Of a DNA stretch of 55,492 nucleotides, positions 1-55,492 are shown in pieces. This stretch comes from Prevotella sp. GTDB lineage: Bacteria > Bacteroidota > Bacteroidia > Bacteroidales > Bacteroidaceae. Within the stretch, counting starts at the first letter, position 1; each line of letters begins with the position of its first letter. Below the pieces are notes generated by a model. It did no database searches, was not told the origin of the DNA, and saw only the letters and a program-made list of their open reading frames with translations. The stretch is taken from contig JAFTFG010000014.1 of NCBI GenBank assembly GCA_017449675.1, positions 1 through 55,492 of the forward strand, in the 5' to 3' direction. The position numbers were made by a program, and so were the translations under genes.

Positions 1-156
1 AATATATATAAATATAAGTAAAAATAGGGTTCCCGTTTTTTTAATTGTTACTGTTACTAACTGTTACGTTGGCATGAGGAAGTTGCAAAAATAATTGACA
101 GAACCTCCCCGCAGGCTCCCGAGAATGAATCCGGACGGAGCGGAAGGGCAATCGGA

Positions 157-249
157 ACGGAGCAGATTGGTGTTTTGCTGCCTCACGATTGACCATCTGC
201 TCCGTCTAGATTTAGAAGTGCATACAACCAACTGGAACACAGACAGTTG
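157..249. other. Structured intergenic segment beyond the 3' end of guaA
   Basis: The first 309 bases hold no convincing gene. An 11-bp perfect inverted repeat (ACGGAGCAGAT at 157-167, ATCTGCTCCGT at 195-205), extended by GGT/ACC on the loop side after one extra base, makes a strong stem. A small second stem pairs CAACTG at 229-234 with CAGTTG at 244-249. Neither is followed by a T run, so a simple terminator is not supported. It may be a 3' UTR structure of guaA, which ends at 310 on the minus strand. Confidence 0.45.
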
Positions 250-309
250 CGCGCTTTACCGTTCCCCTCTGAATTATCTTAACAAATATCGGTTCACATT
301 TCATTACAT

Positions 310-1836
310 CTACTCCCACTCGATCGTTGCGGGTGGTTTGGAGGAGATATCGTAGCAGACGCGGTTGACACCACGTACCTTATTGATAATCTCATTAGAC
401 ACCTTCGCCATGAAGTCGTAAGGCAGATGGGCCCAGTCGGCTGTCATCGCATCGGTAGAGGTGACGGCACGGAGAGCCACAGGATGCTCATAGGTACGCT
501 CATCACCCATCACACCGACAGAGCGGACGGTAGAGAGCAGGATGGCACCGGCCTGCCATATCTGGTCGTAAAGTCCCCACTCCCGCAAAGCACGGATATA
601 GATATCGTCGGCATCCTGCAGGACACGTACCTTCTCTGGAGTGATATCACCCAAGATACGGACGGCAAGACCTGGCCCCGGAAACGGGTGACGGGTGATG
701 AGATGCTCGGGCATACCCAGTTGACGACCTACACGGCGCACCTCGTCCTTGAACAGCCATTTCAGCGGCTCACACAGTTGGAGGTTCATCTCCTTGGGCA
801 GTCCGCCTACGTTATGGTGGCTCTTGATGACCTTCCCCGTGATATTCAGCGACTCGATACGGTCAGGATAGATCGTACCCTGTGCTAACCATTTCGCATC
901 CGTGATCTTCTTCGCCTCCGCATTAAACACCTCCACGAAGTCACGTCCGATGATCTTACGCTTCTGTTCCGGATCCGTCACTCCTGCCAGGTCGCCAAAG
1001 AACTTTTGGGAAGCATCCACACCAATGACATTCAGTCCCAGTACCTTATAGTCGTCCATCACCTGTGTGAACTCGTTCTTACGCAGCATACCATGGTCGA
1101 CGAAGATACAGGTGAGGTTCTTACCGATTGCCCTGTTGAGGAGGACGGCAGCCACCGAGGAGTCGACACCACCCGAGAGACCGAGGATGACACGGTCGTC
1201 ACCGATCTGTTCTTTCAGTTCCTTCACCGTCGTATCGACAAACGAGGCCGCACTCCAGTCTTGGCGAGAGCCACAGATATCCACCACGAAGTTACGCAGC
1301 AACTGTGTACCCTGTACCGTATGGAACACCTCCGGATGGAACTGGACCGCCCAGACAGGCTGTTGGGTAGAGGCATAAGCAGCGAATTTCACATCCGCTG
1401 TCGAGGCGATACACTCGAAACCGTCAGGGATGGCGGTGATGGTATCACCATGACTCATCCATACCTGTGAGCCTTTCTCGAAGCCCTTGAAGAGCGGGGT
1501 GTCGAGGTTGATGGTCTCCAAATGGGCACGACCGTACTCACGGGAGTCCGCTTTTTCCACCTTACCACCAAGGGTATGCGAGATAAACTGCGCACCATAG
1601 CAGATACCCAGCACAGGCAGTCTGCCTACAAACTGGCTCAGGTCTACCTTGAAGGCCTCAGGATCGTGGACGCTGTAGGGCGAGCCACTGAGAATCACGC
1701 CAATCACCGAAGGATCGTCCTTCGGGAACTTGTTATAAGGCAGGATCTCGCAGAAGGTATCCAGTTCACGGACACGGCGACCAATCAGTTGTGTCGTCTG
1801 TGAACCGAAGTCCAAAATGATAATCTTCTGTTGCAT
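310..1836 (-). CDS. guaA: GMP synthase (glutamine-hydrolysing)
   Basis: Converts XMP, ATP and glutamine to GMP in the cytoplasm, the last step of guanine nucleotide synthesis. The 508-residue protein has the usual order: a class I glutamine amidotransferase domain (about 1-190) with nucleophile Cys79 in GICYG and the downstream QFHPEV histidine-glutamate motif, then the ATP pyrophosphatase domain opening with the P-loop SGGVDSS, then the dimerisation domain ending in IEWE. Length and start are normal. It lies 20 bp after the MurU-like gene on the same strand, so it is probably the last gene of a three-gene transcript. Identification is secure. Confidence 0.97.
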
Positions 1837-1856
1837 ACTTTATCTAAATTAAGAGT

Positions 1857-2600
1857 TTATAATTCGTTAAGGAAGTCCTCTGCCGCCTGGAGCGTATCGA
1901 GTTTTCCGACATCCAACAGGCGCAAGTCTTTCTGTTCCCGTCCCATCACCTTCGCACGGTCACAGTTACGGAGGTAGAAGTCAATGATAGGGAAACGGTC
2001 GCCCCACTCCTCCATCCTCGCAAATAGCGAGGGATGGAACACATGGATGCCGGAGAAAGCGAGTCTTTTGAGTTGGCTATCAGCCATTAGCCCTGGGTTG
2101 TTGGCGACAGGACCTTTCAGTTCTCCCGTCTCGATATTCGTCCAACCTTGCAGTCGGAAGGTCTCATCGAAGAGCAGGTAACGCTTCGTCTGCCGCTGGC
2201 TGACCAACAGGAGCGCATCTGTCTGTTGAGCCTGCTCATACAGAGTGGAGAGATTGATATTACTCAGGATATCCACATTATGGATTAAGATCGGACTGTC
2301 AGACTCAAACAAAGGCATTGCCTTCTTGATACCTCCTCCCGTCTCCAACAGTTTCTCCCGTTCGTCACTGACACGGATATCCAGTCCGAAGTGATTATTG
2401 TCATGAAGATAGTCGATGATCTGGTCGGCAAAATGATGCACATTGACCACGATACGCTCGAAGCCCGCAGCCTTCAGTCGCATGACGACATGATAGAGCA
2501 ACGGTTGTCCACCCACCGGTACCAATGCCTTTGGCATCGTATCCGTCAACGGCTTCAACCGTGTTCCCAGTCCTGCTGCAAAGATCATCGCCTGCCTCAT
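1857..2600 (-). CDS. MurU-like nucleotidyltransferase (sugar-1-phosphate nucleotidylyltransferase)
   Basis: 247 residues with the nucleotidyltransferase signature at the N-terminus (AAGLGTRLKPLTDTMPKALV) and an HNVDILS metal-binding aspartate motif. The family activates sugar 1-phosphates with an NTP. The gene directly follows an AmgK-like sugar kinase with a 20-bp gap. In the AmgK/MurU peptidoglycan-recycling route, AmgK makes MurNAc-1-phosphate (or GlcNAc-1-phosphate) and MurU makes UDP-MurNAc from it, so MurNAc-1-phosphate uridylyltransferase is the best inference. The sequence alone cannot exclude another sugar phosphate. Confidence 0.8.
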   Translation of the reverse strand: MRQAMIFAAGLGTRLKPLTDTMPKALVPVGGQPLLYHVVMRLKAAGFERIVVNVHHFADQIIDYLHDNNHFGLDIRVSDEREKLLETGGGIKKAMPLFESDSPILIHNVDILSNINLSTLYEQAQQTDALLLVSQRQTKRYLLFDETFRLQGWTNIETGELKGPVANNPGLMADSQLKRLAFSGIHVFHPSLFARMEEWGDRFPIIDFYLRNCDRAKVMGREQKDLRLLDVGKLDTLQAAEDFLNEL

Positions 2601-2620
2601 ATCTATTCTTCGTTAAGCGT

Positions 2621-4153
2621 TCATAGTCTGGGGAGGATTTGAGTGATCCCCTGTTCACGGTGACAGATATGCACCTCCACGCCGAACTTCTGATGGATAT
2701 GCTCTGCCAGATGCTGGGCGGAATAGACACTACGGTGCTGTCCACCCGTACATCCGAATGAGAACATCAGGGAGGTGAAGCCACGCTGGATATAACGGCG
2801 CACGTGAGCATCAGCCAATTTATAGACACTCTTGAGGAATGTCAGGATCTCCCCGTCATCCTCCAGGAAACGGATGACAGGCTCATCGAGACCCGTCAGT
2901 TGCTTATACGGCTCATAACGCCCTGGGTTGTGCGTACTGCGGCAGTCAAACACATAACCGCCCCCGTTGCCACTCTCATCCTCGGGGATGCCCTTACGAT
3001 AGGAGAAACTGAATACCTTCACCACCAACGGACCTTGTGCGTCATACTTGGAGAAGGTTGCCGGACCATCCTGTGGATGCGGGGTATAAGGGTTATTATC
3101 CGTCGTCTTATAGCCATCGGCACGACTGGCTGTCGTCGCTATCTGGCGGAACTGCGGCAACTCCGTCAACCGGTCCAGCAGCGACACCAGGTAAGGATAG
3201 GGGAAGTCCGTGACCTCCAACAGTTCCCGCAGGTTCTGAATGGCAGGTGGTATGGACGTGATGAAATGCTGTTTCCGTTCAAAGTAACCCCGGAAGCCAT
3301 AGGCACCCAGCACCTGTAGGATACGGAACAGGACGAAGAGTGACAGACGAGCCACGAAATGATGGGGTGTGGGTACCTCCGTAAACTGCTTCAGCGCATT
3401 ATAGTATTCATACACCAGTTCACGACGCAACTTATACGGATATTTCGCTGAGGCCTGCCACAGGAACGAGGCCAGGTCATAATAGTAAGGCCCCTTACGC
3501 CCCCCTTGGAAATCGATGAAGTAAGGATTTCCCTTAGGATCAAGCATCACATTACGGGCCTGGAAGTCACGATACAGGAACGCCTCACACTTCTCGGCCG
3601 TCAGGTCTTTGGCCAACAGACGGAAGTCAGCCTCCAGTTTCAGTTCATGGAAATCCAACTCCGTCGCCTTCAGGAAACAGTATTTGAAATAATTCAGGTC
3701 GAAGAGGACGGAATCCACATCAAACTCAGCCTGCGGATAACAGTTGGAGAAGTCCAGTTCCCGTGCCCCTCGCATCTGGATATTAGGCAACTCACGGATG
3801 GTACGCCGCAGGAGTTCCTGTTCCTTCAGTGTATAACGCCCACCTGCCTCACGGCCTCCCCGGATGGCATCAAACAGAGACACCGTTCCCAGATCGGTCT
3901 GCAGGTAGCGCAACTCATCCTCACTGACAGCCAGCAGATGCGGTACCGGCAACTGCCGCTTGGTGAAATGGCGACAGAGATAGACGAACGCATGGTTCTC
4001 ATCCCTACTGGTACCGATGACACCTACCACCGTTGAGCCGTCGTGTGCCGTCATCCGATAGTAGACACGGTTGCTACCCGCAACAGGCAACTGCTCTGTC
4101 TGTGCGGGCTCTGCCCCACTCCATTTCTTGTATAGTTCTAATAACTGATGCAT
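2621..4153 (-). CDS. AmgK-like sugar kinase fused to a RapZ C-terminal domain
   Basis: A 510-residue two-domain protein. Residues about 1-345 are an aminoglycoside-phosphotransferase-type kinase with catalytic loop YRDFQARN (Asp196) and metal-binding IDFQGG (Asp214). This fold includes AmgK, the anomeric N-acetylmuramate/N-acetylglucosamine kinase. Residues about 374-510 match the C-terminal domain of RapZ, with the hallmark GCTGGQHRS at 467-475. In enterobacteria that domain senses glucosamine-6-phosphate and binds the GlmZ/GlmY RNAs. The RapZ N-terminal Walker P-loop domain is absent. The gene heads the operon with murU and guaA; its promoter is at 4167-4174, about ten bases upstream of the start. 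The fusion suggests a cell-wall sugar kinase gated by amino-sugar level, which is inference. Confidence 0.82.
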   Translation of the reverse strand: MHQLLELYKKWSGAEPAQTEQLPVAGSNRVYYRMTAHDGSTVVGVIGTSRDENHAFVYLCRHFTKRQLPVPHLLAVSEDELRYLQTDLGTVSLFDAIRGGREAGGRYTLKEQELLRRTIRELPNIQMRGARELDFSNCYPQAEFDVDSVLFDLNYFKYCFLKATELDFHELKLEADFRLLAKDLTAEKCEAFLYRDFQARNVMLDPKGNPYFIDFQGGRKGPYYYDLASFLWQASAKYPYKLRRELVYEYYNALKQFTEVPTPHHFVARLSLFVLFRILQVLGAYGFRGYFERKQHFITSIPPAIQNLRELLEVTDFPYPYLVSLLDRLTELPQFRQIATTASRADGYKTTDNNPYTPHPQDGPATFSKYDAQGPLVVKVFSFSYRKGIPEDESGNGGGYVFDCRSTHNPGRYEPYKQLTGLDEPVIRFLEDDGEILTFLKSVYKLADAHVRRYIQRGFTSLMFSFGCTGGQHRSVYSAQHLAEHIHQKFGVEVHICHREQGITQILPRL

Positions 4154-4166
4154 ATGATAGTGGATG

Positions 4167-4174
4167 CAAAGATA
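4167..4174 (-). promoter_or_regulatory. -7 promoter element of the kinase-murU-guaA unit
   Basis: On the minus strand the sequence reads TATCTTTGCA, a match to the Bacteroidetes TAnnTTTG -7 box. It leaves a leader of roughly ten bases before the ATG at 4153. The -33 element is weak. Confidence 0.6.
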
Positions 4175-4245
4175 CTCAAATAAATCGAGAAATAATCATC
4201 ATACTTCGATAATTAACAATTATTGCAAGGTGGCAGGCATCGGGA

Positions 4246-4382
4246 TAAAAAAATCCGATTGTCATCACGACAATCGAATTCTAAAACAAACTACTTAAAA
4301 ACTAATCTACTAAAACAAATCAAAAAAATATCTTTATTTTGCTAAATCCTAATATTAATTTGTCCCGGCTTTTAACCTTTTG
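4246..4382 (-). ncRNA. Candidate small RNA with its own promoter and terminator
   Basis: The 370-base gap between groL and the kinase gene contains a complete minus-strand transcription unit. A -7 box TAACTTTG lies at 4389-4396 with a TTTG -33 element at the standard 19-bp spacing. About 110 bases of T/TAG-rich sequence without an ORF follow. A perfect 8-bp stem (CGATTGTC at 4256-4263, GACAATCG at 4269-4276) is then followed on the minus strand by seven T in a row. This is the layout of an independent small RNA of about 137 nt. I recognise no known family. Confidence 0.55.
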
Positions 4383-4466
4383 ACACTGCAAAGTTAAGAA
4401 GATTAGCGACACAAAACAAATATTTTCTGCGAAAAAACAAACGAAATTGATGTATGTCAAGACGAA

Positions 4467-4488
4467 GGGCCGGAAAAACTTCCGACCC
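4467..4488 (-). terminator. Hairpin just downstream of groL
   Basis: A 9-bp stem with a 4-nt loop, containing one G-U pair when read on the minus strand, begins 33 bases after the groL stop codon. The T run (4493-4498) is on the plus-strand side, so it is not a textbook minus-strand terminator. It may mark the 3' end of the groESL mRNA by processing. Confidence 0.45.
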
Positions 4489-4520
4489 CTCATTTTTTGA
4501 TATGTCTGGTTTACAAAATG

Positions 4521-6158
<1,638 letters not shown>

Positions 6159-6171
6159 TTATTTTTTTTAT

Positions 6172-6207
6172 TCGAGATATCGATATAACGAGACATCGAT
6201 ATATCGA
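6172..6207. repeat. ATATCGA-rich spacer between groES and groEL
   Basis: The 65-bp gap between groES and groEL contains clustered, partly palindromic TCGAGATATCGATATAACGA and ACATCGATATATCGAGGT motifs. Similar clusters occur at 17112-17157, 18761-18790 and 52619-52671, always outside genes. Function unknown. Confidence 0.5.
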
Positions 6208-6217
6208 GGTTATTCTT

Positions 6218-6490
6218 TTATTTCTCAATCACTGCGAGAACATCACTCTGACGCATCATCAGGTATTTCTCACCCTCGAACTCCAGTTCAGTACCACTGT
6301 ACTTGCCATACAGTACCTCATCACCTGCCTTCAGGACCATCTCTTCATCTTTGGTTCCCTGACCTACGGCCTTGATGGTTCCGTGCAGGGGTTTCTCCTT
6401 AGCAGTATCAGGAATAATGATACCACCGATTTTCTCTTCTGCCGGTGCTGGCATTACCAGTACGCGGTCTCCTAATGGTTTGATATTCAT
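6218..6490 (-). CDS. groS: Co-chaperonin GroES (10 kDa)
   Basis: 90 residues, starting [20 protein letters not shown] and carrying the mobile loop [17 protein letters not shown] that docks on GroEL. It caps the GroEL ring as a heptamer. It is the first gene of the groES-groEL operon. The leader contains an inverted repeat and a -24/-12-like sequence (6532-6573) in place of an obvious TAnnTTTG box, which fits heat-shock-type control. Confidence 0.97.
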
Positions 6491-6531
6491 ATTGCTTTAT
6501 GTTTTAAAATGAAACTTGCTGTCATCGAGTC

Positions 6532-6573
6532 AGCGAAAAATGTGCCAATCTATCCCAACTGACACTTTGGCAG
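6532..6573 (-). promoter_or_regulatory. Likely groESL promoter/operator region
   Basis: On the minus strand CTGCCAAAGTGTCAG (6573-6559) is an imperfect inverted repeat, followed ten bases later by TTGGCACATTTTTCGCT (6548-6532). The second element has the GG-N10-GC spacing of sigma-54 promoters, and a start about 12 bases on would give a leader of roughly 30 nt. No TAnnTTTG box is present nearby. The sigma factor is inferred, not shown. Confidence 0.5.
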
Positions 6574-6610
6574 AGTACCCCAATCACCTTATTTATATAT
6601 CGAATCGAGA

Positions 6611-6656
6611 AAACTCAAATAAAATTTGGTTTTCTTCTCACTTATTCGTACCTTTG
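6611..6656 (+). promoter_or_regulatory. Promoter of the sppA-lpxK-punA-thiL operon
   Basis: A TTTGG -33 element, 19 bp, then TACCTTTG at 6649-6656, preceded by an A/T-rich block. The spacer ends CTTATTCG and is nearly identical to those at 24.7, 46.7 and 49.3 kb. It sits 27 bp before the ATG at 6684, which decides that start over the in-frame ATG at 6516. Confidence 0.8.
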
Positions 6657-6683
6657 CGGCATGTTATCAATTATAAACAGGTT

Positions 6684-8456
6684 ATGAAAGACTTTATCAA
6701 GTATGTGTTTGCCACTGTTACAGGCATTGTCGTTTTCTCCCTGATTATGGGAATCTTCTTTGTGATCTCATTAGTTGGACTAGCCGCCTCATCCGCCTCC
6801 ACTGTCCCTGTGGAGAAGAACTCCGTGTTCACCCTGATGCTCTCCGGACAGGTTGACGAGCGGGCAGAAGACGATATCATCGGAGAGTTGACCGGTCAGA
6901 TCAGTGAGCATATCGGACTGGACGACATCATTTCGGCTATCAAGAAGGCTAAAGAGAACGAAGACATCAAGGGTATCTACCTGGAGGCAGGTCTGTTCTC
7001 CATCGACACCCCGGCCTCAGCCCATGCTATCCGCGAGGCCTTGCTGGACTTCAAGAAAAGCGGTAAATGGATCATCGCCTATGGTGACAGTTACACACAG
7101 ACCACCTATTATATCTGCTCGGCTGCCGACAAGATATATCTGAACCCACAAGGAATGGTTGACTGGCACGGTCTTGCCGCCAACCCCTATTTCCTGAAAG
7201 ACCTGTTGGCCAAGTTCGGAGTGAAGTACCAACTCTGTAAGGTTGGAAAATACAAGAGTGCCCCAGAGATGATGACTGCCGACCAGATGAGTGAGCCCAA
7301 CCGTGAACAGGTGACGGCATATATCACGGGGATCTGGAACGTGATGCTGAAAGACGTATCAGCCAGCCGTAAGATTGCCGTTGACTCGCTGAACGCCTAC
7401 GCCGACCGTTTCGTGGCTCTTGCCGACCAGTCTGACCTGGTGAAGATCAAGATGGTAGACAAACTGATGTATACCGACGAGGTAAAGGGAGAGATTAAGA
7501 AACTCCTGAAGATTGACGCTGACGAGCATATCAACCAGGTTCCTCTCGCCGATATGGTCAATGTGAAAGGTAAGAAAGAGAAAGGTGAGGAGATTGCCGT
7601 CTATTATGCCTATGGTGAGATCGTCGACTCAGAGACGGGCAGTCTGGCCCAGCAGGAACATAGCATCGTGGCTAACGTGGTCTGCAAGGACCTGGAGAAA
7701 CTGGCCAACGATGATGACGTGAAGGCCGTTGTCCTCCGTGTCAACTCCCCTGGCGGTTCCGCCTATGCCTCTGAACAGATATGGCATGCCGTCACTAACC
7801 TGAAGGCCAAGAAGCCTGTGGTCGTATCGATGGGTGGCTATGCTGCCTCTGGCGGTTACTATATCAGTTGCAATGCCAACTATATCTACTCTGAGCCTAC
7901 CACGATTACAGGTTCTATCGGTATCTTCGGCATGTTCCCCGACTTCAGCGGTCTGTTGACAGACAAGTTGGGAGTGAAATTCGATGAGGTGAAGACCAAC
8001 AAACACGCAGCCTTCGGTACGATGGCACGTCCTTTCAACGAAGAGGAGATGGCTTTGCTCGACCAGTATATCGGTCGTGGCTACGAACTGTTCCGTAAGC
8101 GTGTGGCTGACGGTAGAAAACTGTCGGTTGAGGCCGTAGAGGAAATCGCACAGGGCCGTGTATGGCTGGGTAACGATGCCCTTGGCATCAAACTGGTAGA
8201 TGCCATCGGCTCTTTAGACGACGCTGTCAAGAAAGCCGCTCAGTTGGCTAAACTCAGTGAGTACAAGACCTCCAACTATCCCGAGCCGACCGATTGGATA
8301 GACCAGTTCCTCGCTCAGGCAGGTAAGAAGAACTACCTCGACGAACAGATGCGTGTCACGCTGGGTGAATACTATGCACCGTTCCGTTATCTGAAGGATA
8401 TCAACAAACGGAACGCCATCCAGACACGCTTACCCTATTTCCTGACCATCCAATAA
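6684..8456 (+). CDS. sppA: Signal peptide peptidase SppA, 67-kDa type
   Basis: A 590-residue membrane-bound serine protease that degrades cleaved signal peptides and other membrane-released peptides. One N-terminal membrane segment (about 5-37) is followed by two tandem S49 domains. The catalytic lysine is in GKYKSAPE (Lys191) and the serine in MGGYAASGG (Ser389), arranged as in the E. coli 67-kDa enzyme. The start at 6684 is chosen because the promoter lies at 6649-6656 and the family begins with the membrane anchor. First gene of a four-gene operon, 7 bp before lpxK. Confidence 0.93.
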   Translation: MKDFIKYVFATVTGIVVFSLIMGIFFVISLVGLAASSASTVPVEKNSVFTLMLSGQVDERAEDDIIGELTGQISEHIGLDDIISAIKKAKENEDIKGIYLEAGLFSIDTPASAHAIREALLDFKKSGKWIIAYGDSYTQTTYYICSAADKIYLNPQGMVDWHGLAANPYFLKDLLAKFGVKYQLCKVGKYKSAPEMMTADQMSEPNREQVTAYITGIWNVMLKDVSASRKIAVDSLNAYADRFVALADQSDLVKIKMVDKLMYTDEVKGEIKKLLKIDADEHINQVPLADMVNVKGKKEKGEEIAVYYAYGEIVDSETGSLAQQEHSIVANVVCKDLEKLANDDDVKAVVLRVNSPGGSAYASEQIWHAVTNLKAKKPVVVSMGGYAASGGYYISCNANYIYSEPTTITGSIGIFGMFPDFSGLLTDKLGVKFDEVKTNKHAAFGTMARPFNEEEMALLDQYIGRGYELFRKRVADGRKLSVEAVEEIAQGRVWLGNDALGIKLVDAIGSLDDAVKKAAQLAKLSEYKTSNYPEPTDWIDQFLAQAGKKNYLDEQMRVTLGEYYAPFRYLKDINKRNAIQTRLPYFLTIQ

Positions 8457-8463
8457 GATACGT

Positions 8464-9636
8464 ATGCGAGTAGAGGGCGACTTCATTGTCATCAACAAGT
8501 GGCTATTACCATTCAGTTGGCTCTATGGACTAGGAGTCAAATTACGCAACATGGCCTTTGAACTGGGTATTCTCAAGACCCGTTCCTTTGACGTGCCAGT
8601 AATCTCTGTAGGCAATATCACTGTCGGCGGCACAGGTAAGACCCCTCATGTAGAATACTTGGTCAAGCAACTGAAAGACCTCTTTCATGTCGCTGTCCTC
8701 AGCCGAGGCTATAAGCGGAAGAGTAAGGGATTCATTCTGGCCAACGAACGGTCGACGATGCCGGAGATAGGGGACGAACCTTATCAGATGAAACAGAAAT
8801 TCCCTGAGGTGACGGTAGCCGTCGACAAGAGCCGCTGTCACGGTATCGAGGAACTGACTGACAAAGACAAGAAACTGGATGTCATCCTGTTGGACGACGC
8901 TTTCCAGCATCGCTATGTGAAGCCCGGTGTCAATATCCTGTTGGTGGACTACCACCGCCTGGTCATCTATGATGCCCTGCTCCCTGCCGGACGCCTGCGG
9001 GAGCCTTTGTCAGGAAAAGACCGTGCAGACATCGTCATCATCACGAAATGTCCTAAGGACCTCAAACCGATGGAGTACCGGGTCATCACCAAGGCTATGA
9101 ATCTCTACCCCTATCAGACACTCTATTTCACGACATTAGAGTATGACAAACTACAACCCATCTTCGGAGGAGAGCCGCGTCCACTGGAAAGTCTGCATGC
9201 CGACGAACATGTCTTGCTGCTCACAGGAATCGCCTCACCCGAGCAGATGATCCACGACCTGAAGCCGTATACCAAGCAACTCACCCCGCTGACCTTTGCA
9301 GACCATCACCATTTCAAACCGAAAGACATCCAACTCATCAACGATACTTTCAGTCAACTGTCTGAGCCCCGATGTATCATCACGACCGAGAAAGATGCCA
9401 CCCGTCTGCAAAATGCGGAGAATCTGAGCGATGAAGTACGCCAACATATCTATACCCTTCCTGTCAATATCCGCTTTATGCTGGAACAAGAAGAAATGTT
9501 TAACCAATACATCATAGGCTATGTACGAAAAAATTCAAGAAACAGCATCCTGGTTAAAGGAAAGGATGACCACAAATCCTCAAACAGCCATCATTCTGGG
9601 AACAGGACTCGGACAATTAGCTTCCGAGATAACTGA
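8464..9636 (+). CDS. lpxK: Tetraacyldisaccharide 4'-kinase LpxK
   Basis: Phosphorylates the lipid A disaccharide at the 4' position on the inner face of the cytoplasmic membrane. The 390-residue protein has an N-terminal membrane-associated helix and the Walker A motif GNITVGGTGKTPHVE, then the expected LLDDAFQHR and ADIVIITKCP motifs. The conserved part ends near residue 355 (FNQYIIGYVRKNSRN). The last 35 or so residues are low-complexity and are encoded inside the start of punA, giving a 116-bp overlap in a different frame. Either the tail is real or the stop codon has been lost locally. Confidence 0.94.
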   Translation: MRVEGDFIVINKWLLPFSWLYGLGVKLRNMAFELGILKTRSFDVPVISVGNITVGGTGKTPHVEYLVKQLKDLFHVAVLSRGYKRKSKGFILANERSTMPEIGDEPYQMKQKFPEVTVAVDKSRCHGIEELTDKDKKLDVILLDDAFQHRYVKPGVNILLVDYHRLVIYDALLPAGRLREPLSGKDRADIVIITKCPKDLKPMEYRVITKAMNLYPYQTLYFTTLEYDKLQPIFGGEPRPLESLHADEHVLLLTGIASPEQMIHDLKPYTKQLTPLTFADHHHFKPKDIQLINDTFSQLSEPRCIITTEKDATRLQNAENLSDEVRQHIYTLPVNIRFMLEQEEMFNQYIIGYVRKNSRNSILVKGKDDHKSSNSHHSGNRTRTISFRDN

Positions 9637-10393
9637 CAAGCACGAGATACCCTATACCGAGATCCCTCATTTTCCCGTATCCACAGTCGAAGGACACAGC
9701 GGGAAACTCATCTTCGGCAAGTTAGGAGGTGTTGACATCCTCGCCATGCAGGGACGGTTCCATTTCTATGAGGGCTACTCGATGAAAGAGGTCACCTTCC
9801 CCGTCCGTGTGATGTATGAACTGGGCATCAAGACCCTCTTCGTATCGAATGCCGCAGGCGGCATGAATCCCCAGTTCAAGATTGGCGACCTCATGATTAT
9901 CACCGACCACATCAACTTCTTCCCTGAGCATCCGCTACGTGGTAAGAACTTCCCTACAGGTCCCCGCTTCCCGGATATGCATGAGACCTACGACCAGCAA
10001 CTGATACAACTTGCCACTGAGATAGCCAAGGAGAAGAGCATCCGCATCACCTCTGGTGTCTATATCGGTGTACAGGGTCCTACCTTCGAGACTCCTGCCG
10101 AGTATAAGATGTACCACCTTTTCGGTGCGGATGCCGTCGGCATGTCTACCGTTCCAGAGGTCATCGTGGCTCACCACTGTGGCATCCGCACCTTCGGCAT
10201 CTCCGTCATCACGGACCTCGGAGGCTTTGACGATCCTGTGGAAGTCAGTCATGAGGAGGTACAGGAGGCCGCCAATGCCGCCCAACCGTTTATGACAGAG
10301 ATTATGCGGGAGATGATTATACGCTCGGAGAAGATAGACTCGCAACATAAAGAGACATTCAATACCAATCACCCAACAGAAGGATGGAAATAG
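9521..10393 (+). CDS. punA: Purine nucleoside phosphorylase
   Basis: Cleaves purine nucleosides to base and ribose-1-phosphate for salvage. The 290-residue trimeric-type enzyme has phosphate-binding motifs GTGLG and HSG, the block MQGRFHFYEGYSMKEVTFPV and SNAAGGMN. The start MYEKIQETASWLKERM matches the family N-terminus, so the overlap with lpxK is not a misplaced start. It overlaps thiL by 10 bp, consistent with translational coupling. Confidence 0.95.
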   Translation: MYEKIQETASWLKERMTTNPQTAIILGTGLGQLASEITDKHEIPYTEIPHFPVSTVEGHSGKLIFGKLGGVDILAMQGRFHFYEGYSMKEVTFPVRVMYELGIKTLFVSNAAGGMNPQFKIGDLMIITDHINFFPEHPLRGKNFPTGPRFPDMHETYDQQLIQLATEIAKEKSIRITSGVYIGVQGPTFETPAEYKMYHLFGADAVGMSTVPEVIVAHHCGIRTFGISVITDLGGFDDPVEVSHEEVQEAANAAQPFMTEIMREMIIRSEKIDSQHKETFNTNHPTEGWK

Positions 10394-11445
10394 CAAAATT
10401 AGGAGAGTTCGGACTGATTGACCGGCTTACAAAAGACATCAAACCGCAAAACGAATCGACCAAATATGGTGTGGGGGACGACTGTGCCGTACTCCACTAT
10501 CCTGATAGTGAGGTACTGGTCACTACCGATATGCTCATGGAGGGTATACACTTCGACCTGACCTATATCGACCTGCAACACCTCGGTTATAAATCCGCCA
10601 TGGTGAATATCAGTGATATCTTCGCCATGAACGGTACTCCCCGTCAGATGACCGTCAGTCTTGCTATCAGCAAGCGTTTCTCCGTGGAGGATATCGAACA
10701 GTTCTATGAGGGACTGCGTCTTGCCTGCGCCAAATGGAACGTAGACATCGTAGGAGGCGACACGACCTCCTCCTACACAGGACTGGCCATCAGCATCACC
10801 TGTATCGGGGAGGCTCGCAAGGAAGACATCATCTACCGTAACGGAGCGAAGGAGACAGACCTGATCTGTGTCAGCGGTGACCTCGGTGCCGCCTATATGG
10901 GACTGCAACTGCTGGAGCGCGAGAAGTCGGTATACTATGCACAAGTGGATGAGGCCAAGAAGAAAGGAGATCAGAAAGCACTGGAAGAACTCACCCATTT
11001 CCAACCAGACTTCGCCGGCAAGGAATACCTGTTACAGCGTCAGTTAAAGACAGAGGCTCGCGGTGATATCATCCAACGGTTGCGGGAGGCGAATATCCAG
11101 CCTACTGCCATGATGGATATCTCAGACGGACTATCCAGTGAGTTGATACATATCTGTAAACAGAGCCATGTGGGGTGCCGTATCTTCGAGAAGAATATCC
11201 CCATCGACTATCAGACGGCGGTGATGGCGGAGGAACTGAATATGAATGTCACCACCTGTGCCCTCAACGGTGGGGAGGACTACGAACTGCTGTTCACCGT
11301 TCCCATCGGTGACCACGAGAAGATAGAGGCAATGGAGGATGTGAGACTCATCGGACATATCACCAAAGAGAGCCTGGGACATATCCTCGTCACCCGTGAC
11401 GACCAAGAGTTTGAACTCAAGGCTCAAGGGTGGCAGCCGCTATAA
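10384..11445 (+). CDS. thiL: Thiamine-monophosphate kinase
   Basis: Makes thiamine diphosphate from thiamine monophosphate with ATP. 353 residues with the PurM/SelD-fold motifs GVGDDCAVL, TTDMLMEGIHF, MMDISDGLS and LNGGEDYELLFTV. Last gene of the sppA operon. Its 3' end overlaps the convergent AraC-type gene by 29 bp, and no terminator lies between them, so the two transcripts must overlap. Confidence 0.95.
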   Translation: MEIAKLGEFGLIDRLTKDIKPQNESTKYGVGDDCAVLHYPDSEVLVTTDMLMEGIHFDLTYIDLQHLGYKSAMVNISDIFAMNGTPRQMTVSLAISKRFSVEDIEQFYEGLRLACAKWNVDIVGGDTTSSYTGLAISITCIGEARKEDIIYRNGAKETDLICVSGDLGAAYMGLQLLEREKSVYYAQVDEAKKKGDQKALEELTHFQPDFAGKEYLLQRQLKTEARGDIIQRLREANIQPTAMMDISDGLSSELIHICKQSHVGCRIFEKNIPIDYQTAVMAEELNMNVTTCALNGGEDYELLFTVPIGDHEKIEAMEDVRLIGHITKESLGHILVTRDDQEFELKAQGWQPL

Positions 11446-12460
11446 ACTGACTGGGGGTTTGCCCTGTCTGTTTAATGAAAGCACGACGGAAGGTGGAGAT
11501 GGATGCAAAACCACTCTCCTTAGCCACAAAATCCAACTTATACTCCGGATGCGCCTGTATCATAGGCAGACTGACACGCTCAATACGGAGTTGGTTGATA
11601 TAGTCATAGAATGTCTGTCCCCGTACCTGACTGAGATAGTTGCTGACATAGGTACGGTTGGTATTCAAGGTCTTGGCAATATCTGCAAGTGTCAGGTTAC
11701 TGTTCAGGTACAACTGCTGTTCCTCTACCATCTGTTCCAGTTGCCCATCCGCAATAGGAAGGAGGTTCTTTTGAGAGGCAGCGTCGTCCTCTCCCTCTTT
11801 CCATACCACAATAGGACGGAAGTCCCAACTGTAGTGCAGCACCATGAGCCACAACACGATAGTCGAGATATAGTAGATGATATCCGTAAAGACGGTGGCA
11901 TAGAGGGAGGTGAACAGCCATGCCAACTGGCTGACGATGGCAAAGACAAACACAGGTTTCAGCCATGCCACGTCTATCCTGTCGATATTGGAGAAGTTCT
12001 CACGAACGTATTTGATATGTCGGCGCACTTTGACATACCCTATTCCTACCACCGCCCAGGCATAGCACCAAAGGAAGACCACATAACTATGAATGACCCA
12101 TTTCTCAGGCCATATTATATATAATAAGGTGAAAACAGCAAAAGGCATCGACAACAAGAAGAGACGCCAGCGGGTCACCCACCCTGGCATGACCACCTCG
12201 AAGACGAAGACGGTATAGGTCAATGCCGACCAACTGTCAATAATCATGATCCAGTCAAGCACCTCCTGACGGTACATGCCAGGGAAGGTAGTAATCAAAT
12301 CTTTCGCATTCCACACTGCCCATACCGCCATGATGCACCCCAGCACAGTCTGGAAACGGGTACGCCCTTTGCGCCAGAACAGGATATGCAGCGCAAAGAT
12401 GGTAAAGAATGTCGTAGTGATTCTTATGAGGAATGCTGAAATATTGATGTAGTCTGCCAT
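11417..12460 (-). CDS. Membrane-anchored AraC-family transcriptional regulator
   Basis: 347 residues. The N-terminal half (about 1-225) has six or seven hydrophobic segments and the C-terminal 100 residues form an AraC-type helix-turn-helix (LTLADIAKTLNTNRTYVSNY, then FASISTFRRAFIKQTGQTPS). The ATG at 12460 is chosen over the GTG at 12475 because the -7 box TATCTTTG (12465-12472) lies between them. That makes the mRNA nearly leaderless. It is divergent from the exported-protein gene at 12646, whose upstream region carries repeats typical of AraC targets, so local control is likely. The signal it senses is unknown. Confidence 0.85.
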   Translation of the reverse strand: MADYINISAFLIRITTTFFTIFALHILFWRKGRTRFQTVLGCIMAVWAVWNAKDLITTFPGMYRQEVLDWIMIIDSWSALTYTVFVFEVVMPGWVTRWRLFLLSMPFAVFTLLYIIWPEKWVIHSYVVFLWCYAWAVVGIGYVKVRRHIKYVRENFSNIDRIDVAWLKPVFVFAIVSQLAWLFTSLYATVFTDIIYYISTIVLWLMVLHYSWDFRPIVVWKEGEDDAASQKNLLPIADGQLEQMVEEQQLYLNSNLTLADIAKTLNTNRTYVSNYLSQVRGQTFYDYINQLRIERVSLPMIQAHPEYKLDFVAKESGFASISTFRRAFIKQTGQTPSQFIAAATLEP

Positions 12461-12512
12461 GATGCAAAGATACACATAATTTATGAAACTATCATTCCGT
12501 CAAAGAATCAAA

Positions 12513-12557
12513 GCGTAAAAATTTACGCATTGACGCTTCTTTTTGTTTGATTGACGC
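12513..12557. promoter_or_regulatory. Candidate operator cluster between the AraC gene and the 12646 gene
   Basis: A perfect palindrome GCGTAAAAATTTACGC (12513-12528) adjoins a direct repeat ATTGACGC at 12529-12536 and 12550-12557, exactly 21 bp apart (two helical turns). The 12646 gene has a -7 box TATCTTTG at 12601-12608 but a poor -33 element, as expected for an activator-dependent promoter. Confidence 0.5.
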
Positions 12558-12645
12558 ATAGAGCCGCCCCCACCAAAGTCCTTCCAATCCCAAAAAGTTG
12601 TATCTTTGCCAACAAGATTACTAACAATATAAAACATCTAAGATT

Positions 12646-13800
12646 ATGAAAAGAAGTATCATTCTATTATGTCTGATTGCAATGGCATGTCTCACCATCT
12701 CAGCACAAGTGAAGAAACGTCCAGCGGGCAACAAACCTGCTGCCAAATCCGCACCCGTTAAGAAAACAACGACACCTGCAACGTTCGCAATTGTCAATAT
12801 GGACAGTGACGTATCCTTGGAGAAACCACTGGCAGAAGGTCCCGATGCCCTCTACTTCATCAACCAGTTAGGACGGTCGGTACTTGCCATCGACAAGAAA
12901 ACGGGCAACATCAGCCAGTATTTGCCTGGCGGTCGCGACAAGATGATTACCGCCATCGGCCACGACGGCAAAGACCTGTATATGATGGTGACCAATGTGG
13001 GACTGGTGCGCTACGACGGCAAAAGCCGCGAGACATCGCCATGCCTCTTCCCCACCAGCGACTTCGGTAAGGGTGTCATAGGTCATCAACATGAGTTCAG
13101 GGGCATCACCTTCTCGCCCAACAAACGGTGGTTAGTGGCTTACGGCACGGGAGCACTCCTATTTGACATGGAGGGCGGACAATGCAAGTTCGTACGCCAA
13201 TATGACAGCAACGGCATCCAGAATGCCTTCGTCTTCGACGACGGCGGCATGCTCACCATCACCACCAGCGAGATAGTAGCCGTACCTCCCACGGCAGGCA
13301 AGGACATCAGACCCTACAAGGAGGTTGAAGGTGGCGCTAAAATATATAAGGTAAAGAGCGACATCATGGCAACAACCGTCAAAGACGGCACGCTCTATGG
13401 TTGCTGGAATCGTTTTCTGGCAAAGACACCACTACCTTGGCAGGACATCAAGTGGGAACTGGTATATCAATTGGAGAGCGAAGATAACCGTTTCCAGAAC
13501 TTCGCCATAGGTCCAAAGAGCATCATGGCAGAGTGTGAGGAATACGGACAGTACTATGTGGAATGGTCGTCATCCGACTTCACTGGCACACCAGCCATCA
13601 AGGCAGGACTGAAAACAACGATCAAGCATCCCGTCTTCGGCACTCCCATTGAACAGAAACGCAATTCTGACCAACTGTATTATGACCAGCAGGGCAACCT
13701 CATCATGTACGGCTATAGCAATCTGGACATCTACAACCCTGACGGTATCAAGGGGTACACCAGTCTACAGAACAAAACAACCAAATTCAATGGCGAATAA
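12646..13800 (+). CDS. Exported protein of unknown function, possible beta-propeller
   Basis: 384 residues with a clear signal peptide (hydrophobic core IILLCLIAMACLTISA, cleavage after SAQ), then a Lys/Pro/Ala-rich linker (about 22-47) and a globular region. It contains repeated short strand-turn units of the kind LYFINQLGRSVLAIDKKTGN, YMMVTNVGLVRYDGKSR and LLFDMEGGQCKFV, which suggest a WD/NHL-like beta-propeller. No family is recognised with confidence. It probably forms a unit with the lipoprotein gene 40 bp downstream and may be controlled by the divergent AraC regulator. Confidence 0.6.
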   Translation: MKRSIILLCLIAMACLTISAQVKKRPAGNKPAAKSAPVKKTTTPATFAIVNMDSDVSLEKPLAEGPDALYFINQLGRSVLAIDKKTGNISQYLPGGRDKMITAIGHDGKDLYMMVTNVGLVRYDGKSRETSPCLFPTSDFGKGVIGHQHEFRGITFSPNKRWLVAYGTGALLFDMEGGQCKFVRQYDSNGIQNAFVFDDGGMLTITTSEIVAVPPTAGKDIRPYKEVEGGAKIYKVKSDIMATTVKDGTLYGCWNRFLAKTPLPWQDIKWELVYQLESEDNRFQNFAIGPKSIMAECEEYGQYYVEWSSSDFTGTPAIKAGLKTTIKHPVFGTPIEQKRNSDQLYYDQQGNLIMYGYSNLDIYNPDGIKGYTSLQNKTTKFNGE

Positions 13801-13840
13801 CAACACGCTTATTTATTAACCTTTTAAATATATAACAACG

Positions 13841-14554
13841 ATGAAACAAACAAGAAATCTTTTAGTCGCTGGTGCGATAGCACTCGTGGCTGGTGTGTTC
13901 TCCGCTTGCGGAGGTGGTAGTGGTGCAGGAAGCAATATCCCAACTGATGGCATATTGGGTGAAGTACCTCAGGTCGTAGCGAAGTATGTGCCCGAACTTG
14001 AGAAAATCAGGGAAGTCATCTTTAGTAATGCCAGTGGAGAGGAGAAAGACAAGGCTCGTGCAGAATTTGATGCCTTGGACAAGGAATGGAAGGAGAAAGT
14101 GAATGCCGCACTGAACAATATTGGTGACAAAGAGATTCCCATAGAAGCAGCAGAGGGTGTCAATATCCGTCCTGATGCCAACTTGAAACTTGTAAAAGGA
14201 CGAAAACTGGGAGGTCTTGAGGTTACCGTAAACTTTGAGACCGAAGCCTCTTTGACAGATTTTGTCAAGATAGAAGACTTTAAATATGAAATGGTGGCAT
14301 ACGATGCTGAGGGCAATCCTCTTGGTGTTAAACGAGGAGTGATACAACTGGATCCCGATGCCATTAAGGATATGTTCAAGATTAACGGTTATAACAAAGA
14401 CTCCAAGATGACCATCACCTTCTGGGCTGGCCATATCGAAGAAAACCCTGAAGGATGGGCAAAGTTAGCAAAGGTGGTTATTATGGACGAGAGAAGTGAT
14501 GCCTACAAGCAGGCTGAGGAGCAAGTCAAAGCCAATAAAGAGACTGCGAAATAA
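13841..14554 (+). CDS. Putative lipoprotein of unknown function
   Basis: 237 residues with a type II signal peptide. The hydrophobic stretch is followed by lipobox FSAC and then a Gly/Ser-rich linker. The mature part is charged, with a helical segment (about 50-90, rich in Glu and Lys) and a C-terminal beta-rich domain (VTVNFETEASLTDFVKIEDF onward). No known domain recognised. A good rho-independent terminator follows at 14581-14613, ending the unit that begins at 12646. Confidence 0.65.
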   Translation: MKQTRNLLVAGAIALVAGVFSACGGGSGAGSNIPTDGILGEVPQVVAKYVPELEKIREVIFSNASGEEKDKARAEFDALDKEWKEKVNAALNNIGDKEIPIEAAEGVNIRPDANLKLVKGRKLGGLEVTVNFETEASLTDFVKIEDFKYEMVAYDAEGNPLGVKRGVIQLDPDAIKDMFKINGYNKDSKMTITFWAGHIEENPEGWAKLAKVVIMDERSDAYKQAEEQVKANKETAK

Positions 14555-14580
14555 TGAGAAATTTGAGTAGAACGAAAAAT

Positions 14581-14613
14581 AATCCGCCAAAAGTTTGGTG
14601 GATTATTTTTTTT
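14581..14613 (+). terminator. Rho-independent terminator of the lipoprotein gene
   Basis: A 9-bp stem (AATCCGCCA with TGGTGGATT, one G-U pair), a short loop and a nine-base T-rich tail. The 3' arm and the T run double as the -33 region and spacer of the tRNA promoter. Confidence 0.8.
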
Positions 14614-14625
14614 GTTGTACCTTTG
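14594..14625 (+). promoter_or_regulatory. tRNA-Phe promoter
   Basis: TTTGG, 19 bp, then TACCTTTG at 14618-14625. The -33 element lies inside the upstream terminator hairpin. Confidence 0.75.
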
Positions 14626-14667
14626 CACCCGCAATCAAGCAATAAAAGTGTTCTTTGAACAAAATAT

Positions 14668-14740
14668 GGTGCCTTAGCTCAGTTGGTAGAGCATCGGACT
14701 GAAAATCCGTGTGTCCCCGGTTCGATTCCTGGAGGTACCA
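14668..14740 (+). tRNA. tRNA-Phe (anticodon GAA)
   Basis: A 73-nt cloverleaf. Acceptor GGTGCCT pairs with AGGTACC (one G-U), the D stem is GCTC/GAGC, the anticodon loop is CTGAAAA with GAA at 14701-14703, and the T loop is TTCGATT. The 3' CCA is not encoded. By hand pairing, position 27-43 is T-T and position 51-63 is C-T, so two stems carry a non-canonical pair. The rest is regular and the gene has its own promoter and terminator. Confidence 0.95.
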
Positions 14741-14757
14741 CTCCTCCTTTCATTATG

Positions 14758-14794
14758 AAGCCCCTGTCTTGGAATTCTCCAGCAGGGGCTTTTC
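14758..14794 (+). terminator. Terminator of tRNA-Phe
   Basis: A perfect 9-bp stem AAGCCCCTG (14758-14766) / CAGGGGCTT (14783-14791) ending in TTTT. It lies between the tRNA and the convergent symporter gene and may serve both. Confidence 0.85.
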
Positions 14795-14813
14795 ATATTA
14801 TATGCAGGTCTTA

Positions 14814-16010
14814 TCACTCAACCTCCCGGAGGTCATGATCTGTCATCGCACAGACGCAGGAGTCGCTCCATACATTCACCGCCGTCTCCACCATATCGAT
14901 AATCGTATAAATAGGCAGGATGATGCCCAGGACGGCAATCGGAGCGTTGATGCCTGACATCAGGGAGAGTGTCAGGAAATAGCAGCCCATCGGGACCCCT
15001 GCATTACCAATTGCCGATACCACAGAGATAAGTAACCATGTGAGCATGGTCGTCCATGTGAGTTCGACACCTCCTTGTTGCATCACAAACAGACTAGTGA
15101 CAAGGATAAAGGCGGCACACCCGTTCATATTGATAGTCGTACAGATAGGTAGTACGAAACGGGCAATCTTTGACTTCACCCCTAACCGCTGTTCCGCCGT
15201 CTCCATCGTAACAGGCAAGGTGGCGGCACTGCTCTTGGTGAAAAGCGCCATCAATACAGCAGGCATCATACGCCCTAAAGTACGGATAGGATTCAGCCCA
15301 CGCAACAACAGGAACAATGGTAGTACGACAAAGAACTGGATGAGGTTACCCCCGAGTACGACAGCAACATACTTCCCTAGCGAGTCTGCGACGACACCAG
15401 CACTGAGTTGAGCAGACAACTGAGCCGCAAAAGCGACAATACCTATCGGCAAGGTCAATATCAGTCCACGTATCAGGGTGAAAAGCACTTCCTGTAAACC
15501 TTGCAGGAAACCCACCACCGTTCTCTTCTGTGCCGTCTCTGGCATCTGAGCGAGGGCGATACCCACGGCAGCGGCAAGCAACAAGAGGGAGAGCACATTA
15601 CCCTCCAGGAATGGCTTCACCACATTATTGGGAATGACAGACAACAGATGATCGGTATAGGTCAGTTGTGTCTCGTTACCGTCTATTGTCTGTTGACTGA
15701 TTGCCTCTGCGGGCAGACTACCTGGAGCAATGACGACATAGAGCAACAATCCTACTGCTGCTGCCACGATAGTAGTCAGGAGGGTATAGGTGATGGTATG
15801 GGCAAAGATACGTCCAGCCTCCTGTCCCTTTCCCAGTGAGGCGAGTGTCGTGGTGACGGCAAGCACGATGGTAGGTACGGCCAACAGTTGGAACAGCCGT
15901 ACATAGATGGTGGCTATGAAGTCTGCGACATTCCCTATCCACCCGATTTGTAATAAACCAAGGATGGCGCCCACTAACAGGGCGCCGATCCACACAAACA
16001 TTTGCTTCAT
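14814..16010 (-). CDS. Dicarboxylate/amino acid:cation symporter (DAACS family)
   Basis: 398 residues with eight or more hydrophobic segments and re-entrant loops, an inner-membrane secondary transporter for glutamate/aspartate, C4-dicarboxylates or serine/threonine driven by Na+ or H+. The serine-rich hairpin FTKSSAATLPVTMETAE and the cation-site block PICTTINMNGCAAFI mark the family. The usual TINMDG aspartate is Asn here, so substrate or ion preference may differ. Exact substrate cannot be told. Monocistronic by appearance. Confidence 0.9.
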   Translation of the reverse strand: MKQMFVWIGALLVGAILGLLQIGWIGNVADFIATIYVRLFQLLAVPTIVLAVTTTLASLGKGQEAGRIFAHTITYTLLTTIVAAAVGLLLYVVIAPGSLPAEAISQQTIDGNETQLTYTDHLLSVIPNNVVKPFLEGNVLSLLLLAAAVGIALAQMPETAQKRTVVGFLQGLQEVLFTLIRGLILTLPIGIVAFAAQLSAQLSAGVVADSLGKYVAVVLGGNLIQFFVVLPLFLLLRGLNPIRTLGRMMPAVLMALFTKSSAATLPVTMETAEQRLGVKSKIARFVLPICTTINMNGCAAFILVTSLFVMQQGGVELTWTTMLTWLLISVVSAIGNAGVPMGCYFLTLSLMSGINAPIAVLGIILPIYTIIDMVETAVNVWSDSCVCAMTDHDLREVE

Positions 16011-16044
16011 TCAGATAATTAACGAAAAAAATGGCTGTTTATTA

Positions 16045-17091
16045 TTATTTCTTATGAGTCTGTCTCCATGTATGTGCATAATCGATGACTGCACGCAGTT
16101 TCTCCCAGTCGGTATCACCAGGCACGGTGCAGTCGGCACCAAGGATGAAATTCTGGGGAGCGTTCTCCAGCACTTTGTCAACAGCAGCCTTAGCCTGCTC
16201 TACAGTACCAGTGGCAATGACACCCAGACGCTCCAAACCTCCGAAGATAGGACGACCAAAACGCTTCTGTGCCTCCTTCAAGTCGAGTACGGAGCCGTCA
16301 GAGAAGTTCAAGGGTACGTTGATGATGCTGGCAGGATAGTCAGCGAAGGCATAGAGAGCCTCAGCATTCTTAAAGGGAGCACCATAGTCGCAGATATGCA
16401 GGATATTGATCTCACCAATCTCGTTGGCAACCTCAGAGACATGCTTGTCCCACTGACGCACCTGCTCGTTCCATACCTTAGCGGACAACAAATTGCCATC
16501 ACCGCCCTGACTGGAGACATAGAACCCGTCGGCACCATGCTTACGGGCAGCACGCAGATAGTTCTCGATAGAGAGCGAGAGGTTCTTGATGGCATGACCA
16601 AAGGCCACAGGATCCTGCTCTACAAACTTCTTCAGGTCCTCACCTCTCTTACCCAATGTCTGAGCGGCAAGTGCCAATGGGGAATAGACAGTAGGCAGGA
16701 TAAACGCCTCACTGCCAAACTCACGGGCAAGGTCCTCGATGACGGCAACCTGTGGAGCGAAGAAGTCCTCACCATAGACGGGCACTTTCTCCCAGTCTTT
16801 ACCGCTCTTGATATCAATCTGGGGTACGACAATCTCGTAGAACACTTTCACAAAGTCCATGTTGGTTGCCTTATAGAAAGCCTTATGGTCTTCTACGGCC
16901 TTACGACCCAGTTTGTTCTCGAAATGGAGGAAGAAGCCAGCAGGTATATACTCATTAGGACGACTCTGGTCAAGTACCTGCAGAATACGCTCACGACGGT
17001 TGTTGGCTACTTGCTGCTGGGCAGCGACTTGTTGGATGCCTGTGGTTGCAAGCAGAGCCACAGCGATAGTTCTAAATAAATTCTTTTTCAT
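16045..17091 (-). CDS. Exported MtaA/UroD-superfamily protein (putative zinc thiol methyltransferase)
   Basis: 348 residues with an N-terminal signal peptide (TIAVALLATTGIQQVAAQ) on a UroD-fold domain. The family includes uroporphyrinogen decarboxylase and the methylcobamide:thiol methyltransferases MtaA/MtbA. The zinc pattern His-x-Cys...Cys of the methyltransferases is visible as His232-Ile-Cys234 and Cys321 (GADCTVPGDT), which argues for methyl transfer rather than decarboxylation. Both reactions are normally cytoplasmic, so export is odd. Last gene of the unit with SusD, SusC and the PstS-like protein. That unit carries the operator shared with the sulfur island, so a role on a methylated sulfur compound is possible. 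No corrinoid protein is visible nearby. Confidence 0.75.
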   Translation of the reverse strand: MKKNLFRTIAVALLATTGIQQVAAQQQVANNRRERILQVLDQSRPNEYIPAGFFLHFENKLGRKAVEDHKAFYKATNMDFVKVFYEIVVPQIDIKSGKDWEKVPVYGEDFFAPQVAVIEDLAREFGSEAFILPTVYSPLALAAQTLGKRGEDLKKFVEQDPVAFGHAIKNLSLSIENYLRAARKHGADGFYVSSQGGDGNLLSAKVWNEQVRQWDKHVSEVANEIGEINILHICDYGAPFKNAEALYAFADYPASIINVPLNFSDGSVLDLKEAQKRFGRPIFGGLERLGVIATGTVEQAKAAVDKVLENAPQNFILGADCTVPGDTDWEKLRAVIDYAHTWRQTHKK

Positions 17092-17111
17092 TGTGTTTTT
17101 ATTTTATTTTG

Positions 17112-17157
17112 TTATTTCGTTGTCTCGATTTTCCGATATTTCGATATTCGATATTGA
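17112..17157. repeat. ATATCGA-rich spacer between susD and the MtaA-like gene
   Basis: The 66-bp gap holds clustered TCTCGAT, CCGATATTTCGATATTCGAT and similar motifs, like the gaps at 6172-6207, 18761-18790 and 52619-52671. Confidence 0.45.
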
Positions 17158-18747
17158 TTACTCAAACTCCGCTCCATAAGGGCCATCGCCCGTTTCACCA
17201 CTATAGCCCCAGTTTTGTTCCAGGTTCGGATTCAGGATGATCTGCTCCTGAGGCAGCGGCAACAGGTAGTTCTTCTTCGACACGTTCTGTATCTTGGTGG
17301 TCTTGGTACCGAGGGTCTCCGCATCGGTCGGGGTGTTTGCCTTTACATACTTGACAAGAATATGCCAGCGGATGAGGTCGAACCAACGTTGCCCCTCCAA
17401 GACAAACTCTAAGCGACGCTCCTCACGCAGTTTCTCACGGAACTGTTCCTGTGTCAGACCAGAGAGGTTAAGGTCTGAACCGTCAGAGGGAGTAAACTGG
17501 GTGTTCTCATAAGGACTCCAGTAGGCACGGCGGCGCACTCGGTTGATTGCATCATAAGCGGCTGTCGTAGGACCATTCAACTCATTCTCTGCCTCTGCCT
17601 TGATGAGCAGCACCTCGGCAAAGCGGATGATAACGGTGTTGGTCGACTGTCCTGCCACATTTCCCGTTGAGGATGGGTTGGCGAAGTTCAGCGAGTCAAT
17701 ATACTTGCGGAAGCGAGGGATAGTGAACACATAGTCCTCGCCCGTGTTGGGATTATAGATACGCTTTGCCCAAGATCCGTCACGACGCTGGTCACGGGGA
17801 TCGGTCTGCTCATAATACTTATCACTGGTGGCAAGCAATACTGGCTCTGCGTCATCCCAGTTGGTGGCAAAGGTGCAGTGTCCTGACACGTTGGCGTTGA
17901 TGGTACGGTCGTGCTCTATGGAGAAGATATGCTCTATGCCATGCTTCTTGTCTACTGACCAGTTGTCGATAAACTTATCCAGCAGGTCATATTTCTGGGA
18001 CGTGATCACCTTATCGGCATAGTCAATAGCCTTCTGGTAATACTCACGCTGGTTAGCCTTACCCTCGTCGCTAGATGTCTGTGCCCATACCAGGTATACC
18101 TTGGAGAGCAGGGCAGAGGCGGCTAAACTATTTGCCTTGCTATCGAGGGTGGTATAGTTGGCAGGCAGTTGCTCACCAGCCGTAAGGTCCTCCACAATCT
18201 GATGATAGACCTCATCGACACTATTACGGGGAGCCCCTTCGCCCTCACCGTCATGGAGTACGATGGGCACACCACCGAAGTAACGCACAAGGTTGAAGTA
18301 TACAAAACCACGCAGGAAACGAGCCTCGTTGATGTAGTTCTTTTTCGACTGCTCGTCGAGGAAAGAGGCACCCTCCACCTTGTCGATGACAACATTAGCA
18401 CGGTTGATGGCGGTATAGTGTTCCTCCCACGCATAGTTGACGAAGAGGTTGGTAGGCTGCACTGCGAAGTTAGACAACTCACGGATATGGGCGGAGTTGG
18501 TCTGTGCGCCAGCCTTCACATAATCGGTCTGCAAGTCGTTGATATAGACACTCTGGTTGTTGAACATGCCATAGAACCCATCCACCGTAAACTCTTGGTA
18601 AATGCCGTTGATTGCAGTCTCGATATCTTCCTTGCTGCCATAGAAGTTCTCCTTGTCGATAGAACTAATGGAACTCTGTTCCAAGTCTGCGCAACTGCTC
18701 AGTGTCAGTGCGGCAGCGAATATATAGTTAAAATAATTCTTTTTCAT
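17158..18747 (-). CDS. SusD/RagB family outer-membrane lipoprotein
   Basis: 529 residues with a lipoprotein signal (LTLSSC, Cys19) and the SusD fold: N-terminal TPR-like helices, the motif EARFLRGFVYFNLVRYFGGV, and the C-terminal signature LREERRLEFVLEGQRWFDLIRW. It sits on the outer face of the outer membrane as the lid of the partner SusC channel. No glycoside hydrolase, sulfatase or carbohydrate sensor is nearby, so a glycan substrate is not supported. The shared operator points to a sulfur-related ligand (inference). Confidence 0.95.
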   Translation of the reverse strand: MKKNYFNYIFAAALTLSSCADLEQSSISSIDKENFYGSKEDIETAINGIYQEFTVDGFYGMFNNQSVYINDLQTDYVKAGAQTNSAHIRELSNFAVQPTNLFVNYAWEEHYTAINRANVVIDKVEGASFLDEQSKKNYINEARFLRGFVYFNLVRYFGGVPIVLHDGEGEGAPRNSVDEVYHQIVEDLTAGEQLPANYTTLDSKANSLAASALLSKVYLVWAQTSSDEGKANQREYYQKAIDYADKVITSQKYDLLDKFIDNWSVDKKHGIEHIFSIEHDRTINANVSGHCTFATNWDDAEPVLLATSDKYYEQTDPRDQRRDGSWAKRIYNPNTGEDYVFTIPRFRKYIDSLNFANPSSTGNVAGQSTNTVIIRFAEVLLIKAEAENELNGPTTAAYDAINRVRRRAYWSPYENTQFTPSDGSDLNLSGLTQEQFREKLREERRLEFVLEGQRWFDLIRWHILVKYVKANTPTDAETLGTKTTKIQNVSKKNYLLPLPQEQIILNPNLEQNWGYSGETGDGPYGAEFE

Positions 18748-18760
18748 AATGTTTCGTTTT

Positions 18761-18790
18761 TTATCTCGATATTTCGATATATCGTTATCT
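18761..18790. repeat. ATATCGA-rich spacer between susC and susD
   Basis: The 45-bp gap contains TTATCTCGATATTTCGATAT followed by ATCGTTATCTC. The string ATATCGTTATCTC recurs at 52639-52652. Confidence 0.45.
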
Positions 18791-18792
18791 CA

Positions 18793-21700
18793 TTATAATG
18801 TGATATTAAATCCTACGAGTACTGTCTTGGCAGCAGGATAGGCACCATAGTCCACACCCTGATACAAAGCACTGGTCTCATCGATACCATTACGGTTAGC
18901 CTCTGGGTCATAACCGCTGTAATTAGTGATGGTGAAGAAGTTCTGCAGTGAGACATACAGACGGAGTTTCGCATCCTTCGTGATCTGTGGAACAGGCAGG
19001 GTATAGCCTAACTGGATGTTACGGAACTTCAGGTAACTGGCATTCTCCACAAAGCGGTCGTCCGCATAGATAGAGGTGGCACTGGTCGCTTTCTGTACGG
19101 TATTGCTAGGATTGGTGACCGTCCAACGGTCAGCGACCTCGGCAAGTGGGTTATAGTAGTAGCCGTTACCACGATCCAGACGACAAGCAAGGGCATTGAA
19201 GAGTTTGTTGCCGTAACTACCGCTGATGCTCACAAAGAGGTCCCAGTTCTTATAGGCCACCTTCGTATTGAAGCCATAAGTGAACTTCGGCTGGATATTA
19301 CCCAATACCACACGGTCTTGTTCGTTGACCACTCCGTCCCCATTCACATCCTCGAACTTCGGATTACCTGGCTCTACCGTGGAGATGGTCTGTGTAGGCA
19401 GTTGGCTCAGGTCCTCGTCCGACTGGATGATGCCCTTGAACTTATAGCCGTAGAAGGTGCCGAGAGGCTCACCCACCTTCACAATGAATGGATTGATATA
19501 CTGTAGGGTACCTACTGACGCGAAATCGGGCAGGAAATACTCTGAGTCACCCAGACTAGTCACCTCGTTCTTGTTGTGGGCGATATTCGCATTGACATTC
19601 CACTTCCAGTTCTTGTTGTCGATCAGCACACCACCGATTTCCAACTCCACACCCTTGTTAGTCACAGAGCCGACATTACGCAGCACGGTGGAGAAACCAG
19701 TCACCTGCTCTACAGGTACGTCCAAAAGCAAGTCACTCGTCTTTTTATAGTAGGCATCGAGGGTCACCGTCAGACGGTTCTGGAAGAAACCGGTGCTCAA
19801 TCCAATATTATAAGAGGTGGTCGTCTCCCATTTCAAGTCCGGGTTCGACTTGTTCTCAATGATATAACTCGTAGCCTGCTGGTTGTTGATAATCACCGTG
19901 CGAGGAACCACATTAGCGGCATACTGATAGTCACCAATCTCCTGGTTACCTACGGTACCGATAGAGGATCGCAGTTGGATGAAGTCTACGTTCTTGCCCA
20001 GGCGGAGCCATTTCTCACGGTCAATGTTCCACGACAGACCCAGTGAGGGGAACCATCCCCAACGGTGATCCTTGGCGAAACGGCTGGAGCCATCGGCGCG
20101 GAGAGTAAGAGAGGCATTATAACGGGAGTCGTAACTGTAGTTCACACGACCAATCCACGACTGGAGGGTAGAGATATAATGACCACTAATAGAAGGCAAG
20201 GTGGTAGCGGCAGCACTGAGGTTGTCGTAGCCTGTGGCATCGTTGCTGAAACCGTAGGCAGTTGTAGCGACACTGCTACGGTCGGTATGTTGGGCGGTAT
20301 AGCCCAACAGTGCCGTCAGCGAGTGTACACGCTTGAAAATATTGCTGTAGGTTGCCGTGTACTCCGTCTGCCATGTCGTGGTCTTTGTCTGACCTACAGA
20401 GGCATAGCCACTATTGGCAATACCACCTGTGGTGTAGGAGGGAGCATAGTAACTCTGACGGGTATTTGAGATATCAGCACCTAGGCTTGCCTTCAATTTC
20501 AACTGCGGGATGATGGTCCACTCGGCGAAACCAGTACCTATCACACGGGTGTTCTCCGTCTCAGCCTTGGTATTCTCCAAATCGCTGATGGGGTTGCCCA
20601 CCTTGCCATTGTAGATATCCACGCTGGTGGGGGTGGCATCGTAGTTATACGATCCGTCAGCATTGTAGATAGAGGTGTACGGCGTGTGCGAGATGGCTGC
20701 GAACCAAGGACTTGGCTGGAACATGTTACCACTGTTGTCGGCGATGCCTAATACCTTGTTATAGGCTGCATTGGCATTAACACCCACCAGCAGGTTCTTG
20801 AAAATGTTACGCTCGTAGTTGATACGTCCTGCATAGCGGGTCAGTCCCGTACCCTTCACGATACCGTCCTGGCTCTTGTAACTGCCACTGATGCTGTAGC
20901 GTGAGATCTCATCGCCGCCTACGGCAGACAGTTGGTGCTCCTGCGAGAAACCTGTGCGCAAGGCTGCGTCCTGCCAGTCGTAACTCTGGGTGGGGTTGTC
21001 AAGGTCATAGCCCAGTTCACCGTTCTGGTAGAGTTCATGCCAGATGTCCACCCACTGCTGGGCGTTGAGGAAATCCAGTTTCTTGCCGATGGTGCTCCAT
21101 CCGAAAGAGGCGTTATAGGTGATGTTGTTACGACCATGCGAGCCTTTCTTGGTAGTGATGATGATCACACCGTTGGCACCACGGGTACCATAGATAGCGG
21201 TTGCGCTTACATCCTTCAGCACCTCAATGCTCTCGATGTCGGCGGGATTCAGGAAGGACAGCGGGTCCAGCGTAGCATCACTCGTCTTGGCACCAGTACG
21301 TGTGGAGGCGGGATCGTTATAGACTATAAAACCGTCAATCACATAAAGGGGCTCATTACCACCCGTGATGGAGTTACCACCACGAATGCGGATGATACTT
21401 GTCGCGCCCGGCTGACCAGAAGTCTGAGTCACGTTAAGACCTGCGACGGCACCTTGCAGTGCACTCTCCACGGAGTTGTTCTGCTGGCGCAGCACCTCAT
21501 TGCCTACACTGGAGATGGCACTGGTCAGTTCGAGACGCTTCTGCTCGCCATAACCGATGACGACGACCTCGTTCAAGCGACTGCTGTTATCTTGCAACTG
21601 GATATCCACCGACTCGGAGGCATCATACACATCCACCTCCTGAGGGCGATAGCCTACATACTGTACACTGAGGGTAAGCGGCAACTCGACGTTGGTCACC

Positions 21701-21888
21701 AATTTGAAGTTTCCGTCTACGTCCGTGACGGCACCTAATTCTTTACTAGACTTGGGAACCACAGAGGCACCAATCAGTGCATCACCTGTACGGGCATCTA
21801 CGATACGACCCGTGATGGTGGTCTGAGCCAGCGCATTCAGCGCTGACAACAGACAAACTATTAAAACTACTAATAACTTCTTTTCCAT
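18793..21888 (-). CDS. SusC/RagA family TonB-linked outer-membrane transporter
   Basis: 1031 residues: signal peptide (ending LSALNALAQ), a carboxypeptidase-regulatory-like beta-sandwich (about 25-100, TGRIVDARTGDALIGASVV), a plug domain (about 115-235, with DVSATAIYGTRGANGVIIIT) and a 22-strand barrel ending in NITL. It imports substrate through the outer membrane using TonB energy. The start at 21888 (MEKKLL) gives a proper signal peptide; the upstream in-frame ATG at 21942 would read through the 21907-21940 hairpin. It forms a pair with the SusD gene and follows the PstS-like gene. Confidence 0.94.
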   Translation of the reverse strand: MEKKLLVVLIVCLLSALNALAQTTITGRIVDARTGDALIGASVVPKSSKELGAVTDVDGNFKLVTNVELPLTLSVQYVGYRPQEVDVYDASESVDIQLQDNSSRLNEVVVIGYGEQKRLELTSAISSVGNEVLRQQNNSVESALQGAVAGLNVTQTSGQPGATSIIRIRGGNSITGGNEPLYVIDGFIVYNDPASTRTGAKTSDATLDPLSFLNPADIESIEVLKDVSATAIYGTRGANGVIIITTKKGSHGRNNITYNASFGWSTIGKKLDFLNAQQWVDIWHELYQNGELGYDLDNPTQSYDWQDAALRTGFSQEHQLSAVGGDEISRYSISGSYKSQDGIVKGTGLTRYAGRINYERNIFKNLLVGVNANAAYNKVLGIADNSGNMFQPSPWFAAISHTPYTSIYNADGSYNYDATPTSVDIYNGKVGNPISDLENTKAETENTRVIGTGFAEWTIIPQLKLKASLGADISNTRQSYYAPSYTTGGIANSGYASVGQTKTTTWQTEYTATYSNIFKRVHSLTALLGYTAQHTDRSSVATTAYGFSNDATGYDNLSAAATTLPSISGHYISTLQSWIGRVNYSYDSRYNASLTLRADGSSRFAKDHRWGWFPSLGLSWNIDREKWLRLGKNVDFIQLRSSIGTVGNQEIGDYQYAANVVPRTVIINNQQATSYIIENKSNPDLKWETTTSYNIGLSTGFFQNRLTVTLDAYYKKTSDLLLDVPVEQVTGFSTVLRNVGSVTNKGVELEIGGVLIDNKNWKWNVNANIAHNKNEVTSLGDSEYFLPDFASVGTLQYINPFIVKVGEPLGTFYGYKFKGIIQSDEDLSQLPTQTISTVEPGNPKFEDVNGDGVVNEQDRVVLGNIQPKFTYGFNTKVAYKNWDLFVSISGSYGNKLFNALACRLDRGNGYYYNPLAEVADRWTVTNPSNTVQKATSATSIYADDRFVENASYLKFRNIQLGYTLPVPQITKDAKLRLYVSLQNFFTITNYSGYDPEANRNGIDETSALYQGVDYGAYPAAKTVLVGFNITL

Positions 21889-21906
21889 AAATACAGTCTC
21901 CCTTAG

Positions 21907-21940
21907 GATTGCCCGTGGAGCGTATGCTCCACAAGCAATC
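21907..21940 (-). other. Hairpin in the leader just before susC
   Basis: A two-part stem, GATTGC/GCAATC (6 bp) and GTGGAGC/GCTCCAC (7 bp), separated by a two-base internal loop and closed by GTAT, 18 bp before the susC start. There is no T run on either strand, so it is more likely an mRNA processing or stability element, or a translational control site, than a terminator. Confidence 0.5.
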
Positions 21941-21989
21941 ATTCATTAATAAAACAAACTAACCTGATTTAATTAAATACTTAAGTAAT

Positions 21990-22883
21990 CTATTTTTGAG
22001 CCAAATCTATCTGCTCCGTACGATGTAACTGAGCGGTCAACTCTTTCTGAGACAGTTGTAGCAAACCATACTCATGAATGTATTTGTTGCCATCGGTCAA
22101 TATCCAGCGAACGAAAGCGTTCAACTGACTATTGTGATGGTTGTAGTCAAGACCTATCTTGCCTACTGGAATCTCAGCGAACTGCTGCTGTTCCAATAAA
22201 AGGATGATATCATCCAGACGAGCCTCGTCCAATACCTGCTCTCCATGCTTGTCGATGTCCAGAGGTACCAATGCCAGGTCATGACGCAGATGACGGCTCT
22301 GTAAATCGAAAATATTAGAAAGGGAATTGATGGCAACACCTAAGGGGTCACGGCTCAAGGCAACATTCAGGAAACTGTCATCCCCAGAAATCTTCTTTCC
22401 TTTGTAATTACTGGTCTCCTGCTTGAAGGAAGTTGCATAGGCACGGGAGGCCGACTGCTGACTATTACCTGTGTAGATATGAAGCGTTTTCTCTGCCTTC
22501 GTCTCCTTCGTATCGTCGTCATACTCATCTTTCACGAAGAAAAGACTCTTTAGTTTCTTGGCGTTCAGACGCTTGCTGCCTAAAACTTGCTCAGCCTCCG
22601 ATGACTTGTTGACGACTGGCAGGATAGCATAGCGTGCGATGAAAACCGCATCGTCAGCCTGTTCTGTTACAAATGAAATACTATTTTCGTTATCCTGTGC
22701 CTTCCCTGTTGCAATCTGGAAAGCAATGTTATTGTTGGTCTTTGTATATTCGGCAACCCACTTCTCAACCAACGGACGTACAGAATTCTGTACGTGGAGG
22801 GTTACCTTCTCGTTCTGTGCGGTGGCTGTCAGACTAACTTGCAGCCCTAAAAGCAATGCTATCGTAAAAACTGATCTTTTCAT
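21990..22883 (-). CDS. Exported PstS-like (type II periplasmic-binding fold) protein
   Basis: 297 residues with a signal peptide (ending SLTATAQ). The opening VTLHVQNSVRPLVEKWVAEY and later SDD- and loop-type motifs resemble substrate-binding proteins of the phosphate/sulfate/molybdate type. It lacks a lipobox and there is no ABC permease nearby, so it may deliver ligand to, or sense for, the SusC/D pair downstream. Its start codon lies inside an overlapping Met/Cys-rich upstream ORF, suggesting coupled translation. Family assignment is moderate. Confidence 0.62.
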   Translation of the reverse strand: MKRSVFTIALLLGLQVSLTATAQNEKVTLHVQNSVRPLVEKWVAEYTKTNNNIAFQIATGKAQDNENSISFVTEQADDAVFIARYAILPVVNKSSEAEQVLGSKRLNAKKLKSLFFVKDEYDDDTKETKAEKTLHIYTGNSQQSASRAYATSFKQETSNYKGKKISGDDSFLNVALSRDPLGVAINSLSNIFDLQSRHLRHDLALVPLDIDKHGEQVLDEARLDDIILLLEQQQFAEIPVGKIGLDYNHHNSQLNAFVRWILTDGNKYIHEYGLLQLSQKELTAQLHRTEQIDLAQK

Positions 22884-23016
22884 AATGTTGTCGTTCTAAA
22901 TATATATTATTAATAATGTGTTGGTCTCTCTTCTTATCATTACGCATCATCTGCATGCTGCTACAACAACAGCAACACATTCGCATCTGCATTTGTTTCA
23001 TACTCATTGTCATCAT
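22834..23016 (-). CDS. Met/Cys-rich upstream ORF (candidate leader peptide)
   Basis: A 60-codon ORF that starts about 43 nt after the predicted transcription start and overlaps the first 50 bp of the PstS-like gene in another frame. It opens MMTMSMKQMQMRM, followed by five consecutive cysteines and SSMQMM: five Cys and ten Met within the first 24 residues. The Cys codons lie in or beside an inverted repeat: AATGTGTTG (minus strand, 22981-22973) can pair with CAACACATT (22923-22915) or partly with CAACATT at the downstream start codon (22890-22884). This is the design of an attenuator that reads charged tRNA-Cys or tRNA-Met. It is preceded by the operator-bearing promoter at 23066-23135. Confidence 0.6.
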   Translation of the reverse strand: MMTMSMKQMQMRMCCCCCSSMQMMRNDKKRDQHIINNIYLERQHYEKISFYDSIAFRAAS

Positions 23017-23065
23017 AACTTTAGTCAAATTTAATTTATTTTCAAAAATGATTTTAATCACAGTG

Positions 23066-23135
23066 CAAAGGTACGGCGGAATTTCGAGTCCCACAATACC
23101 TTTTAAACGGCATTTTTTCTACCGCAAGTTTGGTA
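23066..23135 (-). promoter_or_regulatory. Operator-bearing promoter A (upstream ORF/PstS-like/SusC/SusD/MtaA-like unit)
   Basis: Read on the minus strand: inverted repeat at 23135-23120 (TACCAAACTTGCGGTA), 19 bp, GGTATTGT (23100-23093), 19 bp, TACCTTTG (23073-23066). The spacing is identical to promoters at 33266-33335 and 36356-36425. The 16-bp site has the 7-2-7 half-site layout of NarL/LuxR-family regulators. Confidence 0.78.
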
Positions 23136-23173
23136 GATATGCCTTAAATTCAATTAGGATAACTGATTTTCTG

Positions 23174-24610
23174 CTATTTCAGCCGTTTGAGGAGTTCCAA
23201 CAAGACCTGCCAGATATCATCAATCGTCTTCAGTTCCACCCGCTCACTGGCAGAGTGAGGTTCAACGATACGAGGACCGATACTGGCTATCTGGATGCCA
23301 GGATAATGCCGGACAAAAAATCCCGCCTCTAGAACGAAGTGCATGGCTACCAAACGAGGTCTCCAGCCTAAGACATCGAGGAAGGTGTCACTGGTCAGTT
23401 GGAGGAAGGGTGACTGTTGGTCTTCCTGCCATGCCGGAGCCGACATGACTGTTTCTGACGTAGCATTAGCGGAGGCAAACGTATCGGCAATCTCCTGACT
23501 GAGTTGTTGCATGTCAGCATCGATAAAACTACGTGTATGCGTACTAATAAGAATATGGTCACTCTCCGTTCTGATGCATCCGATATTATTCGAAGTCTCC
23601 ACCGTATCCTGCATCGTGTCACTCATCTTGACCACTCCTTGGGGAATCTGTTCCAGACAACTCATCAGTGCCTCGAAAGTCTCTGCGGGCATGACCGTCG
23701 CCTGTTTATCGCATTTCTCAATCGTACAATGCATCTGAGGGTCATTATCTCCATATTCCTCACGCAGCCATTCATTGATGCTCTCTTCCTGCGCCTTGAC
23801 AAATTCGGAAGCCTCCCCCGAACGCACACAAATCGTCAGATCAGCAGCAGAGGCAATAGAGGCATTAGCCTCACCTACCTGTATACTGGCCAGACGGAGG
23901 TCGTAATCGTTATAAATCGCCGCCAGGATAGCCCATGCAGGGATAACGGCACTACAACGTCCTTTATTGATATCAACACCGGAATGTCCACCAAGGCCCC
24001 CCTCAAAACGGATATGATACCAACGGTATTTACCACCTGGAGCAGGTTCTGGATGCATGGGAAGTCTATGCAGTTGTAAACAGGCTCCTGCGGCACCTGT
24101 AGTAATCGTATCATAATCTTCCGAGTCAAGATTGATGACTTTACGCCCACGAAGGAAGTCTTTCGACAACCGGGCGGCACCCGACATACCATCCTCCTCA
24201 TTAGTTGTAGTAATCACTTCCAAAGCCGGATGCACTATTGTGTCAGACTCCAGTACAGCCAAAGCCATCGAGAGGCCGATACCGTTATCTGCTCCCAACG
24301 AAGTGCCTTGTGCCTTCATCCACCCATTGTCGATATAGGTCTCTACAGGATCATTTAGCGGATCCTTCATCCCCACGCATACCATATCCATGTGATTCAA
24401 CAGAACGATGGGCTCTGATGCATGATAACCCGGCGTGGCAGGTTTACGGATGATAACACAGTTTTCTGCATCGCGCTCATATTCCAAATGCAGACGCTGC
24501 GCAAACTGACAAAGATAGTCAGCGACACGCTCTTCGTGATGGGAGGGGCGTGGAATACGGTTGAGTTCACTAAAAATGCTCATCACACGTTCAATAGTCG
24601 GACGTTCCAT
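23174..24610 (-). CDS. pepD: Aminoacyl-histidine dipeptidase (PepD, M20 family)
   Basis: A 478-residue zinc dipeptidase that cleaves a broad range of dipeptides. M20 motifs are present: LLNHMDMV (first metal ligand), SLGADNGIG, TTNEEDGMSGA (catalytic Glu) and GGLGGHSGVDINKGR. A second PepD is encoded at 47809-49269 with the same motifs, so the cell has two. Its promoter (24683-24726) belongs to the conserved-spacer family. It ends 39 bp before the operator of promoter A but has no operator itself. Confidence 0.93.
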   Translation of the reverse strand: MERPTIERVMSIFSELNRIPRPSHHEERVADYLCQFAQRLHLEYERDAENCVIIRKPATPGYHASEPIVLLNHMDMVCVGMKDPLNDPVETYIDNGWMKAQGTSLGADNGIGLSMALAVLESDTIVHPALEVITTTNEEDGMSGAARLSKDFLRGRKVINLDSEDYDTITTGAAGACLQLHRLPMHPEPAPGGKYRWYHIRFEGGLGGHSGVDINKGRCSAVIPAWAILAAIYNDYDLRLASIQVGEANASIASAADLTICVRSGEASEFVKAQEESINEWLREEYGDNDPQMHCTIEKCDKQATVMPAETFEALMSCLEQIPQGVVKMSDTMQDTVETSNNIGCIRTESDHILISTHTRSFIDADMQQLSQEIADTFASANATSETVMSAPAWQEDQQSPFLQLTSDTFLDVLGWRPRLVAMHFVLEAGFFVRHYPGIQIASIGPRIVEPHSASERVELKTIDDIWQVLLELLKRLK

Positions 24611-24682
24611 ATGTTCAATCTTTAATAAACTGAATGGCCATCATGGTCTAATGACCTGTGCCGTATCGAGAAATATCTCCTG

Positions 24683-24726
24683 CAAAGATACGATTAAGTA
24701 GGAAGAAAACCAAATAAAATTAGAGT
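24683..24726 (-). promoter_or_regulatory. Promoter of pepD
   Basis: Minus strand: TTTGG, 19 bp ending CTTAATCG, then TATCTTTG (24690-24683). Upstream and spacer sequence closely match the sppA promoter at 6611-6656. Confidence 0.75.
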
Positions 24727-24730
24727 TTTC

Positions 24731-25045
24731 TCAAAATGAAGGTCCCTTCGTTTCCTCCTTTGGTGCCATCTTCACTTCCATGGCTTGATAGCCAAACTTC
24801 CGAAAACTCTGGATAATATTTTCTGGAGTTGTCTTGTCGGCATCATAGGTGATGGTGACACGCTGTCCGTTTACATCTGTCTCGATGCTTTTGATGCCCT
24901 TCTCAAAACGGAGGTTCCCTTTGATTTTCTTCTCACAGTTGTCACAATGCATCTGTGGCAGGGTAGTGACTACTAATGTCTTCAAATCTTTCGCACTGAG
25001 TGACAGCGTGGCTGTCAGCATCAGTAATGTCAATAGTTTCTTCAT
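24731..25045 (-). CDS. Exported heavy-metal-associated (HMA) domain protein
   Basis: 104 residues with a signal peptide (LLTLLMLTATLSLSA) and one HMA ferredoxin-like domain with the metal motif MHCDNCEKKI. Such domains bind Cu(I) or similar soft metals. It lies 20 bp after the TonB-dependent receptor gene and is probably co-transcribed with it, so it may be the periplasmic partner for a metal or metallophore brought in by that receptor. The metal is not shown by the sequence. Confidence 0.85.
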   Translation of the reverse strand: MKKLLTLLMLTATLSLSAKDLKTLVVTTLPQMHCDNCEKKIKGNLRFEKGIKSIETDVNGQRVTITYDADKTTPENIIQSFRKFGYQAMEVKMAPKEETKGPSF

Positions 25046-25065
25046 ACCTTCAATCTTTTAATTCT

Positions 25066-27012
25066 TTATAATCTCTTTCCGAAATTCAGACGGATGCCGG
25101 CGTATAAAGTCAAACCATGTACGGGTCCCCATACCATCGTAGGCTCAAACTCCTTACTCCAAGGGTCGTCCGTACCCCAGATAGGATGAGGCTGGCGATA
25201 GTTGGTCAGGTTCTCGCCTCCTATATAGACCGAGAAATGACGGAACCAGCGGGTCACCTGTGCATTCAACTGGGGGTAGGCAGCAAAACGGGAGTCGGTA
25301 AGGGTATGGATAGAGGACGGTAGCCTGCCGCCACCATTCTGCTGGAAGGTCACGTCAAACTGCCATAAGCCGGGAGGTAGTTTATAACTTGCCGTCAGCA
25401 ATGCCTTGTACCGGCTCTGCAGAGGCTTCTCCATGAGTTGTCCCCCATACGTTGACTTGACATCGTTCAGTCGGTAGGCAGCAGTGACTTCTAACCCGTC
25501 GATGACTGGGTAGGTGGCATCAATCTGGAAAGTGTGTGAATAACTCCTTCCCCGCAGGTTGGTAAGGCGTATCTCACGGATATCGCTGTCATAGTCGACC
25601 AGCATTTGTCGGATGAAATGGGTATAATAGTATTCTGCATTCACCTTGAGGGTTTTGTTTCCTATGGGGATATTCAGTGCTGCTGAGAGTCCGTAGTTCC
25701 AGGCACTCTCCTGTTCCAAGTCGTCAATCACCAACTGTCTGCCACTCGCCAACAGATAGTTATTCTCCGCCAAGGCATGAGGCGTGCGGTAGCCCTTACC
25801 AGCCGACAGACGTAGTGTGACGATCTCATGAGGCATGTATTTCAGATGGATGCGAGGGGTACCGAACCAGCCATAACGGCTGCTGTGGTCGGCTCTGATA
25901 CCAGCCATCAGTGTCAACCGCTCGTTGAGGTTCAGCGTATATTGCAGATAGGCACCAGGAGTCGTCTCTTTGTCGTCACGATGGAAATAGTCGTGATTAA
26001 GAGAGAGTCCGGCAGACAGGTTATGTATCTCGCCCAGATTCGTCTCGAACATCAGTTGCGCATAGGCGTTCTTCTCGTTGACACTGTATGTCTTGTTGCC
26101 GTAAAGTGCTTCCAGTTGGTGGAGAGAGCCACTTGCCATCAGGGCGATATTCGTACCACGCTCAGGATTCAGCAACAGCGCATGTTTCATATAGGCCTCA
26201 TAGCGATGCGTCTCTGAGTGGATTTTAAATAACTCATCGGCATGGCATAGGGGTGAATGACTCATCTGTCCTCCTTCACGCCTCTCGTCCAACAAACTGA
26301 TGCCGCCATGGAAGATATAATGTTGTCCGATATAGTCCCAGCGGTTCTGTATGTTCACCTGCCGGATGTTAGGCTTGTCGTAAAAGCCGTCGTCGTTGTC
26401 GTCATGGTGTCCCCAGTCGTTCTCGTAATGTGCCAGCAGTTCCGTATTGACCTTCTCTACATGGATATTCGCATCCGCATTCGCCTCCATGCGACTCTTT
26501 GTATTACCATAGAGGTTGACGGCAACGCCCTCCTCGTCTTCTGGTTTGAGGTACTCGATATTGATTTGCCCTGTGATGCTCTCATAACCGTTACGCACTG
26601 ACGAGGCACCCTTCGACACCTGTATGCTCTGCATCCAAGGGCCAGGTACATAGCCCAGTGCGTAAGGGAAGGCTGCGCCACGAAAGTTCGGCATATTCTC
26701 TGTCAGCATCTGCACATAGGTGCCAGAGAGTCCTAACAGTTTGATCTGTTTCGCCCCGGTGGCAGCGTCACTGTAGTTGACATCCACCGAGGGATTAGTG
26801 GTAAAACTCTCGCCCAGATTACAGCAGGCGGCACGGAAAAGTTCCTCACGATTGACACGAATGCCGTTGACAGCACCCGCCAGTCGACTGGTACCAGAAC
26901 GACGCACAGAGACCGTCACACCATCCAGTGTAGCGGTCTTTAGCGAGTCTTCCTGTGCCGTTGCCGTCAGCGTGAACAGGAAGATTGTAATAGCCAACCA
27001 TACTCTTTTCAT
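25066..27012 (-). CDS. TonB-dependent outer-membrane receptor, probably for a metal or metal chelate
   Basis: 648 residues: signal peptide (ending LTATAQ), a plug domain (about 30-150) including GTYVQMLTENMPNFRGA and the Cys pair in RAACCNLGESF, then a 22-strand barrel ending GIRLNFGKRL. It lacks the SusC N-terminal extension. Pairing with an HMA protein suggests copper or another soft metal. A -7 box TAACTTTG at 27023-27030 gives it its own start of transcription just inside the end of the JAMM gene, so it is separate from the sulfur operon upstream. It lacks the shared operator. Confidence 0.85.
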   Translation of the reverse strand: MKRVWLAITIFLFTLTATAQEDSLKTATLDGVTVSVRRSGTSRLAGAVNGIRVNREELFRAACCNLGESFTTNPSVDVNYSDAATGAKQIKLLGLSGTYVQMLTENMPNFRGAAFPYALGYVPGPWMQSIQVSKGASSVRNGYESITGQINIEYLKPEDEEGVAVNLYGNTKSRMEANADANIHVEKVNTELLAHYENDWGHHDDNDDGFYDKPNIRQVNIQNRWDYIGQHYIFHGGISLLDERREGGQMSHSPLCHADELFKIHSETHRYEAYMKHALLLNPERGTNIALMASGSLHQLEALYGNKTYSVNEKNAYAQLMFETNLGEIHNLSAGLSLNHDYFHRDDKETTPGAYLQYTLNLNERLTLMAGIRADHSSRYGWFGTPRIHLKYMPHEIVTLRLSAGKGYRTPHALAENNYLLASGRQLVIDDLEQESAWNYGLSAALNIPIGNKTLKVNAEYYYTHFIRQMLVDYDSDIREIRLTNLRGRSYSHTFQIDATYPVIDGLEVTAAYRLNDVKSTYGGQLMEKPLQSRYKALLTASYKLPPGLWQFDVTFQQNGGGRLPSSIHTLTDSRFAAYPQLNAQVTRWFRHFSVYIGGENLTNYRQPHPIWGTDDPWSKEFEPTMVWGPVHGLTLYAGIRLNFGKRL

Positions 27013-27022
27013 AAGATGGCTG

Positions 27023-27030
27023 CAAAGTTA
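27023..27030 (-). promoter_or_regulatory. -7 element of the TonB receptor/HMA unit
   Basis: TAACTTTGCA on the minus strand, 10 bp before the receptor ATG, lying in the 34-bp gap after the JAMM protease gene. Confidence 0.6.
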
Positions 27031-27046
27031 GTGATTTTTTGAAGAA

Positions 27047-27433
27047 TCAGAGGTGCTGTTCCTTATCAATCACCTCCCCGTTAAGAATTTTAAACGAATT
27101 GAGGTGGATACCCTCGTGCAGAGAGAGAATGGCATAACGGATAGTAGGATCATTCGCCAGTCGCAGATCCTCCTGAGAGGGGCGCGAGGGAGAGGCAGGA
27201 TGACTATGCCAGTTGGCAAGGATCCTCAGTCCTTTCGAACGCGCATACTTCAAGGCTGCAAACTGATCCTTGGGAGCAAAGGAAAAATGCTCAGGCGAAT
27301 GGTCGATATTCTCCATCCAGTAGTTCTCTGTGACGACATCGTCAACACCTAATAGATAGCCACAGGTCTCATTAGGAGCATCCTTCTGAGCCTGGGCTAT
27401 CATCTCGTCTATGACATTTTGATTGATTCTCAT
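27047..27433 (-). CDS. JAMM/Mov34 metalloprotease (Mec/HcyD/QbsD-like)
   Basis: 128 residues with a complete JAMM zinc site: catalytic Glu in NETCGYLLG and HSHPASPSRPSQED (His-x-His-Pro...Ser-x-x-Asp). Bacterial JAMM enzymes of this size act with ThiS-like carriers. They trim a C-terminal extension to expose Gly-Gly (QbsD, HcyD) or release newly made cysteine from the carrier (Mec in Mycobacterium). The ThiS-like carrier two genes upstream in the operon has residues beyond its Gly-Gly, so trimming is the likely job; cysteine release is possible because cysK is in the same unit. Last gene of the cysK-to-JAMM operon, 4 bp after the ThiF-like gene. Confidence 0.9.
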   Translation of the reverse strand: MRINQNVIDEMIAQAQKDAPNETCGYLLGVDDVVTENYWMENIDHSPEHFSFAPKDQFAALKYARSKGLRILANWHSHPASPSRPSQEDLRLANDPTIRYAILSLHEGIHLNSFKILNGEVIDKEQHL

Positions 27434-27437
27434 CGTT

Positions 27438-28244
27438 TTAATGTTTTAAATCACAGGCTGCCTGCTCGTAATCTATCAACTCCGTGATGGTAGGATGCTC
27501 ACCGCAGATGGCACACGAAGGACGCTGCTTGACAGGAATGGTACGGAACTGCATCGTCTTGGCATCGAAGGTCAGCAGACGGTTGGTCAATAACTCACCA
27601 ACACCCGTGAAATACTTCAGGGTCTCCGCTGCCTGAATGGTTCCTAACATACCGGCGATGGCTCCTAAGACACCAGCCTGTGAACAGGTGGGTACGGCTC
27701 CTGGGGGTGGCGGTTCCTTGAAGAAACAGCGATAGCAGGCGGTACCAGGAAGATGCGTGAAGGTCTGTCCGTTGAAGCGCAGGATACCTCCATGTGAGAA
27801 AGGCTTGCCAGCCATCACACAGGCATCGTTGATGAGAAACTTCACAGGGAAATTGTCGGTGCCATCGACGATGAAGTCATATTCCTTGATGATATCCAGT
27901 GCGTTGCCCGACCAGAGGAACTCATGGAAGGTGTCCACCTTCACATCAGGGTTGATGGCAAGAATCTTCTCCTTGGCACTCTCCACCTTTGGCACTCCCA
28001 CATCCTTGGTGAAATGGATGATTTGCCGCTGTAGGTTGGAGAGGTCAACCACATCGGCATCAATAATACCAATACGACCAATACCCGCTGCCGCAAGATA
28101 GAGGGAGACGGGGGCCCCCAAGCCACCGGCACCCACTACGAGCACCTTGGCATTGAGGATTTTCTCCTGCCCCTCCACACCTACATCCTGCAAAAGGATA
28201 TGGCGTGAGTAACGTTGTATCTGCTCTTCAGTAAAATCGTACAT
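27438..28244 (-). CDS. ThiF/MoeB/HesA-family adenylyltransferase for the ThiS-like carrier
   Basis: 268 residues. The ATP-binding motif VVGAGGLGAPVSLYLAAAGI, the SNLQRQ motif and two CxxC zinc pairs (CYRC and CAIC) mark an E1-like enzyme that adenylates the C-terminal glycine of a small sulfur carrier. There is no rhodanese domain, so sulfur must come from another donor; the cysteine desulfurase and TusA of the same operon are obvious candidates. It follows the ThiS-like gene by 23 bp. A molybdopterin role is unlikely since no moa genes are nearby. Confidence 0.9.
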   Translation of the reverse strand: MYDFTEEQIQRYSRHILLQDVGVEGQEKILNAKVLVVGAGGLGAPVSLYLAAAGIGRIGIIDADVVDLSNLQRQIIHFTKDVGVPKVESAKEKILAINPDVKVDTFHEFLWSGNALDIIKEYDFIVDGTDNFPVKFLINDACVMAGKPFSHGGILRFNGQTFTHLPGTACYRCFFKEPPPPGAVPTCSQAGVLGAIAGMLGTIQAAETLKYFTGVGELLTNRLLTFDAKTMQFRTIPVKQRPSCAICGEHPTITELIDYEQAACDLKH

Positions 28245-28267
28245 AACTATGAACTCTTAACTATGAA

Positions 28268-28480
28268 CTAAATACTACCTCCTCCCATGAAGTACAAGAA
28301 GTCGACGGTGTCACCATCCTTGATCTGGATACCATCCCATTCAGAACGGTCAGCGAAGTCCTCATTCACCTGTACACTAACCATTTCAGGCTGTTGCACA
28401 TCATTCTGTTTGATTAACTCTGTCAAGGTGAGTGGAAGTTGTACCTCCTGTGCCTCACCATTTACTATGATCTTTGCCAT
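28268..28480 (-). CDS. ThiS/CysO/HcyS-like sulfur carrier protein
   Basis: 70 residues with a beta-grasp fold pattern (MAKIIVNGEAQEVQL at the start, DGIQIKDGDTVDFLYFMGGG near the end). Carriers of this family are activated at a C-terminal Gly-Gly as a thiocarboxylate. Here three glycines are followed by Ser-Ile, so the chain must be cut before activation, a task matched by the JAMM protease in the operon. That pairing is known for QbsE/QbsD and HcyS/HcyD. Thiamine synthesis is less likely because no thi biosynthesis genes are adjacent. Confidence 0.88.
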   Translation of the reverse strand: MAKIIVNGEAQEVQLPLTLTELIKQNDVQQPEMVSVQVNEDFADRSEWDGIQIKDGDTVDFLYFMGGGSI

Positions 28481-28499
28481 TTTTACGCTTATACCTTAT

Positions 28500-30011
28500 T
28501 TATTTGCTGTTTACAATTTTCCGTAGGGCGATAACGAGTTTATCGACATCCTCACGTGTATTATAGAGAGCGAAGGTGGGGCGGACAGACATCTCATGTC
28601 CCAACGCACGAAGGGCAGGTTGGGCGCAGTGGTGACCCGCACGGACAGCGATGCCCTCTTTGTCAAGTAATGTTCCCACCTCGGGTACGGGAATATTGTC
28701 GAGATAGAAACTGACGACAGAGACGCGATGCTTGGGATTGCCGATAAGGTGTAATCCTGGTACCTGTGCCAGTTGCTCACGGGCATACTCCGTGAGTTGG
28801 TGCTCATGGTGCTCGATATTGCGAATACCAATACGGCTCACGTAGTCGAGGGCGGCACCCAGTCCGATGGCATCAGCCACATTAGGTGTACCTGCCTCAT
28901 AACGTGCTGGTGCCTGATTATACTCTGTATGCTCTATCGTCACGTCCTTGATCATGTTGCCACCACCCTGCCAGGGCTGTAGTTTGTTGAGCCACTCCTG
29001 ACTGATATAGACGGCACCGATACCATTGGGGCCATAGATCTTATGTCCTGAGAAGACAAAGAAATCGGCTCCCAAAGCCTGCACATCGACAGGTGTATGA
29101 GCAATCGATTGGGCACCATCAATAAGGACAGGCACATGGTGGGAGTGAGCGATATCGATGATACGCTGCACATCATTGATCGTTCCGAAGGTGTTGTTGA
29201 CATGTCCGACAGAGACCACTCGTGTACGAGGTGTGATAAGACGCTCCAGTTCCGAGAGGATGAGGTCTCCGTTTTTGTCAGTAGGTATGGCGAACAAGTC
29301 TGCGCCCCGCTCTTGGGCAATGCGCTGCCAAGGCACGATGTTGGCATGGTGGTCAAGTTCTGATACAATGACGTTGTCGCCAGCCCCAAGATATTGTCTG
29401 CCAAAAGTCTGTGCCACGAGGTTGATGCCCTCTGTAGTACCACGCACGAAGACAATATTGTCGGAAGACGGTGCATTGATGAAGTTGGCTATCTTCTGGC
29501 GTGCCTCCTCGTAGGCATCCGTAGCACGTGCTGCCAGTGTGTGGGCACCACGGTGGATATTCGAATTATAGTTGCGGTAATAATCCGAAATCTTATCAAT
29601 CACCACGTTGGGCTTCTGTGTCGTAGCACCATTGTCAAGCCATACAAGATCATGACCGTTCACCTTCTGTTGCAGAATGGGGAAGTCTTTCTTGATCTGG
29701 TCGGAGTCCAGCGTGTCGGCTTCCTCATAGTGCAACTGGCGCAACTTCTGAGTCTCAGGAATTCCGATGCCGAACCCATTGTCAACGGGCAACGCATCTT
29801 GGGTGGGATGCGAAGTTGGCGCACCTCCCTCCGCCGGACGCTCTACACCAAATGGCAGTTCCAGTGCGTCGAGATTCAACTGCTCATCAGGCAGGATTTC
29901 CTGACGTTCAGCACGTACCTCGTCTGGGCAGAGTTCCTGAGCCACTCGTCGCAAGGCATCAAACACCTGAGTGTCTTGTGCGGAATAAGGATTATTGAAT
30001 GTCTCTATCAT
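28500..30011 (-). CDS. Encapsulin cargo cysteine desulfurase (SufS-like, long N-terminal extension)
   Basis: 503 residues. Residues about 105-503 are a class V PLP enzyme of the SufS group, with PLP lysine Lys324 in SGHKIYGPNG and persulfide cysteine Cys462 in RAGHHCAQPALRALG. It takes sulfur from cysteine. The first 100 or so residues are acidic and low in order, which is the encapsulation signal type known for desulfurase cargo of family 2 encapsulins. It lies 8 bp after the shell gene. In other bacteria such loaded shells accumulate elemental sulfur. Confidence 0.95.
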   Translation of the reverse strand: MIETFNNPYSAQDTQVFDALRRVAQELCPDEVRAERQEILPDEQLNLDALELPFGVERPAEGGAPTSHPTQDALPVDNGFGIGIPETQKLRQLHYEEADTLDSDQIKKDFPILQQKVNGHDLVWLDNGATTQKPNVVIDKISDYYRNYNSNIHRGAHTLAARATDAYEEARQKIANFINAPSSDNIVFVRGTTEGINLVAQTFGRQYLGAGDNVIVSELDHHANIVPWQRIAQERGADLFAIPTDKNGDLILSELERLITPRTRVVSVGHVNNTFGTINDVQRIIDIAHSHHVPVLIDGAQSIAHTPVDVQALGADFFVFSGHKIYGPNGIGAVYISQEWLNKLQPWQGGGNMIKDVTIEHTEYNQAPARYEAGTPNVADAIGLGAALDYVSRIGIRNIEHHEHQLTEYAREQLAQVPGLHLIGNPKHRVSVVSFYLDNIPVPEVGTLLDKEGIAVRAGHHCAQPALRALGHEMSVRPTFALYNTREDVDKLVIALRKIVNSK

Positions 30012-30019
30012 TCCTTCAT

Positions 30020-31459
30020 TTATTTCTCTACTTTATTACGATGCTGGTAGTCGTGGTAGTAGCCTACCTCTACATTCTCAAGGACAGCAATGGCATCGTC
30101 TGTCAATGCCGCAAGACTGAAATACTTAGTCAGCAAATAGGAAGCGACACCAAACTTGTCGAGCCCCATCAGACGAGCACTAAGCGATGGAGCAATCTCT
30201 CCTGGGATACCACTCTGGTGCAGGCCTACCACACCCTGGTTCTTCTCACCAGTGCGGACGAGGATAATCTTTGTTGTTCCTACGCCACGACCTGTCAGGA
30301 ACTGTCCTTCTACCTCTACCTTATCTGAGGGTATCAGGGGTACGCCACGCCAAAGGATGACTTTCGTACCAAAGAGATCGGTTGTCACAGGTGGAACACC
30401 ACGCCATGTACACTCACGCTCGAAGGCGGCAATGGCACGTGGATGAGCAATGAAGAAAGCAGGTTCTTTCCATACCAAAGACAACAATTCATCAAGGTCG
30501 TCAGGAGTCGGTGCGCCATAGCGGGTCGTGATGCGATGGGCAGGACTGACAGAGGCAAGCAGTCCGAATTGGGTATTGTTGATAAGTTCCCATTCCTGAC
30601 GCTCTTTGATACTCTCTATGGAGAGACGCAGTTGCTCTTCGAGTTGGTTGTAAGGGTTATTATAGAGATCACTCACACGAGTGTGAACACGTACTACAGT
30701 CTGTAAGGTATTGAGACTGTATTCCGTGGGATTCTCCTCGTAGTCGATATAGGTCTCCGGGATGATATTATCCTCCTCATGACCACTGACTAAGTCGATG
30801 TGTTTCTCACCATGGTCATTGACAGTTGCCTTCAGGCGTAACTGCTTGTCGACAGCCTTCTGGAAAGTCTGTCGGAAGTCAGGAACCTCCTTGATAAACT
30901 TCTCCAACTCGGAGAGTTTCAGAGAGAGGAACACAGAAGGTGTGACGGCACGTACGCTGACTGTAGAAGCGGCATCGTTCAGGAGGTCTGCCTCACCGAA
31001 GAACTCACCGTCACCCAGCAGGGCGATACGCAGTTCCTCCCCATGAGGCCCCTTATTGATGACCTCAGCCTGACCACTTGCCACGATGAAGAACTTCTGT
31101 TTGTCTTTGCCTTCTTTGACGAAAAGGTTACCCAGTGCGACCTCAACGGTCTCGAAAGAACTTGCCAAACGTGTGACAATCTCATCGTCAAAGGCTGAGA
31201 ACAAAGGAATCTGTTTCAGACTCTTTGCGGTAAATGACGGAACCCCATTGAGATACTCGATATTCAGACGCTCCGTCTTCTTGAGTTCTACCTTGGTGCG
31301 GTTGACACGGAAAGTGCCACCACTTACCTGAACCCATGGAAGGAGTTTCAGGAGGAGTCTTGGAGTGATACTACCCATCTGAGGGGCTGTCTTGGTAGTG
31401 GTCGCCAGTTTTCTAGCGGTGGCAGTGGTCACACTGCGCTGAAGATTAGAATCTGCCAT
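30020..31459 (-). CDS. Family 2B encapsulin shell protein with cyclic-nucleotide-binding-like domain
   Basis: 479 residues. An N-terminal arm (about 1-75) and a C-terminal HK97-type shell fold (about 240-479, with PAFFIAHPRAIAAFERECTW and LVRTGEKNQGVVGLHQSGIP) flank an inserted cNMP-binding-like domain (about 80-215, GEFFGEADLLNDAASTVSV). That insertion defines family 2B; family 2A lacks it. The arginine that grips the cyclic phosphate in CRP-type domains is not seen after the LL motif, so the ligand may differ or be lost. The desulfurase cargo gene is next. A 91-bp gap with a strong hairpin separates it from tusA. Confidence 0.95.
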   Translation of the reverse strand: MADSNLQRSVTTATARKLATTTKTAPQMGSITPRLLLKLLPWVQVSGGTFRVNRTKVELKKTERLNIEYLNGVPSFTAKSLKQIPLFSAFDDEIVTRLASSFETVEVALGNLFVKEGKDKQKFFIVASGQAEVINKGPHGEELRIALLGDGEFFGEADLLNDAASTVSVRAVTPSVFLSLKLSELEKFIKEVPDFRQTFQKAVDKQLRLKATVNDHGEKHIDLVSGHEEDNIIPETYIDYEENPTEYSLNTLQTVVRVHTRVSDLYNNPYNQLEEQLRLSIESIKERQEWELINNTQFGLLASVSPAHRITTRYGAPTPDDLDELLSLVWKEPAFFIAHPRAIAAFERECTWRGVPPVTTDLFGTKVILWRGVPLIPSDKVEVEGQFLTGRGVGTTKIILVRTGEKNQGVVGLHQSGIPGEIAPSLSARLMGLDKFGVASYLLTKYFSLAALTDDAIAVLENVEVGYYHDYQHRNKVEK

Positions 31460-31524
31460 AGTTTAGTCTTTTTTATTTTTTGATAATTACCTTGAATTTT
31501 TAATCCGAACTTGTTCACGCTCTA

Positions 31525-31550
31525 CAAAGTCCAAAATAGTTTGGACTTTG
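31525..31550 (-). other. Perfect hairpin between tusA and the encapsulin gene
   Basis: CAAAGTCCAAA (31525-31535), loop ATAG, TTTGGACTTTG (31540-31550): an 11-bp perfect stem that abuts the tusA stop codon. No T run follows. It may protect or process the mRNA so that shell and cargo are made in a different ratio from the upstream enzymes. Confidence 0.6.
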
Positions 31551-31775
31551 CTATCGCTTAATCACAACTTTATGTGTTGTTCCCTCGACATGCTCCACGG
31601 AGAGCACCTCATAGCCCTGATCTACCGCATTGCGGGGCACATTGTCCAAAGGCTCACCCTCAGAAAGCAGTACCTCCAAAATGTCACCTGCCTGTAACTT
31701 AGCCAGTTCTATTTTGGTCTTGACGAAGGTCATCGGGCAATGCTCCTTCGTAATGTCTAATGTCTTTGTCGCCAT
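31551..31775 (-). CDS. TusA-family sulfurtransferase
   Basis: 74 residues with the family start LDITKEHCPMTFVKTKIELA. Cys13 in the CPMT motif is the persulfide carrier. TusA proteins relay sulfur between a desulfurase or DsrE-type protein and an acceptor in the cytoplasm. Position between dsrE and the encapsulin pair suggests it moves sulfur into or out of the shell, or to the ThiS-like carrier (inference). Confidence 0.9.
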   Translation of the reverse strand: MATKTLDITKEHCPMTFVKTKIELAKLQAGDILEVLLSEGEPLDNVPRNAVDQGYEVLSVEHVEGTTHKVVIKR

Positions 31776-31798
31776 ATAACTTAAATTAAAACTTTACA

Positions 31799-32278
31799 CT
31801 AAATAAACATTGTTCGTCCCCCCTCTGAGAGTTGCAGGAAGGTCGCAACGCCTAATACATCCTTGACTTCAGGGATAAAGTCTTCTTTTTTTAATCCCAG
31901 AACATGCATAGCCATCTCACAAGCATACAGGTTGACACCCAAGACCTTTGCAGCCTCTACCAGTTCCTCCAAGGTCGCCACATTATTTTTACGCATCAGG
32001 TAGCGGAAGATCTTAGGACCTGCTCCACAGAAATTGAAGCGGCTGGTAGGTGTCGTCTTAAGACCTCCCATCATGAAACCGAAAATCTTCGTCAACCAGT
32101 TAGCGCCAAGGAACGCACGCCCTTGTTTCTTCTTGATAGCATCCAGTCCCCAGAAGGTAAAGAAGATGTTAACCTCATATCCTACGGCTGCGGCACCCGT
32201 TGCAAGAGTGAATACAGCCGTCAACTTGTCGAAATCACCACTGAAGGCGATGAGACTTAGTTTCTTAGTATCGCTCAT
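31799..32278 (-). CDS. DsrE/DsrF-like sulfur relay protein
   Basis: 159 residues of the DsrE2-type family: FSGDFDKLTAVFTLATGAAA, a central FTFWGLDAIKKK block, and a conserved cysteine in YACEMAMHVLG (Cys120), plus Cys84. Proteins of this kind carry persulfide sulfur and often pair with TusA. It starts 2 bp after the end of cysK and is 23 bp from tusA, so it is firmly inside the operon. Confidence 0.9.
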   Translation of the reverse strand: MSDTKKLSLIAFSGDFDKLTAVFTLATGAAAVGYEVNIFFTFWGLDAIKKKQGRAFLGANWLTKIFGFMMGGLKTTPTSRFNFCGAGPKIFRYLMRKNNVATLEELVEAAKVLGVNLYACEMAMHVLGLKKEDFIPEVKDVLGVATFLQLSEGGRTMFI

Positions 32279-32280
32279 AA

Positions 32281-33216
32281 TTATTCGAAATTATAAATAG
32301 GTGTACTCAGATACCTCTCACCTGTATCTGGTAGAATGACCACAATATTCTTTTTCTCATTTTCCGGACGCTTCGCTACCCGAATGGCGGCAGCCACAGC
32401 AGCAGCCGATGACACACCCGTCAACACACCATCCGTACGGGCAAGTTGCCGTCCACGATCGTATGCCTCCTCATCTTTGACACGGATAATCTCATCGTAA
32501 ATGGCTGTATTCAACACCTTGGGTACGAAGCCAGCACCAATACCCTGTAGTTTGTGAGGGCCAGGCTTTCCCCCACTCAACACAGGAGAACTGTCGGGCT
32601 CCACAGCAATTACTTGAATATTGGGATTGTATTTCTTGAGCACTTCACCAACACCAGTGATCGTACCACCAGTACCAATGCCTGCTACCAGAATGTCTAC
32701 CTTCCCGTCTGTGTCACGCCATATCTCCTCAGCCGTCGTCTTACGATGAATCTCTGCATTCGCTTTGTTCTCAAACTGTTGCGGGATAAAAGCATTACCG
32801 ATCTCAGCCGCCAGTTCCTGTGCCTTACGGATACTACCACTCATTCCCTCATAGGCCGGGGTCAATACCAAAGTGGCCCCCAATGCTTTCAAGAGGGTAC
32901 GGCGCTCCTGCGACATGGCATCCGGCATGGTCAGGATTAAGCGATAGCCTTTGATAGCACAGACATATGCCAGTCCTATTCCCGTATTACCACTTGTCGG
33001 TTCGATGATGGTGGTGTTCTCGTTGATGAGTCCACGCCGTTCCGCATCATCTATCAAAGCAAATCCAACACGGTCCTTCACACTTCGCGAAGGATTGAAA
33101 TACTCTAACTTGGCGATCACACGTGCTTTCAGATGTTCTTTCTTCTCCGTATGCGTCAACTCCAACAAGGGAGTATTGCCAAGCAAATCAATGAGGTTGC
33201 GAGCGATGTTTGCCAT
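32281..33216 (-). CDS. cysK: Cysteine synthase A (O-acetylserine sulfhydrylase)
   Basis: 311 residues, fold type II PLP enzyme. PLP lysine Lys47 in [11 protein letters not shown], substrate loop [10 protein letters not shown] and the phosphate-binding stretch [10 protein letters not shown] are in place. It makes cysteine from O-acetylserine and sulfide. Some members take sulfur from a ThiS-like thiocarboxylate instead, and such a carrier is in this operon. It is the first gene after operator-bearing promoter B, with a leader of about 43 nt. Confidence 0.95.
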
Positions 33217-33265
33217 ATCTTTCTCGATTTAATGGATTATCAAAATAATGTTTGAATTCTGTTTG

Positions 33266-33335
33266 CAAAGGTACGGCATTCCATAACACTGGACAATAGC
33301 ACTGTTATGGCATTTCATATACCTAACGTTTGGTA
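33266..33335 (-). promoter_or_regulatory. Operator-bearing promoter B (cysK-encapsulin-JAMM operon)
   Basis: Minus strand: TACCAAACGTTAGGTA (33335-33320), 19 bp, GCTATTGT (33300-33293), 19 bp, TACCTTTG (33273-33266). With flanks, ATATACC and GGTATAT make a near-perfect 22-bp palindrome around AACGTT. The operator overlaps the last codons of the upstream C-S lyase gene. Confidence 0.82.
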
Positions 33336-34498
33336 TATACTGCCTCCAACTGTTTTAATGCCTGCAGAAGGACACTTCTGGGAGTCCCCACATTTAAGCG
33401 CATGAAGCCCTCACCGCCAATTCCAAACATCGCACCGTCATTAAGGGCGAGGTGTGCCTGGTTGACGAAGAGGTCGACGAGTTGGTCATGGTTCAGTCCC
33501 AAGGCCCGACAGTCGATCCAGACGAGGAAAGAGGCCTGTGGACGGATAGGTTTGAGGAGGGGTAGATGTTCCCTGCAATAGTCTTCCAAGAAACGGATAT
33601 TCTCCTCTATATACACCACCATCTGCCTGCGCCATTCCTCCCCTTGCTGATAGGCCGCAATGGTGGCTATGGGTGAGAACAAAGGAGGGTCGTTGAATTC
33701 ATTAGCCTCTAACCATGTATAGAAGCGGCGACGTAATGTCGGGTTGGGAACGATCGCATAACTGCTGACAATACCTGCGATATTGAAGGTCTTGGAAGGT
33801 GCCCCAAAGGTGATGCTGCACTGTGCAGCCTCCTCGCTAACTGTAGCGAACGGGACATGACGGTTACCAAAGAGTGCCATATCACTATGTATCTCATCAC
33901 TCAGTACCAGGATATGATGCTCATAGCAGAAATGAGCCAGTCGCCGTAGCGTATCGATTGACCAACAAATACCTGCGGGGTTGTGCGGATTACTGAGTAT
34001 CAGTATCTTACAATGCTCATCCGCCACCTGTTCGAGTTGTTCGAAATCCATGTCATAACCACCGTCCTCACGTCTCGTCAACGGGTTATATACCACTTGA
34101 CGGCCATTGCCCTGTGGAGTAATCCGGAACGGGTGATAGACGGGCGGCTGGATAATGACCTTATCGCCTTCCCCAGAGAAGACATTGACCGCCATACCGA
34201 TACCCTTCACGATACCGGGAATATAGGTGAGCCACTCCCGTTGTACCTCCCATCCGTGATGATCATATATCCAACGGATAATCGTCGTCCATAACTCGTC
34301 AGGGGTCACCGTATAACCAAACAGAGAGTGATTAAGGCGTTCCCTAAGTGCTTCTGTGATAAAAGGAGGGGTCTCAAAGTCCATGTCCGCAACCCATAGC
34401 GGTAGCAGGTCGCTGCGTCCGTAACGCTCCTGTAACACCTCATGTTTCAGATCGCCACTGCCTGAGCGGTCTACAATCTTGTCAAAATTATAAGTCAT
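33323..34498 (-). CDS. MalY/PatB-type cysteine-S-conjugate (cystathionine) beta-lyase
   Basis: 391 residues, fold type I aminotransferase-like PLP enzyme. It has LPLWVADMDFETPP at the start, NPHNPAG, and PLP lysine Lys236 in GAPSKTFNIAGI. MalY/PatB enzymes cleave cystathionine or other cysteine S-conjugates to a thiol or sulfide, pyruvate and ammonia. Here it could release homocysteine or sulfide from organosulfur compounds. It overlaps the upstream PLP gene by 11 bp (translational coupling), and its 3' end contains operator B. Confidence 0.92.
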   Translation of the reverse strand: MTYNFDKIVDRSGSGDLKHEVLQERYGRSDLLPLWVADMDFETPPFITEALRERLNHSLFGYTVTPDELWTTIIRWIYDHHGWEVQREWLTYIPGIVKGIGMAVNVFSGEGDKVIIQPPVYHPFRITPQGNGRQVVYNPLTRREDGGYDMDFEQLEQVADEHCKILILSNPHNPAGICWSIDTLRRLAHFCYEHHILVLSDEIHSDMALFGNRHVPFATVSEEAAQCSITFGAPSKTFNIAGIVSSYAIVPNPTLRRRFYTWLEANEFNDPPLFSPIATIAAYQQGEEWRRQMVVYIEENIRFLEDYCREHLPLLKPIRPQASFLVWIDCRALGLNHDQLVDLFVNQAHLALNDGAMFGIGGEGFMRLNVGTPRSVLLQALKQLEAVYTKR

Positions 34499-35669
34499 CT
34501 TGTAAAGCCTGTTGAATATCCGCTAATAGGTCGTCCACATCCTCCAGACCGATTGAAAGACGGACTGTGGTCTGTCGCACATCCATCTGTTCCAACTGTT
34601 TCTCCGGGAAAAGCCCGAAAATGGTAGAGGCAGGATGGATGGCCAAGGTACGGTTGTCAAAGAGATTGGTGGCACGATGGATGAGTTTCAGGCGATTAAG
34701 AAAGCAGAAACAGTGGTCCTTACTTTTCAGGTCAATGGTCAACATCGCTCCTGCCGTCTTACCAAACTGTCGCTGGGCTATCTCATAATAGAGATTGTCC
34801 TCCAAGCCGATATAGTTGACACCCTTCACGAGTCCTGACTCCTTTAATACTTTCGACAGTTCGAGAGCATTAGATGCCTGACGGTGGTAACGCACGTCGA
34901 GAGTTTCCAATCCCAGCGTTTGCAGGTAAGCAGTCTGAGGTGTCATATAGGCCCCCAAGTTAAACAGCAACTCATATTTGATACGCTGGTTAATCTGGGG
35001 GAAGGTTCCATAATCAATGACGAGTCCTCCTAATGATGTTCCACCGCCAGAAAGGTATTTAGTACTCGACACCACTTCCACATCGACACCCAACTTTTTC
35101 AGTTGCGTCTCCGTAAAGGGTATCACTGTAGAATCGGCAATGAGAGGTACACCTTTGCGATGGGCAACCTCGGCAATGGCATGTAGATCTGCCACCTCTA
35201 ACTGCGGATTTGTCACTGTCTCCAGAAACACACAACAGGTCTGTTCGTCAATGGCATCCTCTATCGCTTGTAAATTGGTGAGGTCACGAAGACGAGGCTT
35301 CACGCCGAAGCGCAACAAGGTATTGGTGACCAGTGCAAGAGTATTGCCAAACAGATGTCGGGAAGTCACAATATTCTTCCCTTGGTTGGCAACAGCCAAC
35401 AGTACATTGCTGATAGCCGCCATCCCAGAATTAAAGGCTGTGACATGGGCAGCACCTGTCAGTTGCCGTACCCTCTGTTCCAGGTTCGTCACAGTGGGAT
35501 TCTCCACACGAGCGTAGTCAGGAGCCTTGATACGATTACAAAAGGCATCACTCATCTCCTGGGCATCCTGAAACTCGAACGCCACATTATTATATACTGG
35601 GAGTGACAGTGCCCCATACACATCAGGACGCACATAAGGAGTATGGATTGCTATGGTCTGTTTCTTCAT
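34488..35669 (-). CDS. Trans-sulfuration PLP enzyme (Cys/Met metabolism family)
   Basis: 393 residues, with PLP lysine Lys204 in SSTKYLSGGGTSLGG and the family motifs YARVENPT and AFNSGMAAI. Members include cystathionine gamma-synthase, O-acetylhomoserine sulfhydrylase (MetY), cystathionine gamma-lyase and methionine gamma-lyase; these cannot be told apart here by eye. Next to a ThiS/JAMM system, MetY is attractive: in Wolinella, MetY uses a protein thiocarboxylate to make homocysteine. Follows luxR by 12 bp. Confidence 0.9.
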   Translation of the reverse strand: MKKQTIAIHTPYVRPDVYGALSLPVYNNVAFEFQDAQEMSDAFCNRIKAPDYARVENPTVTNLEQRVRQLTGAAHVTAFNSGMAAISNVLLAVANQGKNIVTSRHLFGNTLALVTNTLLRFGVKPRLRDLTNLQAIEDAIDEQTCCVFLETVTNPQLEVADLHAIAEVAHRKGVPLIADSTVIPFTETQLKKLGVDVEVVSSTKYLSGGGTSLGGLVIDYGTFPQINQRIKYELLFNLGAYMTPQTAYLQTLGLETLDVRYHRQASNALELSKVLKESGLVKGVNYIGLEDNLYYEIAQRQFGKTAGAMLTIDLKSKDHCFCFLNRLKLIHRATNLFDNRTLAIHPASTIFGLFPEKQLEQMDVRQTTVRLSIGLEDVDDLLADIQQALQDDL

Positions 35670-35681
35670 ACTATTCTTCTT

Positions 35682-36326
35682 TTAGATATAGAACTCCGAA
35701 GGGTCTACCAGTCCGGCACGAAAGGCATACTTCACGGCCTCATGGGCGGTATTCACCTGTAGTTTCTTGAAAATATTCTTCTTGTGTGTGTTCACCGTAT
35801 GGATACTGGAGAACCGCTCACTGGCAATCTCCTTTGTCGTCTTTCCTTGAGCCACGCCACGCAGTATCTCTATCTCCGTCTGCGTCAGCACCTTCGGACT
35901 CTGTCCCTCATCAGCCTGTTGACAGATCAGTACCTCTGCGGCACGCTGACAGAGGTAACGCTCACCTCGGATGGCATAGTCGATAGCATGGCGGAACAAT
36001 TTAAAGGGGGAGTCCTTGAACACAATACTCACATGACGAGTTGCATAGACCAGTTTGCGCATCGTCTGGGCCGTCAGGTCATCACTGACCAATATCCACT
36101 GGGTCTTAGGGAACCGCTCAATGATGATGAGCAACTGTTCCTCGTCCTGTATATCAAATAAGGTATAGTCGAGGAGAACGATACTGTTTTCCTGCACCTG
36201 TAACTGTTCTATCAACTGTTCTTTTCCCGAGACATCATAGGAGACAGCACCCTCCACCTCACGGAGGAGTGTCTTCAGGGCAAAAGCCGTCAATTCCTGA
36301 TTATCTGCCAAAATAAAATTCACCAT
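35682..36326 (-). CDS. NarL/LuxR-family response regulator, probable sulfur-regulon activator
   Basis: 214 residues. The receiver-like domain (about 1-120) has Asp8, the phospho-site Asp53 in LLDYTLFD and Lys104 in VFKDSP. The usual acidic pair is reduced to one Asp, and no histidine kinase is adjacent, so control may be atypical. A LuxR-type helix-turn-helix occupies about 145-205 (LTQTEIEILRGVAQGKTTKE, then HTVNTHKKNIFKKL). First gene after promoter C. The three operators have the 7-2-7 inverted layout this DNA-binding family uses, so it is the best candidate to bind them, including its own. Confidence 0.9.
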   Translation of the reverse strand: MVNFILADNQELTAFALKTLLREVEGAVSYDVSGKEQLIEQLQVQENSIVLLDYTLFDIQDEEQLLIIIERFPKTQWILVSDDLTAQTMRKLVYATRHVSIVFKDSPFKLFRHAIDYAIRGERYLCQRAAEVLICQQADEGQSPKVLTQTEIEILRGVAQGKTTKEIASERFSSIHTVNTHKKNIFKKLQVNTAHEAVKYAFRAGLVDPSEFYI

Positions 36327-36355
36327 ACTATTACTGTATCATTTGGTTTTGTCTG

Positions 36356-36425
36356 CAAAGGTAGGGGGATTTGGGAATGCGCACAATACCGTTTTTCAGT
36401 CATTCTACCTACCATACGTTTGGTA
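36356..36425 (-). promoter_or_regulatory. Operator-bearing promoter C (luxR and two PLP enzymes)
   Basis: Minus strand: TACCAAACGTATGGTA (36425-36410), 19 bp, GGTATTGT (36390-36383), 19 bp, TACCTTTG (36363-36356), then a leader of about 25 nt to the luxR ATG. Identical spacing to promoters A and B; autoregulation is likely. Confidence 0.8.
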
Positions 36426-36448
36426 TATGATTAAAAAAAGGCGTTTTA

Positions 36449-36480
36449 TTTGGATAATTGCGCACTAAATAGTACCTTTG
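36449..36480 (+). promoter_or_regulatory. Promoter of the pantothenate kinase gene
   Basis: TTTGG (36449-36453), 19 bp, TACCTTTG (36473-36480). The start at 36501 is chosen because the in-frame ATG at 36450 lies within this promoter. It faces away from promoter C, 24 bp beyond its operator. Confidence 0.7.
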
Positions 36481-36500
36481 CCTGCAAAATCAAAAAGACT

Positions 36501-37319
36501 ATGGGAATCATTATAGGAATAGACGTAGGTATCTCAACCACGAAGATAGTAGGACTGCGTGACAAACGTGTCATCTCCCCTATCCGTATCACTGCCGCCG
36601 ATCAGGTAACTTCACTCTATGGAGCCTTCGGTAAGTACCTCCACGACAACAAGATCGCCCTTCAGGATGTAGAGCAGGTGATGCTGACGGGTGTTGGGGC
36701 TGCCTATATCGATGAGCCTGTCTATGGCATTCCCACCCAGAAAGTGGATGAGTTTATTGCCGACGGTCTGGGAGCCCGTTTCGAATCAGGCGTGACGAAA
36801 GCCATTGTCGTATCTATGGGAACAGGAACCAGTTTCGTACAGTGTGACGGTGACAAAATACATCATATCGGAGGTATCGGTATTGGAGGCGGAACCCTGC
36901 AAGGACTGAGCCGCGTGATGCTCAACACCCGAGACCCTAAGCAGATTCAGAGTCTGGCCATGCAGGGGGATATCAGTCATATAAACCTACTCATCGGTGA
37001 TATCTCCACCCACCCGCTACCTGGTCTTCCCATGAATGCCACAGCCTCCCTCTTCAGCAAGGCCCAGTATGACGCTCCCAAGGAGGATATTGCCTTGGGA
37101 ATCATCGTCATGGTACTCCAGACCATTGGGTCTGCTGCGATTCTGTCGGCCTTAAACTCGGGGATCAAGGATTTCGTACTGATTGGCAACCTGACCTTGT
37201 TACCGCAATGTAAGGAAATCTATCCGATGCTGGAGAAACTCTATGGTGTCCACTTCCACATCCCAAAATACGCAGAGTTCTGTACTGCCATCGGAGCCGC
37301 CTTGAACTATCAGAAGTAA
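36501..37319 (+). CDS. coaW: Type II pantothenate kinase (CoaW-like)
   Basis: 272 residues of the acetate/sugar kinase fold: IIIGIDVGISTTKIVGL (phosphate 1), VSMGTGTSFVQ and GGIGIGGGTLQGLSRVML. The first step of coenzyme A synthesis, pantothenate to 4'-phosphopantothenate. Coenzyme A needs cysteine, so the divergent position beside the sulfur regulator may be meaningful, though it has no operator copy of its own on the plus strand. BadF/BcrA-type ATPases are the nearest alternative. Confidence 0.82.
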   Translation: MGIIIGIDVGISTTKIVGLRDKRVISPIRITAADQVTSLYGAFGKYLHDNKIALQDVEQVMLTGVGAAYIDEPVYGIPTQKVDEFIADGLGARFESGVTKAIVVSMGTGTSFVQCDGDKIHHIGGIGIGGGTLQGLSRVMLNTRDPKQIQSLAMQGDISHINLLIGDISTHPLPGLPMNATASLFSKAQYDAPKEDIALGIIVMVLQTIGSAAILSALNSGIKDFVLIGNLTLLPQCKEIYPMLEKLYGVHFHIPKYAEFCTAIGAALNYQK

Positions 37320-37323
37320 GTCA

Positions 37324-37770
37324 TCACTCCTTACGGTGCTTATCGAATTTATGAAGGAAGTAATTAAATGCTTCCAGCCCCAGTAGTACCAGAACCGTAC
37401 TACCGATAGCGAGGATATACATACCACCACCGCAAGCCAGTCCGATGGCCGCCGTCACCCACACACCGGCTGCCGTCGTCAGTCCACTCACCACATTCTC
37501 ACTCTTGCGAAAGATGATGGTACCCGCACCGATAAAACCGATGCCGCTGACCACTTGAGCGGCGATACGTGACACATCCCAACGATGCAGGTCTGACATG
37601 GGAACATCGCTGAAGCCATAGGCAGAGACAATCATAAACAAGGCGGAGCCCAAAGCCACCAGGAAGTGCGTACGGAACCCCGCTTCCTTGGCACGGTATT
37701 CACGTTCCAGTCCGATCAAGCCACCCAAGAAGGCGGCACTGAATATACGTAAGAGAAATTCGTATTCCAT
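37324..37770 (-). CDS. MgtC/SapB-family membrane protein
   Basis: 148 residues with about four hydrophobic segments: LGGLIGLEREYRAKEAGFRT, then GSALFMIVSAYGF, VVSGIGFIGAGTIIF and GLTTAAGVWVTAAIGLACG, the classic MgtC pattern. Role is in the inner membrane, linked in other bacteria to low-magnesium adaptation or control of ATP synthase. The ATG at 37770 is preferred over 37824, since the -7 box lies at 37794-37801. Convergent with coaW, 4 bp apart. Confidence 0.9.
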   Translation of the reverse strand: MEYEFLLRIFSAAFLGGLIGLEREYRAKEAGFRTHFLVALGSALFMIVSAYGFSDVPMSDLHRWDVSRIAAQVVSGIGFIGAGTIIFRKSENVVSGLTTAAGVWVTAAIGLACGGGMYILAIGSTVLVLLGLEAFNYFLHKFDKHRKE

Positions 37771-37793
37771 AGTTAAATGATGTTTATTGAGTG

Positions 37794-37821
37794 CAAAGAT
37801 AATGTTTTTTTCGTATCTTTG
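37794..37821. promoter_or_regulatory. Mirror-image divergent promoters of mgtC and tatA
   Basis: CAAAGATA (37794-37801, a TATCTTTG -7 box on the minus strand) and TATCTTTG (37814-37821, plus strand) are perfect inverted copies 12 bp apart. Each promoter needs sequence inside the other, so only one can be occupied at a time. Confidence 0.65.
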
Positions 37822-37851
37822 CAAAGGTTATAACTATAAATACTGAAAAAG

Positions 37852-38037
37852 ATGTTTGGATTAGGAATGCAAGAAGTGCTGGTCATCGCACTCATCGTGC
37901 TCTTATTGTTCGGGGGCAAGAAGATTCCCGAACTGATGAAAGGACTTGGCAAGGGGGTCAAGAGTTTCAAGGAAGGCATGAAGGAGATAGATGACAAGGA
38001 CAGCGGGACAGATGCCAACAGCCAACACAACGCCTAG
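37852..38037 (+). CDS. tatA: Twin-arginine translocase subunit TatA
   Basis: 61 residues: a single N-terminal membrane helix ([20 protein letters not shown]), the FGGKKIPEL hinge, an amphipathic helix ([18 protein letters not shown]) and a short polar tail. It forms the channel for folded proteins with TatC. It overlaps tatC by 26 bp. No tatB is present, as in minimal TatAC systems. Confidence 0.94.
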
Positions 38038-38761
38038 CCTGACGTTCTGGGATCATCTGGACGTGCTGCGCTCTACACTGATCCGTATTGCGGTAGTCGT
38101 CGTTGTCTGTGCCGTCGTGTCTTTCATCATGAAAGACGAACTGTTTGGTGTAGTGCTGGCTCCGCGAAGTAGCGACTTCGTGACCTATAGGCTGTTAGGT
38201 GTCAGTACGTTCAGTCTGCACCTGATGAATACAGGACTGACCGAACAGTTTATGATACACATACGGACGGCCATGTATGCCGGTTTGTTGACGGCTTCAC
38301 CTTATATATTATACGAGTTATTCCGCTTCGTAAGTCCCGGTCTCTACCGACATGAGCGACGGTATGCCGTATGGCTCGTAGGAGCAGCCTACATCATGTT
38401 CGTAGTGGGCACCTTGGTGAACTACTTCATGGTATTCCCATTGACGGTGCGCTTCCTAGGTACCTATCAGGTCAGTCCTGAGGTGTCTAACATGCTGACC
38501 CTCCAGTCCTACATCGACACACTACTGGGTATGAGCCTAGTGATGGGTGTGGTATTTGAACTGCCTGTGGTATGTGCACTGATGGGACGCATGGGACTTA
38601 TCAATAGTGAGATAATGTCGAGATACCGCCGACATGCTATTGTGGCTATCCTCATCGTGGCAGCCATCATCACACCGACCACCGATGTCTTCACCCTCTT
38701 CATCGTGGCACTGCCTATCTATCTGCTCTACGAAGTGAGCATTCTCATTGTAAGACACTAA
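38012..38761 (+). CDS. tatC: Twin-arginine translocase subunit TatC
   Basis: 249 residues, six membrane segments. It begins [19 protein letters not shown], a typical TatC N-terminus, and contains [18 protein letters not shown], where TatC binds signal peptides. The ATG at 38012 is preferred over 37991 because it fits family length. Immediately followed by a polyferredoxin and a Tat-signal reductase, which look like its dedicated clients. Confidence 0.94.
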
Positions 38762-38773
38762 ACAAATACTATC

Positions 38774-40261
38774 ATGCTGAGAAAAATTAGGATTACACTA
38801 GCCACTGTGATGTTTTTAGGACTCACATGGCTCTTTCTGGACTTCACGGGTACTGCCCATCACTGGCTCAGTTGGATGCCGAAGATCCAGTTCTTGGAGG
38901 CATTGCTGGCCTTGCATGTAGTGATTATCATAGCACTTGTGGTACTGACACTCGTCTTCGGCCGTATCTACTGCTCCGTCATCTGTCCACTGGGTATCAT
39001 GCAGGATATCTTCGGATGGTTGGGAAAGCGAGTCAAGAAGAATCGTTACACCTTCTCCAAAGCCTTGTCATGGCTACGCTACACCATGTTGGGAATCATG
39101 GCCGTAGCCTTGTTGACAGGTGTGGGCAGCATCGTACAACTGCTAGCCCCCTACTCTGCCTTTGGACGTATCACCACTACCCTGCTACAACCTCTATGGA
39201 AAATGGGTAATAATGTGTTAGCCACCATTGCCGAACAGTCGGATAGTTATGCTTTCTACCATGTAGAGACGGGGATTCCCAATATAGCGGTCGTTACCAT
39301 GATAGCAATCCTCACCCTGATCATACTGTTCATACTGGCATGGCGCAATGGCCGCACCTATTGTAACACCATCTGTCCGGTAGGTACCCTACTGTCGTTC
39401 TTCAGTCGCTTCTCATGGCTGAAGATACATTTCGACACGGAGAAGTGCCGTAACTGTTCTCTCTGCACTAAGAACTGCAAGGCCGCCTGTATCGACTACA
39501 AGACACATCGGGTCGACTATAGTCGCTGTGTGGTATGCGGCGACTGCATCAAGAGTTGCAAGTTCGGAGCATTGAAATATACTAGAATACCTAGGAATAC
39601 TAGTACTACCAAGGAAACCGGTGACACTACGATCGATCTTGGCAAGCGCTCCTTCCTCCTCACCTCTGCGATGCTAGCCACAGCAGCCATGGCACAGGAA
39701 GCAAAGAAGACTGACGGCGGGCTGGCCGAGATACAAGACAAGATAGCCCCTGAGCGCCAGACACCGCTAACCCCTCCCGGCTCATTGTCTGCTAAGAATA
39801 TGGCACAACGCTGTACTGGTTGTCAACTCTGTGTATCAGAGTGTCCTAACCAAGTATTACGCCCTGGTACCAATTGGATGAGTATCATGCAGCCCACGAT
39901 GTCGTATGAACTGGGTTACTGTCGTCCAGAGTGTACCCGTTGCTCTGAGGTATGCCCTGCCGGTGCCATCAAACCCATCCGCCATGAGGACAAAGCATCG
40001 ACACAGATTGGTCATGCTGTATGGATCAAGAAGAACTGTGTTCCACTGACAGACGGCGTGGAGTGTGGCAACTGTGCCCGTCACTGTCCTGTGGGAGCCA
40101 TTGAAATGGTACCCTCTGACCCAGATGATGAGGAGAGTGCCTACGTACCTGCTGTCAACGAGGCCCGCTGTATCGGTTGTGGAGCCTGTGAGAACCTATG
40201 CCCTGCCCGTCCCTTTTCTGCTATCTATGTGGAAGGCCATGAAGTACATAAGGAGGTTTGA
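38774..40261 (+). CDS. NapH-like membrane polyferredoxin with periplasmic ferredoxin domain
   Basis: 495 residues. Residues 1-215 have about four to five membrane helices with two CxxxCP motifs (Cys67/71 and Cys197/201), as in NapH/RdxA-type quinol-side proteins. Two 4Fe-4S clusters follow (225-262). A Tat-like segment GKRSFLLTSAMLATAAMAQ lies at 290-308, then a C-terminal NapG-like domain with four further cysteine clusters. It looks like a fusion of NapH with a NapG-type ferredoxin. It probably passes electrons from the quinone pool to the reductase encoded next. Confidence 0.85.
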   Translation: MLRKIRITLATVMFLGLTWLFLDFTGTAHHWLSWMPKIQFLEALLALHVVIIIALVVLTLVFGRIYCSVICPLGIMQDIFGWLGKRVKKNRYTFSKALSWLRYTMLGIMAVALLTGVGSIVQLLAPYSAFGRITTTLLQPLWKMGNNVLATIAEQSDSYAFYHVETGIPNIAVVTMIAILTLIILFILAWRNGRTYCNTICPVGTLLSFFSRFSWLKIHFDTEKCRNCSLCTKNCKAACIDYKTHRVDYSRCVVCGDCIKSCKFGALKYTRIPRNTSTTKETGDTTIDLGKRSFLLTSAMLATAAMAQEAKKTDGGLAEIQDKIAPERQTPLTPPGSLSAKNMAQRCTGCQLCVSECPNQVLRPGTNWMSIMQPTMSYELGYCRPECTRCSEVCPAGAIKPIRHEDKASTQIGHAVWIKKNCVPLTDGVECGNCARHCPVGAIEMVPSDPDDEESAYVPAVNEARCIGCGACENLCPARPFSAIYVEGHEVHKEV

Positions 40262-40291
40262 TGTAAGATGTATGATTAAGATGTAAGAAGT

Positions 40292-41725
40292 ATGAAACAA
40301 GATATCACAAGAAGGAATTTCCTCAAGTTACTAAGTGGCGGTGCCCTGACGACGGCTGCCGTACTGACAGGTTGTAAGTCTAAGCAGGAAACAAAAGCCA
40401 TAGAAGAGTATAAGCAGCAAGTGGAACCGCCCGTAGGCAAGATGACCTACCGCACCAACCACACGACAGGCGACAAGGTGTCGCTTTTAGGTTACGGCAT
40501 GATGCGCCTGCCGACAGTCGACGGTGTTGCCTCCGGTCGTGAGAGCAAAGCGGAGATTGACCAGGAGATGGTCAACCGACAGGTAGATTATGCCATTGAA
40601 CATGGTGTCAATTATTTCGACACCTCCCCAGCCTATTGTCAAGGACTGTCAGAGAAATGTACGGGCATCGCCCTAAGCCGTCATAAGCGCTCCGAATACC
40701 TCGTTGCCACCAAACTCTCGAACTTCAACCCTGCCACACAGACCCGAGAGGAGAGTATCAAGATGTATAAGAACTCCCTCAAAGAACTACAGGTAGACTA
40801 TATCGACTACTACCTGTTGCATAGCATTGGCGGAGGAGGCATGGAGGCTTTCAACAACCGCTATATGGACAACGGAATGCTTGACTATCTCGTTGAGGAG
40901 CGTAAGGCAGGACGTATCCGTAACCTCGGATTCTCCTATCATGGCGACATCACAGTATTTGACACCCTGCTCTCATGGCATGACAAATACCAATGGGACT
41001 TCGTACAAATAGAACTCAACTACCTCGACTGGGATTTCGCAGACGAGATCAACGATCGAAACACAGATGCCCGCTACCTCTATGCCGAATTGCAGAAACG
41101 GGGCATCCCCTCTGTTATCATGGAACCCCTGTTGGGTGGGCGACTTGCCAATCTCCCCCAGTATCTCGCCACAGAACTTAAACAACGTGACCCGGAGAAG
41201 AGTGTTGCCTCATGGGCGTTCCGCTATGCAGGTACACCAGAAGGGGTGTTGACAGTGCTGAGTGGTATGACCTATATGGAGCATCTGAAAGACAACCTGC
41301 TCTCCTATTGTCCTCTGGTGCCACTGACTGAAGAGGAACAGGAATACCTACAAGGAGATATTGCCCGTAAGATTGTGGGACTGGAGAACATTCCCTGCAA
41401 CGACTGCAAATACTGTATGCCGTGTCCCTACGGCATCGACATACCAGGCATCTTCGTACATTATAATAAATGTAAGAACGAGGGTATGCTAGCCACTGAC
41501 CGAGGCGATGCCAACTACTGGAAACTACGTCGTCAGTATCTCATCGGTCTCGACCGTTCCGTACCCAAGTTACGACAGGCTGACCATTGTATCGGCTGTG
41601 GCCAGTGTGAGCCTCACTGTCCGCAGAATATCCGTATACCCCGCGAGTTGCATAAAATCAGCGACTACGTGGAGGCACTGAAGCAGAACACACTGACACG
41701 CACTAAAGAACCGAAGAAAGCGTGA
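40292..41725 (+). CDS. Tat-exported aldo/keto reductase lipoprotein with 4Fe-4S ferredoxin tail
   Basis: 477 residues. The N-terminus has twin-arginine motif ITRRNFLKLL (Arg7-Arg8) and lipobox LTGC (Cys28), so it is exported folded and anchored. An aldo/keto reductase barrel follows (about 50-350) with YFDTSPAY, a VATKLS lysine and YLLHS histidine. The C-terminal part has iron-sulfur cysteine sets CNDCKYCMPC and CIGCGQCEPHCP. Substrate unknown. Its 3' end overlaps the convergent flavoprotein gene by 23 bp. Confidence 0.88.
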   Translation: MKQDITRRNFLKLLSGGALTTAAVLTGCKSKQETKAIEEYKQQVEPPVGKMTYRTNHTTGDKVSLLGYGMMRLPTVDGVASGRESKAEIDQEMVNRQVDYAIEHGVNYFDTSPAYCQGLSEKCTGIALSRHKRSEYLVATKLSNFNPATQTREESIKMYKNSLKELQVDYIDYYLLHSIGGGGMEAFNNRYMDNGMLDYLVEERKAGRIRNLGFSYHGDITVFDTLLSWHDKYQWDFVQIELNYLDWDFADEINDRNTDARYLYAELQKRGIPSVIMEPLLGGRLANLPQYLATELKQRDPEKSVASWAFRYAGTPEGVLTVLSGMTYMEHLKDNLLSYCPLVPLTEEEQEYLQGDIARKIVGLENIPCNDCKYCMPCPYGIDIPGIFVHYNKCKNEGMLATDRGDANYWKLRRQYLIGLDRSVPKLRQADHCIGCGQCEPHCPQNIRIPRELHKISDYVEALKQNTLTRTKEPKKA

Positions 41726-42887
41726 TGCTGCGAGCAACAGTATAGGCCGTCGTCCACGCAGCCTGGAAGTTGAAGCCACCCGTGACACCGTCGATATCGA
41801 GTACCTCTCCCGCAAAATACAAGTGAGGCACGTGTCGACTCTCCAGCGTAGAGGGGTTGACGGCTTTCAGTGAGATACCGCCACAGGTGACGAACTCCTC
41901 CTTAAAGGCAGTCCGCCCTGCCACCTGATAAGAATCATTACAAAGGACATTGACCAATCGGTTGATGTCCTTTTTGCTGAGTTCACTCCACCGCATACCT
42001 GTCCGTCCTGTCAATGATTTCTCCAACAGGTGAGTCCACAGACGCTGGGGCAGACCGAAAGGATTATAGGTCGACAGTTGCTTTTGCGGTTGACGGATCT
42101 GCATCTCACAGACAGCAGTCTGCACCTCATGCTCGTGCTGCTGCGTCCAGTTAACACTCAAAGGACAATGGTAATCAGACTCCGCCAACAGACGGGCAGC
42201 GTAACTGGATAGTTTGAGGATAGCAGGACCACTCATGCCCCAGTGGGTGATCAAAAGCGGTCCCTCGGCACGCAACTTAGTACCCGGTATCAAGACAGTA
42301 GCGTCCACCACCAGTCCCATCAAGGCCCGTAGTTTCTCATCATCAATAGAGAAAGTGAAGAGTGACGGGACAGGTACCTCTATCTCATGCCCCATGGCAG
42401 CCAGCCAGCGTAGTCCTTCTCCTTGCGGGGAGCCACCCGTCGTGACAGCCACGAAGTCATAGTCCCGCAACGGCTCCAGTGAGTCTATCTTCTTCCCTTG
42501 AAGAAGCATAATATGATGGCGACGGGCCAACGACAGGAAGCAATCGATGATGGCATGGGAGTCTTGTGCCTGAGGAAAGACACACTGGTCTTCCTGTGTC
42601 ACCAAGGGGACTCCATGACGTTCGAACCACTGATAGGCATCCTGCTGGTCGAAGACATGAAAGAGTCGTTTCATCAGGCGGTGACCACGCGGATATACTG
42701 TCGACAGGTCATGCACTTCATCAAATGAGTTGGTACAGTTGCAGCGTCCTCCACCCGATACCTCCACCTTAGCCAGCACCCGCTGACTGCGCTCGAAGAT
42801 GGTTACCTCCATCTCCGGCAACAACTCTTTCAGGTTGATTGCCAGAAAGAATCCTGCAGCACCGCCACCAATAATCGCCGTCTTCAA
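41703..42887 (-). CDS. BaiN/HI0933-family FAD-dependent oxidoreductase
   Basis: 394 residues. FAD-binding motif AIIGGGAAGFFLAINLKELL at the N-terminus, EVSGGGRCNCTNS, and the C-terminal FAGEVLDIDGVTGGFNFQAA, all typical of the HI0933 group. Members reduce C=C bonds of steroids or unknown substrates in the cytoplasm. Next gene on the strand lies 17 bp upstream, so it may be co-transcribed with the esterases. Confidence 0.9.
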   Translation of the reverse strand: MKTAIIGGGAAGFFLAINLKELLPEMEVTIFERSQRVLAKVEVSGGGRCNCTNSFDEVHDLSTVYPRGHRLMKRLFHVFDQQDAYQWFERHGVPLVTQEDQCVFPQAQDSHAIIDCFLSLARRHHIMLLQGKKIDSLEPLRDYDFVAVTTGGSPQGEGLRWLAAMGHEIEVPVPSLFTFSIDDEKLRALMGLVVDATVLIPGTKLRAEGPLLITHWGMSGPAILKLSSYAARLLAESDYHCPLSVNWTQQHEHEVQTAVCEMQIRQPQKQLSTYNPFGLPQRLWTHLLEKSLTGRTGMRWSELSKKDINRLVNVLCNDSYQVAGRTAFKEEFVTCGGISLKAVNPSTLESRHVPHLYFAGEVLDIDGVTGGFNFQAAWTTAYTVARSITLSSVL

Positions 42888-42904
42888 ATCGTCACTGGCT
42901 TAGA

Positions 42905-44056
42905 TTACAGATGCTTCCGGAAGAATTGGAGTACCCGCTCCTGAACTTTCAGGCCGCAACTATGCGGAATATCCCATATCTCCGTCTCCAGTCTATCTGC
43001 ATGTCCCTGACTCTCCCAGGTGTCATGCATCGTCTGAAAGGCTTTCTCCACTCCCGGGACAGGAAACAGTTTGTCTTGTGAGCCATTGATAAACAACATC
43101 GCTTTAGGACATGCCATACTGGCCACATGCGGATAGTCAAGCCACCGGCGTAGTCCTGGAAAGCAGTTGGCGAAGCCTCCGTTTTCTGTACGCTGATACT
43201 TAAACGACATCTGCTCATCAGCAGTCACCATCCAACAGACGGAAGCACCCACTTTGATCTTATCAGAGAGGGCTGCGAGCATCCAGGCACGATAGCCCCC
43301 CATCGACCATCCCGCACAGCCGATACGACGGGCATCCACTTCAGGCATTGATGCCAGATAGTCCGTAGCCGCGATATCATCATAGGTCATATAGGCACTG
43401 AGATCAATACCGTACATCATCATATTACCGGCTATCATATCATAGCGGTCACGCTGTACGCCCTCCTTCTGACCACGCTCTCCCCACATCGGAGCATCAG
43501 AGGAGAACACCACACATCCTTGACGCACCAGATAGTCGCCCAAAAACTGTCCCTCATAACCCTTCAACCACGCCTCAGCGTCCTTGATAACCACCGAATC
43601 CTCACAGGCCAGTGGACGGATCATCTTCTCCTTACCGATAAAGAGATGACCTCCATGATCATGCAACAGGTTGACGGCTGGGAACGGACCTTTGCCGTCA
43701 GGAATCAGTACATAGGCGGGTACTGTATAATAACGGGAGAGACGGATTTCTATCTTACGGGCCTTATACCCCTCACGCTGCTCCTCACAGATAACCTTTG
43801 TCTCATAGCCTCTTGCTGGCGGCGGCGGTGGAGTGAGCATACAGTCAAATACCTTCTGGCGAGCCACCTGACGCCACTCGTCAAAATCAGTGATATCACT
43901 ATTCCCCCATGCCAACGGATACGCAAAATCGGCTATCAGGGAATCGGCATAGACGGGAAGGTTACGCTGGAACTCGTATTTCGCTCTTTTCTGTGCCGAT
44001 GCCGTCATTGCCAGCAACAGACAGAACAATATTACTTGATATGATTTTTGAGCCAT
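42905..44056 (-). CDS. Exported alpha/beta hydrolase (dienelactone hydrolase/acetyl esterase type)
   Basis: 383 residues with signal peptide (LLLAMTASA). Catalytic triad candidates: Ser in GWSMGGYRA, Asp in INGSQDKLFP, His in WDIPHSCGLK. The motif NLLHDHGGHLF near residue 135 fits the oxyanion region. Probably an esterase acting in the periplasm on acylated plant polysaccharide fragments, since an acetylxylan esterase gene overlaps its start by 25 bp. Substrate is inferred. Confidence 0.85.
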   Translation of the reverse strand: MAQKSYQVILFCLLLAMTASAQKRAKYEFQRNLPVYADSLIADFAYPLAWGNSDITDFDEWRQVARQKVFDCMLTPPPPPARGYETKVICEEQREGYKARKIEIRLSRYYTVPAYVLIPDGKGPFPAVNLLHDHGGHLFIGKEKMIRPLACEDSVVIKDAEAWLKGYEGQFLGDYLVRQGCVVFSSDAPMWGERGQKEGVQRDRYDMIAGNMMMYGIDLSAYMTYDDIAATDYLASMPEVDARRIGCAGWSMGGYRAWMLAALSDKIKVGASVCWMVTADEQMSFKYQRTENGGFANCFPGLRRWLDYPHVASMACPKAMLFINGSQDKLFPVPGVEKAFQTMHDTWESQGHADRLETEIWDIPHSCGLKVQERVLQFFRKHL

Positions 44057-45363
44057 GATACTTGTTTGCGATTCGTTTCACCGGTTGTCCAATGTTCATT
44101 GATAGGGGTAAGCAGGGCCTCTTTGGGAGCCGTGATTTGGTTCCATACGATATAACTGGTGGTGGGGGGGCATACGTCATCGTTATATCCCCATGTAAGA
44201 TAGACCGGGCACTGGATGCGACGAGCAAAGTTCACCACGTCATAATACGCCAGATTCTTGATCTTCTCAGGTGTCAGCATACCCACCTGTCTGTTGAAAT
44301 GAGGATAGCCACCCGTACGTCCTTTCTCCGCATAACCAGCCATATCACTGAGGGCTGGATGGTTGGCGACACAGGCTGTCACACGAGAATCGAGTGCTGC
44401 TGTAATCAGAGAGAGAGCACCTCCCTGGCTACCGCCCTGTACGAACACGTTCTTACCGTCCCATTCGGGGAGTGAGGTGAGATAATCAATGGCACGGACA
44501 CAAGCCACATACACATGCTTCATGTAGTAATTGTCACGCTGGTCAAGACCATTCTCCAGATAGCCATTACCGTCAGAGAAGGCTGTAGAGATCTCCTGGA
44601 ACTCCTTATCACTGATCTTTGGATGCAGTCCGTGAATCTCTATCATCAAACGGATCATTCCCTGCTCCGTATATTCGGGAGTCACATTCTTTATAGTTTT
44701 GATACCGGCTCCCGGAGGAGTCATAACGACAGGATATTTCCCACTACCAGATTTGGGTTTCAAGAGATAGCCATAGATACTATGACGGCGGTCGGTACGG
44801 ATCTTCAACAGGAAAGCGTCTACCTTATTATTACTATACTCGGGAGCGGGTTCGCAATCCACACTGACCGGGGTCTTGCGAGCCTCAGCAATCGCGGCTT
44901 TCCAAAAATCATCGAAATCGGCAGGGTTCTGGGTATAGGGCTGTAGTTTCTCAGGCGAGAAGCCTACCTTCACATGATGCTGTGCCTTACTACCGTCAAC
45001 CATAGCGGTCAGTCGCAGGTCGAGGAAGCCGGGAGTCTTCAGTGTTCCCATATCGATGGTGGCCCGTCCGTTCTTCAGCAGTACCTTACCCTTCGTCGTG
45101 GCAGGCAACTCATCCGGCCCAATCTCATAGGTCAACTCCACATCCTGGGGAATACCATAGCGCAGAAAGGTCACTTCCACCTTGGCTTTCTCGCCCGTCT
45201 GATAGAGCCAGTCCGCATGATTAGGTACTGTCAGCCACAGATAGTCACTGCGGTAGGGATAATTCTCTGCTGATACTTGTTGGATAGAGACCAGAAACAT
45301 GGCAATAAGGACAGCCACACTCTTCAGCCATGACTGCTTGAGAATACATTCGTTCTTCTTCAT
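44032..45363 (-). CDS. Exported acetylxylan esterase (AXE1/CE7-type)
   Basis: 443 residues: signal peptide (ending VSIQQVSA), a beta-sandwich domain (about 25-130) and an AXE1-type hydrolase domain. Nucleophile Ser lies in VQGGSQGGALSL; Asp is in TWGYNDDVCPP and His in NEHWT, as in CE7 esterases that deacetylate xylo-oligosaccharides and cephalosporin C. First gene of the esterase-esterase-BaiN unit. Two near-identical promoters sit upstream. Confidence 0.9.
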   Translation of the reverse strand: MKKNECILKQSWLKSVAVLIAMFLVSIQQVSAENYPYRSDYLWLTVPNHADWLYQTGEKAKVEVTFLRYGIPQDVELTYEIGPDELPATTKGKVLLKNGRATIDMGTLKTPGFLDLRLTAMVDGSKAQHHVKVGFSPEKLQPYTQNPADFDDFWKAAIAEARKTPVSVDCEPAPEYSNNKVDAFLLKIRTDRRHSIYGYLLKPKSGSGKYPVVMTPPGAGIKTIKNVTPEYTEQGMIRLMIEIHGLHPKISDKEFQEISTAFSDGNGYLENGLDQRDNYYMKHVYVACVRAIDYLTSLPEWDGKNVFVQGGSQGGALSLITAALDSRVTACVANHPALSDMAGYAEKGRTGGYPHFNRQVGMLTPEKIKNLAYYDVVNFARRIQCPVYLTWGYNDDVCPPTTSYIVWNQITAPKEALLTPINEHWTTGETNRKQVSWLKNHIK

Positions 45364-45392
45364 GATTGCTAATTTGTTTTAGTATGATGCGA

Positions 45393-45508
45393 CAAAGTTA
45401 CGAAAAAACGAGAGAAAAGCCAAATATATTTGGACTTTTCCGAGTGCCGAGTAAGTTCGGCGAAGCCAAAGTTACGAAAAAACGAGTAAAGAACCAAATT
45501 TATTTGAG
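45393..45508 (-). promoter_or_regulatory. Duplicated promoters of the acetylxylan esterase gene
   Basis: Two copies of a promoter module 74 bp apart. The -7 boxes TAACTTTG are at 45393-45400 and 45467-45474, each preceded by 19 bp (CTCGTTTTTTCG next to the box) and TTTGG. The copies share 20 identical bases. The proximal copy contains the palindrome CCAAATATATTTGG (45420-45433). Confidence 0.7.
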
Positions 45509-45527
45509 TTCTTTAAGACATACAATG

Positions 45528-45745
45528 AGACGGCCCTTAGGATCACTCCCAAGGGCCGTCTAACCTTTTCTTTTCCTATTAATAACTAAAAACTTGCTTT
45601 CTCTAAAACTAATACCTGACTACTAACCTAAAACCTCTAATACTTTACTACTAACCTAAAACTACTAACTAACCGCATTAAAACCTTAATCTAAACATAA
45701 GTGTTATCCTCAATCTTTATTTACCTTTACTAATTCCTCTGAATC
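45528..45745 (-). ncRNA. Candidate small RNA or long leader with strong 3' hairpin
   Basis: The 470-base gap between rsmA and the esterase gene has no ORF of merit. On the minus strand a -7 box TTACCTTTGC (box 45752-45759) is followed by about 200 bases of TTAG-rich sequence including a 28-bp tandem repeat, then a perfect 11-bp stem AGACGGCCCTT (45528-45538) / AAGGGCCGTCT (45551-45561). The T-rich tail is clearer on the plus strand (TAACCTTTTCTTTT), so direction of termination is uncertain. General build resembles the candidate at 4246-4382. Confidence 0.45.
45607..45662. repeat. Imperfect 28-bp tandem repeat, two copies
   Basis: Units 45607-45634 and 45635-45662 share ACTACTAACCTAAAAC and the preceding CTAATAC. 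A partial third copy (ACTACTAACTAAC) begins at 45661. Lies within the candidate small RNA. Confidence 0.6.
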
Positions 45746-45830
45746 ACGATGCAAAGGTAAGCAGATTTCATCATGTGACAATGAAATATCTTCGTTTTAA
45801 GTAAAAAAGAGGGGGTATTCTTGACTTAAA

Positions 45831-46652
45831 TCAACAAGTTTGTGTGCGAACACAATTAGCATAATCCATCAGGTTCGTCAACTCCACGAACTGTGCAACT
45901 GTCAGTTGTTCAGGGCGTTTCGTCATAAAAGGATGCTCATAAAAACCCTCTGGAGCAGGATGGGTCTCATTGAAGAGCGGTCGAAGACTCACACGCAACA
46001 TCTTACGACGCTGGTTAAAAGCGGTTTTGACCACCCGTTTAAACAGGTCCTCGTCGCAGTCCAACCGTTCTACCTTATTACGTGTCATACGGATGACGGC
46101 ACTCTGTACTTTAGGAGGAGGATTGAAAACTGACGGTTCTACCGTGAAGAGGTATTCCACATCATACCAAGCCTGGATCAGGACACTGAGAATACCGTAG
46201 GCCTTAGTACCCGGTGCAGAGGCAATACGCAAGGCCACCTCACGTTGTATCATACCCGTACAACAGGGAATCAAGTCACGATTGTCCAGCATCTTGAAAA
46301 ATATCTGCGAAGAGATATCATAGGGATAATTACCAGTGAGGACAAACGGCTGTCCGTCGAATACCGTACGGAGGTCCATCCGCAGGAAGTCGCCCTCGAT
46401 GATGGGGTCTTTACTCTCCTCTTTAAACAACGTCCCTTCCAGGTAGGCCACGCTCTCCCGATCAATCTCCACTACCTTCAAAGGACGTGGTTTCTCCACC
46501 AGATATTGAGTCATCACCCCCATTCCGGGACCTACTTCCAATACGGGCAGGTCGGCATACGGCTCATCCACCGTATCCGCTATCCGCTTCGCTATAGAGA
46601 GGTCAGTCAGGAAATGCTGACCCAGATTCTTCTTTGGACGTACTTGTTTCAT
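45831..46652 (-). CDS. rsmA: 16S rRNA (adenine(1518)-N6/adenine(1519)-N6)-dimethyltransferase
   Basis: 273 residues from the start MKQVRPKKNLGQHFLTD. It dimethylates the two adenines of the 3' terminal helix of 16S rRNA, a late step of small-subunit assembly. SAM motif LEVGPGMGVMTQYL and the NYPYDIS (NPPY-type) motif are clear. The start at 46652 is preferred over 46709, since the promoter box TACCTTTG (46658-46665) ends five bases before it. The mRNA is therefore leaderless or nearly so. Confidence 0.96.
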   Translation of the reverse strand: MKQVRPKKNLGQHFLTDLSIAKRIADTVDEPYADLPVLEVGPGMGVMTQYLVEKPRPLKVVEIDRESVAYLEGTLFKEESKDPIIEGDFLRMDLRTVFDGQPFVLTGNYPYDISSQIFFKMLDNRDLIPCCTGMIQREVALRIASAPGTKAYGILSVLIQAWYDVEYLFTVEPSVFNPPPKVQSAVIRMTRNKVERLDCDEDLFKRVVKTAFNQRRKMLRVSLRPLFNETHPAPEGFYEHPFMTKRPEQLTVAQFVELTNLMDYANCVRTQTC

Positions 46653-46657
46653 GGGGA

Positions 46658-46705
46658 CAAAGGTACGATTAAGTGAGCAAAAAAGCAAATTAAATCTGTG
46701 TTTTT
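46658..46705 (-). promoter_or_regulatory. Promoter of rsmA
   Basis: Minus strand: TTTGC, 19 bp ending CTTAATCG, TACCTTTG (46665-46658). A member of the conserved-spacer promoter family. Confidence 0.78.
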
Positions 46706-46810
46706 TCAAAAAGCCTTGTTTGCTTTGATAAATTTCTCTCGCTCAGGAAAACAATTAAATCCGTTTTCTTTTCGCATACTCGAAATTTTACATTATCTTT
46801 GCACAGAATT

Positions 46811-47797
46811 ATGAAGTTGAGCAACATCATACTGAAGATACTGATGCCTCTGTTGCTGGGTGGTGCGATACTCTATTGGATGTATCGTGGCGAAGACTGG
46901 CAGCAGATCCGTCATGTGATGACGGACGAGATGGACTGGACATGGATGTTGCTGTCGTTCCCCTTCGGCATCCTGGCCCAGATGTTTCGCGGGTGGCGCT
47001 GGCGGCAGTCGCTGGAACCGATCGGGGAGCATCCCCGCACCTCCGTCAGCATCCATAGTATCTTCCTCTCCTATGCAGCCTCGCTGGTCATCCCACGAGT
47101 GGGTGAATTTACCCGATGCGGGGTCCTCAAGCGTTATGACAACGTGTCATTCCCCAAGGCACTGGGTACGGTGGTGACGGAGCGAGCCATCGACTCATTA
47201 CTCGTGATGGGTATCACGGCCATCGTCTTGCTGTTGGAGATGAGCACCTTCGGTATGTTCTTCCGTAAGACAGGGACCAACCTGCATACCATTCTGCAAG
47301 GATTCTCATGGGCCGGTTATCTGGTAGTGGCTGTCTGTATAGCCGCCATTGCCATCCTGTTGCATTATCTGTTGCGTAAACTCTCTATATATAATAAGGT
47401 GAGGGCCACCCTTACAGGTATCTGGCAGGGTGTGATCTCTCTCAGGAATATCCGCAACATCCCCCTGTTTGTATTCTTCACACTGGGTATTTGGCTGAGT
47501 TATTTCCTGCACTACTACCTCACGTTCTTCTGTTTCGACTTCACAGCCGACCTAGGACTGGGGTGCGCACTGGTAACCTTCATCGTAGGCAGCATCGCTG
47601 TCATCGTCCCTACCCCCAACGGTGCCGGCCCTTGGCACTTTGCCGTCAAGACCATGCTGATCCTCTATGGGGTGGCCGACGAGCACGCCCTCTATTTCGT
47701 CCTGATCGTACATACCGTACAAACCATTCTGGTCATCGCACTGGGTGTCTATGCATGGCTCGCCCTTAACTTCACGAAGAGAAATACTAACCCTTAA
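46811..47797 (+). CDS. YbhN/AglD/LPG-synthase-type integral membrane protein
   Basis: 328 residues, eight or so membrane segments, UPF0104 family (the membrane part of MprF). Motifs QMFRGWRWRQSLEP, YAASLVIPRVGEFTRCGVLKR and VPTPNGAGPWHFAVKTML are typical. Related proteins flip or synthesise aminoacyl lipids, but family function is mostly unknown. The ATG at 46811 follows a -7 box TATCTTTG at 46794-46801. Followed by pepD 11 bp later, so probably an operon. Confidence 0.85.
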   Translation: MKLSNIILKILMPLLLGGAILYWMYRGEDWQQIRHVMTDEMDWTWMLLSFPFGILAQMFRGWRWRQSLEPIGEHPRTSVSIHSIFLSYAASLVIPRVGEFTRCGVLKRYDNVSFPKALGTVVTERAIDSLLVMGITAIVLLLEMSTFGMFFRKTGTNLHTILQGFSWAGYLVVAVCIAAIAILLHYLLRKLSIYNKVRATLTGIWQGVISLRNIRNIPLFVFFTLGIWLSYFLHYYLTFFCFDFTADLGLGCALVTFIVGSIAVIVPTPNGAGPWHFAVKTMLILYGVADEHALYFVLIVHTVQTILVIALGVYAWLALNFTKRNTNP

Positions 47798-47808
47798 ACA
47801 ATAATACA

Positions 47809-49269
47809 ATGAACGAGATTCAGAACCTAAACCCACAGTGCATCTGGAAGAATTTCTATGCACTCACACAAGTACCACGTCCCAGTGGACATCTAGAGAA
47901 AATCCAGCAATTCCTGCTCGACTTCGGTAAGCAGGCAGGTGTAGAGGCCTTCCAAGACCCCGCCGGCAACATCGTATTCCGCAAACCAGCCTCAGCAGGT
48001 ATGGAAAACCGCAAGGGTATCATCCTGCAAGCCCACATGGACATGGTGCCACAGAAGACACCGGAGTCTACCCATAACTTCGAGACCGACCCTATCCAGC
48101 CCTGGATTGACGGTGAGTGGGTGAAGGCCAAAGGAACAACCCTGGGAGCCGATAACGGACTGGGTGTCGCCGCCATCATGGCCATCATGGAGGATAAGAC
48201 CCTGAAGCACGGTCCTATCGATGCCCTGATCACACGTGATGAGGAGACCGGTATGTATGGTGCCAACGAACTGCCTGAGGGAGAGTTGCAAGGTGACATC
48301 CTCATGAACCTCGACTCTGAGCACTGGGGTAAATTCGTCATCGGCTCGGCAGGCGGTATCGACATCACCGCAACACTCGACTATCAGGAGGTGGACACCG
48401 ATCCCGAAGACGCTGCCGTGAAGGTGACGGTATGCGGACTGCGTGGCGGTCATTCCGGTCTGGAGATCAACGAAGGTCGTGGTAATGCCAACAAACTACT
48501 GGTACAGGTGGTACGTGAAGCCATCGAGGAGACAGAGGCCCGTCTGGCCTCCTGGCAGGGCGGTAATATGCGCAATGCCATCCCCTTCAAGGCTGAGGCC
48601 GTACTGACACTCCCCCAAGAGAATATTGCCGCACTGAAGGAGATCGCAGAAGACTGGAAGGAGACCTTCAACGACGAGTTCAAACTCATCGAACCCCAAG
48701 GTATCGAAGTGATTGTAGAGGAAGTGGCTGCTCCCCAGAAAGAGGTACCCGTAGAGATTCAAGACAACCTCATCAATGCGATCTACGGCTGTCATGACGG
48801 TGTGGTACGTATGATACCCTCCTATCCCAGTGTGGTAGAGACCTCCAGCAACCTCGCCATCATCAATATCGGTGACGGCAAGGCCGCTATCAAGATACTG
48901 GCCCGTTCCAGTCGGGAAGACATGAAAGACTATATCGTCAAGACCCTTGAGAGTTGCTTCAACATGGCAGGCATGAAGGTAGTGACCGCCGGCTCATACG
49001 GTGGATGGGATCCCAACCCCGACTCAGAGATTCTGCACCTGCTGTTGAAGGAATACAAAGAACTGTTTGGTAAGGACGGTATCATCCAAGTCGACCATGC
49101 AGGACTGGAGTGCTCCGTTATCCTGGGTAAGTACCCCTGGCTCGACGTAGTGTCACTGGGTCCCACCATGAAGTCGCCCCATACCACGACGGAACGTGCC
49201 CTCATCGAGACAGTTGCCCCCTTCTGGGAACTGCTGAAGAAAACACTGGAGGATATTCCTGAAAAGTAA
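47809..49269 (+). CDS. pepD: Aminoacyl-histidine dipeptidase (PepD), second copy
   Basis: 486 residues, M20 family zinc dipeptidase. Motifs LQAHMDMVPQ, TTLGADNGLGVAAIMAIMED, TRDEETGMYGANELPEG and GLRGGHSGLEINEGRGNANK match the first copy at 23174-24610 but the proteins are clearly diverged. A strong terminator follows at 49285-49331. Why two are kept is not visible here. Confidence 0.94.
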   Translation: MNEIQNLNPQCIWKNFYALTQVPRPSGHLEKIQQFLLDFGKQAGVEAFQDPAGNIVFRKPASAGMENRKGIILQAHMDMVPQKTPESTHNFETDPIQPWIDGEWVKAKGTTLGADNGLGVAAIMAIMEDKTLKHGPIDALITRDEETGMYGANELPEGELQGDILMNLDSEHWGKFVIGSAGGIDITATLDYQEVDTDPEDAAVKVTVCGLRGGHSGLEINEGRGNANKLLVQVVREAIEETEARLASWQGGNMRNAIPFKAEAVLTLPQENIAALKEIAEDWKETFNDEFKLIEPQGIEVIVEEVAAPQKEVPVEIQDNLINAIYGCHDGVVRMIPSYPSVVETSSNLAIINIGDGKAAIKILARSSREDMKDYIVKTLESCFNMAGMKVVTAGSYGGWDPNPDSEILHLLLKEYKELFGKDGIIQVDHAGLECSVILGKYPWLDVVSLGPTMKSPHTTTERALIETVAPFWELLKKTLEDIPEK

Positions 49270-49284
49270 TAAGACAAAGGCGTT

Positions 49285-49331
49285 AAAAGGTAAAAAAGGA
49301 GGTTTCGTACTTTCTTTTTTACCTTTTTTAT
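49285..49331 (+). terminator. Rho-independent terminator after pepD
   Basis: A perfect 14-bp stem, AAAAGGTAAAAAAG (49285-49298) with CTTTTTTACCTTTT (49314-49327), followed by more T. The descending arm runs directly into the corA promoter. Confidence 0.85.
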
Positions 49332-49362
49332 TTGTTTTTTTGCCCGCTTATTCGTACCTTTG
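49331..49362 (+). promoter_or_regulatory. Promoter of corA
   Basis: TTTGT, 19 bp ending GCTTATTCG, TACCTTTG (49355-49362). Transcription would start near 49366, leaving a leader of about 133 nt. Confidence 0.78.
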
Positions 49363-49365
49363 CAA

Positions 49366-49498
49366 CCGATAACCAAAATAGTAATAACAAAATGGACGAT
49401 TACCCGGCGAATCATTACAATTCGTAAGGCGTGAGGACAGCAGGCAAGACCGCTAATCCTCTTGCCGCTAAGACCGTTTGACAAAAAGGATTAGCATT
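49366..49498 (+). promoter_or_regulatory. Structured 5' leader of corA, candidate riboswitch
   Basis: A long leader by the standards of this genome. GGCAAGA (49443-49449) pairs with TCTTGCC (49460-49466). The loop sequence GCTAATCCT (49452-49460) pairs perfectly over nine bases with AGGATTAGC (49487-49495), which ends three bases before the corA start codon. The two helices would form a pseudoknot or exclude one another. A third small stem is CGAAT/ATTCG near 49409-49425. Translational control by magnesium or another ligand is possible. I do not recognise the M-box or another known class. Confidence 0.5.
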
Positions 49499-50425
49499 AT
49501 GAAGACTTACTGGAACATGACTGGTGGGCTCAGCCAACTCGAAGCGTGGCAGCCTAATTGTTGGATACAAGTGACGTGTCCGACAGAAGAGGATATCCAG
49601 ATGCTGCAAGAGCAGTATCAGATTCCAGACTATTTTCTTTCCGACATCAGTGATACCGATGAGCGTGCCCGTTATGAGTACGACGACGGATGGATGCTCA
49701 TCATCCTGCGTATCCCTTATGTGAAGGAGGTACGCTCTCGTACCCCTTACACCACCGTGCCATTAGGTATTATCCACAAGCGCGATGTCACCATTACCGT
49801 CTGCTACTACGAAACCAATATGATGATTGATTTTGTATCGTATCAGCAGAAGCGTGGGGAGGGATTCACCGACTATGTCGACATGATTTTCCGTCTGTTC
49901 CTGTCCAGTGCCGTATGGTATCTGAAACGACTCAAACAGATTTCCATGCTCATCGATAAGGCCAAGCGCAACCTGGATCGTGAGGTGAACAACGAGAGCC
50001 TGATCGGTCTGTCACGACTGCAAGACTCACTGACCTATTTCAATACCTCTATCCGAGGTAATGAGACCCTGCTCTCCAAGTTGAAGTTCAAGTTACAGAT
50101 CGACGAGTTGGATGCCGACCTGATCGAGGACGTGAATATCGAGATGACACAGGCCCGTGAGACCACCAATATCTACTCCAACATCCTGGAGTCGACAATG
50201 GACACCTATCAGAGTATCATCAACAACAACATGAACACCATCATGCGTACACTGACCTCCGTGACCATCATCCTCATGCTGCCGACCCTCGTGGCCAGTT
50301 TCTTTGGCATGAACCTCGTCAACGGCATGGAGAACAACCCTGTCGGATTCATCATTGCCATCCTGTTATCGTTGGTCATTTCCGTTGTTTCTTGGTTTTT
50401 CTTCCGCCATAAACGACTGATTTAA
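49499..50425 (+). CDS. corA: CorA-family magnesium/metal ion transporter
   Basis: 308 residues. A long cytoplasmic N-terminal domain (about 1-240) is followed by two C-terminal membrane helices around the signature FFGMNLVNG (GMN motif), the pore entrance of CorA channels for Mg2+ (or Co2+/Ni2+). The basic end FFRHKRLI is typical. The ATG at 49499 is preferred over 49478, since the latter lies inside the leader structure. Confidence 0.93.
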   Translation: MKTYWNMTGGLSQLEAWQPNCWIQVTCPTEEDIQMLQEQYQIPDYFLSDISDTDERARYEYDDGWMLIILRIPYVKEVRSRTPYTTVPLGIIHKRDVTITVCYYETNMMIDFVSYQQKRGEGFTDYVDMIFRLFLSSAVWYLKRLKQISMLIDKAKRNLDREVNNESLIGLSRLQDSLTYFNTSIRGNETLLSKLKFKLQIDELDADLIEDVNIEMTQARETTNIYSNILESTMDTYQSIINNNMNTIMRTLTSVTIILMLPTLVASFFGMNLVNGMENNPVGFIIAILLSLVISVVSWFFFRHKRLI

Positions 50426-50534
50426 CCCAATTTTCGCAAAAAGTTCACAAAAAATTAGGTACATTCAGAAGTTTTTATTAAGTTTGTACCTTGATATGTG
50501 TGTACTAACCATTTTCATGAACTAAAACAATTAG

Positions 50535-52358
50535 ATGATGGACTCTCAAGAAAACGCTCTCGAACAGGAGCAGAACGTGGAACAGAACGTAGTGGAAACA
50601 GAGGCAACAGCCCCAGTAGAAGAGACAGTAGCAGAACCAGAGCACAAACAGTACCAGAACAAAAAAGAGGTACTGGAACGTGCACGTGAAATCGCCCAAG
50701 GGGAGGAAGCGCCACAGAAGGAGGAGGTTGACTACCTGAAGACAGCCTTCTACAAACTCCACATCGCCGAGCGGGAGGCCCGTCTGAAAGAGTATATCGA
50801 AGCCGGTGGAGACCCTGAGGCATACCAGATCCTGCCCGATCAGGACGAAGAAGCCTTCAAGGCAGAAATGGGTATTATCAAGGAACGCCGCCAGAAACTT
50901 TTCAAGGAGCAGGAACAGGAGAAGCAGGAGAATCTCCAGAAAAAACTGGATATCATTGAGAAGATCAAGGGGATGATCACTTCCCCGGAAGAGGCCAACA
51001 AAGCCTATAAAGAGTTCAAGCAACTGCAAGAGGAATGGAAGGAAATCAAGAATATTCCCGCAGAGAAGGCCAATGAGTTATGGCGTAACTACCAACTCTA
51101 TGTAGAGCAGTTCTACGACCTGCTGAAACTCAACAGTGAAGCACGTGAATACGACTTCAAGAAGAATCTTGAGTTGAAGAATAAACTCTGTGAGGCTGCG
51201 GAGAAACTGGCAGAGGAGACAGATATCATCAGTGCCTTCCACCAGTTGCAGAAGTTACACCAGGAATACCGTGAGACAGGTCCTGTGGCCAAAGAGTTGC
51301 GTGAAGAGATATGGAACCGTTTCAAGGCTGCCTCTACCGTCATCAACAAGCGTCATCAGCAGCATTTCGAGGAGTTACGCTCTAAGGAAGAAGATAACCT
51401 GGCCCGTAAGACCGCTCTCTGTGAGAAGGTAGAAGCCATCGCTGCCGAAGAGAACAAGGGAAGTGGTGACTGGGAACGCCATACCAAGGAGATTATCGCA
51501 TTACAGGCCGAGTGGAAGACGATCGGTTTTGCACCTCAGAAGATGAACGTGAAGATCTTCGAGCGTTTCCGTGCCGCCTGCGATGATTTCTTCGGACGTA
51601 AAGCAGAGTATTTCAAGAGCCTCAAGGAGAACTTCAAAGAGAATGCCGAGAAGAAACGCGCCCTCATCGAGAAGGCCAAGGCTTTGCAAGACTCTACGGA
51701 ATGGAAATCAACGAGTGACAAACTCATCAACCTGCAGAAGGAATGGAAGACCATCGGAACCGTTCCCAAGAAACTGGGTGACCAACTATGGGAGGAATTC
51801 CTTACCGCCTGCAATAAATTCTTCGAGGCCCGTAATGCCGCAGGAGCCAACTCCCGTGGAGAGGAGTATCAAAACCTGGAGAAGAAACGTGATATCATCG
51901 AACAACTCAAGGCCGCTGCCGAAGAGACTGGAGAGGGCTTGCAGGAGAAGGTCCAGAAACTGGTGGAGGAATACCAGAGTATCGGACACGTCCCCTTCAA
52001 GGAGAAAGACAAGATCTACGAGGAGTATCATGCCATTCTTGACAAACTCTATAAGGAACTCAATATCAGTGTGGCCAAACGTCGTCTGAACAAGTTCAAG
52101 GACAACCTCCGCCAGGTTGCTGAGCGTGGTGAGAACGCCCTTGACAATGAGCGTGCCCGCCTGATGCGCCAGTATGAGCAGTTGAAGGCGGAGGTACAGA
52201 CCTACGAGAACAACCTCGGGTTCCTCAATGCCTCCTCGAAGAAGGGTAACTCTCTGATTGACGAGATGAACCGTAAGGTGCAGAAACTGAAAGACGAGGT
52301 ACAACTGGTTCGCGACAAGATCAAGGCGATTGACGCTGAGAACCGTGAGAAAGAATAA
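50535..52358 (+). CDS. DUF349-repeat coiled-coil protein
   Basis: 607 residues, cytoplasmic. An acidic N-terminal tail (about 1-60, Glu/Gln-rich) precedes at least five DUF349 repeats, recognisable by blocks such as WKEIKNIPAEKANELWRNYQ, WKTIGFAPQKMNVKIFERFR and YQSIGHVPFKEKDKIYEEYH. A long C-terminal coiled coil follows (about 520-607). Function is unknown in Bacteroidetes, where the gene is widespread. The 109 bases before it hold only a weak TACCTTGA -7-like box at 50486-50493. Confidence 0.85.
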   Translation: MMDSQENALEQEQNVEQNVVETEATAPVEETVAEPEHKQYQNKKEVLERAREIAQGEEAPQKEEVDYLKTAFYKLHIAEREARLKEYIEAGGDPEAYQILPDQDEEAFKAEMGIIKERRQKLFKEQEQEKQENLQKKLDIIEKIKGMITSPEEANKAYKEFKQLQEEWKEIKNIPAEKANELWRNYQLYVEQFYDLLKLNSEAREYDFKKNLELKNKLCEAAEKLAEETDIISAFHQLQKLHQEYRETGPVAKELREEIWNRFKAASTVINKRHQQHFEELRSKEEDNLARKTALCEKVEAIAAEENKGSGDWERHTKEIIALQAEWKTIGFAPQKMNVKIFERFRAACDDFFGRKAEYFKSLKENFKENAEKKRALIEKAKALQDSTEWKSTSDKLINLQKEWKTIGTVPKKLGDQLWEEFLTACNKFFEARNAAGANSRGEEYQNLEKKRDIIEQLKAAAEETGEGLQEKVQKLVEEYQSIGHVPFKEKDKIYEEYHAILDKLYKELNISVAKRRLNKFKDNLRQVAERGENALDNERARLMRQYEQLKAEVQTYENNLGFLNASSKKGNSLIDEMNRKVQKLKDEVQLVRDKIKAIDAENREKE

Positions 52359-52392
52359 TAATACCGTACGATTCTTCTAGATATTGGAACAA

Positions 52393-52415
52393 GTTGTTCC
52401 CCTGTGGGGAACAAC
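52393..52415 (+). terminator. Hairpin after the DUF349 gene
   Basis: A perfect 10-bp stem GTTGTTCCCC / GGGGAACAAC with loop TGT, 35 bp past the stop. No T run follows; the 22-bp repeats begin four bases later. Confidence 0.5.
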
Positions 52416-52418
52416 CCT

Positions 52419-52587
52419 GAAGGCGGCACCTCCTGACCCCGAAGGCGGCACCTCCTGACCCTGAAGGCGGCACCTCCTGACCCCGAAGGCGGCACCTCCT
52501 GACCCCGAAGGCGGCACCTCCTGACCTCGAAGGCGGCACCTCCTGACCTCGAAGGCGGCACCTCCTGACCTCGAAGGCGGCACCTCC
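52419..52587. repeat. 22-bp tandem repeat, eight copies
   Basis: Units begin at 52419, 52441, 52463, 52485, 52507, 52529, 52551 and 52573, each starting GAAGGCGGCACCTCCTGACC. They differ only in the last bases of the unit (CC, CT or TC type); the last copy is truncated. The period is not a multiple of three and there are no spacers. The core CACCTCCT equals the anti-Shine-Dalgarno tail of 16S rRNA. Confidence 0.9.
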
Positions 52588-52618
52588 AAGGGCCGAACCC
52601 TGTGGCTTCGAGCGGGAA

Positions 52619-52671
52619 GTCGAGATATCGCAGGTCGTTATATCGTTATCTCGATGTATCGAGATATCGAA
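52619..52671. repeat. ATATCGA-rich intergenic cluster
   Basis: Contains TATCTCGAT-GT-ATCGAGATA, a perfect inverted repeat, and ATATCGTTATCTC shared with 18776-18790. Fourth example of this sequence type in the window. Confidence 0.5.
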
Positions 52672-52711
52672 TTTTTTAGCCCTTTTGCCCCCATTTTAGC
52701 CCCTTATCCTA

Positions 52712-52792
52712 CAATCTGCAACCCATCTGCAACACGTAACACCCTGATTTGCAGGGAGTGTTGCAGAATGGCAGATGTTGCAGAGGATAAAC
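52712..52792. repeat. Nested inverted and direct repeats built on CTGCAAC
   Basis: ATCTGCAAC occurs twice (52714, 52725). CTGCAACAC (52727-52735) pairs with GTGTTGCAG (52758-52766) around an inner CCCTG/CAGGG stem, and GTTGCAG recurs at 52777-52783. The rest of the 450-base gap (52588-53034) shows no gene. This could be a protein-binding site or a relic of a mobile element. Confidence 0.5.
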
Positions 52793-53049
52793 ATTTCTGG
52801 TAGGCGATTGTAAATTCGCTTTGACCGTGTGTCAAAGAAAAGGACAGATTCCCTTTTGTAACTTTTCCGAAAAAGTGATCGGTCGACAGACCGAAAGAAG
52901 TATGAAAATCGAAGAAAGGAGGAAAAAAAGACGAAAAGGATTTGTCTATTCTTTACACCTATTTGTTTATTCTAAACAAAATGCGACTCTTTAACGTTCT
53001 TTAAGGGGGTAACGCACGTTAACAAAATTGTGCTTATCTTTGTAGTTGA

Positions 53050-53475
53050 ATGATAAGCAACCTCCACGCTATGAACCGTTGGCAAACCATTGATCAGCAA
53101 CTGCAGCATATCAGTTTGAACAACTTCGGGCAGCGACAACTCGAGTCGTTCCGTCAGTGTGTGCTGTCGCTGATGGCAAGCGGCACCCCTACGGTGGAGA
53201 AGGTGGCGGATGCGATGGCGATGCACCCCACCAAGTTACGCCGTCGCGTCAAACTCCTCACAGGAGTCCCAGCCAACACCTACTTCACCTACCTCCGCAT
53301 CCACCATGCGATGGAGATGCTTGGCGAGTACCCGCTCTACAAGGTCCACCAGGTGGCATGTGCCTGTGGCTTTGCCGACACTGCTCATCTGTGTCATGTG
53401 TTCCGTTGCTGGACGGACCAGTCGCCGATGGAGTTCATGGACGATGTGAAGAAGAGTTTTCTGAATCAGCAATAA
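53050..53475 (+). CDS. Small AraC-type helix-turn-helix protein
   Basis: 141 residues, essentially only an AraC DNA-binding domain: ATPTVEKVADAMAMHPT-like first helix-turn-helix and VACACGFADTAHLCHVFRCW as the second, preceded by about 30 residues. No ligand domain. A -7 box TATCTTTG at 53035-53042 lies 7 bp before the ATG at 53050 (a second ATG is at 53071), so the mRNA has almost no leader. It sits 37 bp before the surface protein gene and may control it. Confidence 0.78.
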   Translation: MISNLHAMNRWQTIDQQLQHISLNNFGQRQLESFRQCVLSLMASGTPTVEKVADAMAMHPTKLRRRVKLLTGVPANTYFTYLRIHHAMEMLGEYPLYKVHQVACACGFADTAHLCHVFRCWTDQSPMEFMDDVKKSFLNQQ

Positions 53476-53512
53476 TCATTATTAATTTTATAAACATTAA
53501 ACATTCACAATT

Positions 53513-55297
53513 ATGAAACAAGTTTTACTTAAACAACTCAACCGAATGGCAGCGTTGCTGTTCATCGCATTGCTCGTGCCAATGGGGGCGGGGGCTCAGG
53601 AGGAAACTAATGTGTCCTGTACTGTTCATGCTAACGTAGGTGATGTTCTTAACATTGGTGACATACGGGATGGCGACAGGAAACCTCTTATGAATGGCAA
53701 TATTGTTAGTGCTAATGGAGGAAACCCCAATGTCGCTGTCACACCTATAGAATATCTTGGCATCAATGAAACAATGGGAGAACCGTCATATAAAGTTGGT
53801 CCCAATCTTTATGTCATAGGAGCAGGAAGTACCAATTTCAGTTTTACCTCACATCAGTATCAATGGTCAATGATGGGTGTAACTATAGGTGGTATAATTA
53901 ACGGAAGTCTTTTAGTCATTGTCAACCGTAACATTCCGCAGCCAGAATATAGTGGATTTGATGGAGAGAAAGATGGTAAGAAGGTGAAGAAGCACACGAT
54001 GGGAATGGCTTGGGATGCCCCCAGTGTTTCGTTCAAGGCACCAAAGATCAATACCGAGACGAGTGAAAGCGGTGAGACAGTTTACTCGCAAGGTTATGAC
54101 GTTATGCCCTACACTATTACCAGTAGTAACCCCAGTGTTGCAACGATTGTGGACAATCAAGTGACTATTGTGGCTCCTGGTGAGACAGAGATTACCTATA
54201 CAACCGAAGAGAGCGAGACAAGTGAGTCATCATCGTTCAGTTATATCCTTATTGTAGAGCCTGCTCCCGTGGAGAAGAAGAATGTCAACATGTGGTTTGA
54301 GGAGGCTGGTTATGAGGTTACCCTTGGCGATGTCCTCACCGTTACTGCAAAGAGTGATCCTGTAGTGCAGCCGATAATATATAGTTCGGAAGACGAGACC
54401 GTTGCCAAAGTGGATGCACAGACAGGTGCCATCACCGCCTTGCAGGTAGGTTCAACCATTGTCTATGCCAAGTTCGCAGGCAACGACGAGTTTAACGAGG
54501 CATCCGCAAGTTATGTGCTGACGGTCAAGGAGTACCACGCCAAGGGCTACGGTATCACCATCCTGGGCGACGAGATAACGGAGGCGAAGACGAGCGGCGA
54601 CATCCCCGAGGCATACGGCACGGGCTCATGGACCTTCGACCCCGACACCCGCACGCTGACCATCACCGGGATGAACATCACGGATGCCGGCATGATAGGC
54701 TTGAAGGGCGGCATCATCGAGACCGTTAGGACGGGTTGGACAGAGGACATGGATGACTACAGTTTCACCATCGTGTTCAACGGTGAGAACAAGGCGAACA
54801 ACGTCATGGGCGGCATCATGGTACACCATCAGGGCAGCATCACCATCATGGGCGGCACGGACGACGCGAGTCTGACGCTCAACGGCAACTACTACATGCT
54901 GAACGGTGACTTCACGATCGACGGCATCAAGGTGAGACTGACGGCACAGGAAGACTGTGTGATGAAGATGATGAAGGGCACGGAGTTCATCGGCGAGTAT
55001 ATCAAGGACGTGAAGGGTACCGTGACCATCAACTACAACAATACGGCCGACACCTGGTACTTCGCCTTCACGGGTGAGAGCGAGACTCCTTCGGGTGCGC
55101 GTCGTGCCCCGGCCGCAGGGAGTGGCCTGAAGGTGTTTAAGATCAAGATAGTCCCCGCCGGTGGCGGCGGTACGGCGATCCTTGAGATCAATGCCGAGAC
55201 GGGCCAGTATGAGGTCTACAACCTGCAGGGTCAGTGTGTCACCTCACCAGTCAAGGGCCTGTTTATCATCAATGGCAAGAAAGTCGTGATTAAGTGA
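53513..55297 (+). CDS. Secreted BIG2-domain protein with C-terminal surface motif
   Basis: 594 residues with a signal peptide (ending PMGAGAQ). Two bacterial Ig-like (BIG2) domains are visible (about 170-250, with SSNPSVATIVDNQVTIVAPG; about 255-340, with DETVAKVDAQTGAITALQVG), then a beta-rich region and the ending YNLQGQCVTSP then KGLFIINGKKVVIK, a common C-terminal motif of Prevotella surface proteins. The first part (to about 54300) is visibly poorer in G+C than the last 800 bp, as if joined by recombination. Followed by a good terminator. Probable cell-surface protein; ligand unknown. Confidence 0.8.
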   Translation: MKQVLLKQLNRMAALLFIALLVPMGAGAQEETNVSCTVHANVGDVLNIGDIRDGDRKPLMNGNIVSANGGNPNVAVTPIEYLGINETMGEPSYKVGPNLYVIGAGSTNFSFTSHQYQWSMMGVTIGGIINGSLLVIVNRNIPQPEYSGFDGEKDGKKVKKHTMGMAWDAPSVSFKAPKINTETSESGETVYSQGYDVMPYTITSSNPSVATIVDNQVTIVAPGETEITYTTEESETSESSSFSYILIVEPAPVEKKNVNMWFEEAGYEVTLGDVLTVTAKSDPVVQPIIYSSEDETVAKVDAQTGAITALQVGSTIVYAKFAGNDEFNEASASYVLTVKEYHAKGYGITILGDEITEAKTSGDIPEAYGTGSWTFDPDTRTLTITGMNITDAGMIGLKGGIIETVRTGWTEDMDDYSFTIVFNGENKANNVMGGIMVHHQGSITIMGGTDDASLTLNGNYYMLNGDFTIDGIKVRLTAQEDCVMKMMKGTEFIGEYIKDVKGTVTINYNNTADTWYFAFTGESETPSGARRAPAAGSGLKVFKIKIVPAGGGGTAILEINAETGQYEVYNLQGQCVTSPVKGLFIINGKKVVIK

Positions 55298-55318
55298 GCA
55301 TCAAGCAAGAACAATTAG

Positions 55319-55348
55319 AAAAGGCTTCCGATATCGGAAGCCTTTTTT
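55319..55348 (+). terminator. Rho-independent terminator of the BIG2 gene
   Basis: AAAAGGCTTCCGAT and its exact complement form a continuous palindrome ending in six T. The last 144 bases of the window (to 55492) are A/T-rich and show no feature. Confidence 0.9.
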
Positions 55349-55492
55349 AGTGTTGGGGTACTCGGACAACAAAGCGTTAAATCCTATCGATTTCTGTCTA
55401 ATTCAAATGTTTGTAAATCTCTGAAAATAAACGCATTATATAATTATATAATTTTAACAATTATCGAACTAATCACGCCAATTTTAAATTAT

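Follow-up and report, generated by a model that had tools for sequence, protein, structure and literature searches.

The question raised by this locus is whether three promoters of one shared architecture, on a single contig of a Prevotella sp., are members of one regulon. In the window, by which we mean the whole stretch of 55,492 nucleotides analysed, a direct check of the sequence located the three minus-strand sites at 23066–23135, 33266–33335 and 36356–36425, as a preliminary description had placed them; they precede a SusCD uptake unit, a cysK-encapsulin unit and a unit that begins with a regulator gene, respectively. We consider it probable that they represent a sulfur/cysteine regulon of Prevotellaceae under a NarL/LuxR-type activator, with an additional leader switch on the SusCD unit.

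Read 5′ to 3′, each promoter consists of a distal operator of 16 bp, 7 bp of spacer, a degenerate proximal operator of 16 bp ending in TA, the triplet TTG, 20 bp and the −7 element TACCTTTG. One operator per promoter had been claimed, while two were found, the second being a degenerate copy that lies 22–23 bp closer to the promoter than the distal one and contacts TATTG. This geometry changes the reading of two earlier observations: the spacing of 54 bp holds when measured to the −7 box from the centre of the operator and not from its edge, and the CATT mark closes the proximal operator (GGCA-TT) and is no separate spacer motif. In the SusCD unit, the distal operator (TACCAAACTTGCGGTA, identified by sequence) occupies positions 23120–23135, the proximal operator (TGCCGTTTAAAAGGTA, identified with a profile of 83 gap-22 sites) positions 23097–23112, overlapping the TATTG −33 element at 23094–23098, and the −7 element positions 23066–23073. 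The corresponding distal, proximal and −7 elements are at 33320–33335, 33297–33312 (TGCCATAACAGTGCTA) and 33266–33273 in the cysK unit, and at 36410–36425, 36387–36402 (TGACTGAAAAACGGTA) and 36356–36363 in the regulator unit, all on the minus strand. The position profile of the operator, for which the search itself imposed TACC and GGTA but left the inner A/T preference free, reads TACCNNA-NN-TNNGGTA, two inverted heptamers with 2-bp spacing, which agrees with the 7-2-7 layout of NarL-type operators proposed earlier. Additional operator copies occur at 45-bp gaps, and 30 distinct divergent promoter pairs have one common central operator.

Since the proximal operator reaches into the −33 element, the bound protein might be a repressor that is released when sulfur is short. 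The second operator, upstream at a fixed phase, and the central operators shared by divergent promoters would fit activation better, with the proximal centre near −43 on the assumption that transcription starts a few bases after TTTG, and we regard repression as improbable.

The strict pattern (operator, CAAT and −7 element) was present at 127 places in 53 of the 150 genomes of the genus, which are non-independent samples, while the reversed control gave none. In the home genome (1.8 Mb, about 54 % complete) it occurred at five places, again with none for the control, and the exact 16-bp sequence matched four times, at the three window sites and at C17:79156, where the architecture is identical. 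In contrast, the 16-bp pattern alone, allowing up to two mismatches, showed no enrichment in this genome (24+26 matches vs 27+42 for the reversed control); being no commoner than its control at this tolerance, the operator alone was dropped as a marker of the regulon, and the information of the motif resides in exact matches plus geometry. A looser scan (gap 15–45, spacer 18–21, possible match lengths 61–94) provided the unbiased length distribution: among the 150 matches listed, 84 were of 70 bp, 28 of 69 bp, 7 of 71 bp and 10 of 93 bp, which corresponds to one extra 23-bp period, with 21 scattered, and the control produced four matches in total in 150 genomes. One match of 93 bp (G005) resembles a chance match, and those of 72–78 bp, such as CAATACCTAnnnAT, were treated as a different motif and set aside. 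The gap was 22 (spacer 20) at 83 of 134 sites, 21 at 27, 45 at 10, 23 at five and another value at nine, counts that are biased towards lengths of 69–71 and 93 bp because loci (L074–L162) were picked by eye from the looser-scan list, favouring those lengths.

To what extent the motif marks sulfur genes was apparent from a scan of the genomes of 84,980 species, blind to gene function, which returned at least 120 stretches. Counting new sites only where at least 300 bp of downstream sequence was present, a core sulfur gene lay within 1.3 kb downstream at 101 of 125 new sites among the matches listed; five of the other 24 precede pstB, and one pstB unit runs on into cysD-cysN-cysH (L263). The shared architecture could in principle be that of an ordinary Prevotella promoter plus chance, since the −7 sequence TAnnTTTG is a common Bacteroidota promoter element, but this is refuted by the lack of any control match against the 127 strict ones and by the sulfur genes downstream, and we give it practically no weight. 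Unrelated genes at random spacing, the outcome that the preliminary description had named as telling against it, were looked for, and the motif survived with fixed spacing and sulfur genes behind it.

The downstream sulfur genes comprise cysK, ThiS/ThiF/JAMM, DsrE, a family 2 encapsulin with cysteine desulfurase, SusCD and the regulator, and at other loci cysDNH and sulfite reductase. Since the clusters were built by single-linkage BLAST, names like SusC or MGL apply only at the family level. Sites of the home genome beyond the window head a NirA/sulfite-reductase-type gene with cysG/cobA-type genes, a hemA-hemC fusion and pstB. The regulon is thus broader than first described, adding cysDNH, sulfite reductase, siroheme genes and a Pst-like transporter. 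Within the window, genes of the sulfur-enzyme, encapsulin and uptake types described earlier are present. The second unit, on the minus strand, encodes cysteine synthase A (cysK, 32281–33216, TIGR01139 above cutoff), a DsrE2-like sulfur carrier (31799–32278), a family 2B encapsulin shell (30020–31459, NF041163 above cutoff), a SufS-type cysteine desulfurase of the encapsulin cargo type (28500–30011, above the cutoff of TIGR01979 but below that of the cargo model NF041166), a ThiF/MoeB-type E1 (27438–28244) and a JAMM/JAB peptidase (27047–27433), and SusCD genes follow the first site. Taken together, these results support the three promoters as likely members of a sulfur-acquisition control system common to many Prevotella-type gut bacteria.

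The third unit, also on the minus strand, begins with a NarL/FixJ-like regulator with a LuxR-type helix-turn-helix, the putative operator-binding protein (35682–36326), and includes an O-acetylhomoserine sulfhydrylase/Met gamma-lyase family enzyme (34488–35669, scoring under the cutoff of each named model) and a PatB-type C-S lyase (33323–34498, TIGR04350 above cutoff). Residues 146–201 of the regulator match the LuxR/GerE helix-turn-helix (PF00196, E 2.1e-16), and the full-length protein is similar to the VraR-named response regulator structure 5hev (E 6.6e-15), while no Pfam match to the receiver domain was obtained at 0.001. An alignment of 65 homologues with the VraR-named chain showed the first acidic D, the phospho-acceptor D and the K in 65/65, the S in 64/65, and N at the second acidic position in 54/65.

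Regulator and motif occurred together in 47 genomes of the genus, the motif alone in six, the regulator alone in 46 and neither in 51 (p=4.5e-7). The six of the 53 motif-bearing genomes that had no detectable regulator include G046 (99 % complete) and G038 (93 % complete), and 46 of the 150 genomes carry a regulator but gave no strict match. A regulator gene was inside 22 of the 120 listed loci fetched by motif alone, and in several species a regulator of the window type is the first gene of a motif unit. The proposed connection of the regulator with the motif, autoregulation included, is supported both by co-occurrence (47/53) and by linkage.

From these data we infer which protein binds the operators and that it acts positively: the system is probably switched by this LuxR-type regulator, and autoregulation is likewise probable. 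A different DNA-binding protein, either a LuxR-type paralogue of 43–50 % identity or an unrelated factor, could read the operators instead, the window regulator being only one of its targets. The home genome carries such a paralogue at C18:45452 (50 % identity), a gene of the paralogue type follows or adjoins a motif-bearing cysK in L105, L253 and L272, and the strict motif was found in 11/45 genomes with only the remoter kind of regulator and in 6/57 with neither kind, a difference that was not significant (p=0.11). However, it is the closer subfamily (≥52 % identity) that the motif follows best, being present in 36/48 genomes (p 7.8e-12 vs the rest; the count takes in one genome at 52 % and one at 56 %), and together with the window-type regulators at the head of their own motif units this makes a different binding protein unlikely. 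The window regulator would then most likely bind as dimers to the tandem 16-bp operators TACC-N8-GGTA with a period of 22–23 bp, the proximal one abutting the −33 element in the place of a class II activator, and when sulfur amino acids are short it would activate the units, its own gene included.

The SusCD unit appears to carry a second level of control. Its genes, all on the minus strand, encode a protein of about 297 amino acids that looks exported by eye (21990–22883), a SusC/RagA-type TonB-linked receptor (18793–21942), a SusD-like lipoprotein (17158–18747) and a URO-D/MtaA-family protein, likely the last gene (16045–17091). The first of these proteins was assigned to no Pfam family, with just scattered chance-level Pfam matches across 24 members and a weak match to the PstS profile (E 0.013). 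Ahead of it, the Met/Cys-rich ORF noticed in the preliminary description is real (22834–23016, minus strand); it encodes 60 amino acids starting MMTMSMKQMQMRMCCCCCSSMQMM, and its last 50 nt lie within the next gene, read in a different frame. Such an ORF was detected in 27/27 SusC/PBP-first units whose main gene begins 100 nt or more downstream, and in 0/19 SusCD units with a shorter leader, with three further units unresolved. Every resolved long-leader SUS unit therefore passed the detector (at least two Cys and at least six Met+Cys within 35 residues), and since the detector demands Met/Cys content, the composition figures are partly selected. The overlap with the start of the next gene has one common relative frame in 25/27 leaders, though the distance varies; pN/pS was 0.47 over non-independent pairs, and TGT and TGC alternate. 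A DNA alignment of seven leaders, in which one stretch (L225) was wrong, did not enter these results. The Met/Cys ORF is thus a conserved overlapping leader, a feature new relative to the preliminary description.

Excess RNA structure was absent from 26/27 leaders (z −1.7 to 1.5, 40 shuffles each), the sole outlier being L222 (z −4.5), where by eye a hairpin upstream of the leader is responsible, and the Rfam search of the window at the gathering threshold returned one tRNA and nothing else. An RNA hairpin attenuator or a riboswitch is thus unsupported. The conservation of the leader, its overlap in one frame, the pN/pS value and the lack of excess structure suggest an occlusion attenuator that senses sulfur amino acids, and the leader looks like a second, starvation-sensing switch on the nutrient-uptake branch. 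As to signal and mechanism, we infer that with charged Met and Cys tRNAs plentiful, ribosomes would traverse the leader and cover the initiation site of the first main gene, whereas with these tRNAs scarce they would stall 60–80 nt upstream and the main start would stay free.

Met and Cys bind Cu(I), and the ORF could accordingly serve to sense metal (copper) or encode a small protein that binds it. The copper-responsive uORFs CruR and CutF (PMC9426467, PMC9973294, in the portions available) offer a precedent, being Cys-containing ORFs at the head of an operon, in the case of CruR with a TonB transporter (available portion of PMC9426467); the leader described here likewise stands first in an operon that encodes a TonB-linked receptor, and the same island contains a TonB receptor together with an HMA-type protein. 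Nevertheless, the CruR/CutF stall motif (RAPP or PP) was found in 0/27 leaders, and no hydrophobic N-terminal signal sequence was evident by eye. CxxC, present within the first 35 residues in only 13/27 and in several of these inside a Cys run, gives no clear indication either way. In addition, the promoter belongs to the sulfur regulon, and the two enriched residues are precisely the amino acids that contain sulfur, so that we consider a copper function rather unlikely.

Published expression data bear on the regulon. In Prevotella ruminicola 23, according to the available part of the report (PMC5552732), cysK, O-acetylhomoserine sulfhydrylase and the RagA protein PRU_2827 were highest on peptides as compared with ammonium, ammonium limitation lowered cysK by over 10-fold, and in growth tests ammonium was supplied with 3 mM methionine; the comparison alters the nitrogen source as well as methionine, and 0.05 % cysteine was in the medium throughout. 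In Xylanibacter ruminicola D31d, the strain in which the motif was read whereas the expression figures are from strain 23, it lies ahead of cysK and, some 37 kb from there, of a PBP-SusC-SusD unit with leader. The regulon suggests that the published P. ruminicola 'nitrogen' data may be read as partly a methionine response. The available portion of PMC10434189, on iron-starved Bacteroidetes, yielded nothing on this regulon.

We found no sulfur master regulon for Prevotellaceae in the open full-text literature, whose coverage excludes most subscription papers, and to our knowledge none has been described. The regulon would account for the control of cysteine synthesis and encapsulin sulfur handling in dominant rumen and gut bacteria, and it points SusCD and Pst-like transporters of unassigned substrate to a likely role in sulfur uptake; the leader-peptide switch is an element that can be tested with reporters. 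With slightly less than even confidence, we propose that in Prevotellaceae, and probably in other Bacteroidales, sulfur acquisition is governed by a master activator of the NarL type acting at phased tandem operators, and that the SusCD branch has in addition a structure-free attenuator, a Met/Cys-codon leader overlapping the main start, on which ribosome traffic blocks uptake when sulfur amino acids are plentiful.

Compared with known systems, the regulator resembles NarL/FixJ proteins (VraR/LiaR, NarL) in its similarity to 5hev, its GerE/LuxR helix-turn-helix and its 7-2-7 inverted heptamers starting with TACC, a start that the NarL heptamer resembles. It differs in a receiver that Pfam does not recognize, in an acidic pair of which one member is mostly Asn, in its sulfur-gene targets and in the strict tandem array of 22–23 bp at the promoter. 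CysB (LysR) and CymR (Rrf2) each place one regulator over the genes of sulfate assimilation and cysteine synthesis, the same role as that of the present regulon, but they belong to other protein families with other operators, and the regulon here adds SusCD, the encapsulin and a ThiS/ThiF/JAMM module. Polycysteine uORF attenuators in mycobacteria were reportedly described by Canestrari in 2020. They are short upstream ORFs with contiguous Cys codons before sulfur genes (PMC13236596, PMC9094748, PMC9031893, in the portions available). The leaders described here share the run of Cys codons (CC in 25/27); unlike the mycobacterial attenuators, which are leaderless, they have their ATG 29–109 nt past the −7 box, as measured in the sequence, and so would not be leaderless, and they are also Met-rich, overlap the main start in a constant frame, show no excess structure and head an uptake operon in Bacteroidota. 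Finally, a family 2 encapsulin with cysteine desulfurase is reportedly upregulated during sulfur starvation in Synechococcus (PMC8346489, available portion), and the window encodes the same combination of a shell and a SufS-type desulfurase, for which we propose, in contrast to the known systems, a promoter element and a likely regulator that tie the island to SusCD uptake.

The three minus-strand promoters of the preliminary description, at 23066-23135 (SusCD unit), 33266-33335 (cysK-encapsulin unit) and 36356-36425 (regulator unit), were recovered at exactly those positions in the window sequence. A script alignment gave the same order of elements in each: the 16-bp operator (TACC-N8-GGTA), 7 bp, a degenerate 16-mer ending in TA, TTG, 20 bp and TACCTTTG. 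The exact 16-mer of the distal operator occurred at only four sites in the home genome (GCA_017449675.1), all with the same geometry, and at two mismatches it showed no enrichment over a reversed control in that genome; therefore, the geometry carries the signal. A weaker second operator, T-R-C-C...G-G-T-A, emerged at columns 24-39 of a position profile built from 83 sites with a 22-bp gap. Column 24 was T at every site, column 27 was C in 93% and column 36 was G in 96%; the search had fixed none of the three. The final bases of this operator run into the TATTG of the -33 element, and the CATT previously proposed as a conserved spacer motif is the end of the second operator. In 10 fetched sites the distal operator lay one period further out, with a degenerate copy between that was shifted by one base in some of them; the sulfite reductase promoter of the home genome is of this kind. 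A central operator was common to both members of 30 distinct divergent promoter pairs, with two proximal operators flanking it, mostly between a ThiS-ThiF-JAMM unit and a DsrE-encapsulin-desulfurase unit according to gene calls.

The strict pattern (operator, CAAT and -7 box at set spacing) gave 127 matches, spread over 53 of the 150 genus genomes, and none in the reversed control. Among 150 matches listed from a looser genus scan, 119 were 69-71 bp long and 10 were 93 bp long. Order-wide the motif was rarer (13/344 genomes, the home genome included). When nine order-wide loci were read, cysK was the next gene within 60 nt in four (L174, L175, L179 and L180) and lay 524 nt from the motif in L176; one locus from the same genus had SusC at 703 nt, and the downstream gene was unrecognised in three. 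A broad scan of one genome per species (84,980 species) returned at least 120 stretches, and the 80 matches listed were mostly from Prevotellaceae, many ruminant-derived; named isolates among them include Xylanibacter ruminicola D31d, Prevotella ruminicola KHT3 and Segatella albensis. As a fact of sequence, the regulon is close to certain. The looser genus scan also contained another tandem motif, CAATACCTAnnnAT, whose spacing was 72-78 bp. It lies at further Prevotella promoters (G042:C2:180365, G115:C4:1422632, G118:C5:58212 and G160:C19:7993), which perhaps form another LuxR-type regulon.

Of the 122 fetched genus sites that had regular geometry and one or more called genes, 89 had a core sulfur-island gene (SusC/D counted) among the first two genes. 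Sulfur genes likewise predominated in the scan of downstream genes that the preliminary description had called for: a core gene lay within 1.3 kb at 101 of 125 new sites, namely sites in 120 broad-scan stretches that were absent from the first set and followed by 300 bp or more of sequence. These were cysK (27), ThiF (19), the 297-aa-type protein that begins the SusCD unit (16), DsrE (12), SusC (9), the regulator (7), the sulfhydrylase family (6) and encapsulin (5). The other 24 sites included five with pstB and some that were unrelated or unread; several seem to belong to these islands, having a TonB receptor, SusD or small genes ahead of the encapsulin. Further home-genome sites lie ahead of a NirA/sulfite-reductase-type gene accompanied by genes of cysG and cobA type, ahead of a hemA-hemC fusion and ahead of pstB; the sulfite reductase-like protein (L008:6165-8558) ends in a TusA sulfurtransferase domain. 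Pst-like ATPase genes with the sulfur motif were located within L263:1832-5778 and L007:10199-11065. Because cysD, cysN and cysH follow pstB in L263, the Pst-like transporter, annotated for phosphate, may carry sulfate and is a candidate sulfate importer. Inside the sulfur island of the window, a TonB-dependent receptor adjoins a small heavy-metal-associated (MerP/CopZ-like) protein (24731-27012), and similar pairs of receptor and CSSC protein with the motif were judged by eye in L125 and L140. In L141, L152 and L104 a conserved gene pair under the motif encodes proteins that, judged by eye, are ATP-grasp-like and esterase-like.

The NarL/LuxR-type gene at 35682-36326 (minus strand) encodes a LuxR-type HTH and is similar over its full length to a response regulator named VraR. 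Across 65 homologues the first acidic Asp, the acceptor Asp and the Lys of the receiver were present in 65/65 and the Ser in 64/65, while the second acidic residue was mostly Asn. A regulator homologue (E <= 1e-20) was found in 93 of the 150 genus genomes and the strict motif in 53, with both in 47, the motif only in 6, the regulator only in 46 and neither in 51 (Fisher p 4.5e-7). The motif was present in 36/48 genomes with the subfamily (best match at least 52% identical to the regulator, two fragments included), 11/45 with only the remoter kind and 6/57 with neither; subfamily genomes differed from the rest (p 7.8e-12), while the remoter-kind-only and neither groups gave p 0.11 only. The regulator gene lay within 22 of 120 loci fetched by the motif alone. 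Motif units that begin with this gene occur in the window and in L123, L126, L194, L246, L268, L270, L283, L287 and L288. By correlation, this protein is likely the regulator acting at the motif; we infer both activation and the signal.

In strain D31d, related to P. ruminicola 23, a copy of the motif sits together with the sulfhydrylase gene and cysK; another copy, 37 kb off, is followed first by the leader (recognised by eye) and then by the genes for the 297-aa-type protein, SusC and SusD. Outside support comes from PMC5552732, according to which cysK, O-acetylhomoserine sulfhydrylase (PRU_2791, printed PRU_2971 as well) and the outer-membrane receptor RagA PRU_2827 were among the genes highest on peptides versus ammonium in strain 23, the proteins of cysK and sulfhydrylase were likewise identified, and ammonium limitation lowered cysK more than 10-fold. 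The peptides-versus-ammonium comparison had cysteine in the medium and other variables differing too, ammonium in growth tests was given with 3 mM methionine, and its authors interpreted the changes as a nitrogen response (PMC5552732). The promoter evidence is from D31d and the expression evidence from strain 23.

The Met/Cys-rich leader (22834-23016, minus strand, in the window) was detected in 27/49 SUS units (starting with the 297-aa-type protein or SusC), 1/10 units of the O-acetylhomoserine sulfhydrylase/Met gamma-lyase (MGL) family and 1/53 other units, and in 0/63 cysK, 0/33 ThiF, 0/32 encapsulin, 0/10 regulator and 0/9 pstB units; reverse-strand controls gave 4/49 SUS, 1/10 MGL, 1/9 pstB and otherwise 0. 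When SUS units were split by main-gene distance, the leader occurred in 27/27 at 100 nt or more and 0/19 closer, three being indeterminate. It overlapped the main start in 25/27, with a constant offset modulo 3 and a distance varying by many codons, although in five of these 25 the automatic main start is an ATG in the same frame, 5′ of the likely start; the other two leaders end 5 and 81 nt ahead of the main start. Pooled pN/pS was 0.47 in a codon comparison of 226 non-independent pairs, and TGT and TGC interchange at Cys columns of the alignment. The leader is conserved and looks translated. A different SusC-type unit (L076:6730, minus strand) has a three-operator promoter, and its short leader, MNTNNMIRMCKRCCTISI, carries a stop of its own.

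As to the presumed role of the Met/Cys leader, ribosome traffic (occlusion or coupling) is a likelier mechanism than a hairpin, since RNA folding gave no excess structure in 26/27 leaders and no Rfam family was found for it. By the coordinates, 79 nt separate the end of the Cys run in the window from the main start and 61 nt the end of the Met tract, and a ribosome stalled at these tracts would be far enough 5′ to leave that start open. The mycobacterial polycysteine leaders and the copper leaders CruR/CutF are known parallels, whose respective definitions the Met/Cys leader shares only in part.
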